This document shows positions 1 through 64,000 of a DNA stretch of 64,000 nucleotides, one piece after another. This DNA comes from Alphaproteobacteria bacterium. Lineage in GTDB: Bacteria > Pseudomonadota > Alphaproteobacteria > Rhodobacterales > Rhodobacteraceae. Made by a program: the position numbers and the translations under genes. Numbering within the stretch: the first letter of the stretch is position 1; every line of letters begins with the position of its first letter. The notes under the pieces were generated by a model. It saw only the letters and a list, made by a program, of their open reading frames with translations, was not told the DNA's origin and did not search any database. The stretch covers positions 124,001 through 188,000 of the forward strand of contig JAUHVK010000001.1 in NCBI GenBank assembly GCA_030425145.1, written 5' to 3'.

Positions 1-258
1 AACGGCCGCTGTCGGCAGATCATCCTTGCCGACCAATTTTCGGCCTGCTGTTTTTACAAAATTCCAAAGTCCCATGTGCGGCTCCAATATAAGGTATTTC
101 AGCCATAATCCCGTGGCCTACGCGCCCACTCTAGGGGGAAAACACGCCGTCGAAACTCAAAATGTGATTAATCGTTGCCGGACCCATCAGTTTTTGCCAC
201 CTTTCCGCATATTGGGGGCGGGTCCTCCGGGGAACCAAGATTTCACAGGGAGAAAGTG

Positions 259-600
259 ATGGGTAAGAGAGACGATTTGATCGCAAAGTATGCGGATGAC
301 CTGAAGAACAAGTGTGGCATGACACCGGACATGGGCCTTTTGACGAAGGTCACCATTGGCTGCGGACCGGCAATCTACAACGACGACGCGTCGACGGTCG
401 CAGGATCGCAGGCTTCCGAGCTTGAAACGGTCAAAAACAATTTCCTCATCAAAAAGCTTGGTTTGAAGGACGGTCCCGAGCTGATGGACGCGATCAACTC
501 AGTCATCGAGACCTATGGCAAGTCCGAGCGCAACAAGTACCGCGCGGTGGTCTATTACATGCTCACCAAACATTTCGGCAAAGAATCCGTGTACGGCTGA
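259..600 (+). CDS. DUF2853 family protein
   Basis: A 113-residue soluble protein beginning MGKRDDLIAKYADDLK. It matches the small DUF2853 family of proteobacteria, whose function is unknown. The start at 259 is chosen because an SD-like AGGGAGAAA stretch lies just upstream; an earlier in-frame ATG at 175 would add 28 residues with no family character. The protein is Lys/Asp/Glu-rich and predicted helical, with no signal peptide or membrane segment. It is a single-gene unit followed by a strong terminator. Family assignment is by recognition; no biochemical role is implied. Confidence 0.85.
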   Translation: MGKRDDLIAKYADDLKNKCGMTPDMGLLTKVTIGCGPAIYNDDASTVAGSQASELETVKNNFLIKKLGLKDGPELMDAINSVIETYGKSERNKYRAVVYYMLTKHFGKESVYG

Positions 601-624
601 TCCATACACCATTGGACCGGAGCG

Positions 625-650
625 GGGCGCTCCAAACGGAGTGCCCTTTT
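625..650 (+). terminator. Rho-independent terminator of the DUF2853 gene
   Basis: A 9-bp stem (625-633 with 638-646, one G-T pair), loop AAAC, followed by TTTT. It lies 25 nt after the DUF2853 stop codon on the same strand. Confidence 0.85.
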
Positions 651-782
651 CTTTGATGTTGAGACAAATGCTTCGGGCTTCGCGTTTGGAAAACAACGTC
701 TTGTGACGTAGGTTTGTCTGTGACGGTCAGGACGACCGAAACCATATTCAGTTGACGCGCGTGGTGACTTGGGAGCGCGGGG

Positions 783-821
783 ACGGAGGGTTTCGGCGCG
801 GGCCGGACCCTCCGTTTTTTT
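783..821 (+). terminator. Orphan plus-strand intrinsic terminator
   Basis: Stem ACGGAGGGT (783-791) with ACCCTCCGT (807-815), 15-nt loop, then a run of seven T. The T-run orientation fits plus-strand transcription, but no plus-strand gene ends here: the only upstream gene already has its own terminator at 625-650. It may be a back-up terminator, or end a small RNA of roughly 130 nt. It does not suit the minus-strand gene that stops at 824. Confidence 0.7.
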
Positions 822-823
822 AC

Positions 824-1219
824 TCAGAACAAGGTGATTACGGCACCGATCACTGAAGACCCGAAGGTAGCGTAACCCGCATCGATGAGAGTGAGTTTGA
901 AGGGCCGCCCCGCAAAGCCATAATTGGTCGCCAGCCAAGGTGCCGCAAAACAGGCCCCGATTCCCAAACCTGAGGTGAACCCTTTAGCAACGGTCACTAT
1001 GTTCAGCATGTCGAATGCGTAATACATCGTCGCGGCGACGATCATCGCCGAGATGATACTGATGACATAAGGTAGCGGGCTTTTCTGATTGGCGGGTCGA
1101 CCAGTGTTACCTGTCGCGACGCCGGATGCGGCAACCCACGGCTTTGCAAAGATGCTGTACCACACCGCGCCAAACGCCCAGCCTGCGAGACCGGCAACAA
1201 TAATCGGAAGAAGGGGCAT
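824..1219 (-). CDS. DUF1761 family membrane protein
   Basis: 131 residues with about four hydrophobic segments (near residues 1-25, 50-72, 80-100 and 108-131), matching the DUF1761 family of small integral membrane proteins of unknown function. The N-terminal GWAFGAVWYSIFAKPW block is typical of the family. A GGAGAGACGGAC stretch precedes the ATG and supports the start. It lies just downstream of the EVE gene on the same strand and could be the last gene of the tsaD-gpsA-YciI-EVE run (24-nt gap). Confidence 0.85.
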   Translation of the reverse strand: MPLLPIIVAGLAGWAFGAVWYSIFAKPWVAASGVATGNTGRPANQKSPLPYVISIISAMIVAATMYYAFDMLNIVTVAKGFTSGLGIGACFAAPWLATNYGFAGRPFKLTLIDAGYATFGSSVIGAVITLF

Positions 1220-1243
1220 GTCCGTCTCTCCGTTTTGGCCGAC

Positions 1244-1663
1244 TTACCCAGGCAAACCGGCAAGATCACAAATGATGCGCCACTCGGTTTCCGTAACCGG
1301 CTGTACGGAAAGGCGTGAGTTGTTCACGAGGACCATCTCCGACAGCCGTTCGTCCCCTTTGATCTGATCGAGTGTCACGGATGTCTTCACTGGTTGCAGC
1401 GCTTTGATGTCCACACATTCCCACCGATCGTCATCGGTCTTGCTGTCGGGATGCGCTTCGGCAATTACTTCAACGGTGCCGACAATCGCTTTCTCCGACT
1501 GGGAGTGATAGAAAAAGCCTCGGTCGCCGATCTTCATCTCACGCATGAAATTGCGTGCTTGGTAGTTGCGCACGCCGTCCCATTCTTCCCCGACATCGCC
1601 TTTTGCAACCTGATCGTCCCAGGACCAAGTGGACGGTTCGGATTTGAACAGCCAGTATTTCAT
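1244..1663 (-). CDS. EVE domain-containing protein
   Basis: 139 residues starting MKYWLFKSEPSTWSWDD, the usual start of the single-domain bacterial EVE family (PUA-like fold). Family members are thought to bind modified nucleobases in RNA or DNA; the physiological role is unsettled. The GVRNYQARNFMREMKIGD stretch is the family's conserved core. The ATG overlaps the upstream YciI stop codon (ATGA at 1660-1663), showing translational coupling. An upstream in-frame ATG at 1684 would give a seven-residue extension lying inside yciI and is less likely. Confidence 0.92.
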   Translation of the reverse strand: MKYWLFKSEPSTWSWDDQVAKGDVGEEWDGVRNYQARNFMREMKIGDRGFFYHSQSEKAIVGTVEVIAEAHPDSKTDDDRWECVDIKALQPVKTSVTLDQIKGDERLSEMVLVNNSRLSVQPVTETEWRIICDLAGLPG

Positions 1664-1935
1664 CCGCCGATCACCCGCTTCCACGGGATCAGTTCGACGT
1701 TTTCAAAAAGACCTGCTTTGGCATAGGGGTCGTTATCTGCCCAGCTCTTGGCGGTGGCCATGTCGGCCACGTCGAGGATCACCAGGGATCCGATCATCTG
1801 TTCGGCATCATCGAGCAAGGGACCGGCTTGATTCACCGCGCCGGTGGTGTCGATATAGGCCAGATGTGCCTCGCGGTTTGCTTTGCGGACTTCCAGTGCG
1901 CCAGGCTTGTCGCGGGCGATCAGGGCGATGAGCAT
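1660..1935 (-). CDS. YciI family protein
   Basis: 91 residues with the YciI ferredoxin-like fold pattern: MLIALIARDKPGALEVR, an R-x-x-H-L-A-Y helix, and the SLVILDVADMATAKSWADNDPY block. The His and Asp of the presumed active site are present. The substrate is unknown; some relatives act as dehydrochlorinases or muconolactone-isomerase-like enzymes. It abuts gpsA with no spacer and overlaps the EVE gene by four bases, so it is co-translated with them. Confidence 0.9.
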   Translation of the reverse strand: MLIALIARDKPGALEVRKANREAHLAYIDTTGAVNQAGPLLDDAEQMIGSLVILDVADMATAKSWADNDPYAKAGLFENVELIPWKRVIGG

Positions 1936-2895
1936 TTATTCTTCCTTCAATGGGCGGGTCATCAGAGAGTCTATGGCATCCTTGACCGTCGTTGAACCCT
2001 CAACAAGACGGGTCACCGTGTCGGTTATTGGTGTGTCGATCCCTTTTTGGCGGGCAATCCCGGACATCGCCTTGGCGGTTGAGACCCCTTCCACGGTAAT
2101 CTTCGGATCAAACGTGTCGCCGCGACCGAAAGACAATCCCAAACGGTAGTTGCGGGAGAGGTCTGAGGTGCAGGTCAGGGCAAGGTCTCCGAGACCGGAT
2201 AGTCCTGCAAGAGTGTCGGTGCGTGCCCCAAAAATCCGCCCGATCCTTTGCATTTCTGCAAAGCCTCTGGTCATTGTCGCGGCCCGCGCACTGTCACCCA
2301 GACCTGCGCCGATCACGGCACCGCAGGCAATGGCCATGACGTTTTTCAACGCGCCACCCAGTTCGGCACCAATCGTGTCCGTCGTGCGATAGAGCCGAAG
2401 AGTGGGGGTTGTAAGCGCCGCCTGCAATGTCGCGCCAGTCTTTGCGTCTTTGCACGCCAAGGTCAGAGCGGTGGGTCGACCGATGGCAATATCGGCTGCA
2501 AAGCTGGGTCCGGTCAGAATGGCCGTGACTGCGTCAGGTGAGCTGTCTTCCAGAACGCCCGTCGGACCTAGGCCGGTGCTGAGTTCGATCCCTTTGCAGC
2601 ATGCTACCCACGGGGTTCCGGACTGGTACGTTAGACCGGATACTGCCGCGCGCATGTGCTGCAGCGGGACGGCGATCAGCAGCGCAGTTCCGTCGAGGAT
2701 GGCATCGCGATCCGGCGTAACCTGAAGGCTGTCGGGGAAGTGCGCATCTGACAAGTAGGCTCTGTTGCACCGCAACTTGGCCATATCCCGAGCTTGTTGC
2801 GAATTTCGGCACCAGAGCGTGACGGATTGCCCGGCCTTGGCAAGCGCAATGGCCAACGCGGTACCGAACGCACCGGCACCCATGACCCCGATCAT
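1936..2895 (-). CDS. gpsA: NAD(P)+-dependent glycerol-3-phosphate dehydrogenase
   Basis: 319 residues. GpsA reduces dihydroxyacetone phosphate to sn-glycerol 3-phosphate for phospholipid synthesis, in the cytoplasm. The N-terminus carries the Rossmann motif GAGAFGTA (about residues 6-13). The CCKGIE block, the substrate-site [11 protein letters not shown] segment (catalytic Lys) and the [16 protein letters not shown] segment are all present, and the length is normal. The start overlaps the tsaD stop (ATGA at 2892-2895). The tsaD-gpsA-YciI-EVE order is common in roseobacters. Confidence 0.96.
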
Positions 2896-3962
2896 GCCTT
2901 CGCTCCTTTTTTGCCGCTGCCCAAAGCAGCAGGTGCGGTTTTGTCGAGAGGCCAGCGCGGTCGCGCCGACAGGCTGAGGTCATCTGCGCCCTCGGCGGCA
3001 AAACGTTCTGCCCCGGCAAAGGCGATCATGGCCGCATTGTCGGTGCACAGGGACAAAGGTGGAGCGACGAAGGGGACACCGAATTCGGCAGAAATAGTCT
3101 CTAACGCGGCCCGGAGTGGGGTGTTTGCAGCAACACCTCCTGCAACAGCAAAGCCTGTGATCCCGCCACATGCTCGCAGAGCGCGACGTGACTTTTCGAC
3201 AAGAACGTCGCGGACCGCTGCCTGAAACCCGGCGCAGAGGTCGCTGACATCCTGTGCGTGCAGGCCCCCTTGTTCTGAGACCAGCTTATCTCTTTGGCGA
3301 AGCAAGGCGGTCTTGAGGCCAGAGAACGACAAGTCGCACCCGGGTCGGTCCAACAAAGCGCGCGGGAAAGCGAAGCGCTTTTCATCGCCACTGAGCGCCG
3401 ATTTTTCCACCGACGGCCCTCCCGGCTGCGACAGCCCAAGCAAACGCGCCGTTTTGTCGAAGGCTTCGCCGGGCGCATCGTCGATGGTACTGCCAAGACG
3501 CGCGAAGGATGTCGGCCCATCGACCCTCAGGAACTGGCAATGCCCGCCAGAGACCAGAAGGATCAGGTAAGGATAGTCCATCCCGTCGGTCAGGCGGGGG
3601 GTCAGCGCGTGTCCGGCCAGATGATTGACCCCGATCAACGGCTTGCCGGTAGACGCGCTCAGGCCTTTCGCCATCATCACACCGGAGAGTACGCCGCCGA
3701 TGAGGCCGGGTCCGGCGGTGACGGCAATCGCATCAATATCCTGAAGCGACACAGCCGCCTTGGACAGGGCGGCTTCAACGCAGAGATCAAGTTTCTCGGC
3801 ATGGGCTCGGGCGGCGATTTCAGGCACGACGCCACCAAACGCGGCGTGCAATGCTGTCTGGTCCGCCACGACTGACGACAGAATACGGCGGCCAGACACC
3901 ACCGCAGCGGCGGTATCGTCGCAACTGCTTTCCAAGCCTAGAATGGTGATGTTGTCGCCCAT
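2892..3962 (-). CDS. tsaD: tRNA N6-adenosine threonylcarbamoyltransferase TsaD
   Basis: About 356 residues. TsaD, with TsaB and TsaE, transfers threonylcarbamoyl to A37 of ANN-decoding tRNAs. Visible signatures are [12 protein letters not shown] near the N-terminus, the metal-ligand histidines in HAEK and HLAGHAL, and the nucleotide-binding SGGH and GGVAAN blocks. I chose ATG 3962 because the ILGLESS block then sits about seven residues in, as in most homologues. ATG 3983 is also in frame and would add seven residues. It is first in the minus-strand run and diverges from hemD across about 75 bp. Confidence 0.95.
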
Positions 3963-4036
3963 CAGAGTTTCCGTTGCACCCATGAGGCCCAGCAGTTACC
4001 ACCCTTGTTTGCGGCTCACAACAATTCGGGATGCCC

Positions 4037-4771
4037 ATGGGAGCTCAATCTCCTCTACTGCTTCTCACGCGCCCGCAGGCGTCTTCGGACGCGTTCTGGC
4101 AGGATCTGCCGCACGAGATCCGGGATGCTGTCGATATTTTAATCAATCCGCTGATGTCTATCGAGGTTTCGGGCCCTTTGCCTGACCTGACTGGGGTGGC
4201 TGGATTGATCTTCACGTCGGCGAACGCTCTTGATGCATATGCAAAACTAGGAGGAACGGCCCTCAACATTCCGGTAATTGCCGTTGGGACATCGACTGGG
4301 CGCGCGGCCCAAGTTTTGGGATTTGAAACGGATATCGCGGGGGGAACAGCGGAACAGGTGATAGAGCATGTCTTGCGCCAAAGTTATCGCGGACCGCTGC
4401 TTCATCTGCGCGGCGAAAACGCTATTGGTGAAATCGCGGCTCGCCTTAGCGCCGCTGGCGTGGAAACCTCTGAGGCCGTTCTATATAGACAGAGGCTGGG
4501 ATCCTTCTCCGAAGCGACACGGGAAGCTTTGTCGCAAGACAGGCCGATCATCGCTCCGGTATTCTCACCGAGAACGGCCCGGCAACTGGGGCGCGAATCG
4601 ATGGGCTTTGAACAGATTCGGTTTGGCGCGATAAGTCAGGCGGTCGCGGATGCTTTGCCCGTCGGATGGCCGCACAGAACTCGCGTGGCGCAGCGACCTG
4701 ACCGGAGCGGAATGGTGGAGTTGGTGAAGGACATGATCATGGACGTCGCAAACCTTGAGCGACGGCAATGA
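4037..4771 (+). CDS. hemD: Uroporphyrinogen-III synthase HemD
   Basis: About 244 residues. HemD cyclises hydroxymethylbilane to uroporphyrinogen III in tetrapyrrole synthesis. The family is very divergent. Recognisable parts are the N-terminal LLLLTRPQ strand, GLIFTSANALDAY, a GPLLHLRGENA segment and the C-terminal VFSPRTARQL. Starts at 4031 and 4037 are both possible; 4037 leaves a GGGA element five bases upstream. The order hemD, mitofilin-like, hemY-like is conserved in many alphaproteobacteria and supports the call. Confidence 0.88.
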   Translation: MGAQSPLLLLTRPQASSDAFWQDLPHEIRDAVDILINPLMSIEVSGPLPDLTGVAGLIFTSANALDAYAKLGGTALNIPVIAVGTSTGRAAQVLGFETDIAGGTAEQVIEHVLRQSYRGPLLHLRGENAIGEIAARLSAAGVETSEAVLYRQRLGSFSEATREALSQDRPIIAPVFSPRTARQLGRESMGFEQIRFGAISQAVADALPVGWPHRTRVAQRPDRSGMVELVKDMIMDVANLERRQ

Positions 4772-4833
4772 CAGACGCAGAGTAAAGTTGACTTAACTGT
4801 CTCTTTAGATTGACAGATTCGAAGGATTAACCG

Positions 4834-6303
4834 GTGGCGAAACGCAAGAGCACGGAAAAAACCTCAAAAGAAGAAACAGAAAGCAAGGTTGAAACTGACC
4901 GTGCGCCAGATGAGGCAGTCGTCTCGGAAGAGGCGTCCAGAAACTTGGACAAAGCTGAGGAAGCTGTTGAAGCGGAAGAGGTCAAAGATGCCGCAGGTAA
5001 CTCCGAGGGCACGGATCAACCCACGGAATCCACGCCGATTGATACACAAGATGCTGCAACAGTTGATGTGATCGAAATGCCGGAACCTGAAAAAGACACG
5101 GCGGCCGATGAGACAGCTGATACCGCAATGGACAGCGAATCTGTTGAAGGTGATACGGACAATGACGCGACCGCCGACGCGGTTGATGACGATCACCTGA
5201 CGGAAGAAGAAGCCGAAATTCTGATCGAGGAAGCTGAATCAAGTGAATTCCGAGGCACCGCGCCGGACGTCGTTTCTGATACAACTCCGATCGCGCCGCA
5301 GGTAATCAAGGAAACAACCATTGAGCGCCAAGGCGGTTTTTTCCCAATGCTCCTCGGCGGCGCTGCTGCTGCGGTCTTGGGGTATGGCGTGGCAGCGTAC
5401 AGCTCTCAGGCGGTCTGGCCGTTTAAAAGCGCGGAAGACACCAGTTTTGAAACCGAATTACGTGACGCGCTAACCACTCAGGATGGCGCGCTGTCAGACC
5501 TCGGTGCACGCATCGCGACGCTGGAGGGCGTAGAGGTGCCGACGGTTGATCTGTCTGGCATCGAAGGCCAGATCGCCACGCTTCAATCGACAAGCGATGA
5601 TCTGGTTGTGCGCTTGGGCGAACTCGCGTCTCGCATGGACACGTTGGAGCGTCAGCCGCTCGAGAACGCTGTATCGGAAGAAGCCATCGCCGCATACGAG
5701 CGTGCACTGGCCGATCTTCAGGCCGAGGTCGAGACACAACGCGCCGAAGTGGCTCAGATGGCCCAGAGCGCGGTCGCCGCAGAAGAGAACGCAGAAGAAA
5801 AAGCGCAGTTGGCTGCGTCCCGCGCCGCCTTGGCAGAGATGACAAGCGCCTTGGATACCGGAACTGGTTATGCCGGGGCCGTTGAGGTGTTGACCGCGAA
5901 CGGGATCTCTGTGCCGGAAGCCTTGGTCGCCAATTCGGAAAGTGGCGTCGCCACGCAGTCTGCTCTGATTGAGGCATTTCCCGATGTAGCCCGCGCCGCA
6001 CTGAGTGCCGCGCGTAGAGCCGACACGGACAGTGTCGAAGGAATGAGCCGGATCACGACCTTCTTTGCCAACCAACTGGGCGCGCGATCCGTCGCGCCGA
6101 AAGAGGGTGACGATCCGAACGCGATTCTTTCCCGCGCTGAAGCGGCCGCCCGATCGGGTGATCTCTCTGCAGCATTGGCGGAATTGTCGGCATTGCCCGA
6201 AGTCGCGCAGTCGGCTGTGGCGGATTGGCAAGCCCGCGCAGAAACACGCCTCACGGCGAAAACAGCAGTGGACGGTCTCGTCCAGCAACTGCTTCAGGAA
6301 TAA
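4834..6303 (+). CDS. Mitofilin-like coiled-coil inner-membrane protein
   Basis: 489 residues with a GTG start. Residues 1-165 are a very acidic, low-complexity, probably cytoplasmic tail. One transmembrane helix follows at about 169-190. The rest is helical with coiled-coil character (about 205-345) and a C-terminal helical region. This architecture and its place between hemD and hemY match the alphaproteobacterial mitofilin (Mic60) family, linked to intracytoplasmic membrane shaping. The acidic N-tail is fast-evolving, so the call rests on architecture and synteny. Confidence 0.8.
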   Translation: MAKRKSTEKTSKEETESKVETDRAPDEAVVSEEASRNLDKAEEAVEAEEVKDAAGNSEGTDQPTESTPIDTQDAATVDVIEMPEPEKDTAADETADTAMDSESVEGDTDNDATADAVDDDHLTEEEAEILIEEAESSEFRGTAPDVVSDTTPIAPQVIKETTIERQGGFFPMLLGGAAAAVLGYGVAAYSSQAVWPFKSAEDTSFETELRDALTTQDGALSDLGARIATLEGVEVPTVDLSGIEGQIATLQSTSDDLVVRLGELASRMDTLERQPLENAVSEEAIAAYERALADLQAEVETQRAEVAQMAQSAVAAEENAEEKAQLAASRAALAEMTSALDTGTGYAGAVEVLTANGISVPEALVANSESGVATQSALIEAFPDVARAALSAARRADTDSVEGMSRITTFFANQLGARSVAPKEGDDPNAILSRAEAAARSGDLSAALAELSALPEVAQSAVADWQARAETRLTAKTAVDGLVQQLLQE

Positions 6304-6315
6304 GGGAGGCGTCCG

Positions 6316-7842
6316 ATGCTCTGGTCTCTTTTCAAGATCGTACTTTTCGTCGTCATCGTCGCTGCATTGACATTGGGCGCTGGCTTTCTCATGGAAAGCA
6401 GCGGTGGCATTCAGATCACCGCAGGTGGCACTGAGTTCACTCTGGGTCCGCTTCAGTCGGTGATTGGCGCTCTCGTCGCGATCTTGGCCGTTTGGCTTTT
6501 CCTGAAGCTGTTCACTTTGCTGATCGCGACGTTGAAATTCATCAACGGGGATGAAACTGCGATTTCGCGTTACTTCGACCGGAACCGAGAACGCAAAGGC
6601 TTCCAGGCGCTAAGCGAAGGTTTGATGGCGCTGGCGTCCGGCGAAGGACGCTTGGCGATGGCAAAGGCATCGAAGGCCGAAAAGTACCTGCACAAGCCGG
6701 AACTGACCGACCTGATCACGGCGCAGGCCGCCGAGATGACAGGGGACCGCAAGAAGGCGGAAGAGGTCTATAAGCGTCTTGTGCAGAACGATGCCACACG
6801 GTTCGTCGGTGTGCGTGGGTTGATGAAGCAAAAGCTTGATGCCGGAGATACCGATACGGCGCTCAAGCTCGCGGAGCGCGCGTTTGCGATCAAACCCAAG
6901 CATGAAGAGGTTCAGGATACGCTCCTGCGCTTGCAGGCGAAGAACGCGGATTGGTCCGGTGCGCGCAAAACGCTGAATGCCAAGCTGAAACATGGTGCTC
7001 TGCCGCGCGATGTGCACAAGCGCCGCGATGCCGTTCTGGCGCTTTCCGAAGCGAAAGGTGTGCTTGACGAAGGCAAGACAATCGAGGCGCAGGAAGCCGC
7101 GATTGCCGCAAACAAGGCATCGCCCGATCTGATCCCCGCCGCCGCGATGGCCGCCCGGAGCCACATTGCGCAGGGCCGTTCGAAGTATGCGGTACGGATT
7201 CTCAAGAAGGCGTGGCAAGCCCAACCGCATCCCGATCTGGCGGCAGCTTTCGCCGAGATCGAGCCGAACGAAACGGCGCAGGCCCGGTTGCAGCGGTTCA
7301 AACAACTCACATCAATGCGCCCCGATCATCGCGAGACCAAACTGCTCTTGGCGGAATTGAACCTCGCGGCCGAGGATTTCCCGGAAGCCCGCAGGTCGTT
7401 GGGTAATCTGGCGGAAACCGAACCGGACACACGTGTTCTGGCCATTGCGGCTGCAATCGAACGCGGCGAAGGCGCATCTGACGCCGTGGTGCGCGGCTGG
7501 CTTGCACGGGCACTGACTGCGCCGCGCGGCCCACAATGGGTCTGCGAGAATTGCAAAACTATCCACGGCGAGTGGGCACCTGTCTGCAACACATGTGAGA
7601 GCTTTGACACCTTGAGCTGGACTACCCCTCCGCAGAGCGAAACCGTTCTGCCGGCCGGTGCAGAAATGCTGCCCCTGATCGTCGGGTCCATCGAGGATCA
7701 TTCCAAGCCCGTCAATGACGCGGAGGTGATTGATCCGGAGCCTTCGGATACCGACCGTACGCCTTCTGGAGTGGACAGTGCGATAGGCGATAAGGCCACG
7801 GATACTGAGGCCGAAACGCCGGAACCGGAAAAGGTCAAATAA
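6316..7842 (+). CDS. hemY: HemY-like TPR membrane protein with C-terminal zinc ribbon
   Basis: 508 residues, starting 12 nt after the mitofilin-like gene. Two N-terminal membrane helices (about 2-24 and 42-68) form the HemY_N domain, followed by TPR-like helical repeats to about residue 395. A CxxC...CxxC ribbon follows (WVCENC ... CNTCESFDTLSW, about residues 408-434), then an acidic tail. The name comes from its heme-gene neighbourhood; a biochemical role in heme synthesis has not been proven for this TPR family. The ribbon resembles the rubredoxin-like end of LapB. Confidence 0.85.
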   Translation: MLWSLFKIVLFVVIVAALTLGAGFLMESSGGIQITAGGTEFTLGPLQSVIGALVAILAVWLFLKLFTLLIATLKFINGDETAISRYFDRNRERKGFQALSEGLMALASGEGRLAMAKASKAEKYLHKPELTDLITAQAAEMTGDRKKAEEVYKRLVQNDATRFVGVRGLMKQKLDAGDTDTALKLAERAFAIKPKHEEVQDTLLRLQAKNADWSGARKTLNAKLKHGALPRDVHKRRDAVLALSEAKGVLDEGKTIEAQEAAIAANKASPDLIPAAAMAARSHIAQGRSKYAVRILKKAWQAQPHPDLAAAFAEIEPNETAQARLQRFKQLTSMRPDHRETKLLLAELNLAAEDFPEARRSLGNLAETEPDTRVLAIAAAIERGEGASDAVVRGWLARALTAPRGPQWVCENCKTIHGEWAPVCNTCESFDTLSWTTPPQSETVLPAGAEMLPLIVGSIEDHSKPVNDAEVIDPEPSDTDRTPSGVDSAIGDKATDTEAETPEPEKVK

Positions 7843-7915
7843 CACTTTTCTTGTCTCTCAACCGGTGCTAACAGCCGCGCCAATCCGAGCGTGATCTTCA
7901 ACATCCCTTGGATTG

Positions 7916-7991
7916 GCCGCTGTAGCTCAGCTGGTAGAGCACGTCATTCGTAATGATGGGGTCGGGGGTTCGAGTCCCTTCAGCGGCACCA
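7916..7991 (+). tRNA. tRNA-Thr (anticodon CGT)
   Basis: Full cloverleaf of 76 nt including encoded CCA. The acceptor GCCGCTG pairs with CAGCGGC. The D arm is GCTC/GAGC, the anticodon stem CGTCA/TGATG with loop TTCGTAA (anticodon CGT, reads ACG), and the T arm GGGGG/CCCTT with loop TTCGAGT and two G-T pairs. Discriminator base A is followed by CCA. It lies 73 nt after the HemY-like gene. Confidence 0.95.
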
Positions 7992-8273
7992 CTTTTCAAT
8001 AGACTTGGCTGTTTTGAACGTTTCGACGTGACCGCACTTCGTGTGTCGGCAGGTCATTTGCTCCGCTCGGTGCGCTCGCATCAATCTTTGGCACCAAGTG
8101 GCCAAATTTGACGGAATGTCGTACGGGCTGATCAGAAGGGGAACTGCAGTCTCGGTTTAATGCCACCTCCATGCGAGTCTCGACAACGAAGAGATGGCGG
8201 CTTACCCAAGATGAGACCAGCGGTTGCGTCGCGGATCGTTGGGGTGGCGAATCTTACGGATGAGGAGAGGTTT

Positions 8274-9947
8274 GTGGCACAAGCACTCCTTTCAAGACTG
8301 TTGGGCCCGTTTTCGATCCCCTGTTTTCTCTTGGGGATTTTGTTCTTTGCCGCATCGCTGACCCCGTCGTTGATCCCTAGAGGACCAGAGGTTCAAGGCA
8401 TATTGGGCGGTCTGGTGACTAGTCTTGGGTACTTGCTCGGCGCCATCATTGCCTTGTTTTGGAAGGCAGCGGATCTGCCGACCTTTTCTGGCCGTCCGGC
8501 GAAGGTGGTGACCGCGATCGCGGTGCTTATAATTGGGGCGGTTTTCTTGTGGGCGCTGGGGTCCAGCCTGACTTGGCAAAACGCGCTCCGGGCCAAAATG
8601 GGGATGGAGCCTGCAGAAGGACTCAGGCTTGCCACGATTGTCCTCTATGCGATTGTGACATTCGCTGTCGCCTTTTTGCTGGGCCGGGCGGTCGCATCGT
8701 TTTTTCGTGTGATCCGCGCACGGTTCTACCGCGTCATGCCGCCCCGTCGGGCGAATGTATTGGGCTTTCTTGTCGCGGTGACCATTCTGTATGTCGTTAC
8801 GCTTGATGGCCTTTTCGACACTGTAGTTACAGGTCTCGATGAAAGTTACGAAGCAGCGCAGGCGCTTTTCGATCAAGCACCACCAGCGCCAGTGGATTCT
8901 AACAGAACCGGAAGTCCGGCATCGTTGGTGGATTGGGCCGCTATCGGAACACCCGGTCGCGACTACATCATGTCAGGTCCAGACGCCGAGGACATCTCGG
9001 CCTTCAATCAACGTCCTGCGCTTGATCCCATCCGGGTCTATGTCGGGCGGGCGAACGCTGAAACGCCTCAGGCACGGGCAGAGCTTGCACTTTCAGAATT
9101 GAAACGGTTGAACGCGTTTGATCGGGAGGTCCTTATCGTCGCCAGTCCAACTGGAACGGGTTGGATGGACCCCGGAGCAGTTGACCCGGTTGAATACATG
9201 CACAACGGCGACATTGCGACGGTGTCCGTCCAGTATTCCTATCTCCAGTCGCCGCTTGCCTTGATCCTCGAGACCAATGCCGGGTTGGAGCAGGCGACCG
9301 CGCTGCAAGAGGTGATCCACGGGTATTGGAAGACGCTGCCCGCCGATGCGCGCCCACGCCTCTACGTACACGGATTGAGCCTTGGGGCGTGGTCTTCGAT
9401 GCATGCCACCAATCTGTTCAGACTGTTGGACGATCCGATTGATGGCGCCTTCTGGGCCGGTCCACCGTTTCCTTCCGCATTTTGGAGTTACGTTCAGAAT
9501 CAACGGAATCCCGGTTCCCTCTGGGTCATGCCCAGCATTGGGGATGGCTCCCTCGTGCGGTACGCGTCGCATATTGATGACGCGTCGAAGGCGGAAGCAA
9601 ATTGGGGGAATATGCGGATCGTGTTCCTCCAGTATTCCAGCGATCCGGTGGTCTTCTACGACCCGGCTTCACTCTGGAGAGCGCCGCCGTGGATGCGCGA
9701 ACCAGCAGCGCCCGACATGTCCGAGCACTTTGTCTATATGCCCATCGTTACGCAGTTCCAGCTTGCTGTTGATTTGGCGCTGTCCTTTGGCTCACCCCCC
9801 GGTTTCGGGCACGCCTACTACGCGCGCGACTATGTCGGCCCTTGGGTACAGGTGACCGATCCAGATGGCTGGACGGATGCCGATACAGAGCGCTTAATCG
9901 CTCATTGCGACAACGGATTTCAGGCGGGGTGTTCCAACGGCGGTTGA
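8274..9947 (+). CDS. Integral-membrane alpha/beta hydrolase
   Basis: About 557 residues. Several N-terminal membrane helices (roughly the first 200 residues, including FFAASLTPSLIPRGP) precede a soluble domain with the nucleophile-elbow motif GLSLG in YVHGLSLGAW. This is the Abhydrolase_9_N plus Abhydrolase_9 pair. The likely role is a membrane-bound serine hydrolase or esterase; the substrate is unknown. I chose the GTG at 8274 because it has an excellent SD (GAGGAGAGG, six bases upstream of the start). In-frame ATGs at 8160 and 8211 would add 38 or 21 residues and lack a good SD. Confidence 0.82.
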   Translation: MAQALLSRLLGPFSIPCFLLGILFFAASLTPSLIPRGPEVQGILGGLVTSLGYLLGAIIALFWKAADLPTFSGRPAKVVTAIAVLIIGAVFLWALGSSLTWQNALRAKMGMEPAEGLRLATIVLYAIVTFAVAFLLGRAVASFFRVIRARFYRVMPPRRANVLGFLVAVTILYVVTLDGLFDTVVTGLDESYEAAQALFDQAPPAPVDSNRTGSPASLVDWAAIGTPGRDYIMSGPDAEDISAFNQRPALDPIRVYVGRANAETPQARAELALSELKRLNAFDREVLIVASPTGTGWMDPGAVDPVEYMHNGDIATVSVQYSYLQSPLALILETNAGLEQATALQEVIHGYWKTLPADARPRLYVHGLSLGAWSSMHATNLFRLLDDPIDGAFWAGPPFPSAFWSYVQNQRNPGSLWVMPSIGDGSLVRYASHIDDASKAEANWGNMRIVFLQYSSDPVVFYDPASLWRAPPWMREPAAPDMSEHFVYMPIVTQFQLAVDLALSFGSPPGFGHAYYARDYVGPWVQVTDPDGWTDADTERLIAHCDNGFQAGCSNGG

Positions 9948-9975
9948 AGGTGCACGGCCTTTGCTTCACGTAGTT

Positions 9976-10485
9976 TCAATGGATGACGTATTTCATCGAA
10001 GCCAAGGCTATGCCGACGCCCCCGGCAAAAAGCGCGCCGAGGACTGATGAAAAGACCGAAGCATCAACACGCCAACCGACGCGTGCTCCGACAAGCATCA
10101 AAAGGCCGGTGCAGTATAGCTGGGAGAGGGCAACAGCGGTGGCTACCGACCAAGCATCGAATTCGGCTGCGATGAAGAACATTGTCGGAAGGTTGGCAGC
10201 CACCAGTGTCACCCGCGCATGATGCCATGCGTTCGACAAGGAGACCCGCGTTATGGGTTCACCTGTGTTGATCGCAGTTGACATCACATCCGCAAACGCT
10301 TTGGCCAGTGAGATGGCCAGAACTGAGCCAAACAGCACCGCAGCCGATGTCAGCGCCGAGTCGGGGTGAAGTGCCATTGCCATCAGCAACGCAAGTGCCG
10401 TGACAGAGCCGTAGATCATGCCGAACGCTGCCGTGTCCACGCGGGCCCAAAAGCCTGTTGCACCCGTATCAATATTGGCAGCCAT
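9976..10485 (-). CDS. Hypothetical multi-spanning membrane protein
   Basis: 169 residues with about five hydrophobic helices separated by short polar loops; no family recognised. ATG 10485 is preferred because GGAGGACTCAAAG precedes it with normal spacing; a longer frame to 10569 exists but looks unnatural. It is divergently transcribed from the amt-type gene at 10787 and convergent with the alpha/beta hydrolase. Its position at the edge of the methylated-amine island could be incidental. Confidence 0.65.
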   Translation of the reverse strand: MAANIDTGATGFWARVDTAAFGMIYGSVTALALLMAMALHPDSALTSAAVLFGSVLAISLAKAFADVMSTAINTGEPITRVSLSNAWHHARVTLVAANLPTMFFIAAEFDAWSVATAVALSQLYCTGLLMLVGARVGWRVDASVFSSVLGALFAGGVGIALASMKYVIH

Positions 10486-10786
10486 CTTTGAGTCCTCCAC
10501 CCAATCCAATGTCTGATTTGCACATACCGACGCGGCAAAGCCAATCGCTGAAATAGAATTCTTCTTCAAAGTCGACTGGTTGAACTCTGCTCAATTTTTC
10601 GGCGGGCATCAAGATTCCTGTCTGCAATCGTATCAAATCGCCGAAATTCAAAGTTTCCCCATACGAAAAACATTTGACCCACAGTGTAACCGCGCCTGCC
10701 ATGGCATCGGTGACGGGTCTGTTTTCCAAAAGCTTCGCATGGACCCACGATCCTTTGTGAGTGGACGAAAGGAACAGGAGATCGAA
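10486..10786. other. Intergenic region between divergent membrane-protein and amt genes
   Basis: 301 bp with no coding potential I trust. It must hold the promoters of both flanking genes. A TTGACC at about 10673 could be a -35 element, but no convincing -10 box or sigma-54 promoter (TGGC-N8-TGC) was found. An in-frame ATG at 10739 is an alternative start for the amt gene. Confidence 0.5.
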
Positions 10787-12166
10787 TTGGAACAAGACCT
10801 GACAGCATTGGCGGCTACGGTCGCAGAGCTTAAGGCGAACGTGGCTGCAACGAACGGCACCTTCGCTGAGACGTTCTACTATATTACCATTCCCCTCATG
10901 GTGCTGATCCATGCGGGGTTCCTTGCATATGAAATGGGGGCATCGCGGTCAAAGAACGCTTTGGCCTCAGGCATCAAGAACATCCTCGCCTTTGCGATGA
11001 TCGTGCCCTTTTTCTATTTCGTCGGTTGGTGGATCTACTGGGCCTTTCCCACGGGTCTCAGTCTGTCCGAAGGCGCGATGGGAATCTCGGGTCTGGCTTA
11101 TGCCAACGAGGTGGCGTTGCCATGGAGCGAGTTCATGGGCCCGAACCTTGATGATCGTGCCTCTGGTGTGTTCTGGGGGGCTTTTGTTCTGTTCGCTGCA
11201 ACCACGGCGTCGATCATGTCGGGTGGTGTGATCGAACGGATCAAGTTAACGGGCTTCGTTGTTCTGGCCATCGTGCTGGGCGCATTTGTCTGGATTCTCG
11301 CAGCTGCCTGGGGTTGGCACGCGGACGGTTGGCTGGTCACCAAATTCGGCTATCACGATTTCGGCGCAGCGGGTGTCGTGCACATGATCGCGGGCTTTTT
11401 TACCCTTGGGGTACTGATCAATCTCGGACCGCGGATCGGTAAGTTCAACTCGGACGGCACGGCCAACCACATCGCGGGACACTCGATGCCGATGACACTG
11501 ATTGGCCTGATGCTGATCATTGCGGGCTTCTGGGGCTTTCTCATGGGCTGCGTGATCGTTCCGGGTGAGGCGTGGTCTTGGAGCTCGAACATCGAAGCGA
11601 CCATTTATGGCACTCCGATGACCATGGCGGGGATGACCTTCAACACGCTCATGGGTTTTGCCGGGGGTATCATCGGAGCCTGGATGGTCACGCGGGACCC
11701 GTTCTGGATGATGTCGGGCGCGCTGGGCGGGATCATCTCATGTGCGGCGGGACTTGACCTTTGGTATCCGCCAATGGCCTTCGCCATCGGCTTTATCGGA
11801 GCCAGTGCAATGCCGTTTGTGGCCACGTTTGTTGCAAAGATGCGGATTGATGACGCCGTCGGGGCATTTGCCGTCCATGGCTTCCTTGGCCTTTGGGGGT
11901 TACTTGCCGTCGGCATCGCCGCTCAGGGGTATCCGGCGCTTTTCGGAGAGGACGTGATCACCACCTCATTCACAGGTCAATTGGTGGGTGCCATTGTCAT
12001 GGGGCTCTTGGGCTTTGTACCGGGCTATGTGGTGTCGCTGATCCTTAAGGTCACCGGCCAATTGCGCGTTCCGGAAGAGGCAGAGATCCTTGGTCTGGAC
12101 GCAGTCAAAGTGCCTGCCTCAGCCTACCCGGAATCCATCCATCCCTCGGTCACTCCGGCGGAATGA
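10787..12166 (+). CDS. amt: Amt-type ammonium/methylammonium transporter (divergent subfamily), copy 1
   Basis: About 459 residues with 11 membrane helices. The pore twin histidines are visible in HDFGAAGVVHMIAG and AVGAFAVHGFLG, and the Asp eight residues before the first His is kept. The usual Amt signature GWFGFNxGS is replaced by GFWGFLMGC, so it belongs to a divergent branch, as does the second copy at 38602. TTG 10787 is the favoured start: GGAG lies six bases upstream, and the resulting N-terminus (EQDLTALAATVAEL) aligns with copy 2 (MDGNLNALTTVF). Beside the TMA monooxygenase gene, it may import ammonium or a methylated amine. Confidence 0.85.
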   Translation: MEQDLTALAATVAELKANVAATNGTFAETFYYITIPLMVLIHAGFLAYEMGASRSKNALASGIKNILAFAMIVPFFYFVGWWIYWAFPTGLSLSEGAMGISGLAYANEVALPWSEFMGPNLDDRASGVFWGAFVLFAATTASIMSGGVIERIKLTGFVVLAIVLGAFVWILAAAWGWHADGWLVTKFGYHDFGAAGVVHMIAGFFTLGVLINLGPRIGKFNSDGTANHIAGHSMPMTLIGLMLIIAGFWGFLMGCVIVPGEAWSWSSNIEATIYGTPMTMAGMTFNTLMGFAGGIIGAWMVTRDPFWMMSGALGGIISCAAGLDLWYPPMAFAIGFIGASAMPFVATFVAKMRIDDAVGAFAVHGFLGLWGLLAVGIAAQGYPALFGEDVITTSFTGQLVGAIVMGLLGFVPGYVVSLILKVTGQLRVPEEAEILGLDAVKVPASAYPESIHPSVTPAE

Positions 12167-12190
12167 AGCTCATCAAGAAAGGACGAATCA

Positions 12191-12364
12191 ATGGAAGCCC
12201 CCTTTGAAACGACAAGCTGGGACGGCATCACCGGAGCGATTTACGCCGGGTACGGGTCTGTCGAGGGTCTCTGGCTGCTCTTGTGTCTCGCGCTGATCGT
12301 TGCCGCGATCATCTTTGGCTGGCGGCACGAGGAACAGGCGTACAAGGCCACGAAACATAAATAG
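12191..12364 (+). CDS. One-helix microprotein downstream of amt copy 1
   Basis: 57 codons starting MEAPFETTSWDGITGA and ending in TAG, 24 nt after the amt stop. AAGAAAGGACG upstream gives a usable SD. There is one transmembrane helix (about residues 26-44), a short acidic N-terminus and a charged C-terminus (WRHEEQAYKATKHK). It resembles the 71-residue protein that follows amt copy 2 (38374-38589): W near the start, a G-x-[IV]-Y element, a single helix, then a His and acidic residues. A role as a small transporter subunit or regulator is inferred. Confidence 0.72.
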   Translation: MEAPFETTSWDGITGAIYAGYGSVEGLWLLLCLALIVAAIIFGWRHEEQAYKATKHK

Positions 12365-12424
12365 TGGCCGGGCTGGCTTGGGGCCTCGTCGGCCCTTTGC
12401 CACCCGCTGTACAGGAAAGACAAC

Positions 12425-12453
12425 GGCGCCCGAGAGTTCCTCGGGCGCCTTTT
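12425..12453 (+). terminator. Strong terminator after the amt/microprotein pair
   Basis: Perfect 10-bp stem GGCGCCCGAG (12425-12434) with CTCGGGCGCC (12440-12449), loop AGTTC, then TTTT. It lies 60 nt after the microprotein and 52 nt before the end of the convergent tmm gene. Confidence 0.92.
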
Positions 12454-12505
12454 CATTGTGGCCTGAATTTTCTTCGAGGTGGGAAAACCGCCTCAGAGCT
12501 TCGGA

Positions 12506-13855
12506 TCAGTTCTGAAGATAGACTTCGAGGCTGTCGTCCAGAGCGTCCTTCCACGGGGTGTGGTGCACCGGAGCCATTGTGCCGGTGATCACCGACTTAT
12601 AGCTATTGTTGCGGAAGCCCATGATGTCCTTGGACTTGTGTTTCTTCCATTCGAAGAACGCCTCGCAGGCGCCTTCGATGTCAAAGCTTGGGTAGTCTGT
12701 CTCGGCCACCAGTTCTTTGACGTAGTCGGCCTGGTAACGGATGGCGTACTTGGTGTCGTCGTCCGCTTCCTCGCGCTCTTCGCGTTCCTTGACGTCGGCC
12801 AGCATGTCTTCCTTGGATACTTTGGACAGATCGATCTTGCCCATGATCGCATCGCGGACCCACCATGCTTGCGCGTCGAACATGTTGAAGGTGAACCACT
12901 GGTCCTGCATGCCAAGGTAGAACATCTTGGGATTGTGGACGTAGACAACGCCCTTATACAGGTCTGCAGTTGCGAGCCGGTTGGCCGTCTTCAGGCGCAG
13001 GTCGTCAGGCAAGAAGCTGAAATAGTGCTTGTAGCCCGTGCACAGGATGATCGCGTCGACTTCTTTGCTGGTGCCATCGGAGAAGTGCACGGTGTTGCCA
13101 TCGACTTTGACCATGGCGGGCTTTTCTTCCCAGTTGTCCGGCCAGTTGAAGCCCATCGGTGCGGAACGATAGCAAGAGGTGACTGTCTTTGCGCCGTACT
13201 TCCAGCATTGCGAGCCAATATCCTCCGCCGAATAGGACGATCCTACGACAAGAATATCCTTGCCGCTGAATTCCCGCGCGTCGCGGAAGTCATGCGCGTG
13301 TACAAGGCGTCCGTTGAACGATTCAAAGCCCTCGTAGTAGGGCACATTCGGCGTTGAGAAATGCCCGGAGGCGCAGATGACATAGTCGAACTCTTCGGAG
13401 TAGCTGCTGTCTTTGGTGTGGTCATGGGCGGTGACTGTGAACTTGCCCGTGTCCGCGTTGTAGTTGACCCAGCGTACCGCTGTGTTGAAGCGGATCCAGT
13501 CGCGCACGTTAGCCTTCAGGACGCGGCCCTCAATATAGTCGAATAGAACGGCGCGGGGCGGGTAGGATGCGATCTGCTTCCCGAAGTGCTCCTCAAAGGA
13601 ATAATCCGCGAATTCCAGACCTTCCTTTGGGCCGTTGGACCACAGGTAACGATACATCGAGCAATGCACAGGCTCGCCGTTTTCATCGAGGCCGGTGCGC
13701 CAAGTGTAATTCCACAACCCACCCCAGTTGTCCTGCTTTTCAAAGCAAACAATTTCAGGGATGTCTTCGCCCTTGGCGGCTGCGGACTGGAATGCGCGCA
13801 GTTGTGCCAGGCCCGATGGGCCCGCGCCGATGATGGCAACTCTGGTCTTGGTCAT
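12506..13855 (-). CDS. tmm: Trimethylamine monooxygenase (flavin-containing monooxygenase)
   Basis: 449 residues. Tmm uses FAD, NADPH and O2 to oxidise TMA to TMAO in the cytoplasm. Visible: FAD site GAGPSG (residues 10-15), FMO-identifying motif [11 protein letters not shown] (180-190), and NADPH site GSSYSA (205-210). Blocks such as [14 protein letters not shown] and [11 protein letters not shown] are characteristic of bacterial Tmm rather than other FMOs. ATG 13855 follows GGAGACGCAC, a good SD. The gene stands alone, divergent from the leaderless SBP gene, and is the entry point of the TMA pathway encoded across the island. Confidence 0.95.
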
Positions 13856-13873
13856 GTGCGTCTCCATGCTGGT

Positions 13874-13910
13874 ATGGACCAATGTTCGATTATTGGTGCT
13901 TTTGGTCCAT
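13874..13910. promoter_or_regulatory. Inverted repeat in the tmm leader/promoter
   Basis: ATGGACCAA (13874-13882) and TTGGTCCAT (13902-13910) are perfect 9-bp inverted repeats separated by 19 nt; the match extends to GG-Y-ATGGACCAA. They lie 19-55 bp upstream of the tmm start, where a repressor or activator would act. Confidence 0.5.
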
Positions 13911-13949
13911 GCCAGACTGGGCAACACCCCCCTGCGTTGTCAATGAATT

Positions 13950-13962
13950 TTCTTTCAAAGAA
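13950..13962. promoter_or_regulatory. 6-1-6 palindrome in the tmm / SBP-like intergenic region
   Basis: TTCTTT-C-AAAGAA is a perfect palindrome in the AT-rich centre of the divergent region between tmm (start 13855) and the gene at 14018. It resembles other AT-rich pseudo-palindromes in the island. Confidence 0.35.
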
Positions 13963-14017
13963 TATAATTTCACTGCCGGCCTCTGGTGCGCTGCACCGAA
14001 GCTGCTAAAATCAGGGC

Positions 14018-15328
14018 ATGTCCAGTTCGAGTTTTGCCCAACGCCTCGCTATCGGAAGCTCGCTTCCTCGATTGTCTGTCGGCATGTCCGAGGCAATCAA
14101 CATCGGATTCCTTGCGCCGTTGAGCGGTCCGGCGAAATCCTGGGGCCTGCCCGGGCTGAATGGTTGCCGACTGTGGGAAGACTGGTTGAACAGAGCCGGG
14201 GGCTTGCTGCTAGGCGGCCGACGATTCCCGGTGTGTATCCATGCAGTTGATTGTGGCTACGACGCCAACCGCGCGCTCGAGGGTGCACGGCACTTGGTTC
14301 GGACCCACGACGTATCATTGATGATGATGTTGGGGGGTGAATCGTTCCTTGCCGTCCGCGACTACCTGATGTCAAACAAGGTGCTGACCTCGACATTGTT
14401 GACCAGCGACCTGTCGCCAGACACGCCGTACCTTATCGCTCCTAGTGAGTCGTTGCCCATCTACACAGTTACGGCGGTCGACTGGATTGCGCGCAATCTC
14501 CCTGAAATCAAGTCTGTCGCGCTGTGTGCCCAGACTGATGCGCTGGGTCTGCCCGCGCTGGCGGCTTATCGTGCTGCTTTCAAGTCGGCGGGCATCAGCA
14601 TCGTCGAAGAAATCCGGTATGATCCAGAGACTGCCGACGGAGCTTCTGTCGTTGCGCCGATGATTGCGGCGAATCCGGACATGCTGTGTTGGTGTGCCAG
14701 TTATACGCCAATGGTGCATGCGATGACGGAATACGCCTTTCGCCAAGGATTCACCGGTCAGGTGCTGTCCTGCACGGCGGACAGCTATGACCAACTGATC
14801 GCCCGTACCTCACCCGAGTTCATGGAAGGCTTTCTGTTCCAGTTCCCGGATTTCGACGACCCAGCCCTGGCAGAAAAAGCATTCTTCTTCAGCCAGCCGC
14901 AGACGTTTTTCGAAGAATACAACGCGCGCTTTCCGAACAGTTGGACGGCGGTCAGTTGGGAATACGCCGCGATTCTGGACATTTGGCAATCGGCTGTCGA
15001 GCGCGCTGGCAATCCGCAGCCGGTTTCCGTTCTTGCAGCGATGCGGCAACTGGGCAGTGTGATGCATGCTTTCGGCCCGGCGAGCTGGTGGGGCGAAGAC
15101 ATGTTCGGCCTCAACCACACGCTCATCGGGGATTGGCCGGTGGTGCAAATCCAACAGGAAAAGGCGCGGATCGTGGAGTTCGGGTCGATCCCGGACTGGC
15201 TGTCGCGGCACGAAACGTTGTTGAAAGAGGAAATGACGGCGCTTGGCCAGCTATGGCACCAACGCCACGGTGAGAGCGCGCCGCCCAAGAGGCTGGCGGC
15301 ACGGTTGGCGGAGGCTCAGCCCTCCTGA
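14018..15328 (+). CDS. Leaderless amide/branched-chain-type substrate-binding protein paralogue (AmiC-like)
   Basis: 436 residues (414 if started at ATG 14084). It is clearly homologous along its length to the exported binding protein at 16431-17720; shared blocks include INIGFLAPLSG / IKIGFLAPLTG, DLSPDT, CAQ-x-DALGLP and EFMEGF-x-FQFPDFDDPAL. Unlike that protein it has no signal peptide from either start, and a stop codon at 14006 excludes a longer N-terminus. It is therefore predicted to be cytosolic, like AmiC, the amide sensor of Pseudomonas that has a periplasmic-binding-protein fold. Its stop overlaps the convergent GntR gene by 13 bp. Confidence 0.8.
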   Translation: MSSSSFAQRLAIGSSLPRLSVGMSEAINIGFLAPLSGPAKSWGLPGLNGCRLWEDWLNRAGGLLLGGRRFPVCIHAVDCGYDANRALEGARHLVRTHDVSLMMMLGGESFLAVRDYLMSNKVLTSTLLTSDLSPDTPYLIAPSESLPIYTVTAVDWIARNLPEIKSVALCAQTDALGLPALAAYRAAFKSAGISIVEEIRYDPETADGASVVAPMIAANPDMLCWCASYTPMVHAMTEYAFRQGFTGQVLSCTADSYDQLIARTSPEFMEGFLFQFPDFDDPALAEKAFFFSQPQTFFEEYNARFPNSWTAVSWEYAAILDIWQSAVERAGNPQPVSVLAAMRQLGSVMHAFGPASWWGEDMFGLNHTLIGDWPVVQIQQEKARIVEFGSIPDWLSRHETLLKEEMTALGQLWHQRHGESAPPKRLAARLAEAQPS

Positions 15329-16044
15329 AGCAGCATCTTCTGCTCTTCGATCAGGTGCAGCTTTATGTATTCAACAGCAGTTTCCACGTCGCGCGATGAG
15401 ATCGCGTTGAACAGGGCATTGTACTGCGTCTGGTAGACTTCGATTCGCTTCGGAGTCAGGTGGCGCCGCATCAAGTTGGATCGGAAGGTTTGGAGGCAAG
15501 CCTCAATCGCCAGTTCGTAGCAAGAGGCCAGAAGCGGATTGCCGGTGCCATTTGCGATTTTCCGATAGAAGGCCTCTTCTGCCTTGATGAAATCACTGGA
15601 ATCGGTGGTGACGGCTTCCAACTGGGTCAGAATATCATCCAGTTCCATAATGTCGCGTGGGGTCATGTTGATGACCGCGAGGCGCACCATCTCGGGTTCA
15701 AGAATTCCGCGCACAACCAAGTGATCCAGCGGGCTGGTATTCTCGGCCAAGGCGGTGCGGCTATCAGGGCGAGCGGCCTCGGACTTATAGGTGACAAAGC
15801 TGCCGCTCCCTGCTCGCCGCCGGATGATGTTGCGGGATTCCAGAACGTCGAGTGCATCTCGAACGGTATTTCGGGCAACGCCCAGCTCCGATGACAATGT
15901 GCGTTCTGACGGCAGACGGGTCCCTTCTGGATATTCCTCTGATTTGATACGGGCAAAAAGGCTGTCGATAACGACTTGCACCGTCGCACCAACCGAGTGG
16001 TTCGTGACGATCTGCGATGCGGTGCGTTGTGTATGCGGAGCCAT
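15316..16044 (-). CDS. FadR-subfamily GntR transcriptional regulator
   Basis: 242 residues: an N-terminal winged helix (about residues 18-85, with EGTRLPSERTLSSELGVARNT carrying the recognition helix) and a C-terminal all-helical FCD domain (about 105-230). ATG 16044 is favoured because GGAGG lies 11 bases upstream; ATG 16089 would add 15 residues and has no SD. It diverges from the ABC transporter operon starting at 16431 and probably controls it. A near-palindrome TTTTGGTACTAAAA lies at 16185-16198 between them. Confidence 0.88.
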   Translation of the reverse strand: MAPHTQRTASQIVTNHSVGATVQVVIDSLFARIKSEEYPEGTRLPSERTLSSELGVARNTVRDALDVLESRNIIRRRAGSGSFVTYKSEAARPDSRTALAENTSPLDHLVVRGILEPEMVRLAVINMTPRDIMELDDILTQLEAVTTDSSDFIKAEEAFYRKIANGTGNPLLASCYELAIEACLQTFRSNLMRRHLTPKRIEVYQTQYNALFNAISSRDVETAVEYIKLHLIEEQKMLLQEG

Positions 16045-16430
16045 GCCTGGCCGATCCTCCGATAATGCGTAACCGCAAGATATGTGCATCGGATATGGCC
16101 GACAAGGCTCGTTCCCCTAGCTGTGGGCCCAGTTCAACCGCTGCGCACCAGATTTGGCCCGTAATTGGTTCAAGTTCAGCGAAATTTTGGTACTAAAAAG
16201 CGCCCTTGTTCACCAGTTTTTTGACTGTCTCGCGGGAAATCCCCGAAAAATTATAACTATAAGAAACAAATTTTCTTGCGAGGTTGGGTTTGCGTTGCTA
16301 GCCTTTTCTCGAAAGTCAGACCAATTTGGGAAACTGGTACTCTCTCGGATTGGGAAAAAAGCCGAACAGGCCCGTTTTTGGCTTCGCCTCCCGCGTGAAT
16401 CGTCGCGGACCCAACAGTTAGGAGACAAGC
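16045..16430. promoter_or_regulatory. Divergent promoter region, GntR gene / ABC transporter
   Basis: 386 bp without a gene. It contains TTTTGGTACTAAAA (16185-16198, 12 of 14 positions palindromic, FadR-type half-site spacing zero) and AAGAAA-N5-TTTCTT (16261-16277, perfect arms). The second has the same geometry as the AGGAAA-N5-TTTCCT element ahead of torR/tmoX. No clear sigma-70 boxes were recognised. Confidence 0.45.
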
Positions 16431-17720
16431 ATGATCCCGAAATTTCTGACCTCTGGCCCAAGTCGCCGCACCTTTCTGAAGACTGCAGGTGCCGCTGCGG
16501 CCAGCTTTGGCCTTCCGCGCATGGCATTGGCCGCGGGTGAACCGATCAAGATCGGTTTCCTTGCCCCGTTGACCGGAGCTGTTGCAGCTTGGGGGAAGCC
16601 GGGCCTCGACGGTTGCGCCATCTGGGCCGAACGTGTGAACGCTGCCGGTGGCATTCAACTGGCCGACGGTGCCCATCCGGTCGAATTTGTGTCCTATGAC
16701 AATGAATACGATCCCGCCAAGGCGCGCACCGGCGCGACTAAGCTGATCCGCGAGGATGGTGTGAAGTTCATCATGATGCTGGGTGGTGATACGTGGCCGG
16801 GTGTGCAGCCTGTCGCCGAACGCACCGGCATGTTGTTCTCGACTCTGCTGCCGTCCGACCTGTCGCCTGATACCACGACGCTGGTCGCCCCCGCTGAGGT
16901 GCACCCGATTTACAACGTCACTGGCGTTGAGTGGCTTGCCCAGAACAAGCCTGACCTGAAGACTGCAGTTATGTGCGCGCAGGACGACGCCCTTGGTCTG
17001 CCGTCGGTCGCGACCTATCTTGCGGCGTTCGAAGCTGCCGGCATCGAGATGCTGGACGAGCCGCTCCTGTTTGATCCCGCCACCACCGATTTCGCGCCTG
17101 TGGTGACCCGACTGATGGCGAAGAACCCTCAAATCATCTGCTTGGACACCTGCTATTCGGACTATGTACACCCGATCTGCGAGCAACTGTTCCAGCAAGG
17201 CTTCAGCGGACAGATCATCAGCTGCACCGCCGACTTCTACGACCAGATGATCGAGAAAACGTCGAAGGAATTCATGGAGGGCTTCATCTTCCAGTTCCCC
17301 GACTTTGACGATCCCGCGCTGAACAGCGATGCGATCAACTTCCAGGATCCGAACGGTTTTTATGCCGAATACAACAACCGGCATCCTGGCCAGTGGGGTG
17401 CGGTGAGTTGGGAATATGCGTCCATCATGGACATGTGGAAAGCCGCCGCCGAAAAGGCCGGTTCGTCCGAGCCTGACGCCGTGATGACGGCGATGAAGGA
17501 CGGACGTGGTGCGCACGCCTTTGGCGAGGCAGACTGGTGGGGCAAGGATCTGTTCGGCATCGACAATGCGCTAGTCGGCGATTGGCCTGTTGTCGCCATC
17601 GAGAACGGAAAGGCGGTTATCAAGGAATTCCGCTCGATCCCTGACTGGTACGACCGCCACGGCGACCTCCTGGTCAAGCACATGGAGGCCTACGGCCAGA
17701 TGTGGAATCAGCGCGGCTGA
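16431..17720 (+). CDS. ABC transporter substrate-binding protein, urea/short-chain-amide/branched-chain type
   Basis: 429 residues. A twin-arginine-like leader (SRRTFLKTAG..., ending near ALAAG at about residue 36) indicates periplasmic export, possibly by Tat. The mature part is a type-I periplasmic-binding fold of the Peripla_BP_5/6 family. AGTTAGGAGACAAGC gives a strong SD. It is the first gene of a transporter operon of binding protein, two permeases and two ATPases. The substrate is not known; the setting beside TMA/DMA catabolism suggests a nitrogenous C1-yielding compound such as an amide or methylated amine. Confidence 0.9.
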   Translation: MIPKFLTSGPSRRTFLKTAGAAAASFGLPRMALAAGEPIKIGFLAPLTGAVAAWGKPGLDGCAIWAERVNAAGGIQLADGAHPVEFVSYDNEYDPAKARTGATKLIREDGVKFIMMLGGDTWPGVQPVAERTGMLFSTLLPSDLSPDTTTLVAPAEVHPIYNVTGVEWLAQNKPDLKTAVMCAQDDALGLPSVATYLAAFEAAGIEMLDEPLLFDPATTDFAPVVTRLMAKNPQIICLDTCYSDYVHPICEQLFQQGFSGQIISCTADFYDQMIEKTSKEFMEGFIFQFPDFDDPALNSDAINFQDPNGFYAEYNNRHPGQWGAVSWEYASIMDMWKAAAEKAGSSEPDAVMTAMKDGRGAHAFGEADWWGKDLFGIDNALVGDWPVVAIENGKAVIKEFRSIPDWYDRHGDLLVKHMEAYGQMWNQRG

Positions 17721-17728
17721 TCTCCTAG

Positions 17729-17753
17729 GCGGCGCCCGGCTTCTGGGCGCCGC
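17729..17753 (+). other. Intercistronic hairpin after the binding-protein gene
   Basis: Perfect 9-bp stem GCGGCGCCC (17729-17737) with GGGCGCCGC (17745-17753), not followed by a T run. Such hairpins after binding-protein genes commonly stabilise the upstream mRNA or partly terminate, giving more binding protein than permease. Confidence 0.6.
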
Positions 17754-17784
17754 ATTACCTTTCTCAAGACATCGAGTTGAACCT

Positions 17785-18654
17785 ATGGTCGAACTCCTGG
17801 CGCAGACCGGGCTGAATGCCGTCTATGCTGCAAGTTACATATCCCTCGTCGCCGTCGGCCTCGTGCTGATTTTTGGGGTCATGGGCGTGGTCAACTTTGC
17901 CCACGGAGAACTGTTCATGGCGGGGGCATACGCAGTCGTCGCGCTTTATGCCGACATGCACGTACCTTTCTTCGTGGCGGTTGCTATTGGGATGGCCTTT
18001 GTCGGCCTTCTGGGCCTGTTGATGGAATGGGCGCTTTTCCGACCATTGAAAGACAACCCCCTCGGCGGCCTAGTCGCATCCATCGGTTTCTTGATGATCC
18101 TGCAGTCTTTGGCCGTGATGGGGTTTGGCGTTCGGATGGAGCACATCCCACCGGTCACCCAGGAGGTCGTCCGCTTTACTGACAAGGTCGGTCTGCCGGT
18201 GGCGCGCCTGTACGTGATCGTCGCTGCTGTCGTTTTCCTGTCTGCGCTGTGGTACTTCCTGAAACGCACGCGTTTCGGTTGGGCGCTACGGGCATCGGCT
18301 CAAGACCCAGAGGCAGCGGCACTGCAAGGTATCTCGATCACCCAGACCGCTCGGATCGCTATGTTCATCGGCGCTGCACTGGCCGGCGTGGCCGGAGCGC
18401 TGACCGCGCCGCTTGTTTCGGTGAACCCGCATATGGGGCATTCGGTGATCGTCACCGCCTTCATCGTCATCATCGTCGGCGGAGTAGGCTCGCTTGAAGG
18501 GGCAATCCTCGCCTCGATCGCCTATGCCTTTGTGCATACCTTTGTCACGACCTTCTGGGATGGTGTTCTGGCCGATATCGTTGGGCTGTCGCTGATGTTG
18601 ATCGTGCTGATCGTCAAGCCTACGGGCCTGTTCGGGAGTGCGGATCGTGCGTAA
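17785..18654 (+). CDS. Branched-chain-type ABC transporter permease (LivH-like)
   Basis: 289 residues and about eight membrane helices, with the LivH-type core (GLNAVYAASYISLVAVGLVLIFG near the N-terminus; VGGVGSLEGAILASI near residue 235). It forms the inner-membrane channel with the next permease. ATG 17785 begins the family's usual N-terminus. Its end overlaps the next permease gene by eight bases. Confidence 0.9.
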   Translation: MVELLAQTGLNAVYAASYISLVAVGLVLIFGVMGVVNFAHGELFMAGAYAVVALYADMHVPFFVAVAIGMAFVGLLGLLMEWALFRPLKDNPLGGLVASIGFLMILQSLAVMGFGVRMEHIPPVTQEVVRFTDKVGLPVARLYVIVAAVVFLSALWYFLKRTRFGWALRASAQDPEAAALQGISITQTARIAMFIGAALAGVAGALTAPLVSVNPHMGHSVIVTAFIVIIVGGVGSLEGAILASIAYAFVHTFVTTFWDGVLADIVGLSLMLIVLIVKPTGLFGSADRA

Positions 18655-19624
18655 CTTTCTGATCCTTCTTGTAGGCCTCGCCGCGCTGATTGCGCTGCCT
18701 CACGGCCTAAGCTTTTCCCAGCAGGAAATCCTCGTCTTTCTGGTGATCAACGTGCTGCTGGTCACTTCATACCGACTATTGACCCTGACAGGTGAATGGT
18801 CTCTCGGCCATGTGGTGATCATGGGTGTCGGGGCTTATTCCTCGGCGCTGTATACCAAAGAACTTGGCGTTTACGTACCGGTGTCGATGCTCCTTGGTGC
18901 GGTCACGGCAGCGCTTCTGGCGGTGCTGCTCAGCTTTCCGCTGTTCCGGATGAAAGGATTCTACTTTCTCATTGGCTCTTTCGCCGCCGGAGAAATCATC
19001 CGTCTGATTTGGAAACGGTTCCGCGAGCCGTTCGGCGGGGTGCGGGGCATTTCCGGGATCGATCCGATGCCGGACTTTTCCGTAGGTTTCTACCAATTCG
19101 ATTTCTTTGAGCCGGTCTCATACTACTACTTCGCCGGAGCCATCGTGATCGCGTGCCTGTGGATACTGTGGCGGATCGAGAAATCGCCTGTCGGCCTTAC
19201 CTTTCATGCCGTGCATTGGCAGGACAAACTTGCGCAAGCCTCGGGTGTGAACCTGCGTGCCTATCGGACACTGGCCTTTGCCATCGCCTCTGGTTTTGCC
19301 GGGTTGGCTGGCGCCTTGCAGGGACACTATGTCGGCACCGTCAATCCAAACTCGTTCGATATTGAGGTGATGGTTTTCGTCCTGACCTGGGCCATCGTTG
19401 GCGGCACAGCCACCTTTTACGGTCCGATTCTGGGCTGCATCGTGCTGACCGTCCTGAACGAAATCGTGTTGCGGGAAATGGGCCTCGAGCAGGCACGGCC
19501 GCTGATCTACGGCGCGATCATGATCCTGTCGATTCTGTTCCTTCCAAATGGTCTCGAAAGCCTCGTTCAGAAAGCCACCCGCCGCAAGACGACCGCCAAG
19601 CCAGAAGAGAAGGCCGCGACATGA
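18647..19624 (+). CDS. Branched-chain-type ABC transporter permease (LivM-like)
   Basis: About 325 residues with around ten hydrophobic segments. The TLTGEWSLGHVVIMGVGAYSSA block and the GGTATFYGPILGCIVLTVLNE block are LivM signatures. GTG 18647 is chosen because GGGAG lies eight bases upstream; GTG 18638 is an alternative adding three residues. It overlaps the preceding permease, and its stop overlaps the next ATPase start (ATGA at 19621). Confidence 0.9.
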   Translation: MRNFLILLVGLAALIALPHGLSFSQQEILVFLVINVLLVTSYRLLTLTGEWSLGHVVIMGVGAYSSALYTKELGVYVPVSMLLGAVTAALLAVLLSFPLFRMKGFYFLIGSFAAGEIIRLIWKRFREPFGGVRGISGIDPMPDFSVGFYQFDFFEPVSYYYFAGAIVIACLWILWRIEKSPVGLTFHAVHWQDKLAQASGVNLRAYRTLAFAIASGFAGLAGALQGHYVGTVNPNSFDIEVMVFVLTWAIVGGTATFYGPILGCIVLTVLNEIVLREMGLEQARPLIYGAIMILSILFLPNGLESLVQKATRRKTTAKPEEKAAT

Positions 19625-20388
19625 CCGATTTTCTCGAAGTCCGGAACCTGACGATGCGGTTCGGTGGCCTCACCGCAGTCGACAATCTGTCCTTTAAGGT
19701 CGAGCATGGCTCGATCCACGGGCTGATCGGGCCGAACGGAGCGGGCAAGACCACGACGTTCAACATGATCTCGGGATTTTACACTCCGACCGAGGGTCAA
19801 ATCCTGCTGCGGGGCGAAGATATCTCGGGCCTCAAGATGCACGAGGTTGCGCGGCGAGGTGTCGTTCGCACGTTCCAGCACTCGACGCTGTTCGCCGAAT
19901 TGACTGTCTTGGAAAACGCCTTGGTCGGTACGCATATGCCTTTCCGCCCAAACATCTTTGCGGCGATCATTGGTTGGGACAAGGAAGACCGCCGTGGCGC
20001 AGAAGCGCGCGCGCGCGAAGCGCTGGAGTTTTTTGGTCTTGGCCATCTGGCTGAGGAACGGGCGGGCGACCTCTCGCATGGTCACCAGCGCGCTTTGGGA
20101 ATGGCGGTCGCCTATGCCAGCCATCCGGACGTGATCCTGCTGGACGAGCCCTTCACAGGGATGAATCCGGAAGAAACAAAACACATGATGGGCCTGATGC
20201 GGAGGCTCAAGGAGGACGGTATCACCATCCTCCTGGTGGAACACGATATGCAGGCCATCATGGGCCTGTGTGACACCATCACCTGCATGAGCTTTGGCAA
20301 ATTCCTTGCTGAAGGCGGACCAAGCGAGATCCGCAACCACCCGGCTGTGATCGAGGCCTATCTTGGGGGCGCACGTCATGTTGCTTGA
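19621..20388 (+). CDS. Branched-chain-type ABC transporter ATPase (LivG-like)
   Basis: 255 residues. Walker A GPNGAGKTT (about residues 38-46), a signature region DLSHGHQRALGMAVAYA and Walker B VILLDEPFTGMNPEE are visible. The signature is SHGHQ rather than the usual SGGQ; SHGxQ variants occur in LivG/UrtD-type ATPases. It couples ATP hydrolysis to transport with the LivF-like partner, whose start it overlaps. Confidence 0.92.
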   Translation: MTDFLEVRNLTMRFGGLTAVDNLSFKVEHGSIHGLIGPNGAGKTTTFNMISGFYTPTEGQILLRGEDISGLKMHEVARRGVVRTFQHSTLFAELTVLENALVGTHMPFRPNIFAAIIGWDKEDRRGAEARAREALEFFGLGHLAEERAGDLSHGHQRALGMAVAYASHPDVILLDEPFTGMNPEETKHMMGLMRRLKEDGITILLVEHDMQAIMGLCDTITCMSFGKFLAEGGPSEIRNHPAVIEAYLGGARHVA

Positions 20389-21085
20389 GATGAAAGGCAT
20401 CGCCGTCAACTACGGCAAGATCAACGCGATACGGAATATCTCGATCGCGGTGCCCGAGGGAAAGATCGTCACGATTATCGGCGGAAACGGCGCAGGCAAG
20501 ACCACCACTCTTCGCGCGATGTCTGGGATGATCCCTGTCGCCAGCGGTGAAATCCTGTTCGAAGGCAAGCGGATCGACCACTTGCCCGCACACAAAATCG
20601 TTGCCCACGGGATTGCGCATGTTCCCGAAGGTCGCCGCATTTTCAAAGAGATGACGGTCGAGGAAAATCTTCGTACAGGTGCTTTCTTGCGCCGTGACAA
20701 GGACGCTGTGGAAGACGACCTGGAAGACGTGTTCAAGCGCTTTCCCCGCCTGCGTGAACGCCGAACCCAGCGGGCGCAGACCATGTCTGGCGGAGAACAG
20801 CAGATGCTGGCGATTGGGCGTGCGTTGATGTCGAATCCGCGCATTCTGCTGATGGACGAGCCTTCCATGGGCCTTGCCCCCGTCATCGTCGAGGAAATCG
20901 CTCAAATCGTTGAGGAAATCAACGCAAACGGCCTGTCTGTCGTATTGGTCGAGCAAAACGCCGAACTGGCATTGGAGCTCGCCAACCACGCTTACGTGCT
21001 GGAAACCGGAAACTGCGCAATGGAGGGACCTGCAAGTGAGCTACGTGGAAATGAACATGTTCGCGCCGCGTATCTGGGGCTTTGA
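20378..21085 (+). CDS. Branched-chain-type ABC transporter ATPase (LivF-like)
   Basis: 235 residues. Walker A GGNGAGKTTT, signature MSGGEQQMLAIGRAL, Walker B ILLMDEPSMGLAP, and the H-loop region replaced by VEQN, as is usual in LivF. ATG 20378 follows GGGGGCGCACGTC; it overlaps livG by 11 bases. The last 50 bases are shared in another frame with the start of the next gene. Confidence 0.92.
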   Translation: MLLEMKGIAVNYGKINAIRNISIAVPEGKIVTIIGGNGAGKTTTLRAMSGMIPVASGEILFEGKRIDHLPAHKIVAHGIAHVPEGRRIFKEMTVEENLRTGAFLRRDKDAVEDDLEDVFKRFPRLRERRTQRAQTMSGGEQQMLAIGRALMSNPRILLMDEPSMGLAPVIVEEIAQIVEEINANGLSVVLVEQNAELALELANHAYVLETGNCAMEGPASELRGNEHVRAAYLGL

Positions 21086-21647
21086 CCGCGACGATGCGGA
21101 AATGCGCGTGGCGCTGGCCGCAGGTTGGTCGCGTGCAGATCTGGTCTGGGAACGCCTGACCGAGGCGGCGCATTCCGCTTTCTCTCAAGGTAAAATACGC
21201 CGGAGCGGGCGCCTTTTGCTTGGGGCGGACTGGGTCTCGCGGTTGTTCTTTGATGCGAGTGATCTGCGCCGGGCCAACACCTTGGCGAACTTGTCTTTGC
21301 TGGCATTTAGGCAGGGACATGACGCGCGGGCCGAGGCTTTGCAAAAGCGTGCGTTGTCAGTCTGGGCGGGGGCGGCATCGGTAATTGATAGTCTGGAATT
21401 CCGCCCGCGTAGTCGCAGTTCGTTGTTCCATCTACGAATGGAAGCGCTGCACCGCGACCAGTTTCACGCCAACATGCGAACCCGCTATCGCCGCATCGCT
21501 GAAGAAACCGAGCAGGCCCTGAGGATGTTGACGGTGGCGGCACCATCGGGCCGACCTTTTTTTGCCCGTTGGCGTGGAGAAAAGCCGCCAGTTTTTGACG
21601 ACAGCCGCAAGTTTCTGGCCGCTGCGCTCGCTTTGATCGACCGCTGA
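21036..21647 (+). CDS. Conserved-looking hypothetical protein overlapping the LivF-like gene
   Basis: 203 residues if started at GTG 21036, which has a strong SD (GGAGGG, eight bases upstream). It overlaps the ATPase gene by 50 bases in a different frame and is therefore translationally coupled to the transporter. The protein is Arg/Ala/Leu-rich and helical, with a TPR-like middle (DLRRANTLANLSLLAFRQGHDARAEAL split over about residues 70-100). There is no signal peptide or membrane helix and no family recognised. It is likely a soluble accessory of the transporter or of the formate dehydrogenase operon that follows. Confidence 0.7.
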   Translation: MSYVEMNMFAPRIWGFDRDDAEMRVALAAGWSRADLVWERLTEAAHSAFSQGKIRRSGRLLLGADWVSRLFFDASDLRRANTLANLSLLAFRQGHDARAEALQKRALSVWAGAASVIDSLEFRPRSRSSLFHLRMEALHRDQFHANMRTRYRRIAEETEQALRMLTVAAPSGRPFFARWRGEKPPVFDDSRKFLAAALALIDR

Positions 21648-21760
21648 TCAGCAATCGGAAACACTAGTCGCGCATCCGAAACCGGAAGCGCGTCTTTTTC
21701 GAGCGTATTAGCCGGGCGCTCCGAAAATCCTTCAAATTCTTCAAAAAATAGTTTGACCAT

Positions 21761-21794
21761 AGGGAATATATGTTGCCCATTAGGAAAAATTCTT
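21761..21794. promoter_or_regulatory. AT-rich motifs upstream of formate dehydrogenase
   Basis: AGGGAATAT (21761-21769) also occurs ahead of mgdA (50995-51003). TTAGGAAAAATTCTT (21780-21794) matches TTAGGAAAATTTCTT ahead of torR/tmoX (55949-55963) at 14 of 15 positions. They lie just upstream of the fdh beta-subunit start at 21808 and may be operator or promoter elements of a shared regulon. Confidence 0.4.
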
Positions 21795-21807
21795 AGGGAG
21801 AGTCGCG

Positions 21808-23508
21808 ATGGCTTTGGACTCGGGCAAGTCCGGCAAAGGCGTATGGAGTTCCGGTCGTAGCGGCGGCAAAGGTCGTCGTGTTCCGAAGGGTCGTCAGTAT
21901 GACGACGAGGCCTTGTCGGAGATTCGCCGACTATTAGGGGATCGACCGCGCAACCGCGATTTGCTGATCGAGTTCCTGCACCTGATTCAGGATGCTCATG
22001 GTCATTTGAGCGCATCGCATCTTCGCGCGCTGGCCGAAGAGATGCGCCTGTCGATGGCCGAGGTTTGGGAAGTTGCGACGTTCTACGCACACTTCGATCC
22101 TGTGCGCGAAGAAGAAACTCCGCCGCCTGACCTCACCATTCGAGTTTGCGACTCCCTGTCCTGCGAAATGGCCGGTTCCGAGGCATTGCTCTCCGCACTC
22201 GAGGCCGGTCATGACCCTTCGAAAATCCGCGTGCTGCGTGCGCCCTGCATGGGCCGTTGCGATACCGCACCGGTGGTCGAGGTCGGTCATCGTCATGTCG
22301 ACAATGCAACGTTCGAGTCGATCCAATCAGTTATTGACGCTGGTGACCTGAACCCGGTCATGCCCGACTATCAGGGCTTTGCCGCGTATCGCGCGACCGG
22401 CGGTTATACCAAGCTGTTGGACCTCCGCGAAAGCGGCGATTGGGAGATGGTTCAGGAAACTGTGCTTGAGGCCGGTTTGCGGGGACTTGGCGGGGCGGGT
22501 TTTCCTTCAGGTAAGAAGTGGGGCTTTGTCCGGGGGAACCCGGGGCCGCGGTTTCTTGCCGTCAACGGAGACGAAGGAGAGCCGGGAACATTCAAGGATC
22601 GCTACTGGCTGGAGCGCACTCCGCATCTGATGCTGGAAGGAATGTTGATCGCGGCCTGGGCCGTCGAGGCCGAAAAGTGCTTTCTCTACATGCGTGACGA
22701 ATACCCTGCTGTGCTGAAGCTGCTGGTGAAAGAAATCGCCGCGCTTGAGGGCGCCGGGATTGTCGAGAAGGGATTTATCGATCTTCGACGCGGGGCCGGT
22801 GCCTATATCTGCGGTGAAGAATCCGCGATGATCGAGTCGATTGAGGGAAAGCGCGGGATCCCACGTCTCCGACCGCCCTACGTGGCGCAGGTCGGTATTT
22901 TTGATCGGCCCACATTGGTGCACAATATCGAAACTCTGCACTGGGTCGCTCGCATCGTTCGCGAGGGGCCGGAGGTTCTGAACAGCACCGAAAAGAACGG
23001 ACGCAAGGGGCTGCGCTCCTATTCCGTATCGGGACGCGTGGCAAAGCCAGGTGTCTACCTGTTGCCCGCTGGATCGACCATCACCGAAATCATCGACGCT
23101 GCCGGAGGCATGGCCGAGGGTCACCGTTTCAAAGCGTATCAGCCGGGTGGACCGTCCTCGGGCCTGCTGCCTGCAAGCATGGCCGACGTGCCGCTCGATT
23201 TCGACACTTTGCAACCGCATGGCACCTTTATCGGCTCGGCGGCGGTGGTCGTGCTGTCCGATCAGGATCGCGTCCGCGATGCGGCGCTCAACATGTTGCG
23301 GTTCTTTGAGTCCGAGTCCTGCGGCCAGTGCACCCCTTGCCGTGTCGGATGCGAAAAGGCGGTCAAGCTGATGCAGGCGGACAAATGGGACACCGAGCTG
23401 CTTGAAGACCTTTGTCAGGTCATGGGCGATGCCTCGATTTGTGGTCTGGGGCAGGCGGCGCCGAACCCAATTCGTCTGACGATAAAACATTTTGGCGAGG
23501 AGGTCTGA
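21808..23508 (+). CDS. NAD-dependent formate dehydrogenase beta subunit (NuoE-NuoF fusion)
   Basis: 566 residues. Residues about 30-180 are NuoE-like with the [2Fe-2S] cysteines in RVCDSLSC and APCMGRC. Residues about 190-560 are NuoF-like: FMN/NAD site GLRGLGGAGFPSGKKW, NGDEGEPGTFKDR, and the [4Fe-4S] motif CGQCTPCRVGC. This fused beta subunit is typical of soluble tungsten/molybdenum NAD-linked formate dehydrogenases such as FDH1 of Methylobacterium. It passes electrons from the alpha subunit to NAD+. SD CTTAGGGAGAG precedes ATG 21808. It is three bases from the alpha gene. Confidence 0.93.
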   Translation: MALDSGKSGKGVWSSGRSGGKGRRVPKGRQYDDEALSEIRRLLGDRPRNRDLLIEFLHLIQDAHGHLSASHLRALAEEMRLSMAEVWEVATFYAHFDPVREEETPPPDLTIRVCDSLSCEMAGSEALLSALEAGHDPSKIRVLRAPCMGRCDTAPVVEVGHRHVDNATFESIQSVIDAGDLNPVMPDYQGFAAYRATGGYTKLLDLRESGDWEMVQETVLEAGLRGLGGAGFPSGKKWGFVRGNPGPRFLAVNGDEGEPGTFKDRYWLERTPHLMLEGMLIAAWAVEAEKCFLYMRDEYPAVLKLLVKEIAALEGAGIVEKGFIDLRRGAGAYICGEESAMIESIEGKRGIPRLRPPYVAQVGIFDRPTLVHNIETLHWVARIVREGPEVLNSTEKNGRKGLRSYSVSGRVAKPGVYLLPAGSTITEIIDAAGGMAEGHRFKAYQPGGPSSGLLPASMADVPLDFDTLQPHGTFIGSAAVVVLSDQDRVRDAALNMLRFFESESCGQCTPCRVGCEKAVKLMQADKWDTELLEDLCQVMGDASICGLGQAAPNPIRLTIKHFGEEV

Positions 23509-23511
23509 GCC

Positions 23512-26304
23512 ATGGCTGACGGAAACCTTCCTGGACTGACGTTCTTTACGCTCGACGACGAAACCGTCGCGGCACAGCAAGGCGAAACGATCTGGGACGT
23601 GGCCAAGCGTCACGGAAAGACAATTCCGCATCTCTGCCACAAGGACCAAAGCGGCTATCGCTCAGATGGAAACTGCCGTGCTTGCGTGGTGGAAATCGAC
23701 GGTGAACGCACGCTGGCAGCCTCTTGCTGTCGAAATCCGCAGAACGGCATGGTGGTGAAGACCGAAAGCACGCGCGCCACGAAGGCCCGTGCGATGGTCA
23801 TGGAACTGCTCTTGGCTGACCAGCCCGAACGTGATGCTGCGCATGACGCGGGTTCTCATCTTTGGGATATGGCGGATGCGCAGGGTGTTTCGGAAAGCCG
23901 GTTTCCGACGATGGAGGCCGAGCGCATCCCATTGCTGGACGATTCCCACGTTGCCATGCGGGTGAACTTGGATGCCTGCATCCAATGCGGTCTGTGCGTG
24001 CGCGCCTGTCGTGAGGTTCAGGTCAATGATGTGATCGGTATGGGCGGGCGCGGACATGATGCCTTCCCGTCCTTCGACTTTGACGACCCTATGGGAGAAT
24101 CCTCATGCGTCGCCTGTGGCGAATGCGTGCAGGCCTGCCCGACCGGAGCGCTGATGCCCGCTACAGCTGTCGATGCCAACCAGCGTGGTGACAGTCGTGA
24201 CTTCGATGAAGAGGTAAAAAGCGTCTGCCCGTTCTGCGGTGTTGGTTGTCAGGTCTCGATCAAGCTTAAAGAAGGCAGGATCAAGCAGGTCGATGGCATC
24301 AACGGTCCGGCGAACGAGGGGCGGCTCTGCGTCAAAGGCCGCTTCGGGTTTGACTACATCCACCACCCACATCGCCTGACGAAGCCGCTGATACGCCGCG
24401 AGGATGCGCCGGAAAAAGGGTTGAACGTCGACCCATCCAACCCCTGGACCCATTTCCGGGAGGCAACTTGGGAAGAAGCGCTGGACAAGGCCGCGCACGG
24501 TCTGGCGGACCTGCGCAGTTTCTTTGGCGGACAGTCCGTGGCGGGGTTCGGCTCTGCCAAATGTACCAACGAAGAGGCGTATCTGTTCCAGAAATTCATC
24601 CGTCAGGGCTTTGGCCACAACAATGTCGACCATTGCACGCGTCTGTGCCACGCGTCCTCTGTGGCGGCTTTGATGGAAAACGTCGGAAGCGGCGCTGTGA
24701 CGGCAACCTTCAACGAGATCGAAAACGCCGATGTGGCGATCGTGATCGGTGCCAACCCGACAGAAAACCACCCGGTCGCCGCGACCTTTTTCAAGCAGTT
24801 CGCCAAGCGCGGCGGCAAACTTGTCATCATGGACCCGCGCGGCACCGCGATGAAGCGGCACGCCGCCGAGATGATTCAGTTCCGTCCCGGTACGGATGTC
24901 GCTTTGCTGAACGCGATCATGAACGTGATCGTCGAAGAAAAACTGTACGACCGCACATATATCGAAGGCTTCACCGAGGGCTTCTTTGAATTTCGCGAAC
25001 ATATCCGCGCGTTTACACCGGAGCGTATGGCCGAGCTTTGCGGCATTGAGGCCGAGCAGATCCGACGCGTGGCACGCATGTTCGCGGGTGCCGAAGCGGG
25101 GATGATCTTCTGGGGAATGGGGGTGTCACAGCACATCCACGGTACCGATAACGCCCGCTGCCTTATTGCTCTGGCACTGCTGACTGGCAATGTCGGCAAG
25201 CCCGGTGCCGGCCTGCATCCGCTACGGGGTCAGAACAATGTGCAGGGTGCAAGCGATGCCGGGCTGATCCCTATGTTCCTGCCCGATTACCAGAGCGTAA
25301 CTGACGGCGAGGTTCGATCGCTCTTCAAGCACATCTGGCGTGGCACGGAAATCGAGGCTGAAAAGGGCCTGACCGTGGTCGAGATCATGGACCGTGTCTA
25401 TCGCGGCGAAATCAAGGGGATGTACATCCTTGGAGAAAACCCTGCCATGTCCGACCCCGACGTGGATCACGCTCGCAAGGCCTTGGCTGCTTTGGATCAC
25501 CTCGTCGTTCAGGACATCTTTCTGACCGAGACAGCGAACTATGCCGACGTGATCCTGCCTGCTGCGGCATTGCCGGAGAAAACGGGGACAGTGACCAACA
25601 CCAACCGCCAAGTGCAGATTGTTCGAAAGGCCGCTCAGTCACCGGGAGAAGCGCGCGAGGACTGGGAAGTCATCGTTGAGATGGCCCGTCGCGTCGGTCT
25701 CGATTGGGATTACGACGACCCGCGTGAGATTTTCGACGAAATGAAGATGTCGATGCGTTCGCTTCATCACATCACATGGAAACGTCTGGAGCGAGAAAGC
25801 GCCGTAACGTATCCGTGCAATAGCCCGGAGGACCCCGGACAGGCTGTTGTGTTTGCCGACGGTTTCCCCCGCCGCGCTGGCCGCGCGCGTTTTGCGCCGG
25901 CACGCGTCACACCACCTGCCGAGGTGCCTGACGAGCGTTTCCCGATGGTGCTGACAACGGGTCGCCAACTTGAGCATTGGCACACCGGCTCTATGACCCG
26001 CCGTGCCACCGTTCTGGATGCGGTCGAACCTGAGGCGAACTGCTCATTGCATCCGTCGACTCTGCGCAAATTGGGTGTCGAGCCGGGTGGTATGGTTCGC
26101 TTGATCACCCGTCGCGGAGAAATCGAGGTTATGGCCCGCGCCGACAGGGCGGTCTCACCCGACATGGTGTTCCTCCCCTTCGCCTATGTCGAAGCGGCGG
26201 CGAACATCCTGACCAACGCAGCACTCGATCCCTACGGCAAGATCCCCGAGTTCAAGTTCTCCGCAGTCAGGGTCGAAAAAGTCAACAAAATCGCAGCGGA
26301 ATAA
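23512..26304 (+). CDS. Formate dehydrogenase alpha subunit (Mo/W, NuoG-like N-terminus)
   Basis: 930 residues. N-terminal plant-type [2Fe-2S] domain (cysteines near 42, 55 and 58), His/Cys [4Fe-4S] region, two ferredoxin clusters (CIQCGLC at about 156, CVACGEC at about 199) and a Fe4S4 site CPFCGVGC (239-246) opening the molybdopterin domain. HCTRLCHAS carries the probable metal-ligand Cys. It oxidises formate to CO2, the last step of C1 oxidation from methylated amines, and yields NADH with the beta subunit. No fdhD or cofactor-insertion gene is in the window. Confidence 0.95.
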
Positions 26305-26341
26305 TCTGCGCAACAAAACGTCTTCAGGAAGGAAAACGCAT

Positions 26342-28018
26342 ATGTCGTTCAAATCTGACATTGAAATCGCTCGTGAAGCTTCAAAGCAGCCGATCCGCGA
26401 GATCGGTGAAAAGCTGGGCATCGCCTATGAGCACCTGCAGCCCTATGGCCATGACAAAGCGAAGATCAGTCAGGCCTTCATCGACGAGGTTCAGGATCGC
26501 CCGAACGGCAAGCTGATCCTTGTGACTGCGATCAACCCGACACCTGCGGGTGAGGGCAAGACCACGACCACCGTTGGCTTGGGCGACGGTCTCAACAAGA
26601 TCGGCAAGAAAGCCATGATCTGCATCCGTGAAGCTTCTCTCGGGCCGAACTTCGGCATGAAGGGAGGCGCCGCTGGCGGTGGCATGGCGCAGGTCGTACC
26701 GATGGAAGAAATGAATCTTCATTTTACTGGTGACTTCCACGCGATCACCTCGGCTCACTCACTCCTATCGGCGATGATCGACAACCACGTTTACTGGGGC
26801 AATGAGCAGGACATCGACGTGCGTCGTGTCGTCTGGCGCCGTGTGGTCGACATGAACGACCGCGCGCTGCGCCAGATCACCGCGTCGTTGGGCGGCGTGG
26901 CAAATGGTTTCCCGCGCGAGGCGGGTTTTGACATCACCGTGGCGTCGGAAGTCATGGCAATCCTCTGCCTTGCGAAAGACCTCAAGGATCTCGAAAAGCG
27001 TCTGGGCGACATGATTGTAGCCTATCGCCGCGACCGCACCCCGGTTTTCTGTCGCGATATCAAGGCGGAAGGCGCAATGACCGTGCTGCTCAAGGATGCG
27101 ATGCAGCCGAACCTCGTGCAGACGCTTGAAAACAACCCTGCCTTCGTACATGGTGGCCCGTTCGCCAATATCGCGCATGGCTGTAATTCGGTCATCGCGA
27201 CGACCACGGCACTCAAGCTGGCGGATTACGTTGTGACCGAAGCCGGGTTCGGCGCTGACCTCGGTGCCGAGAAGTTCATGGACATAAAGTGCCGCAAGGC
27301 GGGATTGCGCCCCGACGCCGTCGTGATTGTCGCCACCGTGCGCGCGATGAAGATGAATGGCGGTGTGGCCAAGGCTGATCTGAACGCCGAAAACGTCGAC
27401 GCGGTAAAGGCGGGTTGCCCGAACCTTGGTCGTCACATCGAGAACATGAAGAAGTTCGGTGTGCCTGCGATTGTGGGGATCAACCACTTCTATGCCGATA
27501 CCGACGCGGAAATTCAGGCGGTGATCGACTACTGCTCTGAGCAGGGTGTCGAAGCCATCGTGAACAAGCATTGGGCCGATGGCGGCGCGGGCATCGAAGC
27601 GACTGCAAAGAAGGTGGTCGAGATCTGCGAGGCCGGTGAGGCGGATTACCGTCCTCTTTACGGTGACGATCTGAGCCTGGCTGAGAAGGTCGAGACGGTC
27701 TGCAAGGAAATCTATCGTGCCGACAACGTGGTGATGGACAGCAAGATTCGCGCGCAACTGAAGGACTGGGAAGACCAAGGCTATGGCAACTTGCCGGTCT
27801 GCATGGCGAAAACGCAGTACTCGTTCTCCACCGATCCGTCGCAGCGCGGGGCACCGACCGGGTTTGATATCCCCGTTCGCGAAGTGCGACTGTCGGCTGG
27901 GGCTGGATTTGTTGTTGTCGTCTGCGGCGAGATCATGACGATGCCGGGCCTGCCAAGAAAGCCGGCGGCAGAAACCATCTGCCTCAACGAGGACGGCCTG
28001 ATCGAAGGTCTGTTTTAA
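26342..28018 (+). CDS. fhs: Formate--tetrahydrofolate ligase
   Basis: 558 residues, normal length. It interconverts formate, ATP and THF with 10-formyl-THF; in C1 oxidation the reverse direction yields formate and ATP. The nucleotide-binding motif [11 protein letters not shown] (about 62-72) and the [18 protein letters not shown] region are diagnostic. AGGAAGGAAAACGCAT gives a good SD. It lies 37 bases after the formate dehydrogenase alpha gene, so formate production and oxidation are co-expressed. Confidence 0.97.
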
Positions 28019-28034
28019 GACCTTTCGGGATGGT

Positions 28035-28066
28035 GGTCGGACGCTGTTTGAGTTTCTCTCAAAGGC
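28035..28066. repeat. 32-bp intergenic repeat, copy 1
   Basis: Starts GGTCGGACGCTGTTTGAG and ends TCAAAGGC; contains a hairpin TTTGAG-N5-CTCAAA. Matches copy 2 (29012-29043) at 28 of 32 positions. Lies between fhs and the first folD. Confidence 0.7.
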
Positions 28067-28123
28067 GATCCGCCCACCGTTCCGTTTTGCGTTGTACGGC
28101 GGGATAAAGGTAGACGACGGATC

Positions 28124-29005
28124 ATGCGAGCAGCCCTGATCGACGGAAAGGCCATCGCGGCGGATATGCGGGCGCGGATCGCGACCGAGGCTTCGGAACT
28201 GGCCGAGGCAGGTTGGCAACCGAAGCTGGTGTCCATCTGCGTCGGTGACACAGCGGCAGCGGACCTGTACGTCCGCAACCAGAAGAAACACGCTGAAAGC
28301 GCCGGTGTGCAGTTTGAGGCACGCGCGTATCCGGGCGAGACCTCGCTGGAGCAGTTGACCGGCATCCTGCAGGGCTTGAACGCCGACCCGCGTGTGAATG
28401 GCATCATCATCCAGCGGCCTCTGCCTGCGCATATTCCTGTGAAAGTGCTGCAAAAGCTGGTGCATCCGCTCAAGGATGTCGAGGGTATGCACCCCGCCTC
28501 CATCGGCAATATCGTCTATAACGATCTGGCTTTGGGGCCTTGTACGGCTGTCGCGGCGGTGGAAATCCTCAAGGCCTTGCCGCTGCCCATCGAGGGGCTG
28601 AACGTCACTGTCATTGGCCATTCCGAGATTGTCGGTAAACCGATTGCCTTCCTGATGATGGGGCTGGGGGCCACGGTGACGGTCTGCCATCACATGACGC
28701 GCTCGGTGGCGATGCATTCGCGGGCGGCCGATGCCGTGTTCGTGGCGGTGGGAAAGCCGGGTCTGGTGACGGGCGACATGCTCAAACCCGGCGCGGCTTT
28801 GATCGATATCGGCATCAACCGCGTCGACGGGCGCACCGTCGGGGACGCCGACTTTGACAGCTGCGCCGAGGTTGCGGGTTGGATCACGCCTGTCCCGGGT
28901 GGGGTCGGCCCGGTGACGGTGGCGACCCTGATGCAGAACGCGGTTCAGGCGACGCGGATGCAGATGAACCATTACCGCGAGGCTTACGCGCGGACGGATA
29001 CCTAG
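28124..29005 (+). CDS. folD: FolD paralogue 1 with altered catalytic residues
   Basis: 293 residues, full FolD architecture: N-terminal catalytic domain, Rossmann domain with VIGHSEIVGKP, and the C-terminal [15 protein letters not shown] block. FolD enzymes oxidise 5,10-methylene-THF (NADP+) and hydrolyse 5,10-methenyl-THF. Aligned with E. coli FolD and with paralogue 2, the catalytic Lys54 is Gln53 here (YVRNQKK versus YVRSKGK) and Asp121 is Glu120 (KDVEG versus KDVDG). Tyr49 and Gln97 are kept. The enzyme may have lost or changed cyclohydrolase activity. It lies between fhs and the normal folD. Confidence 0.9.
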   Translation: MRAALIDGKAIAADMRARIATEASELAEAGWQPKLVSICVGDTAAADLYVRNQKKHAESAGVQFEARAYPGETSLEQLTGILQGLNADPRVNGIIIQRPLPAHIPVKVLQKLVHPLKDVEGMHPASIGNIVYNDLALGPCTAVAAVEILKALPLPIEGLNVTVIGHSEIVGKPIAFLMMGLGATVTVCHHMTRSVAMHSRAADAVFVAVGKPGLVTGDMLKPGAALIDIGINRVDGRTVGDADFDSCAEVAGWITPVPGGVGPVTVATLMQNAVQATRMQMNHYREAYARTDT

Positions 29006-29011
29006 GGACGA

Positions 29012-29043
29012 GGTCGGACGCTATTTGAGCTTCGTTCAAAGGC
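29012..29043. repeat. 32-bp intergenic repeat, copy 2
   Basis: Starts GGTCGGACGCTATTTGAG and ends TCAAAGGC, with a hairpin TTTGAG-N5-TTCAAA (one G-T pair). It lies six bases after the first folD stop, so the two copies bracket that gene. Confidence 0.7.
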
Positions 29044-29111
29044 TGGGGCTTCGCAATCCCATCGCCGCCCTCTCGGGGGAGAGTTGAAGACCATCAGGAA
29101 GGAAAAGACGA

Positions 29112-30014
29112 ATGACGGCAAAAGTGATCGACGGCAAGGCGTTTGCGGCCACGGTGCGCGAAAAGGTGGCGGGCCATGTCGCCCGCCTGAAGGAAGAGAA
29201 CGGTCTGACCCCGGGCCTTGCGGTTGTGCTGGTGGGCGAAGACCCTGCCAGCCAGGTCTATGTCCGGTCCAAGGGCAAGCAGACTGTCGAAGTCGGCATG
29301 AACTCATTCGAGCACAAGCTCGATGCTGACTGCTCGGAGGCAGAACTGCTGGCGCTGATTGATCGGTTGAACACCGATCCTGCCGTGCATGGTATCCTTG
29401 TGCAGCTACCCTTGCCCGGACATCTGGACGAAGACCTCGTCGTCAACTCGATCAACCCGGCCAAGGATGTGGACGGGTTCCATATCTCAAACGTGGGTCT
29501 GTTGGGGACGGGCCAGAAATCGATGGTCCCTTGCACGCCGCTGGGCTGCCTCATGATGCTGCGCGATCACCACGGATCTCTGTCTGGCATGAATGCAGTG
29601 GTGATCGGGCGATCCAACATCGTCGGTAAGCCGATGGCGCAACTCCTGCTGGGGGATTCGTGCACGGTAACCATCGCGCATAGCCGCACAAAGGACCTCG
29701 CCGACGTGGTTCGCGGTGCGGATATCGTGGTTGCCGCCGTGGGCCGCCCCGAAATGGTTCCCGGCGACTGGATCAAGCCTGGCGCCACAGTCATCGATGT
29801 TGGCATCAACCGTATCGATGCCCCCGAAAAGGGAGAGGGTAAGACCCGACTGGTCGGTGACTGCCATTATGTGAGCTGCGCCGAGGTGGCGGGTGCGATC
29901 ACCCCCGTGCCCGGTGGCGTTGGACCCATGACAATCGCTTGTCTTCTGGCAAACACACTCACCGCAGCATGCCGCGCCAATGGTTTGCAGGAACCTGACG
30001 GTCTCACCGCCTGA
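29112..30014 (+). CDS. folD: Bifunctional methylene-THF dehydrogenase / methenyl-THF cyclohydrolase
   Basis: 300 residues. The canonical catalytic set is intact: Tyr50, Lys54 (YVRSKGK), Gln98 (ILVQLPLP) and Asp121 (KDVDGF), in the same numbering as E. coli FolD. The Rossmann motif [16 protein letters not shown] and C-terminal [11 protein letters not shown] are present. It oxidises methylene-THF made by the GcvT-type demethylases of the island to 10-formyl-THF, feeding Fhs and formate dehydrogenase. SD ATCAGGAAGGAAAAGACG precedes the ATG. Confidence 0.95.
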
Positions 30015-30018
30015 GCGC

Positions 30019-30864
30019 CTACAAGGCGAGGTAGCCGATGCCCAGAAAGGCCACGACGACGCCGCCCCATTGCGGGGCGGTCATCCGTTCCTTGAGGAGG
30101 ACCCATGCCAGCAAGATGGTGAACAGTCCGAACATGGACGATGAAACCGAAGCGAATTGAGGGTTCTCCAAGCGGCCGGCTGACAGAACGGCAAGCAATG
30201 CAATCCCGTCCAGCGCGCCCATGATGATCAGAGGCAGGATTGCTGATCGTCCGACAGCTGGCGATTCTCGCCTGATGACCAGCAGGCCGATCAGCAGGCC
30301 AAGTGCGGTGATGCGGGTCATCATTGTGGCATGAAGTTCACTATCCAGCTCCGCAGCGGTCTGGCCAAGTTTGAAGGTCAGTGCGAACCCCAGTGCCGAA
30401 ATCACAGACAGGATAATCGTGGGCCCTTTGGCCGGTACCGGATCGCCACTGGTATCGGCAAGAGCGGCCACAACGCCCACACCGGCGATTATCAGTACGA
30501 CGGCGATGATCTGGCCGGAGGTGATGACAGTGCCAGTCAGCGCAGCAAGGCCAAGCGATACGATGGGGTAGGCGCCGATGATGGGGCTGACAAGCCGAAC
30601 TGGCCCGCGCTCAAATGCGTAGTACAGGCCGAGGCTTGCCACAAGAAACGCTACGCCTGACGCGATGGACAACCACAGCGCCTCGCTCTGGGGGAAGCGC
30701 AGATCTTCCGTGGCTCCCAATACCACCAGTTGAAACACCAGCCCGGACAACAGGACAAAGAACAGCGCCCCCTTCAGGGGAACGGTCCTGCTAAGGTAGC
30801 GGATCGCGATATCATGCAGTCCCCAGCACAGCGCAGCAGCAAGGCCCAAGCCGATCGCGCTCAT
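30019..30864 (-). CDS. EamA/DMT-family transporter
   Basis: 281 residues with ten predicted helices in two repeated five-helix halves, the EamA (drug/metabolite transporter) pattern. The second half contains VSSSMFGLFTILLAWVLLKERM, the typical end of an EamA repeat. ATG 30864 has GGAG six bases upstream; ATG 30876 would add four residues. It is divergent from tdm and convergent with folD 2. The substrate is unknown; position suggests export of a toxic or excess intermediate, but that is inference. Confidence 0.88.
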   Translation of the reverse strand: MSAIGLGLAAALCWGLHDIAIRYLSRTVPLKGALFFVLLSGLVFQLVVLGATEDLRFPQSEALWLSIASGVAFLVASLGLYYAFERGPVRLVSPIIGAYPIVSLGLAALTGTVITSGQIIAVVLIIAGVGVVAALADTSGDPVPAKGPTIILSVISALGFALTFKLGQTAAELDSELHATMMTRITALGLLIGLLVIRRESPAVGRSAILPLIIMGALDGIALLAVLSAGRLENPQFASVSSSMFGLFTILLAWVLLKERMTAPQWGGVVVAFLGIGYLAL

Positions 30865-30930
30865 TTTTTGCTCCATCTGAATGGTTTTTTGCGTCTAGTC
30901 TGTCGTCTGTCTTGCAACGTGCAGGGTCTC

Positions 30931-30940
30931 AGAATATTCT
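30931..30940. promoter_or_regulatory. Palindrome in the tdm promoter region
   Basis: AGAATATTCT, a perfect 10-bp palindrome in an AT-rich stretch 48 bp upstream of the tdm start. AATATTC-type words recur ahead of dmmD (40127-40139) and mgsA (38301-38312). Confidence 0.35.
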
Positions 30941-30987
30941 TTTTAATAAATAATATTTCCGCAGATGCAAAGCAACGGAGAAGGCCA

Positions 30988-33357
30988 GTGTTGGACAGTA
31001 AGTATCCCGATGTCGTCCCGGGGCCACCCAAACCCAGTGTCATTCTGGAACCGCGCGTCTTTGCGCTGCCTCCCGGTACCGAACGTTATGTCGTCGAGGG
31101 AGCAGGGGCCATTCTTGTCCGACTGGAACAGGGCGACCGTCTGGAGATCGAGAATACCGAGGGCGGGCAACCCTGCGAGATCGTATGCGCCGACACACGT
31201 GGCACCTTTGACACCGCGATCATCGGAGCAGTGGGGCAGGGGTCGCCACGTGGTTTGCAGTCGTTGCTGACATCTGGGGACCAGTCGCTAAAAAGCCTGC
31301 GTATGGGCGTTGAGGCGCGAGGTCTTGACCTGTCGAATGCGCAGGCAGTGTACCTGTTTGAAAGCGCGACCCCCGCGGGCACGAAGCAGGAATTCACCGT
31401 AACCCGCGAGGGCATCGCGATTATCGCGGCTCCCGGCGGCATCATGGATTTCGAGGCGCAGGACACCGCAACCCCACTGACTGTCTGGATCAAACGCGCG
31501 GTTCTCAAGAGTGCTGCGAGATTCGAGTTGCCCGATCCGCTGGCTGACCCGGTTGCAGATATCCGAGTGCATTCCGCCACTGCGGAAGCGTATTTCGTCA
31601 AGGCGGGCGACTATATCCAGATCCTCGACGTTGACGGTCGGCAATGCACCGATTTCCAGTGCTTTTCCGCGCGGAAGCTGGATAAGGGGATCGAGCATGC
31701 ACTGGACGTGACCACCACCCGCACGCTGATGGGTCACAGTTACCCGATGCCGGGCCTGCACGCGAAATACTACGATCAAGATATGCTGCCGCTGGTCGAG
31801 GTTGTGCAGGACACTGTCGGGCGTCACGACGCCTTTGCCCTCGCCTGTGCCGCCAAGTACTACGACGACATTGGCTATCCCGGTCACGTCAACTGTTCCG
31901 ACAACTTCAACGGCGCGCTTGCACCGCACGGGGTGACGGCGCGCGCCGGTTGGATGGCGATCAACTTCTTCTTCAACACCGGGCTGGACGAACACGGCGT
32001 GATGTATGCCGATGAACCCTGGACCCGGCCGGGAGACTACGTGCTGTTGCGCGCATTGACCGATCTGGTCTGTGTCAGCTCGGCCTGTCCGGATGACACC
32101 ACTGCCGCCAATGGCTGGAACCCGACCGACATCCATGTGCGCACGTATAGCGGCAAGGAAACCTTTCAACGATCTGTGGCCTACCGGCCCACACCCGATG
32201 CGGAGCCGAAAATGACCAAACAGACAGGGTTTCACGACCGATTTGCCAAGTTCACCGAGAATTTCATCGAGTATAATGGCTTCTGGCTGGCCAGTTCGAT
32301 CTCGACCGCCGGTCCGATCGCTGAATACCATGCCTGCCGCGAAAAATCCGTGGTGCTGGACCTCTCCGCCTTGCGCAAGTTCGAGATCACCGGTCCGGAC
32401 AGCGAAGCGCTGTGCCAATACGTGTTCACCCGGAACATGAAGACGCTGCCCGTTGGTGGCGTTGTCTACACGGCAATGTGTTATCCCCATGGAGGGATGA
32501 TCGATGACGGCACGGTGTTCCGGCTGGGGAAGGACAACTTCCGCTGGATCGGCGGCTCGGATTACAGCGGCGAATGGCTGCGCGAAAAGGCCGAGGAGCT
32601 TGGGTTGAAAGTGCTGATCCGGTCCTCGACCGACATGCAGCACAACATCGCCGTGCAAGGGCCGGAAAGCCGCGAGTTGTTGAAAAAGGTCATCTGGACC
32701 GCGCCGCACCAGCCAAAATTCGAGCAACTGGAGTGGTTCCGATTTACGCCATCGCGGATCGGTGACCACGAAGGCGTGCCGATCGTTGTATCGCGCACCG
32801 GCTATACCGGCGAGTTGGGGTACGAGATTTTCTGCCATCCAAAGCATGCTGGCGAGGTCTTTGATGCTGTGTGGGCGGCGGGCAAGGATCACGGGCTGAC
32901 GCCAATGGGACTCGAAGCACTGGACATGGTGCGGATCGAGGCCGGACTGATCTTTGCAGGCTACGATTTCAGCGATGAAACCGATCCTTTCGAAGCAGGG
33001 ATCGGTTTTACCGTACCGCTCAAGTCCAAGACAGATGATTTCATTGGACGAGAGGCGCTGATCCGCCGCAAGGAACACCCTGCGCGTAAGCTGGTGGGGC
33101 TGGACATTGACAGTAATGTCGATGTGGGCCACGGCGACTGCGTTCATATCGGGCGCGCGCAAATTGGCGAGGTTACGTCGTCCATGCGGTCACCCATTCT
33201 GGGTAAAAACATCGCCTTGGCGAGGGTTGACGTGGCGCATCACGAGGTCGGTACGCAGGTCGAGATCGGGAAGCTGGACGGGCATCAGAAACGACTGCCC
33301 GCAACCATCGTGCCGTTTGCTCACTACGACCCGCAAAAAACCAAGCCGCGGTCGTGA
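30988..33357 (+). CDS. tdm: Trimethylamine N-oxide demethylase (TMAO aldolase)
   Basis: 789 residues. Tdm cleaves TMAO to dimethylamine and formaldehyde. Residues about 1-400 are the two-lobed DUF1989 metal-binding catalytic region, with Cys-rich sites at CADTRG (67), QCTDFQCF (220, 225), NCSDNF (303) and CVSSAC (362, 367). Residues about 410-789 are a GcvT-type THF-binding domain that captures formaldehyde. GTG 30988 is the start: GGAG lies seven bases upstream, and the product length equals known Tdm. Located between the THF-oxidation genes and the globin gene. Confidence 0.95.
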   Translation: MLDSKYPDVVPGPPKPSVILEPRVFALPPGTERYVVEGAGAILVRLEQGDRLEIENTEGGQPCEIVCADTRGTFDTAIIGAVGQGSPRGLQSLLTSGDQSLKSLRMGVEARGLDLSNAQAVYLFESATPAGTKQEFTVTREGIAIIAAPGGIMDFEAQDTATPLTVWIKRAVLKSAARFELPDPLADPVADIRVHSATAEAYFVKAGDYIQILDVDGRQCTDFQCFSARKLDKGIEHALDVTTTRTLMGHSYPMPGLHAKYYDQDMLPLVEVVQDTVGRHDAFALACAAKYYDDIGYPGHVNCSDNFNGALAPHGVTARAGWMAINFFFNTGLDEHGVMYADEPWTRPGDYVLLRALTDLVCVSSACPDDTTAANGWNPTDIHVRTYSGKETFQRSVAYRPTPDAEPKMTKQTGFHDRFAKFTENFIEYNGFWLASSISTAGPIAEYHACREKSVVLDLSALRKFEITGPDSEALCQYVFTRNMKTLPVGGVVYTAMCYPHGGMIDDGTVFRLGKDNFRWIGGSDYSGEWLREKAEELGLKVLIRSSTDMQHNIAVQGPESRELLKKVIWTAPHQPKFEQLEWFRFTPSRIGDHEGVPIVVSRTGYTGELGYEIFCHPKHAGEVFDAVWAAGKDHGLTPMGLEALDMVRIEAGLIFAGYDFSDETDPFEAGIGFTVPLKSKTDDFIGREALIRRKEHPARKLVGLDIDSNVDVGHGDCVHIGRAQIGEVTSSMRSPILGKNIALARVDVAHHEVGTQVEIGKLDGHQKRLPATIVPFAHYDPQKTKPRS

Positions 33358-33366
33358 TTTATGTCA

Positions 33367-33390
33367 AAGCGGGGCCTTCGGGCCTCGCTT
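33367..33390 (+). other. Hairpin with TTCG loop between tdm and the globin gene
   Basis: 10-bp stem AAGCGGGGCC (33367-33376) with GGCCTCGCTT (33381-33390), one G-T pair, TTCG tetraloop and no following T run. It may limit read-through or stabilise tdm mRNA. Confidence 0.55.
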
Positions 33391-33402
33391 AGCGTTTGAG
33401 AC

Positions 33403-33831
33403 ATGAAAACAGCGCTCTCAGAGATTGGCGGCGAGGGCCGCCTGCACGAGTTGGTCACAGCCTTCTACGACCGTATGGAGACGGACCCTGCTGCGCGCTC
33501 TTTGCACCGTCTACATTTTCGCGGACACGGATTGAACCATACCCGCCAGGCGCAGTTCGAGTTTATGTGCGGGTTTCTGGGGGGACGCGCCTATTACCGC
33601 GAGCGGTTTGGCCACATGAACCTGCGCGAAATCCACGCGCATGTCCCGATCCGTCAAGAGGATGCCGAACTGTGGTTGCAGACCTTTGACGCGGCATTGG
33701 CCGATTGCGACATGCACGGTCCCGCTGTCGATAAGTTTCGGGCGACCTTGAGACGTGCGGCGCACATGTTGGTCAACGATGTGCCCGATTGGCGGCTTGA
33801 GGCTGACCAGACTTCCTGCGAGCAGGCATAA
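33403..33831 (+). CDS. Group II truncated hemoglobin
   Basis: 142 residues. The two-over-two globin signatures are visible: B9-B10 FY (21-22), FLGGRAYYRERFGH, proximal His78 in REIHAHVPI, and Trp91 (G8) in ELWLQTF, which marks group II. Such globins bind O2, NO or peroxide. It is 45 nt downstream of tdm on the same strand and may be co-transcribed. A role in O2 supply to, or protection of, the heme and flavin oxygenases of the island is inference. Confidence 0.85.
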   Translation: MKTALSEIGGEGRLHELVTAFYDRMETDPAARSLHRLHFRGHGLNHTRQAQFEFMCGFLGGRAYYRERFGHMNLREIHAHVPIRQEDAELWLQTFDAALADCDMHGPAVDKFRATLRRAAHMLVNDVPDWRLEADQTSCEQA

Positions 33832-33833
33832 AA

Positions 33834-33860
33834 AAGCCCGCGTCTTGGGACGCGGGCTTC
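33834..33860. terminator. Terminator between convergent globin and gmaS genes
   Basis: 11-bp perfect stem AAGCCCGCGTC (33834-33844) with GACGCGGGCTT (33849-33859), TTGG loop. TTC on one side and AAAA on the other (a T run on the minus strand) let it serve both genes, best for gmaS. Confidence 0.85.
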
Positions 33861-33876
33861 TTCCGAACGCGTTGGA

Positions 33877-35205
33877 TCAGATGTCCAGCGTGTTATCCTT
33901 CTCCCACCGCGAGAAATGCGTCACGAAGGAGTTCCATTCCTGCATCTTCATCTTGATGTAGGACTTCGAGAATTCGTCACCCATAGAAGCTTTCAGCTCG
34001 GTATCCTTGTCGTATTCCCGGATCGCGTCGAGCATGTTGAGCGGCAGTTTGGGCGCATCAGTGATGTTGTGACCTTCGGCATACATGTCAATGTCATGGC
34101 GGCGACCCGGGTCGGCCTTGGACCGGATGCCGGACAGGCCAGCAGCGATGATGACCGCTTGGAGCAGGTAGGGGTTCGCGGCGCCGTCTGGCAGCCGCAG
34201 TTCGAACCGGCCCGGGCCGGGGACGCGCACCATGTGGGTGCGGTTGTTGCCTGTCCATGTCACCGTGTTCGGCGCCCATGTCGCGCCCGACATTGTGCGC
34301 GGGGCGTTGATCCGCTTGTAGCTGTTCACAGTAGGATTGGTGATCGCCGCAAGAGCACTGGCGTGTTTCATAATCCCGCCGAGGAAGTGCTTGCCGCGCT
34401 CGGAGAGACCCACCTCTCCGGTCTGGCCTTCGCCGGCGCCGGCAAAGACGTTGACCTTGGCATCCTTGCCGGGTCCATCCCAGACGGAGATATGCGCGTG
34501 GCAGCCATTACCTGTCAGGCCTTCGATGGGCTTGGGCATGAAGGTTGCGCGGAACCCGTGTTTTTCCGCGACGGATTTCGCCATGAATTTGAAGAAGGAG
34601 TGCTTGTCGGCAGTCTTCAGGACATCGTCATATTCCCAGTTCATCTCGAACTGACCATTCGCGTCTTCATGGTCGTTCTGGTAGGGTCCCCAGCCCAGAT
34701 CAAGCATGTAGTCGCAAATCTCGCGAACCACCTCATAGCGGCGCATGACCGCCTGCTGGTCGTAGCAGGGCTTTTCCGCAGTATCGTACGGGTCGCTGAT
34801 CTGGTCGCCTTCAGGCGTCAGCAGAAAGAACTCGGCTTCGATACCCGTCTTGACGTGCAGACCTTCGGCGGCGGCCTCGTCGATCAGACGGCGCAATACG
34901 TTGCGCGGGGCCTGGGCTACGTCTTCGTCTTCCATGATGCAGTTGCTTGCGACCCAGGCAACCTCGGGTTTCCACGGCAGCTGAATGACCGAAGAGGGGT
35001 CCGGCACCGCCAGCATGTCTGGATGTGCCGGAGTCAGGTCGAGCCAGGTCGCGAACCCGGCAAAGCCTGCGCCGTCTTCCTGCATATCGGAAATCGCCTG
35101 CGCCGGGACCAGCTTGGCGCGCTGGCCGCCAAAGAGGTCGGTGTAGGAGATCATGAAGTACTTTACGCCCTTGTCCTTGGCATATTGGGCCAGATCAATG
35201 GTCAT
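33877..35205 (-). CDS. gmaS: Gamma-glutamylmethylamide synthetase
   Basis: 442 residues, a type III glutamine-synthetase-like enzyme. It ligates monomethylamine to glutamate with ATP, giving gamma-glutamylmethylamide, the first step of the indirect methylamine pathway. Blocks such as KYFMISYTDLFGGQRAKLVP, GIEAEFFLL, GNGCHAHISVWD and the RVPGPGRFELRLPDGAANPYL region split the active site as in GmaS. ATG 35205 has AGGGA nine bases upstream; ATG 35214 adds three residues. It follows mgsABC on the same strand. Confidence 0.95.
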   Translation of the reverse strand: MTIDLAQYAKDKGVKYFMISYTDLFGGQRAKLVPAQAISDMQEDGAGFAGFATWLDLTPAHPDMLAVPDPSSVIQLPWKPEVAWVASNCIMEDEDVAQAPRNVLRRLIDEAAAEGLHVKTGIEAEFFLLTPEGDQISDPYDTAEKPCYDQQAVMRRYEVVREICDYMLDLGWGPYQNDHEDANGQFEMNWEYDDVLKTADKHSFFKFMAKSVAEKHGFRATFMPKPIEGLTGNGCHAHISVWDGPGKDAKVNVFAGAGEGQTGEVGLSERGKHFLGGIMKHASALAAITNPTVNSYKRINAPRTMSGATWAPNTVTWTGNNRTHMVRVPGPGRFELRLPDGAANPYLLQAVIIAAGLSGIRSKADPGRRHDIDMYAEGHNITDAPKLPLNMLDAIREYDKDTELKASMGDEFSKSYIKMKMQEWNSFVTHFSRWEKDNTLDI

Positions 35206-35245
35206 TCTCGTCATTCCCTGTTGGCTTAGGTTTATCTATTTGAAA

Positions 35246-35274
35246 GCGGCGCGGCCCTGAAAGAGCCGCGCCGT
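35246..35274 (-). other. Hairpin between mgsC and gmaS
   Basis: 9-bp perfect GC stem (35247-35255 with 35265-35273, plus one G-T pair). On the minus strand it is followed by CTTTC only, so termination would be partial. It may set the mgs to gmaS expression ratio. Confidence 0.5.
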
Positions 35275-35284
35275 CCATTGTTGA

Positions 35285-36625
35285 TCAGAAGCTGCCGTTC
35301 TTGCCCGGGTACCAGTCCGTACCGGCCAGCGGGATTCTCGCCATGGCCGCGGCTTCCATCGTCAGTGCGCACAGATCCTCGGGTTCGAGATTGTGCAGGT
35401 GGCTCTTGCCGCAGGCACGGGCAATTGTTTGTGCTTCCAGCGTCATCACCTTGAGGTAGTTGTTAAGACGGCGTCCGCCCTCGACCGGGTCAAAGCGGGC
35501 CATGAGATCGGGATCCTGAGTGGTGATGCCCGCCGGGTCCTTGCCTTCGTGCCAGTCGTCATATGCGCCTGCGGTGGTGCCCAGTTTCTGGTACTCGTCT
35601 TCCCACTTCGGGTCGTTGTCCCCCAGCGCGATCAGTGCGGCGGTGCCGATGGCGACTGCATCTGCGCCAAGCGCCACGCACTTGGCCACATCGGCACCGG
35701 TTCGTACACCCCCTGACACGATTAGCTGGACCTCACGGTGCATCCCAAGATCCTGAAGCGCGCGAACCGCTTCGCGGATACAGGCGAGGATTGGTTGGCC
35801 GACATGTTCGATGAACACATCCTGCGTTGCGGCGGTGCCGCCTTGCATACCGTCCAGAACAACCACGTCCGCTCCGGCTTTGACAGCGAGTGTCGTGTCG
35901 AAATACGGGCGTGCGCCGCCGACCTTAATGTAAATCGGTACTTTCCACCCGGTGATTTCCCGGAGTTCGAGGATCTTGATCTCAAGGTCGTCTGGTCCGG
36001 TCCAGTCCGGGTGACGACAGGCGGAGCGCTGGTCGATGCCCTTGGGCAGGTTGCGCATTTCCGCCACTCGGTCACTGATCTTCTGACCCAGAAGCATACC
36101 GCCGCCGCCAGGTTTTGCACCTTGGCCGACCACAACTTCGATGGCGTCCGCTTTGCGCAGGTCGTCAGGGTTCATGCCATAGCGTGACGGCAGGTACTGG
36201 TAGACCAGCTTGTTCGAATGGCCGCGTTCCTCGGGTGTCATACCGCCGTCGCCGGTGGTGGTAGAGGTGCCAGCCAGAGTGGCCCCGCGCCCCAGAGCCT
36301 CTTTTGCAGGACCGGACAGCGCGCCAAAGGACATACCTGCGATGGTGATCGGAATATCCAACTGGATCGGGTTCTTGGCGTAACGTGTACCCAAAGTCAC
36401 CGAGGTGTCACATTTCTCGCGATAGCCTTCGAGAGGGTAACGCGAGATCGACGCGCCGAGGAACAATAGGTCGTCGAAATGCGGGACTTTGCGTTTCGCG
36501 CCGCCGCCTCGAATATCGTAGATGCCAGTCGCCGCAGCCCGACGGATTTCGGCGTTGATGGACTGGGAAAAGGTGGCTGACTGGATCGGCGTCGTGCGCG
36601 GTGCGCTTCTGTTTTCGTCTTTCAT
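35285..36625 (-). CDS. mgsC: N-methylglutamate synthase subunit C (FMN-binding glutamate-synthase domain)
   Basis: 446 residues, homologous to the FMN/Fe-S central domain of glutamate synthase: ITIAGMSFGALSGPAKEALGRGA, GQGAKPGGGGMLLGQKI, VKAGADVVVLDGMQGGTAA and the SGGVRTGADVAKCVALGADAVAIGTAAL phosphate-binding region. With MgsA and MgsB it converts gamma-glutamylmethylamide plus 2-oxoglutarate into N-methylglutamate and glutamate. ATG 36625 is preferred over GTG 36634 because AAGGGG precedes it at normal spacing. 12-nt gap from mgsB. Confidence 0.93.
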   Translation of the reverse strand: MKDENRSAPRTTPIQSATFSQSINAEIRRAAATGIYDIRGGGAKRKVPHFDDLLFLGASISRYPLEGYREKCDTSVTLGTRYAKNPIQLDIPITIAGMSFGALSGPAKEALGRGATLAGTSTTTGDGGMTPEERGHSNKLVYQYLPSRYGMNPDDLRKADAIEVVVGQGAKPGGGGMLLGQKISDRVAEMRNLPKGIDQRSACRHPDWTGPDDLEIKILELREITGWKVPIYIKVGGARPYFDTTLAVKAGADVVVLDGMQGGTAATQDVFIEHVGQPILACIREAVRALQDLGMHREVQLIVSGGVRTGADVAKCVALGADAVAIGTAALIALGDNDPKWEDEYQKLGTTAGAYDDWHEGKDPAGITTQDPDLMARFDPVEGGRRLNNYLKVMTLEAQTIARACGKSHLHNLEPEDLCALTMEAAAMARIPLAGTDWYPGKNGSF

Positions 36626-36637
36626 CGGACGCACCCC

Positions 36638-37315
36638 TTAGTAAGCGTTGTCGGGTTTGAAGTTGTAGAGCTCACGGGCAGAGCCGTAGCGCTTAAATTC
36701 TTCCGGTTTGGCGTCACAGCCGCCACGTTCCAGAAGATCGGTCAAAATCGCGATGTGCTCGGGACGCATTTCTTTTTCGATGCAGTCCGCGCCAAGCGAT
36801 TTCACCGATCCGCGGACGAACAAGCGCGCTTCGTAGATCGAATCCCCAAGCGCGTCGCCCGCATCGCCACAGACGACAAGGTTGCCTGATTGCGCCATAA
36901 AGGCGGACATGTGCCCAACGTTTCCGTGCACAATGATGTCGATGCCCTTCATAGAGATGCCGCAGCGCGATGACGCGTTGCCCTTGATGACGAGCGTGCC
37001 GCCATGCCCGGTCGCACCTGCGTATTGCGAGGCGTCTCCTTCGATGATGACAGTGCCACTCATCATGTTCTCGGCGACGCCGGGGCCGGCAGAACCGTGC
37101 ACATGCACTGTGGCCTGTTTGTTCATTCCGGCGCAATAGTAGCCTGTCGAGCCCTTGACGTTCACTTCAATTGGCGCGTCAAGACCGACAGCAATCGCAT
37201 GGCTGCCCTTAGGGTTGATGACTTCCCAGACGGTCTGGTTCGTCGCCTCGGCTTGCGCGTGCAGAGTTGCGTTCAGGGTGCGCAGCCCGTCGGCTGCAAG
37301 ATCGAATGTCTGCAT
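36638..37315 (-). CDS. mgsB: N-methylglutamate synthase subunit B (GXGXG domain)
   Basis: 225 residues, homologous to the C-terminal beta-helix (GXGXG) domain of glutamate synthase; repeats of the type G-x-x-V-x-G-x-A are visible (NASSRCGISMKG, GNVGHMSAFMAQSGN, CGDAGDALGDS). It is the structural partner of MgsC. ATG 37315 lies one base after the mgsA stop, so the genes are translationally coupled. Confidence 0.92.
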   Translation of the reverse strand: MQTFDLAADGLRTLNATLHAQAEATNQTVWEVINPKGSHAIAVGLDAPIEVNVKGSTGYYCAGMNKQATVHVHGSAGPGVAENMMSGTVIIEGDASQYAGATGHGGTLVIKGNASSRCGISMKGIDIIVHGNVGHMSAFMAQSGNLVVCGDAGDALGDSIYEARLFVRGSVKSLGADCIEKEMRPEHIAILTDLLERGGCDAKPEEFKRYGSARELYNFKPDNAY

Positions 37316-37316
37316 G

Positions 37317-38213
37317 TCAGTGCTTCCAGAAATAGACGGTTGCGGGTTCGGGTTCCCAGACGCGGGCATCTTCGATGCCCGGCAGGTTCACCAGCGCACG
37401 GTATTCGCTGCCGAAGGCGACATATTGATCGGTTTCGGCCATGACTGCTGGTTTGCAGGCGATGGGGTCGCGTACCACGCCAAAGCCATCCTCAGTGCCG
37501 ACGACAAATGTGAAGAAGCCGTCGAGATCGGACAGCGAGCTTTCCAGAGCCTCGCCCAGCGTTGCGCCGTTCTGCATACGCCATGTCAGATAGGCGGCAC
37601 CGACCTCGGTGTCGTTCTGAGTTTCGATATGCACTCCGTCGCGCTGCAGTTTGCGGCGGAGCGAGTTGTGGTTCGAGAGTGAGCCGTTGTGCACCAGGCA
37701 CTGATCAGGGCCGGTGTTGAAAGGGTGCGCACCCATTGTGGTCACAGCCGATTCAGTGGCCATGCGGGTGTGGCCGATGCCATGCGTCCCGTGCATTTTT
37801 GAAACCTCGAAGCGCGCCGCTACATCCTTAGGCAGGCCGACTTCTTTGTAGATTTCGATGGTCTCGCCTGCAGACATGACACGCACGCTCGGCGCGACGG
37901 TCTTCAACGCAGCGCGAGCTTCAGCGATCTTGTCCGCAGGTACGTCCAGAACCGCGTGGGTGTCCTTGCGAGTCAGCGTGACGCTGTCGCCTATTGCTGT
38001 TCCTAGCTCCTCAGCCAAGTCGGCAAAAATGGTAGAGGCGTCAACTGACTGAACTGTCAGCTTGGCACGTCCCTCTACCTTGTCGCCATAGATGGCGATC
38101 CCCGCGCTGTCCGGTCCGCGATCGGTCATGGTGATCAGCATGTCCGTCAACATCGCCCCCAGCTGCGGCTCAAGCGCCTTGTCTTTAAGAAAAAGTCCGA
38201 CAATCCCGCACAT
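37317..38213 (-). CDS. mgsA: N-methylglutamate synthase subunit A (class II glutamine amidotransferase domain)
   Basis: 298 residues. The N-terminal nucleophile Cys2 in MCGIVGLF, and the substrate-binding HTRMATESAVTTMGAHPF and NGSLSNHNSLRRKL blocks, are those of class II glutaminases. Here it releases methylamine from gamma-glutamylmethylamide for transfer to 2-oxoglutarate. ATG 38213 is fixed by the need for Cys at position 2; ATG 38228 would bury it. First gene of the mgsABC-gmaS run. Confidence 0.93.
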   Translation of the reverse strand: MCGIVGLFLKDKALEPQLGAMLTDMLITMTDRGPDSAGIAIYGDKVEGRAKLTVQSVDASTIFADLAEELGTAIGDSVTLTRKDTHAVLDVPADKIAEARAALKTVAPSVRVMSAGETIEIYKEVGLPKDVAARFEVSKMHGTHGIGHTRMATESAVTTMGAHPFNTGPDQCLVHNGSLSNHNSLRRKLQRDGVHIETQNDTEVGAAYLTWRMQNGATLGEALESSLSDLDGFFTFVVGTEDGFGVVRDPIACKPAVMAETDQYVAFGSEYRALVNLPGIEDARVWEPEPATVYFWKH

Positions 38214-38319
38214 TCGCGTTTGCTCCACTTCTTGATTCTGCCCCCAAGGGCCCTGCGGAAAACGCTAGCATCGGCGTTTTCAAATCGCAACTGAAATGAA
38301 AAAAATATTCCTATAAGGC

Positions 38320-38354
38320 AATAGGCGCGAGTGACTTCTGCACCCGCGCCTATT
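38320..38354. other. Hairpin between the Amt-associated microprotein gene and mgsA
   Basis: Perfect 10-bp stem AATAGGCGCG (38320-38329) with CGCGCCTATT (38345-38354) and a 15-nt loop. The longer T run faces the plus strand. On the minus strand it could still attenuate transcription from amt into mgsABC. Confidence 0.55.
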
Positions 38355-38373
38355 TTTTCAGCGTTTGACTGGA

Positions 38374-38589
38374 TTAGTAGCGTTCGAGATGTTTGGCGAT
38401 TTTATCGGGGTCGCCCATCTTGCGCGCCTTCTCCAGGTGTTCGCCCTCACGTACGAACTGGATTCGGTGCCAAGCCAGCCAGAAGATAACGCCGGCGATG
38501 GTCATCGGGATTTCCCAGCCCTGGAACGGGTAGACCGCTCCCACTTCGGCCAGATCGACGGCCCAGTTTTCGTATCCGATAGTAGACAT
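38374..38589 (-). CDS. One-helix microprotein downstream of amt copy 2
   Basis: 71 residues: a short N-terminal polar part with W9 and G-x-V-Y, one transmembrane helix at about residues 27-45, and a basic/acidic C-terminal helix (GEHLEKARKMGDPDKIAKHL). It starts 12 nt after the amt stop codon. Layout and several residues match the 57-residue protein after amt copy 1. It is conserved in position at two unlinked operons of the same island, which suggests a functional partnership with this Amt subfamily. Confidence 0.8.
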   Translation of the reverse strand: MSTIGYENWAVDLAEVGAVYPFQGWEIPMTIAGVIFWLAWHRIQFVREGEHLEKARKMGDPDKIAKHLERY

Positions 38590-38601
38590 GTGTTGTGCTC
38601 C

Positions 38602-39975
38602 TTATTCGGCTGGGGTTGCGCGCGAGGCCAAGTGGGCCTTGTCGGCTTCGATGATGTCTGTCTTTGCGTCTTCGTAGGCGTGGTGTTCCGCGTAATCGAG
38701 ACCCTGCAGTTCAACCTCTTCAGGGATACGGAGTACGCCCGCAGCCGCCTGCATTTTCGCCACGGCCCAACCGGGCAACCAGCCAAGCACGAAGAACATG
38801 ATCACCGCGCCGATGGTCTGACCCACCGGGTTGATTGTCGCATAGCCTTCGTAGGGCGAAGACGGTGCGCCCCAAAGCACGAAGCCCGCGATGATCAGAC
38901 CCAGTACGCCGGAATAACCGTGCACCGCGACGGCGCCGACGGCATCGTCCAGCTTGAACCGGCGTTCGACCCAGTAGTGCAGCTTGTAGACAACAACGAC
39001 CCCGACTGCGCCGATCAGCATGGCCTGAATGGGGTGATAAAGGTCATTGCCGGCCGATGCGGTGATGATCCCGGCCAGACCGCCCGAGAATGTCCAGAAC
39101 GCATCGCCCTTGGAGACGACGTAAGCTGCCATCAAGCCACCCGACAAAGACATCAGGAAGTTGAAGGTGATCCCGGACAACGAAGTCGGTGCGAGATAGA
39201 TGTTGGTTGCGGTCCAGGTGGTACCTGTGATCTGGCCGTCGATAACTTCAGGCGAGATAGCGGGTACGTTACAAGCCGCGTAGAAGCCCCAGAAGCCGGT
39301 ATAGATCAGGAAAATCCCGATCGTGAGCATCCACGGATTGTGCGGTGGGATATCTCGTGGCGTGCCATTTGCGGCAAACTTCCCGATGCGCGGTCCCAGA
39401 ACCATGATCACACCCAGTGCGTAGCCGCCTGCAATCGCGTGGATCACGCCGGACGCGTAAGCATCGTGATAACCTAGGTACTGGACCATCCAGCCGCCAT
39501 AGTGCCAGCCCCAAGCAGCGTCGATGATCCACCAGACGGAACCGATCAGAACCGCGTGTACCCAAAGAGCCGAAGAACGGATGCGCTCGATCACCGAGCC
39601 TGACACGATCGAGGCTGCTGTCCACGAGAACAGCAGGAACGCCGCCCAGAAGACACCAGTGATACGGTCAGACAGGTTTGTGCCCATGTTTTCCGACCAA
39701 GGCAGGTTCGCGCTGGCCATATCGTGATCCAACCCGCCAAAGAACGGGAACATCGGAAACGCCCAGTAAATCCACCAGCCGAAGAAGAAGAACGTCACGG
39801 TCACCAGTGGAATCACCATGACGTTTTTCATCAGCGTGTGCATGTGGTTACGCCGCCGGCTGGCGCCGACCTCGTACATGCAGAATCCCACATGGATCAA
39901 AAACATGAAAACAACCGTCACCCAGTAATAGAACTCGGTAAACACCGTTGTCAGTGCATTCAGATTACCGTCCAT
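38602..39975 (-). CDS. amt: Amt-type ammonium/methylammonium transporter (divergent subfamily), copy 2
   Basis: 457 residues, 11 helices. Twin histidines in HDAYASGVIHAIAG and AVGAVAVHGYSG are kept, as is the Asp eight residues before the first His. The GWFGFNxGS signature is replaced by GFWGFYAAC, as in copy 1. It heads the minus-strand run amt, microprotein, mgsABC, gmaS, so its substrate is probably ammonium or methylammonium for the GmaS pathway. GGGAGGATGCG precedes the ATG. It diverges from dmmD across about 235 bp. Confidence 0.9.
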   Translation of the reverse strand: MDGNLNALTTVFTEFYYWVTVVFMFLIHVGFCMYEVGASRRRNHMHTLMKNVMVIPLVTVTFFFFGWWIYWAFPMFPFFGGLDHDMASANLPWSENMGTNLSDRITGVFWAAFLLFSWTAASIVSGSVIERIRSSALWVHAVLIGSVWWIIDAAWGWHYGGWMVQYLGYHDAYASGVIHAIAGGYALGVIMVLGPRIGKFAANGTPRDIPPHNPWMLTIGIFLIYTGFWGFYAACNVPAISPEVIDGQITGTTWTATNIYLAPTSLSGITFNFLMSLSGGLMAAYVVSKGDAFWTFSGGLAGIITASAGNDLYHPIQAMLIGAVGVVVVYKLHYWVERRFKLDDAVGAVAVHGYSGVLGLIIAGFVLWGAPSSPYEGYATINPVGQTIGAVIMFFVLGWLPGWAVAKMQAAAGVLRIPEEVELQGLDYAEHHAYEDAKTDIIEADKAHLASRATPAE

Positions 39976-40126
39976 CGCATCCTCCCTTGCGCGTATTTCA
40001 TCTGTGGTGAAATTTTTTTCTTAAGAGGTGCGCAATTTGCGACGTCTGTCAACAGTTTCATTGGTAAGGTACCGTGTTGAGGCTCTGATGAAACGGTGGG
40101 CAAAGGTAAGAAAAAGTTTTCCCAAG

Positions 40127-40139
40127 AGGAAAATATTCT
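40127..40139. promoter_or_regulatory. AT-rich pseudo-palindrome upstream of dmmD
   Basis: AGGAAAATATTCT lies 73 bp upstream of dmmD. It differs from the AGGAAAAATTCT word ahead of fdh by one inserted base, and resembles elements ahead of tdm and mgsA. Confidence 0.35.
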
Positions 40140-40211
40140 GCACGAAAGTATTGATTTTTGATGCGACTCGGGGCTGAATATCTTCAAAATACAACGCAAC
40201 GGGAGGCTTTG

Positions 40212-41357
40212 ATGGCCATCATCTACAGAACGTCGGCGCTTGCGCCGCGCCACGCAGAAATCGGCGGCGAGCTTGAAGACTGGAACGGCATGGGAACGGC
40301 TTGGTTCTATGACCAAACCGATGAACGCGCCGAGGCCGACTATCTGGCGGTGCGTACCAAGGCTGGTTTGATGGACGTGTCCGGCCTCAAAAAGGTTCAT
40401 TTGGTCGGCCCTCACGCTGCCGCCGTGATCGACCGCGCAACAACCCGCAATGTCGACAAGATCATGCCCGGTCGCGCCGTCTACGCATGCATGCTCAATG
40501 ACGAAGGCAAATTCATCGACGACTGTGTGATCTACCGTCTCTCGGTCAATCACTGGATGGTGGTTCACGGCACCGGCACAGGACATGAATCGCTGGCGAT
40601 GGCCGCGTTCGGCAAAAGTGTTGCGATGATCTTTGACGACGACCTGCACGACATGTCGCTTCAGGGGCCGGTGGCGGTAGACTTCCTCGCGAAGCATGTA
40701 CCTGGCATCCGCGACCTGGCTTATTTCGGCATCATGCAGACTAAACTGTTCGGCATGCCGGTGATGATCTCGCGGACTGGTTATACTGGCGAGCGCGGGT
40801 ACGAGATCTTCTGTGAGTCGCGCCACGCCATCGCGCTGTGGGACAAGATTCTCGAAGACGGCAAGGACATGGGCATCGCGCCAGTTCAGTTCTCCACCCT
40901 CGATCTGCTGCGTACAGAGAGCTACCTGCTTTTCTATCCCGGCGACAATTCAGAGACATTCCCCTTCAAGGACGAGCCTTGCGGCGACACACTTTGGGAA
41001 CTGGGTCTGGATTTCACTGTGTCTCCCGGCAAGATCGGCTTCCGCGGGGCGGAAAACCACTATGCACTGAAAGGCAGGGAGCGGTTTAAGATCTACGGTG
41101 TCCTGCTTGAGGGTAAGGCCCCGGCCGACATGGGTGCAGAGCTGCTCAAGGATGGCGAAGTTGTGGGCGTCGTGACCTATGGTATGAACTCCAACCTCAA
41201 CGGTCATAACGTGGGCATCGCTCGGATGCCTGTCGACTGTGCCGTGCCGGGGACGAAGCTGACCGTTCGAAATCAGGATGGTACAGAAATCGCCTGCACC
41301 GCCGAAGAAATGCCGTTTTATGACAAGGACAAGTCGATCCGCACCGCAAAGGGCTAA
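40212..41357 (+). CDS. dmmD: Dimethylamine monooxygenase-associated aminomethyltransferase (GcvT family)
   Basis: 381 residues with a GcvT N-terminal folate-binding domain (GLMDVSGLKKVHLVGPHA, DDCVIYRL, MSLQGP, SRTGYTGERGYEIF) and a C-terminal GcvT_C domain. In roseobacters the dmmDABC order is known for oxidative DMA demethylation; DmmD is thought to move the released C1 unit to THF. ATG 40212 follows GGGAGG at five bases. First gene of the dmm operon. Confidence 0.92.
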   Translation: MAIIYRTSALAPRHAEIGGELEDWNGMGTAWFYDQTDERAEADYLAVRTKAGLMDVSGLKKVHLVGPHAAAVIDRATTRNVDKIMPGRAVYACMLNDEGKFIDDCVIYRLSVNHWMVVHGTGTGHESLAMAAFGKSVAMIFDDDLHDMSLQGPVAVDFLAKHVPGIRDLAYFGIMQTKLFGMPVMISRTGYTGERGYEIFCESRHAIALWDKILEDGKDMGIAPVQFSTLDLLRTESYLLFYPGDNSETFPFKDEPCGDTLWELGLDFTVSPGKIGFRGAENHYALKGRERFKIYGVLLEGKAPADMGAELLKDGEVVGVVTYGMNSNLNGHNVGIARMPVDCAVPGTKLTVRNQDGTEIACTAEEMPFYDKDKSIRTAKG

Positions 41358-41366
41358 TCGGCAGCG

Positions 41367-41392
41367 AAGGGCGCCTTTCATCAGGCGCCCTT
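41367..41392 (+). other. Hairpin between dmmD and dmmA
   Basis: Perfect 10-bp stem AAGGGCGCCT (41367-41376) with AGGCGCCCTT (41383-41392), then TACTTGTT. This is a weak terminator or processing site that could reduce dmmABC relative to dmmD. Confidence 0.6.
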
Positions 41393-41440
41393 TACTTGTT
41401 CTATCCACCCAAAGCCGCACAAAATGGAGCAGACGACGCA

Positions 41441-42043
41441 ATGTCGAAATTCCAGTTTCCTGAAAGTATCGCCAGCCGCCCGGTTTATGGCACACTGGAG
41501 CCGCGCCCGGGCAAGGCGCATCTGATGATCGCAGATGCAGAGGGTGCCGAGGCGATCCTTGACCTTGCCGCACAGAACAAAGGGCTGATGTCCAATACAC
41601 ATATCATCTTCATCCCGAAGGGGACCGATTTTTCCGACAAGCTGCGCGCCTTGAAGCCCGCGCAATATTATGAGGGACCAAGCTACCCAGCTTCAGTTCA
41701 GCGGATCCGCAAGGTGCTTGGTGACGCACATATGGGCTTGCAGGTGTATCTGGCTGGCACAGAGGGGCTGATGGGACAGGCGATGAACGAAGCCGTCTCA
41801 GCCGGCATCCCTGCCTCGGCCATACAGACCGAACATCGCGGTTCTGTCGCACGACGGATGCAGTGCGTGCATTGCAAGGGCATCACCGAGGACGTGGTGA
41901 CGGATCCTTTTGTCTGTTCACATTGCGGGCTGAACCTGTTCGTGCGCGATCACTACTCACGGCGACTGGCAGCCTTTCAGGGTGTTTGCATTGACGCCGA
42001 AGACCCGGGCAACGTGCCTGAATCCGTGGAGCTGTACAAATGA
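41441..42043 (+). CDS. dmmA: Dimethylamine monooxygenase subunit DmmA family protein
   Basis: 200 residues. The N-terminal part resembles a ferredoxin-reductase-like nucleotide fold; the C-terminal part carries two CxxC pairs (CVHC at about 145, CSHC at about 164), a likely zinc ribbon or metal site. By position in the D-A-B-C operon it is DmmA, required for DMA oxidation. TGGAGC lies 13-18 bases upstream, so the SD is only moderate. Its stop overlaps the dmmB start (ATGA at 42040). Confidence 0.88.
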   Translation: MSKFQFPESIASRPVYGTLEPRPGKAHLMIADAEGAEAILDLAAQNKGLMSNTHIIFIPKGTDFSDKLRALKPAQYYEGPSYPASVQRIRKVLGDAHMGLQVYLAGTEGLMGQAMNEAVSAGIPASAIQTEHRGSVARRMQCVHCKGITEDVVTDPFVCSHCGLNLFVRDHYSRRLAAFQGVCIDAEDPGNVPESVELYK

Positions 42044-43026
42044 GCGCTGCCCCCCAGAAAGCCAAGGCCGGTGCCGAAAAGATCGCTGTAACCGTCTCTG
42101 CTGTCGTGCCGCTGAATGACCTCGTTACTCGGTTTGAGTTCAAAAGAACCGACGGGGCTGACTTTCCGCCATTTTCCGCTGGCGCGCACACCGTCGTGGA
42201 AATGCGCGATGGTGAACGCACCCGCCTGAACCCCTATTCGCTAATGTCCGATCCTGCGGATCGGTCGATCTATGCCATCTCTGTGCGGCGTGACGATCAG
42301 GGCCGGGGTGGGTCGCTGTTTTTGCACCAAAAGGTAAAGGTCGGCGACACAATGACCCTGACCTACCCGGTCAATCTGTTCCCGCTCGACCTGCGTGCCA
42401 AAAAGCACGTTTTCTTCGCCGGTGGTATCGGCATCACGCCCTTCATGGCAATGATTGCCCAGCTGGAGCAGTCTAATGGAAACTGGGAATTGCATTATGC
42501 CTGTCGCACCGAAACGTTAGGCACATACGCCGACGAACTTGCTGACCACCATCCGAACAAGGTCCACATCTATTATGACGACCAAAGTCAGGCGATCCCG
42601 CTGGAAGAACTTCTGGATGGTCAGCCGCTTGGTACGCACATATATGTCTGCGGCCCGGCCGGTATGATCGACTGGGTTCACAACACCGCCTCCGCGCTTG
42701 GCTGGCCGGAAGAGAACGTGCACTCCGAGGAATTCCTCGCGCCTCAGCCCGGAAAACCGTTTGAAGTGCGCCTCTGCCAGTCTGACATCACCATTCAGGT
42801 CGGTGAACATGAAAGCCTGCTTGAGGCGATGGAGCGTTGTGGCGTCGACGCTCCCTTCCTGTGTCGTGGCGGGGCCTGTGGCCAGTGCGAGACGGATGTG
42901 GTCGAGGCCGATGGTGAATTCATCCACCGCGACCATTGGCTGGATGATGAAGAACATGCTTCTGGCAAGAAAATCATGCCCTGCGTCAGCCGCTTTGTCG
43001 GCAAGACGCTGGTTCTGGATCGGTAA
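42040..43026 (+). CDS. dmmB: Dimethylamine monooxygenase reductase (PDR/VanB-type oxidoreductase)
   Basis: 328 residues in the phthalate-dioxygenase-reductase order: flavin domain with RLNPYSLMSDP, NAD domain with FFAGGIGITPF and YVCGPAGMIDWV, and a C-terminal plant-type [2Fe-2S] domain with CRGGACGQCETDV. It passes electrons from NAD(P)H to the heme-containing monooxygenase component. The order of genes and the ATGA overlap with dmmA support a complex. Confidence 0.93.
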   Translation: MSAAPQKAKAGAEKIAVTVSAVVPLNDLVTRFEFKRTDGADFPPFSAGAHTVVEMRDGERTRLNPYSLMSDPADRSIYAISVRRDDQGRGGSLFLHQKVKVGDTMTLTYPVNLFPLDLRAKKHVFFAGGIGITPFMAMIAQLEQSNGNWELHYACRTETLGTYADELADHHPNKVHIYYDDQSQAIPLEELLDGQPLGTHIYVCGPAGMIDWVHNTASALGWPEENVHSEEFLAPQPGKPFEVRLCQSDITIQVGEHESLLEAMERCGVDAPFLCRGGACGQCETDVVEADGEFIHRDHWLDDEEHASGKKIMPCVSRFVGKTLVLDR

Positions 43027-43037
43027 GGAGCCGCGAC

Positions 43038-44105
43038 ATGACCATTCAGTTCAACAAAGAAACCTTCCGCGACGATTATTCCTTCCGCAACTCGGATTGG
43101 GCAATCAAACGCTTTCCCTTCCCGTTCCACGAAGACAGCTACATGTATTCGGTGAACATGGAGCAGCACCGCGGCGGTCCCGAGGGATCAGTCTACGAAA
43201 AGCGCTTTGACGTCGACGAGCACTACCTGTCAGAAATGCAGGACCGCGCCATGGTGTTGGCCGAGGATCCGCTCCGCTGTCAGTCGCTACCGCATATGAC
43301 GCTGGCCGGGTGGGACACGTTGGAACTGATCATGGTGTCCAAGTCCGAGGACTATCCTGACCTGTTCGAGTTGCACCGCGACGGCAATCGCTGGCGCTGG
43401 GTGAACAAGCCGATGGGGATCGACCACACCTTCACCTTCCTCGATGACACCACGCTGCCCTGCGGACCGCTGGAATACATCACGCGCCAGACGCAGGGCG
43501 ATTTCGCCGTGCTCGATCAACGTGACGACATGCTGTGGATGGATGCAGGTATGGTGACGACCCAGGCGGATTGGAGCCTGGATTTTGACATCGGTATGAA
43601 TTTCTTTGAATGGCATGCTCCGGTTCCACTGGCGCATGAAATGGGTATCTTCAAGCGTGCGCTGAAATTCTTGCTCAACGTCCAGCAAGGCGCTCCCGCG
43701 CGTCGCTTGAACTGGACGATGACGGTCAACCCGTTGCTGGATACGTCGCCCGAGAATTACCACAAGTGGGGAATTCAAAAGACTACGCTCACTCCCGAGA
43801 ATATCGGCGCCAAACAGCACCTGCGGGTAGAATTGCAGACGTTCTTCAGGCTGCCGCGTTCGAACGCTCTGCTGTTCCCAATCCGGTGTTACCTGATCGC
43901 ATTTCAGGACATAGTGACCGTCCCGAAATGGGGCCGCCGACTACACCGCGTTATTCGCGACCTGCCCGAGGAACTCGCGACCTACAAAGGGTTCATCGCG
44001 AACCGCCCGATGATGCTTGACTATCTCAGCAAGTATGACGACGGACTTGAGACCAGTCTTGGTGTCTGGCCGGATCTTGAGACAGAGCCGCCGCTGGAAA
44101 AATGA
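43038..44105 (+). CDS. dmmC: Heme-dependent oxidative N-demethylase (DUF3445), DmmC
   Basis: 355 residues of the DUF3445 / heme-dependent oxidative N-demethylase alpha-like family. The block ending RCYLIAFQDIVTVPKWGRRLHRVIRDLPEE is diagnostic, as is the RVELQTFFRLPRSNALLFPIRCYL region, which is cited here only by position (about residues 265-300). It is the likely catalytic component that N-demethylates DMA. The heme ligand cannot be named with certainty from sequence. SD AAGGAGCCGCGAC precedes the ATG. Confidence 0.9.
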   Translation: MTIQFNKETFRDDYSFRNSDWAIKRFPFPFHEDSYMYSVNMEQHRGGPEGSVYEKRFDVDEHYLSEMQDRAMVLAEDPLRCQSLPHMTLAGWDTLELIMVSKSEDYPDLFELHRDGNRWRWVNKPMGIDHTFTFLDDTTLPCGPLEYITRQTQGDFAVLDQRDDMLWMDAGMVTTQADWSLDFDIGMNFFEWHAPVPLAHEMGIFKRALKFLLNVQQGAPARRLNWTMTVNPLLDTSPENYHKWGIQKTTLTPENIGAKQHLRVELQTFFRLPRSNALLFPIRCYLIAFQDIVTVPKWGRRLHRVIRDLPEELATYKGFIANRPMMLDYLSKYDDGLETSLGVWPDLETEPPLEK

Positions 44106-44110
44106 TCAAG

Positions 44111-44131
44111 CCGGGGCCATTCTGGCCCCGG
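44111..44131. terminator. Bidirectional hairpin between dmmC and the XRE-cupin gene
   Basis: Perfect 8-bp stem CCGGGGCC (44111-44118) with GGCCCCGG (44124-44131). There is no T run, but it is the only structure between the two convergent genes. Confidence 0.5.
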
Positions 44132-44133
44132 AC

Positions 44134-44781
44134 TCAATTGTCCTGTTTGTAGCTGATGATCGACAAGTAACGGATGGGAAACTGGATCAGTTCTTCGGGG
44201 CCGTGCGGTGCGTCGGCGTCGAAGAACAATGTATCGCCCGCTTCAAGCCGATAGGTTTCGGTCCCGTGGCGATAACCTACCACGCCTTCAATCATGTAAA
44301 TCGTTTCGATACCGTCATGTTGAAACGTTTTGAACGTGTCGGATTCGCTGCTGAGCACAATCAGGTAGGGTTCGACAATCACACCGCTGTTGTTTGCCCC
44401 GATATGGCCCAGCAGATTGTATTGATGCCCCGAGCGTGTGCCCCCGCGCTCAATTTCAACACCCTCGCCGGACTTGGTATGTACAGCCTCTCGCCGTTCT
44501 TCATAGGTCTTAAAAAATGCAGTCAACGGCACTGAAAGCGCATTTGCCAGAGCCTGCAGGGTCGTGAGTGACGGCGAAGTATTCCCGTTTTCGATCTTTG
44601 AGAGCATGCCGATTGACAGGTTTGTCAGTGCTGACAGCTCCGCCACCGTGATGTTCTTTTTCTTGCGGAACGCTCGGACCTCGCGACCAATGGCAACTTC
44701 GAGTACCTTCTCCCGCTCTTCGACAACCTTATGAGGATCCTGGGATAGCTTCGTCACGTGTTCAGCCTTTAGTAGAGTCAT
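44134..44781 (-). CDS. XRE-family regulator with C-terminal cupin domain
   Basis: 215 residues: HTH_3 domain at about 30-88 (ITVAELSALTNLSIGMLSKIENGNTSP contains the two helices) and a cupin barrel at about 130-210 (FQHDGIETIYMIEGVVGYRHG and LEAGDTLFFDADAPHGPEE with His/Glu metal-site residues). This architecture often regulates amine, polyamine or amino-acid catabolism, with the ligand bound in the cupin. ATG 44781 is preferred; ATG 44838 adds 19 residues. It is divergent from the GlxA gene and lies between the dmm and mgd operons. Confidence 0.88.
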   Translation of the reverse strand: MTLLKAEHVTKLSQDPHKVVEEREKVLEVAIGREVRAFRKKKNITVAELSALTNLSIGMLSKIENGNTSPSLTTLQALANALSVPLTAFFKTYEERREAVHTKSGEGVEIERGGTRSGHQYNLLGHIGANNSGVIVEPYLIVLSSESDTFKTFQHDGIETIYMIEGVVGYRHGTETYRLEAGDTLFFDADAPHGPEELIQFPIRYLSIISYKQDN

Positions 44782-44865
44782 GCGAATGGGCCCTAGGATT
44801 GTATTCAGTAAAGTCGTCGGAATCGAGCGAGTACTCAAAAGGTAAGGTCAGTTTCATGTTATTGC

Positions 44866-44881
44866 AAAAAATTTCCTGTTA
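44866..44881. promoter_or_regulatory. Shared word in the XRE/GlxA divergent promoter
   Basis: TTTCCTGTTA (44872-44881) recurs exactly at 55962-55971 between torR and tmoX. Read on the minus strand it is TAACAGGAAA, part of the AGGAAA-type elements of the island. Confidence 0.3.
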
Positions 44882-44919
44882 GTGGAAGTTTTGTCACGAA
44901 ATGGAAGAAGGGAAAGACC

Positions 44920-45915
44920 ATGTCGGATAGCGTGCTCAGGATCGGTTTCCTGATTTTCCCTGGCTTTCCGATGTCCTGCCTGACCTCGGTTATTGAGCCC
45001 CTTCGTGCAGCGAACGAAATCTCGGGAAATACCGCCTTTGCTTGGGATCTGATCTCTGATGCCGACAAGCAGGTCATGTCGAGTGCCGGTATCGCGTTTG
45101 AAGCGACGCAAGAATTGGCCGATCTGCCCGAATGCGACTACCTTTTGATCCTATCTGCGCCGACCAGCGCCTTTCGCGACCCACGCTCTGCAAGCCATCT
45201 GCGACATGCCGCGCGACATGGTACTGTATTGGGCGCGATCAGCGGCGGTGTCTTTCCCTTGATGCGCAGCGGAGCGGTGCCAAAAACACCCCTATCCGTG
45301 CATTGGTGCTACGAAGCAGCGTTTCGCGCGGAATTCCCTGATGTTGAAGCCTCGGGCAAGGTTATCGAAACGACGCCGCGCTGTGTCACAGCTTCTGGTG
45401 CCGCTGCAGCGTTTGATTTGGCGCTGGGCTTGGTCGAAACCGCGTTGGGTGCCGAGGTTGCAACCGAGGTTGCTTGCTGGTTTCAGCACCCGATGGTCCG
45501 CAAGGCGGGTGTGCAACAGATCGTGCCAGTGACGGGTGGGGATCAACACTCAGATATGCCGCCTCTGGTGACAGAGGCCATCGACCTGTTCGCCCGCGAC
45601 CTTGCCCACCCGCTCTCCGTAGCCGCGGTGGCCAAAGCTTTGGATATCACGCCGCGCCATCTGGAACGGAGCTTCAAGAAAACAACCGGGCTCAATCCGA
45701 CTGGGTACTTCCGCCAGATGCGGATGAAGGCCGCGCGGCAGATCGTGATGTACTCCAACGATAGCGTCACCGAGATCGCGGAAGCGGTGGGCTATGCCAG
45801 TGTCAAAAGCTTTAACCGCCACTACCTTGAGGCGTTCGGTGTCCCCCCGAGAGAGGACCGCCGCCGCATCAACCTCAATCGCGTCCGGGGAAACCTACCA
45901 GTTCCGTCCGTTTAA
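44920..45915 (+). CDS. GlxA-type AraC family transcriptional regulator
   Basis: 331 residues: an N-terminal DJ-1/PfpI-like amidotransferase domain (about 8-190; ILSAPTSAFRD and GAISGGVFPLMRSG, without the usual catalytic Cys) and a C-terminal AraC HTH_18 domain (about 225-315; DITPRHLERSFKKTTGLNP and SVTEIAEAVGYASVKSFNRHY). GlxA relatives control catabolism of betaine-, carnitine- and choline-type nitrogen compounds (GbdR, CdhR). Placed next to mgdABCD, with its stop overlapping the convergent mgdD stop by four bases, it is a likely regulator of N-methylglutamate or methylamine use. Confidence 0.9.
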   Translation: MSDSVLRIGFLIFPGFPMSCLTSVIEPLRAANEISGNTAFAWDLISDADKQVMSSAGIAFEATQELADLPECDYLLILSAPTSAFRDPRSASHLRHAARHGTVLGAISGGVFPLMRSGAVPKTPLSVHWCYEAAFRAEFPDVEASGKVIETTPRCVTASGAAAAFDLALGLVETALGAEVATEVACWFQHPMVRKAGVQQIVPVTGGDQHSDMPPLVTEAIDLFARDLAHPLSVAAVAKALDITPRHLERSFKKTTGLNPTGYFRQMRMKAARQIVMYSNDSVTEIAEAVGYASVKSFNRHYLEAFGVPPREDRRRINLNRVRGNLPVPSV

Positions 45916-46463
45916 AGTGCCGATTTCATCGCGGTCAGCAGGGCGTGGTGCAACGATCCCGCAGAGGATCGTGGGCCAATCACCGACACGTGGCCGGGCG
46001 ACCGACAGATCAGGAAACAGCCCAGATGCTCGATCGCCGTACGTACCGCCTCGCCTCCGGTAAAGCGCTTTAGATCAGCATTACATAACCGTTCGAAAAC
46101 GTCCGCCAGACGGTCGCCTTTCAGGTCGAAGCGGCACCAGGCGTCAGTCTGTTCGGTCACACTGGCTGCACCGTTTACTTGTGCCGCCAATTGCTGGGCC
46201 AAATCCTCTTGCGTCTCAAAAGACGCCTCAATCATCCATTGGTCCGGCCCCATCCAGAAGGCACAATCCGATGCGCGCGCAGCAGCAGGCGCTTCGATCC
46301 CAGTGATCTTGGCGACCAGTGCTGCCGCATCTGCCTCGCGGCCAAGTCTTGCAGCGACAGAGGCCAAAGCGACATCTGTGATTTCAATCAGTGACACGCC
46401 ACCATGATGGTCGCTGCGCGGTTTGTGCGCGCCGAGGGGCGTTAAGGCGATCAGATCATGCAC
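45912..46463 (-). CDS. mgdD: N-methylglutamate dehydrogenase subunit D (SoxG-like)
   Basis: 183 residues, homologous to the gamma subunit (SoxG) of heterotetrameric sarcosine oxidase: FWMGPDQWMIEA, GAASVTEQTDAWCRFDLKG and a C-terminal FLICRSPGHVSVIGPRSSAGSLHHAL region. The start is GTG 46463, eight bases inside the mgdC end, behind AAGGAG. It is the last gene of the mgd operon. Confidence 0.9.
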   Translation of the reverse strand: MHDLIALTPLGAHKPRSDHHGGVSLIEITDVALASVAARLGREADAAALVAKITGIEAPAAARASDCAFWMGPDQWMIEASFETQEDLAQQLAAQVNGAASVTEQTDAWCRFDLKGDRLADVFERLCNADLKRFTGGEAVRTAIEHLGCFLICRSPGHVSVIGPRSSAGSLHHALLTAMKSAL

Positions 46464-49407
46464 GGAGCCGTTCTCCTTCGGGGTCGACGAAATGGGCGCT
46501 GACCACTTCGACCTCATGGTCGAACCCAGTCAATGGGGAGATCAGCCGGACAACCTCGCCCAGCCGTTGATCGCCAGACTTGAGATAGCCAATGGCAATG
46601 TGATGCCCAAGGTTGGGCGAATAACACGCCGACGTGACATAGCCCTGATCGTGTGCCGCATTCACCGGATCACCTATGGTCATCAGATGCGCGCCGGCAG
46701 GGACTTTTTTCGACGGATCGACCGGTTTGAACCCGACCAGCTTCAGCGCATCCGCGTCGTTCAGCCCCTCACGTCGAGACAGAACAGTACCGATGCTGTC
46801 TTTGGCCTGCGACACCATCCGCCCCATTCCGAGGTTCAGAGCGGTGGTCGTGCCGTTTAGTTCGTTGCCCGCAGCGTGACCTTTTTCGATCCGCATGACG
46901 CCAAGCGCTTCGGTTCCGTAGGCCACAACATCGAACTCCTGACCCTCACGCATCAGGCGTCTGATCAGCGCATCACCATAACGTGTCGGCACGGCGATCT
47001 CGTAGGCCAGTTCGCCCGAGAAAGAGATCCGGAACAGTCGCGCGCGAAGCCCGCCGCAAACTGTGATCTCACCACAGGCCATAAACGGAAAACCCTCGTT
47101 TGAAATGTCGAATTCAGCGTCAACGACCTTTTGCAGCAGCTTTCGGGCGTTCGGACCGGCAACGGAGAACTGTGCCCAGGCTTCGGTTGTGGAAATCAGT
47201 TGCACGTCCATGTCGGGGAACAGACATTGCCGCACGAATTCCATATGGCGATAGACGCTGACCGCGTTGGCCGTGGTGGTCGTGACAACAAAATGATCGT
47301 CGGCCAGACGCGCGGCAGTGCCGTCATCCATGGCGATCCCGTCTTCGCGCAGCATCAAACCATAGCGGGTGCGGCCGACGGCCAGCTTGGCAAAGCCGTT
47401 GCAATAGATGCGGTTCAGGAAGGCTGCAGCGTCGGTCCCTTGTACGTCAATCTTTCCGAGAGTGGTGACGTCGCAGATACCCACGGACTTCCGAGTTTGA
47501 AGGACTTCGCGGTCGACGCTTTCGCGCCAGGTCGTTTCGCCCTTGCGGGGGAACCATTGCGCGCGCAGCCAGTTGCCGACCTCAACAAAAACCGCACCTT
47601 GTTCCTCGGCCCAAACATGGCTGGGGGTCTTGCGCACGGGGCGAAAATCTTTACCGCGCGATCGTCCTGCCAGCACACCCATCGCTGCGGGGGTGTAAGG
47701 CGGGCGATACATCGTTGTGCCGACCTCGGGAATGGATTTCCCCGCGATTTCGGCCATGATCGCCAAACCTGCCATGTTCGAGGTTTTGCCCTGATCGGTC
47801 GCCATGCCGAGAGTGGTGTAGCGTTTCAGGTGCTCGACCGAGACGAAGTTTTCCTGGTGCGCGAGTTTCACATCCTTGGCCGTCACATCGTTCTGTTGAT
47901 CGACCCAAGCGCGTTTGGCGTCTTTGACATGCCAGAAGGGTGTGATCTGGATCGGCGCATCCTCAGCCTTCGGCAATTCGGGCTTGGTCGCAGTTTGACC
48001 CAGGTCCGCTGCGATCCGGGCTGCCGCCTCGGCACCGTCGGTCAGTGCTCCGTGGGTCGAGAAAACCCCGCGCGCAGCGCCCGCGACTGTCATGCCGGAG
48101 GGCAAATCGCCGCCGGGAATGAAAGCCGCAATATTCTCATCCCACGCGGGGCGGCTGCGCTGGTGGCAGGTCAGGCTGACATTTGGATTCCATCCGCCGG
48201 ACACACCCAAAGCGCCGCATTCGATTTCCCGCGTCTCGCCGCTGGCCAGCCGTACAGTGATCCGTCTCAGGCCAAGCCGACCTGCAGTGTCGATGATCTC
48301 GCCATGAAGGATCTCGTAGTCGATCGAAATTGGTTGACCGGGGCGCGTGTCGATTACGGCGGCGATCTTTACACCTTTGGCGTGCAGGTCTGCGGCGGTG
48401 CGGTGGCCGTCATCGTTGTTGGTGAAGATGGCAACGCGCTGCGCGGGCGTTGCCGCCCATCGGTTGGCGTATGCACGCATCGCGCTGGCCAACATGATGC
48501 CGGGGCGGTCATTGTTTTCAAAGGCGATGGGTCGCTCGAGAGCTCCCGCCGTCAGCAGCGATCGTTTCGAGTAGATACGCCAGAGGATCTGCCGGGGTTT
48601 ATCTGCCTCGGGTACAGCTAAATGATCGCTAACCCGCTCCACGGCGCCATAGATGCCGTGATCGAAGGCACCCAGAACTGTCGTTCGGGGCATGACCCGC
48701 ACATTGGGCATCGAGCGCAGTCTTGCGACTGTTTGCGCAGCCCAGTCGGAACCAAGGCTGTCGCCGAGCGAGAACGTCTCGGCATTCAGCCTTCCGCCTA
48801 TGACGAAATCCTCATCAGCAAGGATCACCTGAAGACCGGATTCACCAGCAGTCAAAGCGGCGGCCAGACCGGAGGGACCAGCGCCTGTGATCAGGAGGTC
48901 GCAATGCAGAAACCCCTTGTCGTAGCTGTCGGGGTCATTCTGCAAGCTGAGGCTGCCAAGACCTGCCGCGCGGCGGATCATCGGCTCGTATAGCTTTTCC
49001 CAAAATGCGGCCGGCCACATGAACGTCTTGTAGTAGAACCCGGCGGCGAAAAAGCTGGACAGGCGGTCGTTCACCGACAGCGCATCGAAAGCCAGGGAAG
49101 GCCAGCGGTTCTGAGATTTCGCGACCAGCCCGTCGAACAGCTCGGCGGTGGTGGCGCGGGTGTTAGGTTCCTGCCGCGCGCCTTCGCGCAGCTCGACGAT
49201 GGCGTTCGGTTCTTCAGAGCCTGCGGTCAACGGGCCGCGCGGGCGGTGATATTTGAATGAACGGCCCATAAGCCGCACGCCATTCGCCAACAGCGCCGAG
49301 GCAAGAGTGTCGCCAGCATGGCCGGTCATCTTCTTGCCGTCAAAGCGGAAGGTATAGCTTTGCCCGCGGTCGATCAGACCACCTTGCAAACGGTTCTTCT
49401 GGGTCAT
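46456..49407 (-). CDS. mgdC: N-methylglutamate dehydrogenase subunit C (SoxA-like)
   Basis: 983 residues, as in the alpha subunit of sarcosine oxidase. An N-terminal [2Fe-2S]-fold-like domain without cysteines (RFDGKKMTGHAGDTLASALL) is followed by an FAD/NAD-binding oxidoreductase ([20 protein letters not shown] near residue 172), and a C-terminal GcvT domain (about 600-983) that captures the methylene group on THF. With MgdA, MgdB and MgdD it oxidises N-methylglutamate to glutamate. It overlaps mgdB by four bases. Confidence 0.93.
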   Translation of the reverse strand: MTQKNRLQGGLIDRGQSYTFRFDGKKMTGHAGDTLASALLANGVRLMGRSFKYHRPRGPLTAGSEEPNAIVELREGARQEPNTRATTAELFDGLVAKSQNRWPSLAFDALSVNDRLSSFFAAGFYYKTFMWPAAFWEKLYEPMIRRAAGLGSLSLQNDPDSYDKGFLHCDLLITGAGPSGLAAALTAGESGLQVILADEDFVIGGRLNAETFSLGDSLGSDWAAQTVARLRSMPNVRVMPRTTVLGAFDHGIYGAVERVSDHLAVPEADKPRQILWRIYSKRSLLTAGALERPIAFENNDRPGIMLASAMRAYANRWAATPAQRVAIFTNNDDGHRTAADLHAKGVKIAAVIDTRPGQPISIDYEILHGEIIDTAGRLGLRRITVRLASGETREIECGALGVSGGWNPNVSLTCHQRSRPAWDENIAAFIPGGDLPSGMTVAGAARGVFSTHGALTDGAEAAARIAADLGQTATKPELPKAEDAPIQITPFWHVKDAKRAWVDQQNDVTAKDVKLAHQENFVSVEHLKRYTTLGMATDQGKTSNMAGLAIMAEIAGKSIPEVGTTMYRPPYTPAAMGVLAGRSRGKDFRPVRKTPSHVWAEEQGAVFVEVGNWLRAQWFPRKGETTWRESVDREVLQTRKSVGICDVTTLGKIDVQGTDAAAFLNRIYCNGFAKLAVGRTRYGLMLREDGIAMDDGTAARLADDHFVVTTTTANAVSVYRHMEFVRQCLFPDMDVQLISTTEAWAQFSVAGPNARKLLQKVVDAEFDISNEGFPFMACGEITVCGGLRARLFRISFSGELAYEIAVPTRYGDALIRRLMREGQEFDVVAYGTEALGVMRIEKGHAAGNELNGTTTALNLGMGRMVSQAKDSIGTVLSRREGLNDADALKLVGFKPVDPSKKVPAGAHLMTIGDPVNAAHDQGYVTSACYSPNLGHHIAIGYLKSGDQRLGEVVRLISPLTGFDHEVEVVSAHFVDPEGERLRA

Positions 49408-49691
49408 TTCGAACGTCCTTCCCGGCGGGCCACGTCGCGGGCCAGCTCGACTGACGTGATTTCATGGGTCAGCGTATTGCGCGAGACGACAAGCCAAGAC
49501 CGGTCGCCTTGTTCGTGAAACCACAACTCGCGGTGTTCACCTGCGGGGTTGTCGCGCAAGTAGCCGTATTCGATGAAGCTTTCCAAAGCGTCCGGTGCCA
49601 TGCCGTCGGGGCGATGGATCAGCGCTGCGTCGCCCTTGTAGACGAATTCTGCTGCGTCGCGTGGGCCGAGAAGGGGATGGTTAATAATCAT
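49404..49691 (-). CDS. mgdB: N-methylglutamate dehydrogenase subunit B (SoxD-like, zinc cysteines missing)
   Basis: 95 residues, SoxD family. The usual N-terminal CPxCGxR zinc motif is replaced by HPLLGPR, and the GCRRW block downstream is GDRSW. Position and other blocks (DAAEFVYKGDAALIHRP, SRNTLTHEI) still identify it. In sarcosine oxidase SoxD binds zinc through two Cys and two His, so this subunit cannot use that site. It is a small structural subunit of the mgd complex. Confidence 0.85.
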   Translation of the reverse strand: MIINHPLLGPRDAAEFVYKGDAALIHRPDGMAPDALESFIEYGYLRDNPAGEHRELWFHEQGDRSWLVVSRNTLTHEITSVELARDVARREGRSK

Positions 49692-49700
49692 GTTCAGGCC

Positions 49701-50951
49701 TCAGTGCAGATTAGGCTGATTGCCCATGCCTTTTTCGTCGATCATCCGCCCCTTGGCGAACCGATCAAAGCGATAGGCCGTTGCAGTTTCGTGCGGGCGG
49801 TCAGTGGCCAGAAGATGGGCATAGGCATACCCACTGGCAGGCGTGGCCTTGAAGCCGCCGTAGCACCAGCCACCGTTGAAATAGAGTCCGTCGACATGTG
49901 TTCGGTCGATGATCGGCGATCCGTCCATCGACATGTCCATAATGCCGCCCCACATCCGCAGCAGCCGCGCCCGTCCCAGCATGGGGAAGATCGCCATTCC
50001 GCCTTCGGCCACGTCTTCAACTACGGGAAGATTGCCGCGTTGTGCATATGAATTGTAGCCGTCGATATCGCCACCAAAGACAAGTCCGCCTTTGTCGGAT
50101 TGGCTGCAATAGAAATGCCCCGCGCCAAAGGTGATGACCCCCGGCAGCACAGGCTTCAGGCCTTCGGAGACGAACGCCTGAAGCACATGGCTTTCAATGG
50201 GAAGCCGCATCCCGGCTTTTTCCATGAGACGTGACGACGACCCGGCGACACATGCCGCGACTTTCTTGGCGCCGATAAAACCGCGTGAAGTCTCGACGCC
50301 TTTGACGGTCCCATTCTCAATCCGGAAGCCAGTGACTTCGCAATTCTGTATGATGTCTACGCCGCATTGATCCGCACCGCGCGCATAGCCCCATGCTACC
50401 GCATCGTGCCGGACCGTGCCACCGCGATGCTGTGCCAGACCACCCTTGATCGGAAAGCGAGCGTCATTGACGTTTAGGAATGGGTACCGATCCAGAATCT
50501 GTTGTGTGCTCAGGAGCTCTGCATCGGCTCCGTTCAGGATCATCGCATTGCCGCGCCGGGTAAAGGCATCGCGCTGCGCGTCGGAATGGATCAGGTTCAA
50601 AATACCGCGTTGGCTGACCATCGCGTTGTAGTTCAGTTCCTGCTCCAACCCTTCCCAGAGTTTCAGCGAGAATTCGTAGAACGGCTCGTTGCCGTCCAGC
50701 AGATAGTTGGATCGAATGATCGTGGTGTTGCGTCCGACGTTACCGCCGCCGATCCATCCTTTTTCGACCACGGCGATGCGGCTCTGCTTGAACTGCTTCG
50801 CCAAGTAGTAAGCGGTTGCCAAGCCATGGCCTCCGCCGCCGATGATGACATAATCATACTGCGCTTGAGGGGTGGCATCCCGCCACGCCGGACCCCAACC
50901 GCGATGGCCCGTCAGGGCCTCTTTGATGACTTTCCAGCCAGAATAACGCAT
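49701..50951 (-). CDS. mgdA: N-methylglutamate dehydrogenase subunit A (SoxB-like)
   Basis: 416 residues, homologous to the beta subunit of sarcosine oxidase. The FAD motif YVIIGGGGHGLATAYYLA (about 32-49) and the GNVGRNTTIIRSNYL region, near the covalent-FMN site of SoxB, are visible. C-terminal GWCYGGFKATPASG is typical. It is the catalytic dehydrogenase component for N-methylglutamate and the first gene of the mgdABCD operon. An AAAGGAGTCGGATC stretch precedes the ATG. Confidence 0.93.
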   Translation of the reverse strand: MRYSGWKVIKEALTGHRGWGPAWRDATPQAQYDYVIIGGGGHGLATAYYLAKQFKQSRIAVVEKGWIGGGNVGRNTTIIRSNYLLDGNEPFYEFSLKLWEGLEQELNYNAMVSQRGILNLIHSDAQRDAFTRRGNAMILNGADAELLSTQQILDRYPFLNVNDARFPIKGGLAQHRGGTVRHDAVAWGYARGADQCGVDIIQNCEVTGFRIENGTVKGVETSRGFIGAKKVAACVAGSSSRLMEKAGMRLPIESHVLQAFVSEGLKPVLPGVITFGAGHFYCSQSDKGGLVFGGDIDGYNSYAQRGNLPVVEDVAEGGMAIFPMLGRARLLRMWGGIMDMSMDGSPIIDRTHVDGLYFNGGWCYGGFKATPASGYAYAHLLATDRPHETATAYRFDRFAKGRMIDEKGMGNQPNLH

Positions 50952-50974
50952 CTGATCCGACTCCTTTGCTCCAG

Positions 50975-51002
50975 TATTCCTGGATCGCTTGCAGAGGGAA
51001 TA
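50975..51002. promoter_or_regulatory. Inverted repeat upstream of mgdA
   Basis: TATTCC (50975-50980) and GGAATA (50997-51002) are perfect 6-bp inverted arms, 24-51 bp upstream of mgdA. The right arm is part of AGGGAATAT, also present ahead of formate dehydrogenase (21761-21769). Confidence 0.4.
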
Positions 51003-51194
51003 TCAGCTTCGGACAAGTTAGGGCGCAAATCGGACATCGGTCCAAATGTTTTGCAGAAAACGCGTTGTTCGGCTGGGGATTTTGGCCTTTTTGGTGTGGT
51101 CTTATCGGACATCAGGGCAGCTGCAAGCGCGCTTTTGTCAGGAATCGGTACTATCGTCCGAAGGGGCCACTGCACCCATTTCGGGTGCGCTGGA

Positions 51195-52253
51195 TTATCG
51201 GTCTTGGTTTGGCTCCAAGCTGAAGACCGGAATGAAGCTGGCAGGGGCCAGTGTTTCTCCTGTCTGCTCAAGCTGAATGTTCTCCGATGTGATCGGAGTG
51301 ATGACCGGACCCGCGTGACGGTGAACCAAGTTGCCTTCAATGGCACGCGTAGCGAATTCGATTGCCATCCGTCCCTGTAGAACCGGGAAATCCGTAGGGG
51401 CGAACAGGATCTTTTTGCGAAAGATGCCGCGATGGACGGCGTGCGTCATATAATCCGAGACGATTTTGGTGCGTCCTTCCTGCCCTCGGCTGCGCAAGAC
51501 CGACACTGCGGCCTCGGCCGCGGGTGCGGCGCCGACGATGTAATCAAGGTCGGGCACCTCTTCGAGCGCCTCTTCAACCAGAAGGACCTGGATTTCGCGC
51601 CCTGTGTCGCCGTATTTGGTCACGGCAATTTCGACGGCGCTGTCCTGGACGGCGCGCCGAAACCCGTCTTCAACGAAATTGACCCAGCCCGCGCCTTCGG
51701 GGCCGGGGAACCAGGCGACCTTGACCGGCGTGGAGCCGAGAGGGTGGAAATCTGCAATCGTGCGCCCCGCGACGAAACCCATCTCCGTCCATGACACACC
51801 GATCTTGGCGGTGATGCCCTCATCGGCAATATCGTTGACGGCTGCAATGACAGGTATTTGCCTGGAAATCTCTTGCAGCGTGTCGGTCAGCCCGTCGAAG
51901 GACACGGTGCCTACGATCAGCGCATCCACTCCGTCATCCACGCAATCGCGCACCTGCTGTCGCTGACGTTCTAGATTTGGATAGCCGCCAGCTTCGATCA
52001 GCCGAAAGCCGACGCCAAGACGGCGGGCTTCCTCGACCATGCCGTGATTGACGCTGAGCCAGTAGGAATCCTTGAGATGGGGATAGGCGACACACATTTT
52101 CCAAGGTCCTGCCGCGCGTGCCAACGGTGCGTATTGCTGGACCGTGCTGGGGCCTGCATAGTCATAGGGTTTATCGGGCACTTGAATGGTCCAAGTGTCG
52201 GCGTGAACCGCTCCAGTCGTAAGACACAGAATAATGACACAGAGATATCGCAT
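51195..52253 (-). CDS. torT: TorT-like periplasmic TMAO-sensing protein
   Basis: 352 residues with a Sec signal peptide (MRYLCVIILCLTTGAVHA, cleaved before DTW) and a type-I periplasmic-binding fold (PHLKDSYWLSVNHGMVEEARRLG; GWVNFVEDGFRRAV; GAAPAAEAAV). This is the TorT family, which binds TMAO and signals to TorS. Here it is beside TMAO uptake genes, with no TMAO reductase genes in the window. Divergent from torS across about 70 bp. Confidence 0.92.
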   Translation of the reverse strand: MRYLCVIILCLTTGAVHADTWTIQVPDKPYDYAGPSTVQQYAPLARAAGPWKMCVAYPHLKDSYWLSVNHGMVEEARRLGVGFRLIEAGGYPNLERQRQQVRDCVDDGVDALIVGTVSFDGLTDTLQEISRQIPVIAAVNDIADEGITAKIGVSWTEMGFVAGRTIADFHPLGSTPVKVAWFPGPEGAGWVNFVEDGFRRAVQDSAVEIAVTKYGDTGREIQVLLVEEALEEVPDLDYIVGAAPAAEAAVSVLRSRGQEGRTKIVSDYMTHAVHRGIFRKKILFAPTDFPVLQGRMAIEFATRAIEGNLVHRHAGPVITPITSENIQLEQTGETLAPASFIPVFSLEPNQDR

Positions 52254-52323
52254 CGCTTAGACATACGCGTCAAAGGAAGCTGACGGCAATGGTCATGGAT
52301 GATCGGACAAGTGAGTGACTAGG

Positions 52324-55242
52324 ATGGGATTGAGGGCAAAATTGCTGTTCGCCTTCGTTCTGATCGCAGGGCTTCCGACGTTGGCCGGGCTATTGGGGTT
52401 GGTCGAACTGCGCAGCCTCGCAATCCGACAATCGGACGTCATCAGCCAGACCATCCCGGATATCGGCGATATGCGGGGCATCGCCGAAGAAAGCACGAGC
52501 ATCGTCGCAATCGCTCCGCAGCTTGCGGATATTGCCAACCAGAAGGATCGGGAGGCGCTGTCCAGTGACTTGCTGGCGCAGGTGGAATCCTTGTCGCGGC
52601 GCTTGGGGCGCCTACGGGAAACACGCGGTACCGATATCGTGGGACTTCAGGGCACCGTTGCGCGCGTCGGAGCGGCCCTGGTTCGGCTCGACCGATTGGT
52701 CGCACAGCGCATCACCGCTGACTCGCTCGCCAAGGACCGATCGCGTGCTGCTCTGGATGTGGCCAACACTCTGGTCGACATGGCGGATACGCTAGTTGCC
52801 AATGCCGAGATGGGCACCACAGCGGTGGTGTCCAGCTTGTACGGTGACGTGGTGTCTGGCCCGCAGGTCGATGATGCCCTGCTCGACACCCTAGACAAGC
52901 TTTTGGAAGTCGACCTGTTCCAGCTTGGCTTGATGTACGGACTACGCTCTCGCGCGGCCGAACTGGGCTTGCTGATCAGCCGGATCGACGGAGCAACCGA
53001 GATGGCTGATCTGGACACGATGGAGGCCGCGTTCGAACAGGGCCTTGCCGTGGTGTCGCGACGCATTGATGCGATCCGCGACCCCGGTCGGCTGACGCAG
53101 GCGCAGGGATATCTTCCGCATTTGCAGGCCGTTTCGGAACCAGGCGCGAGCCTTTTTGACCTACAACGTTCGATCCTCGAAACCCGCGCTGGGATCGAGA
53201 CCTTGAAACGCGAAGTGCAGGAGCAGGCGCTGCTTTTGGCGGACGAGGCCGCTGCCGTGGCGGACGGGTTGCAAGGGCTTGCCGTCCGGTCCGGTGACAC
53301 CGTCGCGCAGCAGATGAAACACGCGCAGGTCCGCAGCAGCATGGCGGCGCTGATTGCACTTTGTCTTGCGTTGGCCGTGTTGTGGTTCCTCGTCCGGGGC
53401 CGGATTACACGCCCTCTGGATCAGCTCTATGAGAACATGACAGCGCTGGCGACCGGCAATCTCGACCGCGAAATTCGCATTCGGGGCAATGACGAGATTG
53501 CGAGAATGGAGGCCGCAACTGAGCAGTTTCGCCAGCAAGCAATTGCCAAACGAGAACTGGAACTCCAGCGAGACGCGAACGAACGCGAGTTGCTGGCACA
53601 CCGTAACAATCTCGAAACACTTGTAAGTCGCCAGACCGAGGCGCTGCGGGAAGAGGCCACCGCCCACCAGGAAGCCCGCCACAAAGCCGAAGCTGCCGAC
53701 CGCGCGAAGTCTGAGTTTCTCGCAATGATGAGCCACGAGATCCGAACACCGATGAATGGTATGTTGGGTCTATTGCGTAGTCTCTCAGAGGAGTCGCTCT
53801 CTTCCAGACAAGCTCAGAGGGTTCTTGCGGCGCAGGCCTCTGGTCAGAACCTCTTGCAGATACTGAACGACATTCTCGACTACTCGAAAATGGAGCATGC
53901 AGGTGTGTCGGTGGTGTCTTCTTCCTTCTCGCTCAGAAGGCTGACCGACAGTATTGTCGCATTGATACGGCCCGGGGCAGAGGCGCGTGGCCTGCCAGTT
54001 CTTCTCGACCACCCGGCGGACCTAGTGGATGTGTTGGTTGGGGACGTGGCCAAGCTGCGCCAAATTTTGTTCAACCTTCTGTCGAATGCGCTGAAGTTCA
54101 CCGATTCCGGAGAGGTCATCCTGCGCGTTCGTGTCAGCGCTGCAGGGCAAAAGAGGCATCGCGTGGTGTTTGAGATCAGTGATACCGGACGCGGTGTCTC
54201 GGACGAGGCCAAAGCACGTATCTTCGAGGCTTTTGAGCAAGAGCACACGCGGATCAATGCGCAATATGGCGGTACCGGGCTTGGCCTTGCGATTTCCAAA
54301 CGGTTCGCTGATGCGATGGGAGCGCGGCTAAACCTTGAGAGTACGTTGGGAGTGGGATCGGTCTTTTCGCTAATGGTCGAACTCGACGAAGGCGATCCGT
54401 CCGAGGTCGAACTGATGTCGCGACCCGCGCGCATCGCGCCGGCGGAAGTTCCCCTTGATGTGCTGGTTGTCGAAGATAACGACATCAACCAGATGGTGGC
54501 ACGCGCATATCTCGAAAGGATGGGGCATCACTGTGTTTGCCTGTCGGATGCTGAAACGGCACTGGAGCGACTGCAAACAGAACGGTTCGACGTGATACTG
54601 ATGGATGTAAAGCTGCCGGGTATCGATGGCGTTGAAGCCACACGGCGCATCCGCGCCAACCCGGACCCAGAGCTGGCCGCGGTTCCGATCATCGGCCTGT
54701 CCGCCCACGTGCAGGAAGAGCATATCGACACGCTCTTGGCGGCAGGGATGAACAGCTTTGTCGCAAAACCCGTGGCACCGGAACGCTTGGTGTCGGCGTT
54801 GGACAGTGTGATGCAGGGATACGAGGGCGCGGTCTTTCTTTCGCCGCGTATGCCGAAGCCGGACGCGCAAAGCCGTGTTGCCGTTCTGCGCCGCGTTCTG
54901 GACCGTGACAGCGTTGATCTGGGTGCCGAACAAGCCGCACGCGTCGCACGGTTCTTTCTCGACCAGATCGACACCGAACAGGCGGCGCTTGCCGCTGCGT
55001 TGGCGGCTGGCGATGACGCCGAATTGCACAAGGTGGCGCACCGGATGAAAGGTAGTCTAGGGAACTACGATCAGGCCGAAGCGATGGAAATCCTGCGGCG
55101 CATCGAAGAACAAGAGGCGGATGCTACTCAGCTGGTAGAGCGGATGGCCAAGCTGGTGCCGCAGATCCACGCCGCGATGCATGAGGCGTTGGAGGGGTTT
55201 GCGTCTGCCGCCGTCGTAGAGGTCATGTCAAACGAGGGGTGA
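52324..55242 (+). CDS. torS: TorS-like hybrid sensor histidine kinase
   Basis: 972 residues in E. coli TorS order. One TM helix at about 4-27, a long helical periplasmic sensor, TM2 at about 338-360, HAMP, HisKA (phospho-His471 in MSHEIRTPMNG), HATPase with DTGRGVSD and GGTGLGLAI, a receiver domain (phospho-Asp761 in LMDVKLPGIDG), and a C-terminal HPt domain (His906 in KVAHRMKGS). It is an unorthodox phosphorelay kinase. ATG 52324 is preferred to GTG 52315. Its end overlaps torR by 20 bp. Confidence 0.93.
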   Translation: MGLRAKLLFAFVLIAGLPTLAGLLGLVELRSLAIRQSDVISQTIPDIGDMRGIAEESTSIVAIAPQLADIANQKDREALSSDLLAQVESLSRRLGRLRETRGTDIVGLQGTVARVGAALVRLDRLVAQRITADSLAKDRSRAALDVANTLVDMADTLVANAEMGTTAVVSSLYGDVVSGPQVDDALLDTLDKLLEVDLFQLGLMYGLRSRAAELGLLISRIDGATEMADLDTMEAAFEQGLAVVSRRIDAIRDPGRLTQAQGYLPHLQAVSEPGASLFDLQRSILETRAGIETLKREVQEQALLLADEAAAVADGLQGLAVRSGDTVAQQMKHAQVRSSMAALIALCLALAVLWFLVRGRITRPLDQLYENMTALATGNLDREIRIRGNDEIARMEAATEQFRQQAIAKRELELQRDANERELLAHRNNLETLVSRQTEALREEATAHQEARHKAEAADRAKSEFLAMMSHEIRTPMNGMLGLLRSLSEESLSSRQAQRVLAAQASGQNLLQILNDILDYSKMEHAGVSVVSSSFSLRRLTDSIVALIRPGAEARGLPVLLDHPADLVDVLVGDVAKLRQILFNLLSNALKFTDSGEVILRVRVSAAGQKRHRVVFEISDTGRGVSDEAKARIFEAFEQEHTRINAQYGGTGLGLAISKRFADAMGARLNLESTLGVGSVFSLMVELDEGDPSEVELMSRPARIAPAEVPLDVLVVEDNDINQMVARAYLERMGHHCVCLSDAETALERLQTERFDVILMDVKLPGIDGVEATRRIRANPDPELAAVPIIGLSAHVQEEHIDTLLAAGMNSFVAKPVAPERLVSALDSVMQGYEGAVFLSPRMPKPDAQSRVAVLRRVLDRDSVDLGAEQAARVARFFLDQIDTEQAALAAALAAGDDAELHKVAHRMKGSLGNYDQAEAMEILRRIEEQEADATQLVERMAKLVPQIHAAMHEALEGFASAAVVEVMSNEG

Positions 55243-55927
55243 AGCTGTAGCCTTCGCCGTGGACGGTGCAGATCATCACCGGATGAGCAGGGTCCGCTTC
55301 CAACTTGGCGCGCAGGCGACGGATCAGCACGTCGACGGTGCGTGGGTTGGTCCCATATTGGCGATGCGTCACACGACCCATCAACGCATCTCGGGTTACG
55401 ACCTGCCCGGCGTGGGTCACGAGGCAGAACAGCACCTCGAATTCCGCACGTGTCAGCGGCACAGTGTTGCCATCAGGATCCTCCAATCGCCGCGCGCGGG
55501 TATCAAAGGTAAACTGATCGAAGCGGTACACTTGGCGCTGCGCATGGCTCGCCTGTCCGGTGCGATAAAGCAGGTTTTTGATCCGGGCCAGAAGCTCTCG
55601 CCGGTTGAAGGGTTTGCAGACATAATCGTCGGCGCCGATCTCAAGACCGACGATCCGGTCCACATCGTCATCCCGTCCAGAGACAAGTATGATGCCGATA
55701 TCCGAAATCGCGCGCTGTTCTCTGACTAAGCGCAGCCCGTCTTTGCCGGGCAGATTCACGTCCACAAGCATCAAGTCGATGGCACCTCGAGCCAAAATCG
55801 CTTCTGCCTCTTCTGCATTTTCGGCTTCGGAAACCGCAAATCCTTGAGATTGAAGATAGATAACCAGAGATGACCGCGAAACCGGCTCGTCCTCAACAAT
55901 CAGGATTTGTGTTTGGGGTTGAGGCAT
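55223..55927 (-). CDS. torR: TorR-like OmpR-family response regulator
   Basis: 234 residues: receiver domain with phospho-Asp56 (LVDVNLPGKDG) and conserved acidic EDE at 12-14, and a winged-helix DNA-binding domain (about 135-230; TRAEFEVLFCLVTHAGQVVTRDALMG region and RTVDVLIRRLRAKLE). It is convergent with torS and divergent from tmoX. The probable target is the torR/tmoX intergenic region, which carries a tor-box-like decamer. Confidence 0.92.
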   Translation of the reverse strand: MPQPQTQILIVEDEPVSRSSLVIYLQSQGFAVSEAENAEEAEAILARGAIDLMLVDVNLPGKDGLRLVREQRAISDIGIILVSGRDDDVDRIVGLEIGADDYVCKPFNRRELLARIKNLLYRTGQASHAQRQVYRFDQFTFDTRARRLEDPDGNTVPLTRAEFEVLFCLVTHAGQVVTRDALMGRVTHRQYGTNPRTVDVLIRRLRAKLEADPAHPVMICTVHGEGYSFTPRLT

Positions 55928-55950
55928 CGGAGGTTTGTGCGGAAACCGTT

Positions 55951-55967
55951 AGGAAAATTTCTTTCCT
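55951..55967. promoter_or_regulatory. Inverted repeat in the torR/tmoX divergent promoter
   Basis: AGGAAA-ATTTC-TTTCCT, perfect 6-bp arms with five-base spacer. The embedding TTAGGAAAATTTCTT (55949-55963) matches a site ahead of formate dehydrogenase at 14 of 15 positions. A second element with the same geometry lies ahead of the amide-type ABC transporter (16261-16277). Confidence 0.45.
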
Positions 55968-56018
55968 GTTAACAAATTTTCACATACTGGGATAGCCCAT
56001 TCATGGCACGGGCCTGAC

Positions 56019-56028
56019 CTGTTCACAT
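56019..56028 (+). promoter_or_regulatory. Candidate tor box upstream of tmoX
   Basis: CTGTTCACAT matches the E. coli TorR decamer CTGTTCATAT at nine of ten positions, 98 bp upstream of the tmoX start. A weaker copy, CTGTTAACAA (7 of 10), is at 55966-55975 in the same orientation. Both are between torR and tmoX, where TorR control of the TMAO transporter would be expected. Confidence 0.45.
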
Positions 56029-56113
56029 TTCCCGCCTACGTTTTTTCAAGGACCGCCGCCATTTTGGGCACATTCGACCGATCGACGCGGGACCAAGAAC
56101 ACAAAACAACTAA

Positions 56114-57076
<963 letters not shown>

Positions 57077-57099
57077 TCTCTCGCTTTCATCTATGATAC

Positions 57100-57128
57100 A
57101 CCGCCCCGGTTTTCGAAGCCGGGGCGGT
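57100..57128 (+). other. Intercistronic hairpin after tmoX
   Basis: 10-bp perfect stem ACCGCCCCGG (57100-57109) with CCGGGGCGGT (57119-57128). No strong T run, so a stabiliser or partial terminator between binding protein and ATPase genes. Confidence 0.6.
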
Positions 57129-57151
57129 CCTTGTCCCAGCAGAGGTACCTG

Positions 57152-58183
57152 ATGACTGACGCCAAACCCGTGATCTCATGTCGCGATGTCTGGAAACTGT
57201 TCGGCCCTCGGCCGGACGCCTATCTTGCAGGACTGGACCCGGCGGCCAGTTTCGATTCAATCCGCGCCGATGGTTATGTCCCTGCGGTGCGCAACGTCTC
57301 GCTGGATATTGCCAAGGGCGAGATGCTGGTAATCATGGGATTGTCGGGGTCCGGGAAATCGACGCTCGTACGTTGCATGTCGCGGCTGTTGGATATCACC
57401 GGTGGTGTGATCGAAGTTGAAGGTCAGGCAATCGGCGACCTATCTGAGCGCGAATTGATCGATTTGCGCCGGAATAAGATGGGAATGGTTTTTCAGAGCT
57501 TTGGCCTGCTGCCTCATCGTACGGTGCTGGACAACGTCGCGTTTCCTTTAGAGATGCGTGGGCAAGACATTCACACCCGCCGCGCTCGAGCGATGGAGGT
57601 GATCGAACTGGTCGGTCTTGGCGGGCGCGAAGATTATTTTCCACGTGAGCTTTCTGGGGGACAGCAGCAACGGGTGGGCATTGCACGAAGCCTCGCCATT
57701 GAGCCGGACATCTGGTTCCTCGACGAGCCCTTCTCGGCGCTCGATCCGCTGATCCGGCGCGAGATGCAGGACGAGTTTCTGCGGTTGCAGGCGATGCTCG
57801 GCAAGACTATCGTCTTCATCACCCACGACTTTGACGAAGCGCTGCGGCTCGCCGACCGTATTGCCATCATGAAGGACGGTGCCGTCGAACAGATTGACCG
57901 TGCTGATCGAATTGTGATGGAGCCAGCGACGCCATACGTGGCGAAATTCACCGAGGATATTGATAAGGCGCGTGTGGTCCATGCCAGTGCCTTGGCAATG
58001 CCAGTGAATGGCCTCAGCCTAAGCGGCGAACCAGTAGATGGCAGGAAAACGATCTCCCAGTTGGCGCGCGTTCTGGTCAATGATGACCGTGCGATTTTGC
58101 CGGTCGCAGGGCCGGACGGAGCGTTGGTCGGGGCGCTGGACCGACAGCGCGCGCTGAATGTGTTGTTGGGAGAAGCTCAATGA
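57152..58183 (+). CDS. tmoW: TMAO ABC transporter ATPase
   Basis: 343 residues of the OpuAA/ProV type. Walker A GLSGSGKST (about 65-73), signature LSGGQQQRVGIARSL, Walker B WFLDEPFSALDP and a C-terminal extension in the CBS position. ATG 57152 follows AGAGGTACCTG. Its stop overlaps the tmoV start by four bases (ATGA at 58180). Confidence 0.92.
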   Translation: MTDAKPVISCRDVWKLFGPRPDAYLAGLDPAASFDSIRADGYVPAVRNVSLDIAKGEMLVIMGLSGSGKSTLVRCMSRLLDITGGVIEVEGQAIGDLSERELIDLRRNKMGMVFQSFGLLPHRTVLDNVAFPLEMRGQDIHTRRARAMEVIELVGLGGREDYFPRELSGGQQQRVGIARSLAIEPDIWFLDEPFSALDPLIRREMQDEFLRLQAMLGKTIVFITHDFDEALRLADRIAIMKDGAVEQIDRADRIVMEPATPYVAKFTEDIDKARVVHASALAMPVNGLSLSGEPVDGRKTISQLARVLVNDDRAILPVAGPDGALVGALDRQRALNVLLGEAQ

Positions 58184-60144
58184 CCACGGTGGCGACCGAT
58201 GCGCCGATCTCTGCCCCCGGACAGGCTCGCCTTCGCATAGCGCAGGTCCTTTTTGCCGCGGCTGTCTTCCTCGCGCTCGGCAAAGGCCTGCTGCCTGACG
58301 CGTTAATTCGACTGCCAGAGGCGTGGGTGCTGCCCTTTGCCGACTGGTTCAACGCGGTATTCAATTTCATCCGCGACGATCTGGGGTTGATCCATGTCAC
58401 CCGCGCTTTAGCCGATGGGCTTGAGTGGTTCTTGGATGTGACGGCTAACCTGCTTTACGGCAAGAACCGCTGGCCGCGCCTTGGCCCGATCCCTTGGACC
58501 GTAATTGCTGCAACGGCGGCGATCGTGGGCTACGCCTTGAACGGTTGGCGGCTGGCCGCGCTGTCGGGGCTGACGTTTGTCTGGATCTCCGTCATGGGCC
58601 AATGGCAATGGGCGATGGAGACGCTTTCTGTGATCTTGATCGCGGCGCCGGTTTCAGTCCTGCTGGGACTGGTGCTGGGAACTCTAGCATGGCAGAGCGC
58701 AAGATTTCGCGCGGTGCTGAACCCGCTGTTGAACGTCGCGCAATCGCTTCCGCATTTCGCCTATATGATCCCGGTTGTGGTGTTTGTCGGCGTGGGCCCC
58801 AAAGCTGGCGCAATTGTCACTATCATCTTCTCGGTGCCGCCGATGATCCGCATGACGATGTTGGGTCTGCAGAAGGTACCGACCGAAGTGATCGAGGCCG
58901 GACACATGGCAGCGGCCACCAAGTGGCAAATGATGCGTCACGTGCGCCTTCCCACAGCGCGGACAGAAATCCTCGTGGGAGTAAATCAGGTCATCATGCA
59001 GTGTCTGGCCATGGTGGTACTGGCCAGCTTCATCGGAATGCCAGGTCTTGGCCAAAAACTGTTGCAGCTGTTGCAGGCTCTCAAAATAGGGCGTTCGTTC
59101 GAGATCGGCATTACAATCGTCTTGCTGGCAATTGTATTGGACCGCTGTTCCAAAGCCTGGGCAATGAAGCAGCCGGTTCATATGGAGAAGGGCACGCATT
59201 GGGCGGTGAGACACCGGCTTCTACTGATCTGGGCGTTTGCAACGGTTGTTCTCTGGTTGCTGTCGCTTGTCTTTCCCGTGCTGCACGAGATCGGTCGCCG
59301 TGACGCTCTGAGTCTTGCCGGTCCACTGGATTTCGCCATGGATTGGGTCATCGCGACACTCGACCCGGTGACGCAATGGCTGCGCTGGTTCCTGATCGTC
59401 TGGGTGCTGATCCCTCTGCGGGACGGGATGCTCTGGCTGCCAGTGTCGGCAGTGCTGGTGTTTCTGATGGCGGTGGGTTGGTCCATTGGCGGTCGGCGTT
59501 CGGCACTGATCTGTCTCGCCTATTTTGGTCTGATCGCCCTGTCGGGCTGGTGGGATCGCGCGATGATTACCGTCTACACAGTGACGTTTTCTGTGTTCCT
59601 TGCCACGCTGATCGGCTTTCCTTTGGGAATCTGGGGGTCTTACAGCGAGCGCCGGGCCAAGACTGTCCTTCTGGTGTGCGATACGCTTCAGACGTTCCCG
59701 AGCTTCATCTATCTGATCCCGGTGATCATGCTGTTTGGCGTGAATGATGTGGCTGTGGTGGGGGCCGTCGTGCTGTTCGCCGCCGTGCCTCTGATCCGAT
59801 ACACGATCGAGGGATTGCGTGGCGTGCCCGGGGCCCAAATCGAGGCCGCTGACATGTCCGGCGCAACACGGCGGCAAACGTTGTGGTCTGTGCGGCTTCC
59901 CCTAGCTTTGCCGACAATCATGGTGGGCGTGAACCAGTCCGTTATGTTCTCGCTGTTCATGGTGATCATCGCTGCCTTTATCGGCACGCAGGATCTTGGG
60001 CAGGAAATGCAGCGTGCGCTGTCTTCGAGCGATGCGGGCAAAGGACTGGTATTGGGCCTGGCTGTCGCGTTTATGGGGCTCATGGTCGATCACCTCATAA
60101 CCGCTTGGGCAACGCGCCGCCGCAAAGCGTTGGGGCTAGGGTGA
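58180..60144 (+). CDS. tmoV: TMAO ABC transporter permease, fused double permease
   Basis: 654 residues, about twice the length of a usual OpuAB/ProW permease. Two permease modules are visible, each with an EAA loop: EAGHMAAATKWQMMRHVRLP at about residues 245-265 and EAADMSGATRRQTLWSVRLP at about 553-572. One polypeptide can therefore form the whole transmembrane dimer. It is the last gene of tmoXWV. Confidence 0.92.
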   Translation: MTTVATDAPISAPGQARLRIAQVLFAAAVFLALGKGLLPDALIRLPEAWVLPFADWFNAVFNFIRDDLGLIHVTRALADGLEWFLDVTANLLYGKNRWPRLGPIPWTVIAATAAIVGYALNGWRLAALSGLTFVWISVMGQWQWAMETLSVILIAAPVSVLLGLVLGTLAWQSARFRAVLNPLLNVAQSLPHFAYMIPVVVFVGVGPKAGAIVTIIFSVPPMIRMTMLGLQKVPTEVIEAGHMAAATKWQMMRHVRLPTARTEILVGVNQVIMQCLAMVVLASFIGMPGLGQKLLQLLQALKIGRSFEIGITIVLLAIVLDRCSKAWAMKQPVHMEKGTHWAVRHRLLLIWAFATVVLWLLSLVFPVLHEIGRRDALSLAGPLDFAMDWVIATLDPVTQWLRWFLIVWVLIPLRDGMLWLPVSAVLVFLMAVGWSIGGRRSALICLAYFGLIALSGWWDRAMITVYTVTFSVFLATLIGFPLGIWGSYSERRAKTVLLVCDTLQTFPSFIYLIPVIMLFGVNDVAVVGAVVLFAAVPLIRYTIEGLRGVPGAQIEAADMSGATRRQTLWSVRLPLALPTIMVGVNQSVMFSLFMVIIAAFIGTQDLGQEMQRALSSSDAGKGLVLGLAVAFMGLMVDHLITAWATRRRKALGLG

Positions 60145-60354
60145 CGCCAAGCGGTTTGGTTTGATGACTCCCCGCCGCCGGAAGGATGTCTAAGTCTAAT
60201 ACGCACCGCTTGTGCGATCTGGTTCAACGCTACCGGCACTTGGCTCCGGGCGATGTCTGGTGTCTGGATGACGCTGTGGTGTAGATTGCGGGAAACGCCG
60301 TAAACACACCCACAGGCTGTTTGCGTGCAGATATTACCCGGGGAGTACAAAGCC

Positions 60355-61038
60355 ATGAAACGATCACGCATCAACGACATCATGGCAGAAGCGGACGACA
60401 TGATCCGGTCGTACGGTTTCACTCTGCCTCCATTCGCCTACTGGACGCCTGATGAGTTCAAGGCAAAGGCCAATGAGGCGCGTCATGTGATCGACGCTCG
60501 ATGCGGTTGGGACATCACCGATTATGGCGCTGGGCGTTACGATGAAATGGGCTTGTTCCTCTTCACTCTGCGCAATGGCCTGTTGTCAGACCTGCAACGG
60601 GGTGGCGGCATGTGTTATGCCGAGAAGCTGCTGATTTCGAAGAAAGACCAGCTTTCGCCTATGCACACCCATGTCATCAAGGCGGAAGACATTATCAACC
60701 GGGGTGGTGCCACCTTGATTATCGAGCTTTTTGGATCAGACGATCAGGGAAACTTTGCCGAAGACCGGGGTGGTACGGTTTGGTGCGATGGCATTCGGCT
60801 GGATTATGCACCGGGCGAAAAGCTCCGCCTTGCACCGGGGGAAAGCGTGACCCTCCGTCCCGGGGATTGGCACGCGTTCTGGGGGGAGGGCGGTGACGTC
60901 CTGATTGGCGAGGTCTCAACCGTCAATGATGACGAGACCGACAATATCTTCCGCGAACAGATTGGCCGGTTCTCGAACATCGAAGAAGACGTTGCGCCCA
61001 AGCACCTGTTGGTCAGCGACTACGCGCAGCATTTTTGA
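60355..61038 (+). CDS. D-lyxose/D-mannose-type sugar isomerase
   Basis: 227 residues, cupin-fold isomerase family (D-lyxose ketol-isomerase type). The metal site is visible in KDQLSPMHTHVIKAEDIINRG (two His and a Glu) with a later His in PGDWHAFWGEG. ATG 60355 follows GGGGAGTACAAAGCC. Substrate within the lyxose/mannose/xylulose group cannot be told from sequence. It stands at the start of the right flank, unrelated to amine metabolism. Confidence 0.88.
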   Translation: MKRSRINDIMAEADDMIRSYGFTLPPFAYWTPDEFKAKANEARHVIDARCGWDITDYGAGRYDEMGLFLFTLRNGLLSDLQRGGGMCYAEKLLISKKDQLSPMHTHVIKAEDIINRGGATLIIELFGSDDQGNFAEDRGGTVWCDGIRLDYAPGEKLRLAPGESVTLRPGDWHAFWGEGGDVLIGEVSTVNDDETDNIFREQIGRFSNIEEDVAPKHLLVSDYAQHF

Positions 61039-61056
61039 CAGACCACTTCCCGGATC

Positions 61057-61093
61057 AAAAAAGCCCCGTCGCGCAGTGTGACGCGACAGGGCT
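61057..61093 (-). terminator. Intrinsic terminator of the FAH-family gene
   Basis: 12-bp stem with one mismatch (61062-61073 with 61082-61093), loop of eight, and six A on the plus strand (61057-61062), i.e. a T run on the minus strand. It lies about 50 nt past the end of the minus-strand gene. Confidence 0.85.
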
Positions 61094-61141
61094 ACTCGTA
61101 GATACTGAATCTACCGGCAACTGCGTTGAAGGGGCTTTAGA

Positions 61142-61828
61142 TCAAGCGACGACGACGCTCAGTGTTCCCAAGCCGTCGATGCTCAGCTCCATCTGATCGC
61201 CTTTGACCACAGGGCCAACGCCGGACGGAGTGCCGGACAGAATCACGTCGCCCGGCGCCAGTTCGAAGTATTCGGACAGGTAGGAAATCATTTCCGGGAC
61301 TTTCCAGATCATCTGGTTGAGGTCACCTTCCTGGCGGACCTCGCCGTTTACCTTGAGTTCGACACGTCCCTGATCGGGGTGACCCACTTCAGACACAGGG
61401 TGAACGGGTCCGCAAGGCGCCGATTGTTCGAATGCCTTGCCGATTTCCCAAGGGCGACCGGCCTTCTTGGCGATGCCCTGAAGGTCGCGCCGGGTCATGT
61501 CGAGGGCGAGTCCGTAGCCGAAGACGTGATCCAGCGCCGATTCGACGGGGATGTTGGTCCCGCCCGTCTTGAGAGCCACGAGCATCTCTGCCTCGTGATG
61601 CACATCCGAGGTGTGCGGCGGATACGGAAAGGTGTCGGAAGTGGTCAGGTTGTTGGGGTTTTTCTGAAAGAAAAACGGATCTTCGCGATCCGGATCATGA
61701 CCCATTTCAATGGCATGCGCCGCGTAGTTGCGTCCGATGCAGTAGATCCGGCGGACCGGAAACAACGTATCCTGTCCGGCCACGGGGATAGCTACGACAG
61801 GCGGCGTTTCGATTGCGTATTGGGTCAT
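61142..61828 (-). CDS. Fumarylacetoacetate hydrolase family protein
   Basis: 228 residues, single FAH domain: IYCIGRNYAAHAIEMG, the metal-ligand Glu region HHEAEMLVALKTG, GYGLALDMTRRDLQ and ILSGTPSGVGPV. Relatives are fumarylpyruvate hydrolases, acylpyruvases and 2-keto-3-deoxy sugar-acid hydrolases. The substrate is not identifiable. Divergent from the GntR gene at 62009 across 180 bp that hold a perfect palindrome. Confidence 0.9.
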   Translation of the reverse strand: MTQYAIETPPVVAIPVAGQDTLFPVRRIYCIGRNYAAHAIEMGHDPDREDPFFFQKNPNNLTTSDTFPYPPHTSDVHHEAEMLVALKTGGTNIPVESALDHVFGYGLALDMTRRDLQGIAKKAGRPWEIGKAFEQSAPCGPVHPVSEVGHPDQGRVELKVNGEVRQEGDLNQMIWKVPEMISYLSEYFELAPGDVILSGTPSGVGPVVKGDQMELSIDGLGTLSVVVA

Positions 61829-61980
61829 GCGGATCTCCGGAATTTGTAATGGCTTGACGTGGATTATCTCAGCTTGATCCGTAAATCAATTCTCGACCAA
61901 ACCTCAGATTGCAAGAAAAATCATTGATTGATCGCCCAATCTGCGCTTAGATTTCCTCGAAAACCGCCTAAACGGCGCAA

Positions 61981-61994
61981 ATTGGTAGACCAAT
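61981..61994. promoter_or_regulatory. Palindromic operator candidate for the adjacent GntR regulator
   Basis: ATTGGT-AG-ACCAAT, perfect 6-bp arms with a two-base spacer, 15 bp upstream of the GntR start. TGGT-N-ACCA patterns are typical of FadR-type GntR regulators, so autoregulation is likely. Confidence 0.6.
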
Positions 61995-62008
61995 AAAGGG
62001 TCCAATTC

Positions 62009-62698
62009 ATGCTGATGAACTCTGTCTCGGTTGATGCGGATGACGTAGTTGCAAAGCTGCGCTCCTATATCGCTGAGGGCGGCTACAAGCCTGGCGACAG
62101 GCTCGAATCAGAACGCGACCTGATTGTGCGGCTTGATGTGACCCGGGCGCGCTTGCGCAAGGCGTTGGATGCTCTGGAGCATGAAGGCGCAATTTGGCGG
62201 CACGTTGGCAAGGGTACATTCATCGCTTCGCCCAATGTTGCCACTGGCCCCAGCAATCTCAAACTGCTGAGCGAGCAGGTCACCCCGGTTCAATTGATGC
62301 GCGCCCGCCTGTCGCTGGAGCCGGCCATTGCCCGCGAAGCGGCGCTGCATGCATCGGAAGAGGCTGTGCGCCGATTGAAGCATTCGCGTGATCTGGCAAT
62401 GGAAGCGCCGGACTGGGACGAATACGAAGCTCAGGACGACAATTTTCACCGCGAGTTGGCCGAAGCCACGGACAACGTGCTTTTGCTCTCTTTGTTCGAT
62501 CATCTGAACGCCGTTCGCCGTGCCGTGGCATGGAACATGGTTGTGCGCAGCTCTGACCGACCGCCGCGCACGCATTCCAGTTTTTCAGAACATGACGCCA
62601 TCGTCGCTGCCGTTGAGGCGCGCGACCCCAAAGCAGCGCAGGACGCGATGCGAGCGCATCTCGGGTCCGTATCCGCGCGTCTGTTCGGGGAGGTTTGA
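62009..62698 (+). CDS. FadR-subfamily GntR transcriptional regulator
   Basis: 229 residues: winged helix (about 8-75; GYKPGDRLESERDLIVRLDVTRARLRKALDALE is its core, cited by position) and FCD domain (about 95-220) with metal-site residues in DDNFHRELAEA, and two further His in the C-terminal helices. AGGG lies eight bases upstream of ATG 62009. It probably controls the FAH gene and the ABC transporter that follow it. Confidence 0.9.
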   Translation: MLMNSVSVDADDVVAKLRSYIAEGGYKPGDRLESERDLIVRLDVTRARLRKALDALEHEGAIWRHVGKGTFIASPNVATGPSNLKLLSEQVTPVQLMRARLSLEPAIAREAALHASEEAVRRLKHSRDLAMEAPDWDEYEAQDDNFHRELAEATDNVLLLSLFDHLNAVRRAVAWNMVVRSSDRPPRTHSSFSEHDAIVAAVEARDPKAAQDAMRAHLGSVSARLFGEV

Positions 62699-62780
62699 TG
62701 GAAAGAGCATAACCCGCGGGACAGACAGAACAAAAACACCCGCATCGACGATGAAAAACACGATCTCAGGGAGGAGACAC

Positions 62781-63758
62781 ATGTTTCGTTTTTTGAAGGC
62801 AGCCGCCGTTGCGGCAATGGTTCTGCCAGCGACCATCGGTCTGACCGCTGGTCCGGCACAGGCAGAGACAATCCGCATCGCACTCGCGGAAACCCCATCG
62901 GATGAGCTTGCTGCATTCTTCGTGGCGCTGGACCGGGCCAAGGCCAATGGTCTGGACTATGAATGGACGGCATTCTCTGACGAAGAATTGGCGATCCAAT
63001 CTGTTCTCAGCGGACAAATGGATATCGGGTTCGGAACGCCCTACGCAGCCATGCAGCGTTCCAAAGCACCGCTGCGGATCATCTTCCAGCTGTCAAAGCT
63101 CAAATTCTTTCCCGTCACCACCAAGAAATATAGCAGCCTCGAAGATCTGAACGGTGAACCGATCCTGCTGCATTCCCGCGGCGGCGGCACGGACTCCATC
63201 GCAAACGTGATTGAAGAGCGGGTCGGCATAACCTTTGGTGAGCGCTCCTATGTACCCGGTTCTTCCAACCGTGTTGCGGCGCTTCTGGGTGGACGCGCGG
63301 ACGCGACAATCATCGACTTGTCAAACAAGAACAAGCTGATGCGCAGCGAGGCAGGCGGGAACTTCAACGTGCTTGAGATGTTTGACGTCGAAGCCAGTGA
63401 CGAAGCGCTGTTTGGCAACCTGAACTGGATTCAGGAAAACGAAGAGGATGTTTCGATCTTCGTAAACGCGTTGGTCAGCGTGTGGCAGGATATGGCCAAG
63501 GATCCGACAATCATCCGTCGTGAAACCAATCCGGATGGTCCCATCGGCCAATTGCCTGCTGAAATCCTTGCTGAGCTCGACGGGTTCTATTCCGACGCGG
63601 TCGAAGGTGGTCTTTACGATCCCAATGGCGGCGGTCGCAAGGCTGCGATGGCCGACATGGAATGGTACTCGGCAGCGGGTCAGCTCGAAGGGTCGCCGGA
63701 CGAGCTGAACATCGAAGACTTCTGGTACCTCGCTCCGCTTGACGCGGCGATGAAGTAA
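62781..63758 (+). CDS. ABC transporter substrate-binding protein, NMT1/TauA type
   Basis: 325 residues. Sec signal peptide (MFRFLKAAAVAAMV... ending AQA before ETIR, about residue 28) and a type-II binding fold of the NMT1/SsuA/TauA group (AIQSVLSGQMDIGFGTPYAAM, KKYSSLEDLNGEPILLHSRGGGTDS cited by position about 110-135). GGGAGGAGACAC is a near-ideal SD. Substrate unknown; aromatic acid, sulfonate or pyrimidine types are all possible. Confidence 0.9.
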   Translation: MFRFLKAAAVAAMVLPATIGLTAGPAQAETIRIALAETPSDELAAFFVALDRAKANGLDYEWTAFSDEELAIQSVLSGQMDIGFGTPYAAMQRSKAPLRIIFQLSKLKFFPVTTKKYSSLEDLNGEPILLHSRGGGTDSIANVIEERVGITFGERSYVPGSSNRVAALLGGRADATIIDLSNKNKLMRSEAGGNFNVLEMFDVEASDEALFGNLNWIQENEEDVSIFVNALVSVWQDMAKDPTIIRRETNPDGPIGQLPAEILAELDGFYSDAVEGGLYDPNGGGRKAAMADMEWYSAAGQLEGSPDELNIEDFWYLAPLDAAMK

Positions 63759-63768
63759 ATCTGCTCCA

Positions 63769-63799
63769 AACCGCTGCGCGGGTCATTCGCGCAGCGGTT
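63769..63799 (+). other. Intercistronic hairpin after the binding-protein gene
   Basis: 12-bp perfect stem AACCGCTGCGCG (63769-63780) with CGCGCAGCGGTT (63788-63799), then CCTTTTCT. It is a strong hairpin and could partly terminate before the permease gene. Confidence 0.65.
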
Positions 63800-63833
63800 C
63801 CTTTTCTAATTGCAGTCCGAAAGACACCGTCAA

Positions 63834-64000
63834 ATGCCCAACCGTGCCTTGTTTCTAAAGCTGCTTTCCGCCGCAATTCTTTTTGGCGCGTGGGAGGTCG
63901 CAGGTCGCATTCCAGTCAGCTTCGCGTTTCCGACCTTTCTGGAATCCATGCGGGCGCTGTTTGCGATGACGCTGGATGGCACCATCTTCACGGCGTATGC
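63834..64000 (+). CDS. ABC transporter permease, N-terminal part (cut by window end)
   Basis: Open frame from ATG 63834 to the window end without a stop (55 codons). The translation MPNRALFLKLLSAAILFGAWEV ... PVSFAFPTFLESM is the usual start of an SsuC/TauC-type permease: first membrane helix, then the F-P-x-x-x-x-x-M segment. It is the partner of the binding protein just upstream. Confidence 0.8.
   Translation, partial: MPNRALFLKLLSAAILFGAWEVAGRIPVSFAFPTFLESMRALFAMTLDGTIFTAY

Follow-up and report, generated by a model that had tools for sequence, protein, structure and literature searches.

A leaderless binding protein beside tmm as a candidate cytosolic amine sensor for the GntR repressor TmoR

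What can a binding protein of the transport type do when its gene carries no export leader and stands between the gene of trimethylamine monooxygenase (tmm) and that of a GntR regulator? The question is raised by a gene in the window, the whole stretch of 64,000 nucleotides that was analysed. The window is a methylated-amine and C1 cluster containing genes for an ammonium transporter, tmm (NCBIfam trimethylamine monooxygenase, 833 bits), the leaderless binding protein (LBP), the GntR regulator and a HAAT transporter. It further holds formate dehydrogenase alpha with a NuoF-type partner, formate-tetrahydrofolate ligase, two folD genes, TMAO demethylase, a type III glutamine-synthetase-like gene and glutamate-synthase-like genes, the names gmaS and mgs applying to the last of these. 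An Abhydrolase_9 protein (8160-9947) is encoded beside the cluster. In an earlier note on this DNA, LBP had been proposed as a cytosolic ligand sensor acting through the GntR protein or another partner, and as one half of a sensor/transporter pair for a methylated nitrogen compound. With fair though not high confidence, we propose that LBP is a soluble cytosolic sensor of a methylated amine, probably dimethylamine (DMA), which gates the tmm repressor TmoR in the manner of AmiC but with a GntR repressor as partner. The features of the locus are collected in Table 1.

Table 1. Features of the LBP locus, in positions of the window
Feature	Position	Strand	Remark
tmm, trimethylamine monooxygenase, published target of TmoR	12506..13855	-	probable ATG at 13855
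Operator-like palindrome CTGGTATGGACCAA, TTGGT-N4-ACCAA type	13869..13882		just upstream of probable tmm start
Second operator-like site TTGGTCCATGCCAG	13902..13915		between tmm -35-like element and tmm start
TTGACA, putative -35-like element of tmm	13938..13943	-	seen by eye in many regions
TGCTA, putative -10-like element of LBP gene	14003..14007	+	ends 10 bases before ATG
LBP, leaderless HAAT/Peripla_BP_6 protein, proposed cytosolic amine sensor	14018..15328	+	436 aa
Conserved N-terminal peptide of LBP, codons 1-22, replaces Tat leader	14018..14083	+	type M..SSFA[QH]R[LM]A[VI]...[LF]P...VG
GntR/FadR-type (FCD) regulator, syntenic with TmoR of Ruegeria pomeroyi	15316..16089	-	true start may be a later Met
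Everted half-sites ACCAA-N9-CTGGT upstream of SBP gene	16320..16338		by eye, in 8/10 regions (not L073, L087)
SBP, exported paralogue with Tat leader	16431..17720	+	TAT_signal, homology to LBP
Two HAAT permeases and two ATPases of transporter	17590..21085	+	ORF bounds; first start uncertain

LBP belongs to the Peripla_BP_6 family (Pfam match over residues 27-380, E 1.7e-52, 179.6 bits) and shares 51% identity over 402 residues with the exported protein encoded at 16431, of which it is a full-length homologue, as the earlier note had stated. The gene is oriented divergently from tmm and its 3' end shares 13 bases with the convergent GntR/FCD gene, which bears out the position described for it, between tmm and a FadR-type GntR gene with overlapping ends. 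For the structure model (pLDDT 87.3) the top fold matches were 3i45, 4ey3 and UrtA. AmiC, whose partner in the AmiC-AmiR system is an ANTAR antiterminator, was also among the fold matches (1qnl, E 5.8e-18; 1qo0, E 3.0e-17), and LBP could on this ground be taken for a classical receptor of that type with its antiterminator encoded elsewhere. We consider this highly improbable, as many transport binding proteins outscore AmiC and the conserved neighbour of LBP is a GntR regulator. Alignment to solved binding proteins maps the pocket too loosely for ligand residues to be named. Around residues 225-240, several columns separate LBP strictly from the exported form, so the ligands of the two may differ. 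Thirty-six columns were invariant among the exported and variable among the leaderless rows, and three showed the opposite, a contrast left unused because the exported sample was smaller (12 vs 26 rows) and less diverged.

The absence of a leader was examined in the window and among orthologues from 16 named contigs, 295 genomes of the family and 385 of the class, which after removal of two repeats gave 36 non-redundant leaderless rows including the window; the carriers are mostly marine bacteria. In the window, an in-frame TAA (14006-14008) stands just upstream of the LBP start, and no signal family was matched by LBP in Pfam, while the 16431 protein matches TAT_signal narrowly (22.8 vs a cut-off of 22.7 bits). 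The twin-arginine motif was found in none of the 36 leaderless rows and in all 15 exported rows scored (one as KR; the row L092 was excluded, its start being unclear), and the median length of the N-terminus is 26 residues in the former against 38 in the latter. The best 12-residue hydrophobicity means overlap (0.62-1.40 in leaderless, 1.05-2.02 in exported rows) and are nearly equal for the two proteins of the window (LBP 1.08, exported protein 1.05), so that hydrophobicity alone cannot separate the forms; LBP is called leaderless for want of the twin arginine, for its shorter N-terminus and for the upstream stops. In 13 of the 36 rows a stop precedes the start without any ATG, GTG or TTG in between. 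For the other 23, upstream starts are possible and none yields RR-x-[FL]; in three of them (L010, L020, L079) a start 8-11 codons upstream would yield a hydrophobic N-terminus. Judged on the twin-arginine motif, given the overlap in hydrophobicity, LBP thus lacks the export signal of a HAAT transport binding protein. Orthologues with a signal peptide, which had been named beforehand as evidence against a cytosolic sensor, did not appear with a twin-arginine leader among the 36 rows, and the leaderless form is conserved across genomes.

In place of the leader, 34 of the 36 rows carry a peptide of the type M..SSFA[QH]R[LM]AV...LP...VG and the other two one like MS.YRFGA; the peptide was modelled, at low confidence, as a short helix. 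Pooled dN/dS is about 0.15 for codons 2-22, 0.10 for the core and 0.38 for the C-terminal tail. Being nearly as constrained as the core, the peptide is probably in use and not a relic. In a tree of 72 proteins the 36 LBP rows are set apart from all others by a branch (support 99/99) that recurs in 100% of 200 bootstrap trees, in an analysis whose bootstrap was not fully settled and which used midpoint rooting only, with two distant homologues as outgroup. The simplest reading of this pattern would be a single, ancient loss of the leader. In 12 of 13 LBP pairs dN/dS lay between 0.042 and 0.160 (one pair gave no value), by which measure LBP is under purifying selection. We therefore give very little credit to the view that LBP is a duplicate in decay or an exported protein that was mis-called, although it evolves more quickly than its exported counterpart (path to L019 0.13 vs 0.038), the three alternative starts exist and the N-termini of the window pair are alike in hydrophobicity; the dN/dS values, the single group in the tree, the retention of the peptide without a twin arginine and the stop codons close upstream in many loci speak against this view. 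Nor does its conservation fit a recent duplicate, and the proposal that decay would have undone is in this respect unharmed. Among 349 genomes of the phylum one further locus was found (L134, of the same family and outside the count of 36), which is leaderless, starts with GTG, carries SSSSLAQRLAV, adjoins tmm and has a perfect operator; no GntR gene was found within the 1.5 kb examined. In G134, an open frame of 1210 codons was rejected as a fusion protein, since its upstream part looked un-protein-like by eye and runs antisense over tmm.

The sensor/transporter pairing that had been suggested is partly right. Of the 36 loci, 34 have LBP beside tmm, one of these being truncated at a contig end, and 10 have the HAAT transporter adjacent to LBP, there with a binding protein of its own; LBP itself was not found to be a member of an ABC transporter operon. 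When at most the five best candidates per genome were scored, no exported paralogue was found at 1e-40 in 16 of the 21 LBP genomes of the family; it was present in the other five and in six further family genomes without LBP. The lasting pair is therefore sensor and repressor. Two observations concern the transporter itself. After its second ATPase a protein of about 217 residues is encoded (20997-21644) that showed no Pfam or NCBIfam match and occurs with the transporter in 16/16 family loci and 1/18 class stretches, and a relative of it (39%) lies at L088:5720-6307, where the transporter is absent. At L019:10411-12225 the exported binding protein appears as a frame of 605 residues, longer than its relatives, possibly through a frameshift or assembly error.

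The GntR neighbour combines a GntR helix-turn-helix with an FCD domain and lies beside tmm with one gene between. In the portion of PMC13390433 drawn on here, TmoR (SPO1553) of Ruegeria pomeroyi DSS-3 is described as a GntR repressor of tmm, the tmm promoter is bound by its DNA-binding domain (the only domain for which this was shown), and its homologues occur in 13 of 29 strains, 12 of them beside tmm and usually with one gene of unknown function between. By synteny the gene in the window would be the same, already published tmm repressor. The neighbouring regulator foreseen as partner in the earlier note thus remains and can be given its published identity. Ruegeria atlantica (L016) has the gene order tmm - LBP - GntR, and the GntR gene is convergent with LBP in 32 of 36 loci. 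In three others (L083, L085, L086) the same GntR gene is located elsewhere in the genome beside an amt gene, and at L015 it was not found in the 2.5 kb downstream examined.

Family-wide searches, in which the best five (LBP) or nine (GntR) first-look candidates per genome at most were scored, found LBP in 21 of 295 genomes. Precisely these 21 also gave a GntR match at 1e-90 or better, and no family genome without LBP gave one better than 1.5e-50, in a count that ignores shared ancestry and with a GntR query profile that already held 18 of the 21 proteins found; in the genomes G039, G138 and G246 the GntR gene lies elsewhere and was absent from the profile. In a fuller scan of 15 genomes, with all first-look candidates scored, five that have tmm and neither LBP nor the exported form (G104, G121, G178, G183, G191) gave no GntR match at 1e-30. 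Over 30 loci, protein distances of LBP and GntR correlate at 0.88, against 0.26 for LBP and Tmm and 0.28 for GntR and Tmm. The partial correlation of LBP and GntR is 0.87, attained by none of 2000 label permutations, which break all relatedness; linked genes also share distances by co-inheritance, and Tmm, whose history may differ, is an imperfect control. As a separate observation, the enzyme tracks its adjacent regulator genes poorly, as if enzyme and control pair had separate histories.

These figures also bear on a role of LBP at the enzyme, as chaperone, allosteric subunit or substrate carrier of Tmm and not in transcription. Such a role is suggested by its place as divergent neighbour of tmm and is improbable in our judgement, given the weak LBP-Tmm correlation; moreover, 47 of the 67 family genomes with tmm have no LBP match and, while 20 of the 21 LBP genomes contain tmm, the remaining one (G064) gave no tmm match. 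The preferred partner of LBP is TmoR, and the view that LBP may act through the GntR protein is strengthened by the co-occurrence, the correlated evolution and a conserved operator.

That operator, TTGGT-N4-ACCAA, was found in 27 of 34 tmm-LBP regions at one mismatch or less and in 32 at two or less, compared with 1.5% and 14% of dinucleotide shuffles; other gap lengths gave 0 to 3 of 34 at one mismatch and 3-17 at two. The regions include about 12 bases of tmm coding sequence, as the tmm query began at residue 5, and for L086, whose tmm gene is truncated at the end of the contig, 220 upstream bases were used. At two mismatches or less the operator was absent from all nine tmm upstream regions unlinked to the LBP-GntR pair, one of them (G275) from a genome that holds the pair elsewhere. 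It was also not found at one mismatch or less in the stretches examined of L087 and L088. Perfect TTGGT-N4-ACCAA sites lie between the relocated GntR gene and amt at L113:6184 and L115:1483, not in L114 (two of three loci), which suggests from the site alone that the ammonium-transporter gene is also a target there. As a genome-wide marker of a regulon the operator was discarded, TGGT-N4-ACCA being too common (93 places vs 73 for the reversed control). In 7 of 10 regions preceding the exported SBP gene, TTGGT-N4-ACCAA was not found at two mismatches or less, and the weak sites in the other three (L007, L071, L073) were not credited. On the LBP side, 22 of 36 loci have a TGNTA whose end lies 9 or 10 bases ahead of the ATG (1.3% of shuffled sequences), and because of this spacing the LBP mRNA may be without a leader; in the window the in-frame stop at 14006 overlaps this element.

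If TmoR is the partner, it has to be asked whether it needs a separate sensor. With FCD metal-site positions placed by what we take to be the zinc ligands of 2di3, these positions are altered in the GntR proteins to E171 in 29/29, Y175 in 23/29 (His in 3) and Y, F or N at 223 in 29/29, and the last metal-site His (245) is retained in 24/29. Such changes would permit a separate sensor but do not demand it. FCD domains usually bind ligands themselves, and FadR of E. coli has no metal site and yet binds its ligand. The main rival to LBP as sensor is accordingly that TmoR itself senses DMA or TMAO through its FCD domain and that LBP does another cytosolic job, such as amine buffering or the tuning of another protein. 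We give this a modest probability, well short of even: the published model, in the portion of PMC13390433 drawn on, has DMA and TMAO as TmoR effectors and the metal-site His is mostly kept, whereas the strict co-occurrence, the distance correlation, the alteration of the other metal-site positions and the persistence of the pair away from tmm speak against it.

The persistence of the pair away from tmm is seen at L087 and L088 (2 of 36 loci), where LBP-GntR adjoins a gene for trimethylamine dehydrogenase (992 and 1314 bits to 1djn); the genome of L087 gave no tmm match. At L088, two trimethylamine-dehydrogenase-like genes, 66% identical (3434-5632 and 9794-12016), flank the pair. Among 18 stretches around the exported SBP taken from other Alphaproteobacteria, eight contain tmm and four a trimethylamine-dehydrogenase-like gene that is complete or almost so (51-59% to the closer of the two queries); of the remainder, one has a partial dehydrogenase at its edge, three have full-length tdm only and two are short contigs with none of these. 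In 16 of the 18 the transporter thus stands with tmm, trimethylamine dehydrogenase (five, one partial) or tdm only, which makes the HAAT transporter at 16431-21085 a candidate ABC importer for amines of the trimethylamine (TMA) type. When the genomes behind the three tdm-only cases were searched, tmm was not matched and no dehydrogenase exceeded 44%, so that TMA as the only ligand is disfavoured. DMA is the product common to these TMA routes and as such fits the published mutant data. From these data, in the portion of PMC13390433 drawn on, DMA was deduced to be the main and TMAO a minor effector of TmoR, and TMA not to be one. This is a counterpoint to LBP as sensor: TMA is excluded as effector, yet the pair sits by TMA enzymes. 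Of the ligands proposed in the earlier note, a methylated nitrogen compound is still favoured, and an amine (DMA, TMA or TMAO) is more likely than an amide.

The case for LBP and TmoR is made by the conservation of the leaderless form, the purifying selection, the co-occurrence and correlated evolution of the two proteins, the operator that tracks them and their association with two unrelated TMA-consuming enzymes. From these we infer the location of LBP, its ligand, its contact with TmoR and the direction of control. In the mechanism proposed, the ligand sensed by LBP inside the cell would be a methylated amine, most likely dimethylamine and otherwise TMAO or TMA. With the amine absent, TmoR would occupy the TTGGT-N4-ACCAA sites over the tmm promoter; with the amine bound, LBP would alter its contact with TmoR and the repression of tmm would be lifted. 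Either liganded LBP would pull TmoR off the DNA, which we slightly favour, or apo LBP would be a co-repressor that lets go on amine binding. Most simply, LBP would be the amine receptor that is missing from the TmoR model. A bolder form of the proposal, put forward tentatively and with somewhat less than even confidence, is that this exportless binding protein has become indispensable as the intracellular receptor for methylated amines (DMA) of a GntR/FCD repressor with a degenerated sensor site, and docks by a newly evolved N-terminal peptide; the two proteins would then form a receptor-plus-repressor switch that serves two unrelated TMA enzymes in turn.

The first step of trimethylamine oxidation in the sea is controlled by Tmm, which by the title of a reference in PMC13390433 (number 36) is reported to oxidise dimethylsulfide too. 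The repressor of tmm is known and the amine sensor has so far been deduced from mutants only, and naming a likely sensor makes the question directly testable in the model strain. The literature covered on leaderless binding proteins with regulators, the tmm locus and HAAT/TMA transporters, a scope that leaves aside Lidbury et al. 2016, reportedly the paper cited for TmoR, contained no report of LBP as a sensor.

Compared with HAAT transport binding proteins of the LivJ and UrtA type, LBP has the same family and fold, and the proteins nearest to it in sequence are HAAT proteins with Tat export, encoded beside their own permeases; it differs in being leaderless and in occurring mostly where no exported paralogue was found. 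A HAAT binding protein of the R. pomeroyi tmm-tmoR region, probably the LBP orthologue, is labelled periplasmic in the legend of Fig. S4 of PMC4744692, whereas the LBP orthologues studied here have no leader. The TmoR system as presented in the part of PMC13390433 used agrees in the GntR family, the repression of tmm and the position near tmm with one gene between; it differs in that the published model lets TmoR recognise DMA and TMAO itself and leaves the intervening gene without a function. AmiC-AmiR of Pseudomonas aeruginosa, an entry in the reference list of PMC9602780, likewise pairs a soluble binding-protein fold with a protein of transcription control, and the fold and missing leader of LBP would fit a cytosolic receptor of this kind. 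Here the partner is a GntR/FCD regulator with a DNA operator, no ANTAR antiterminator is found in the operon, and identity in the structural alignment is 16-17%. If the proposal is true, LBP would join AmiC as the second binding protein of the transport type to have become an intracellular receptor, in this instance for a GntR repressor.
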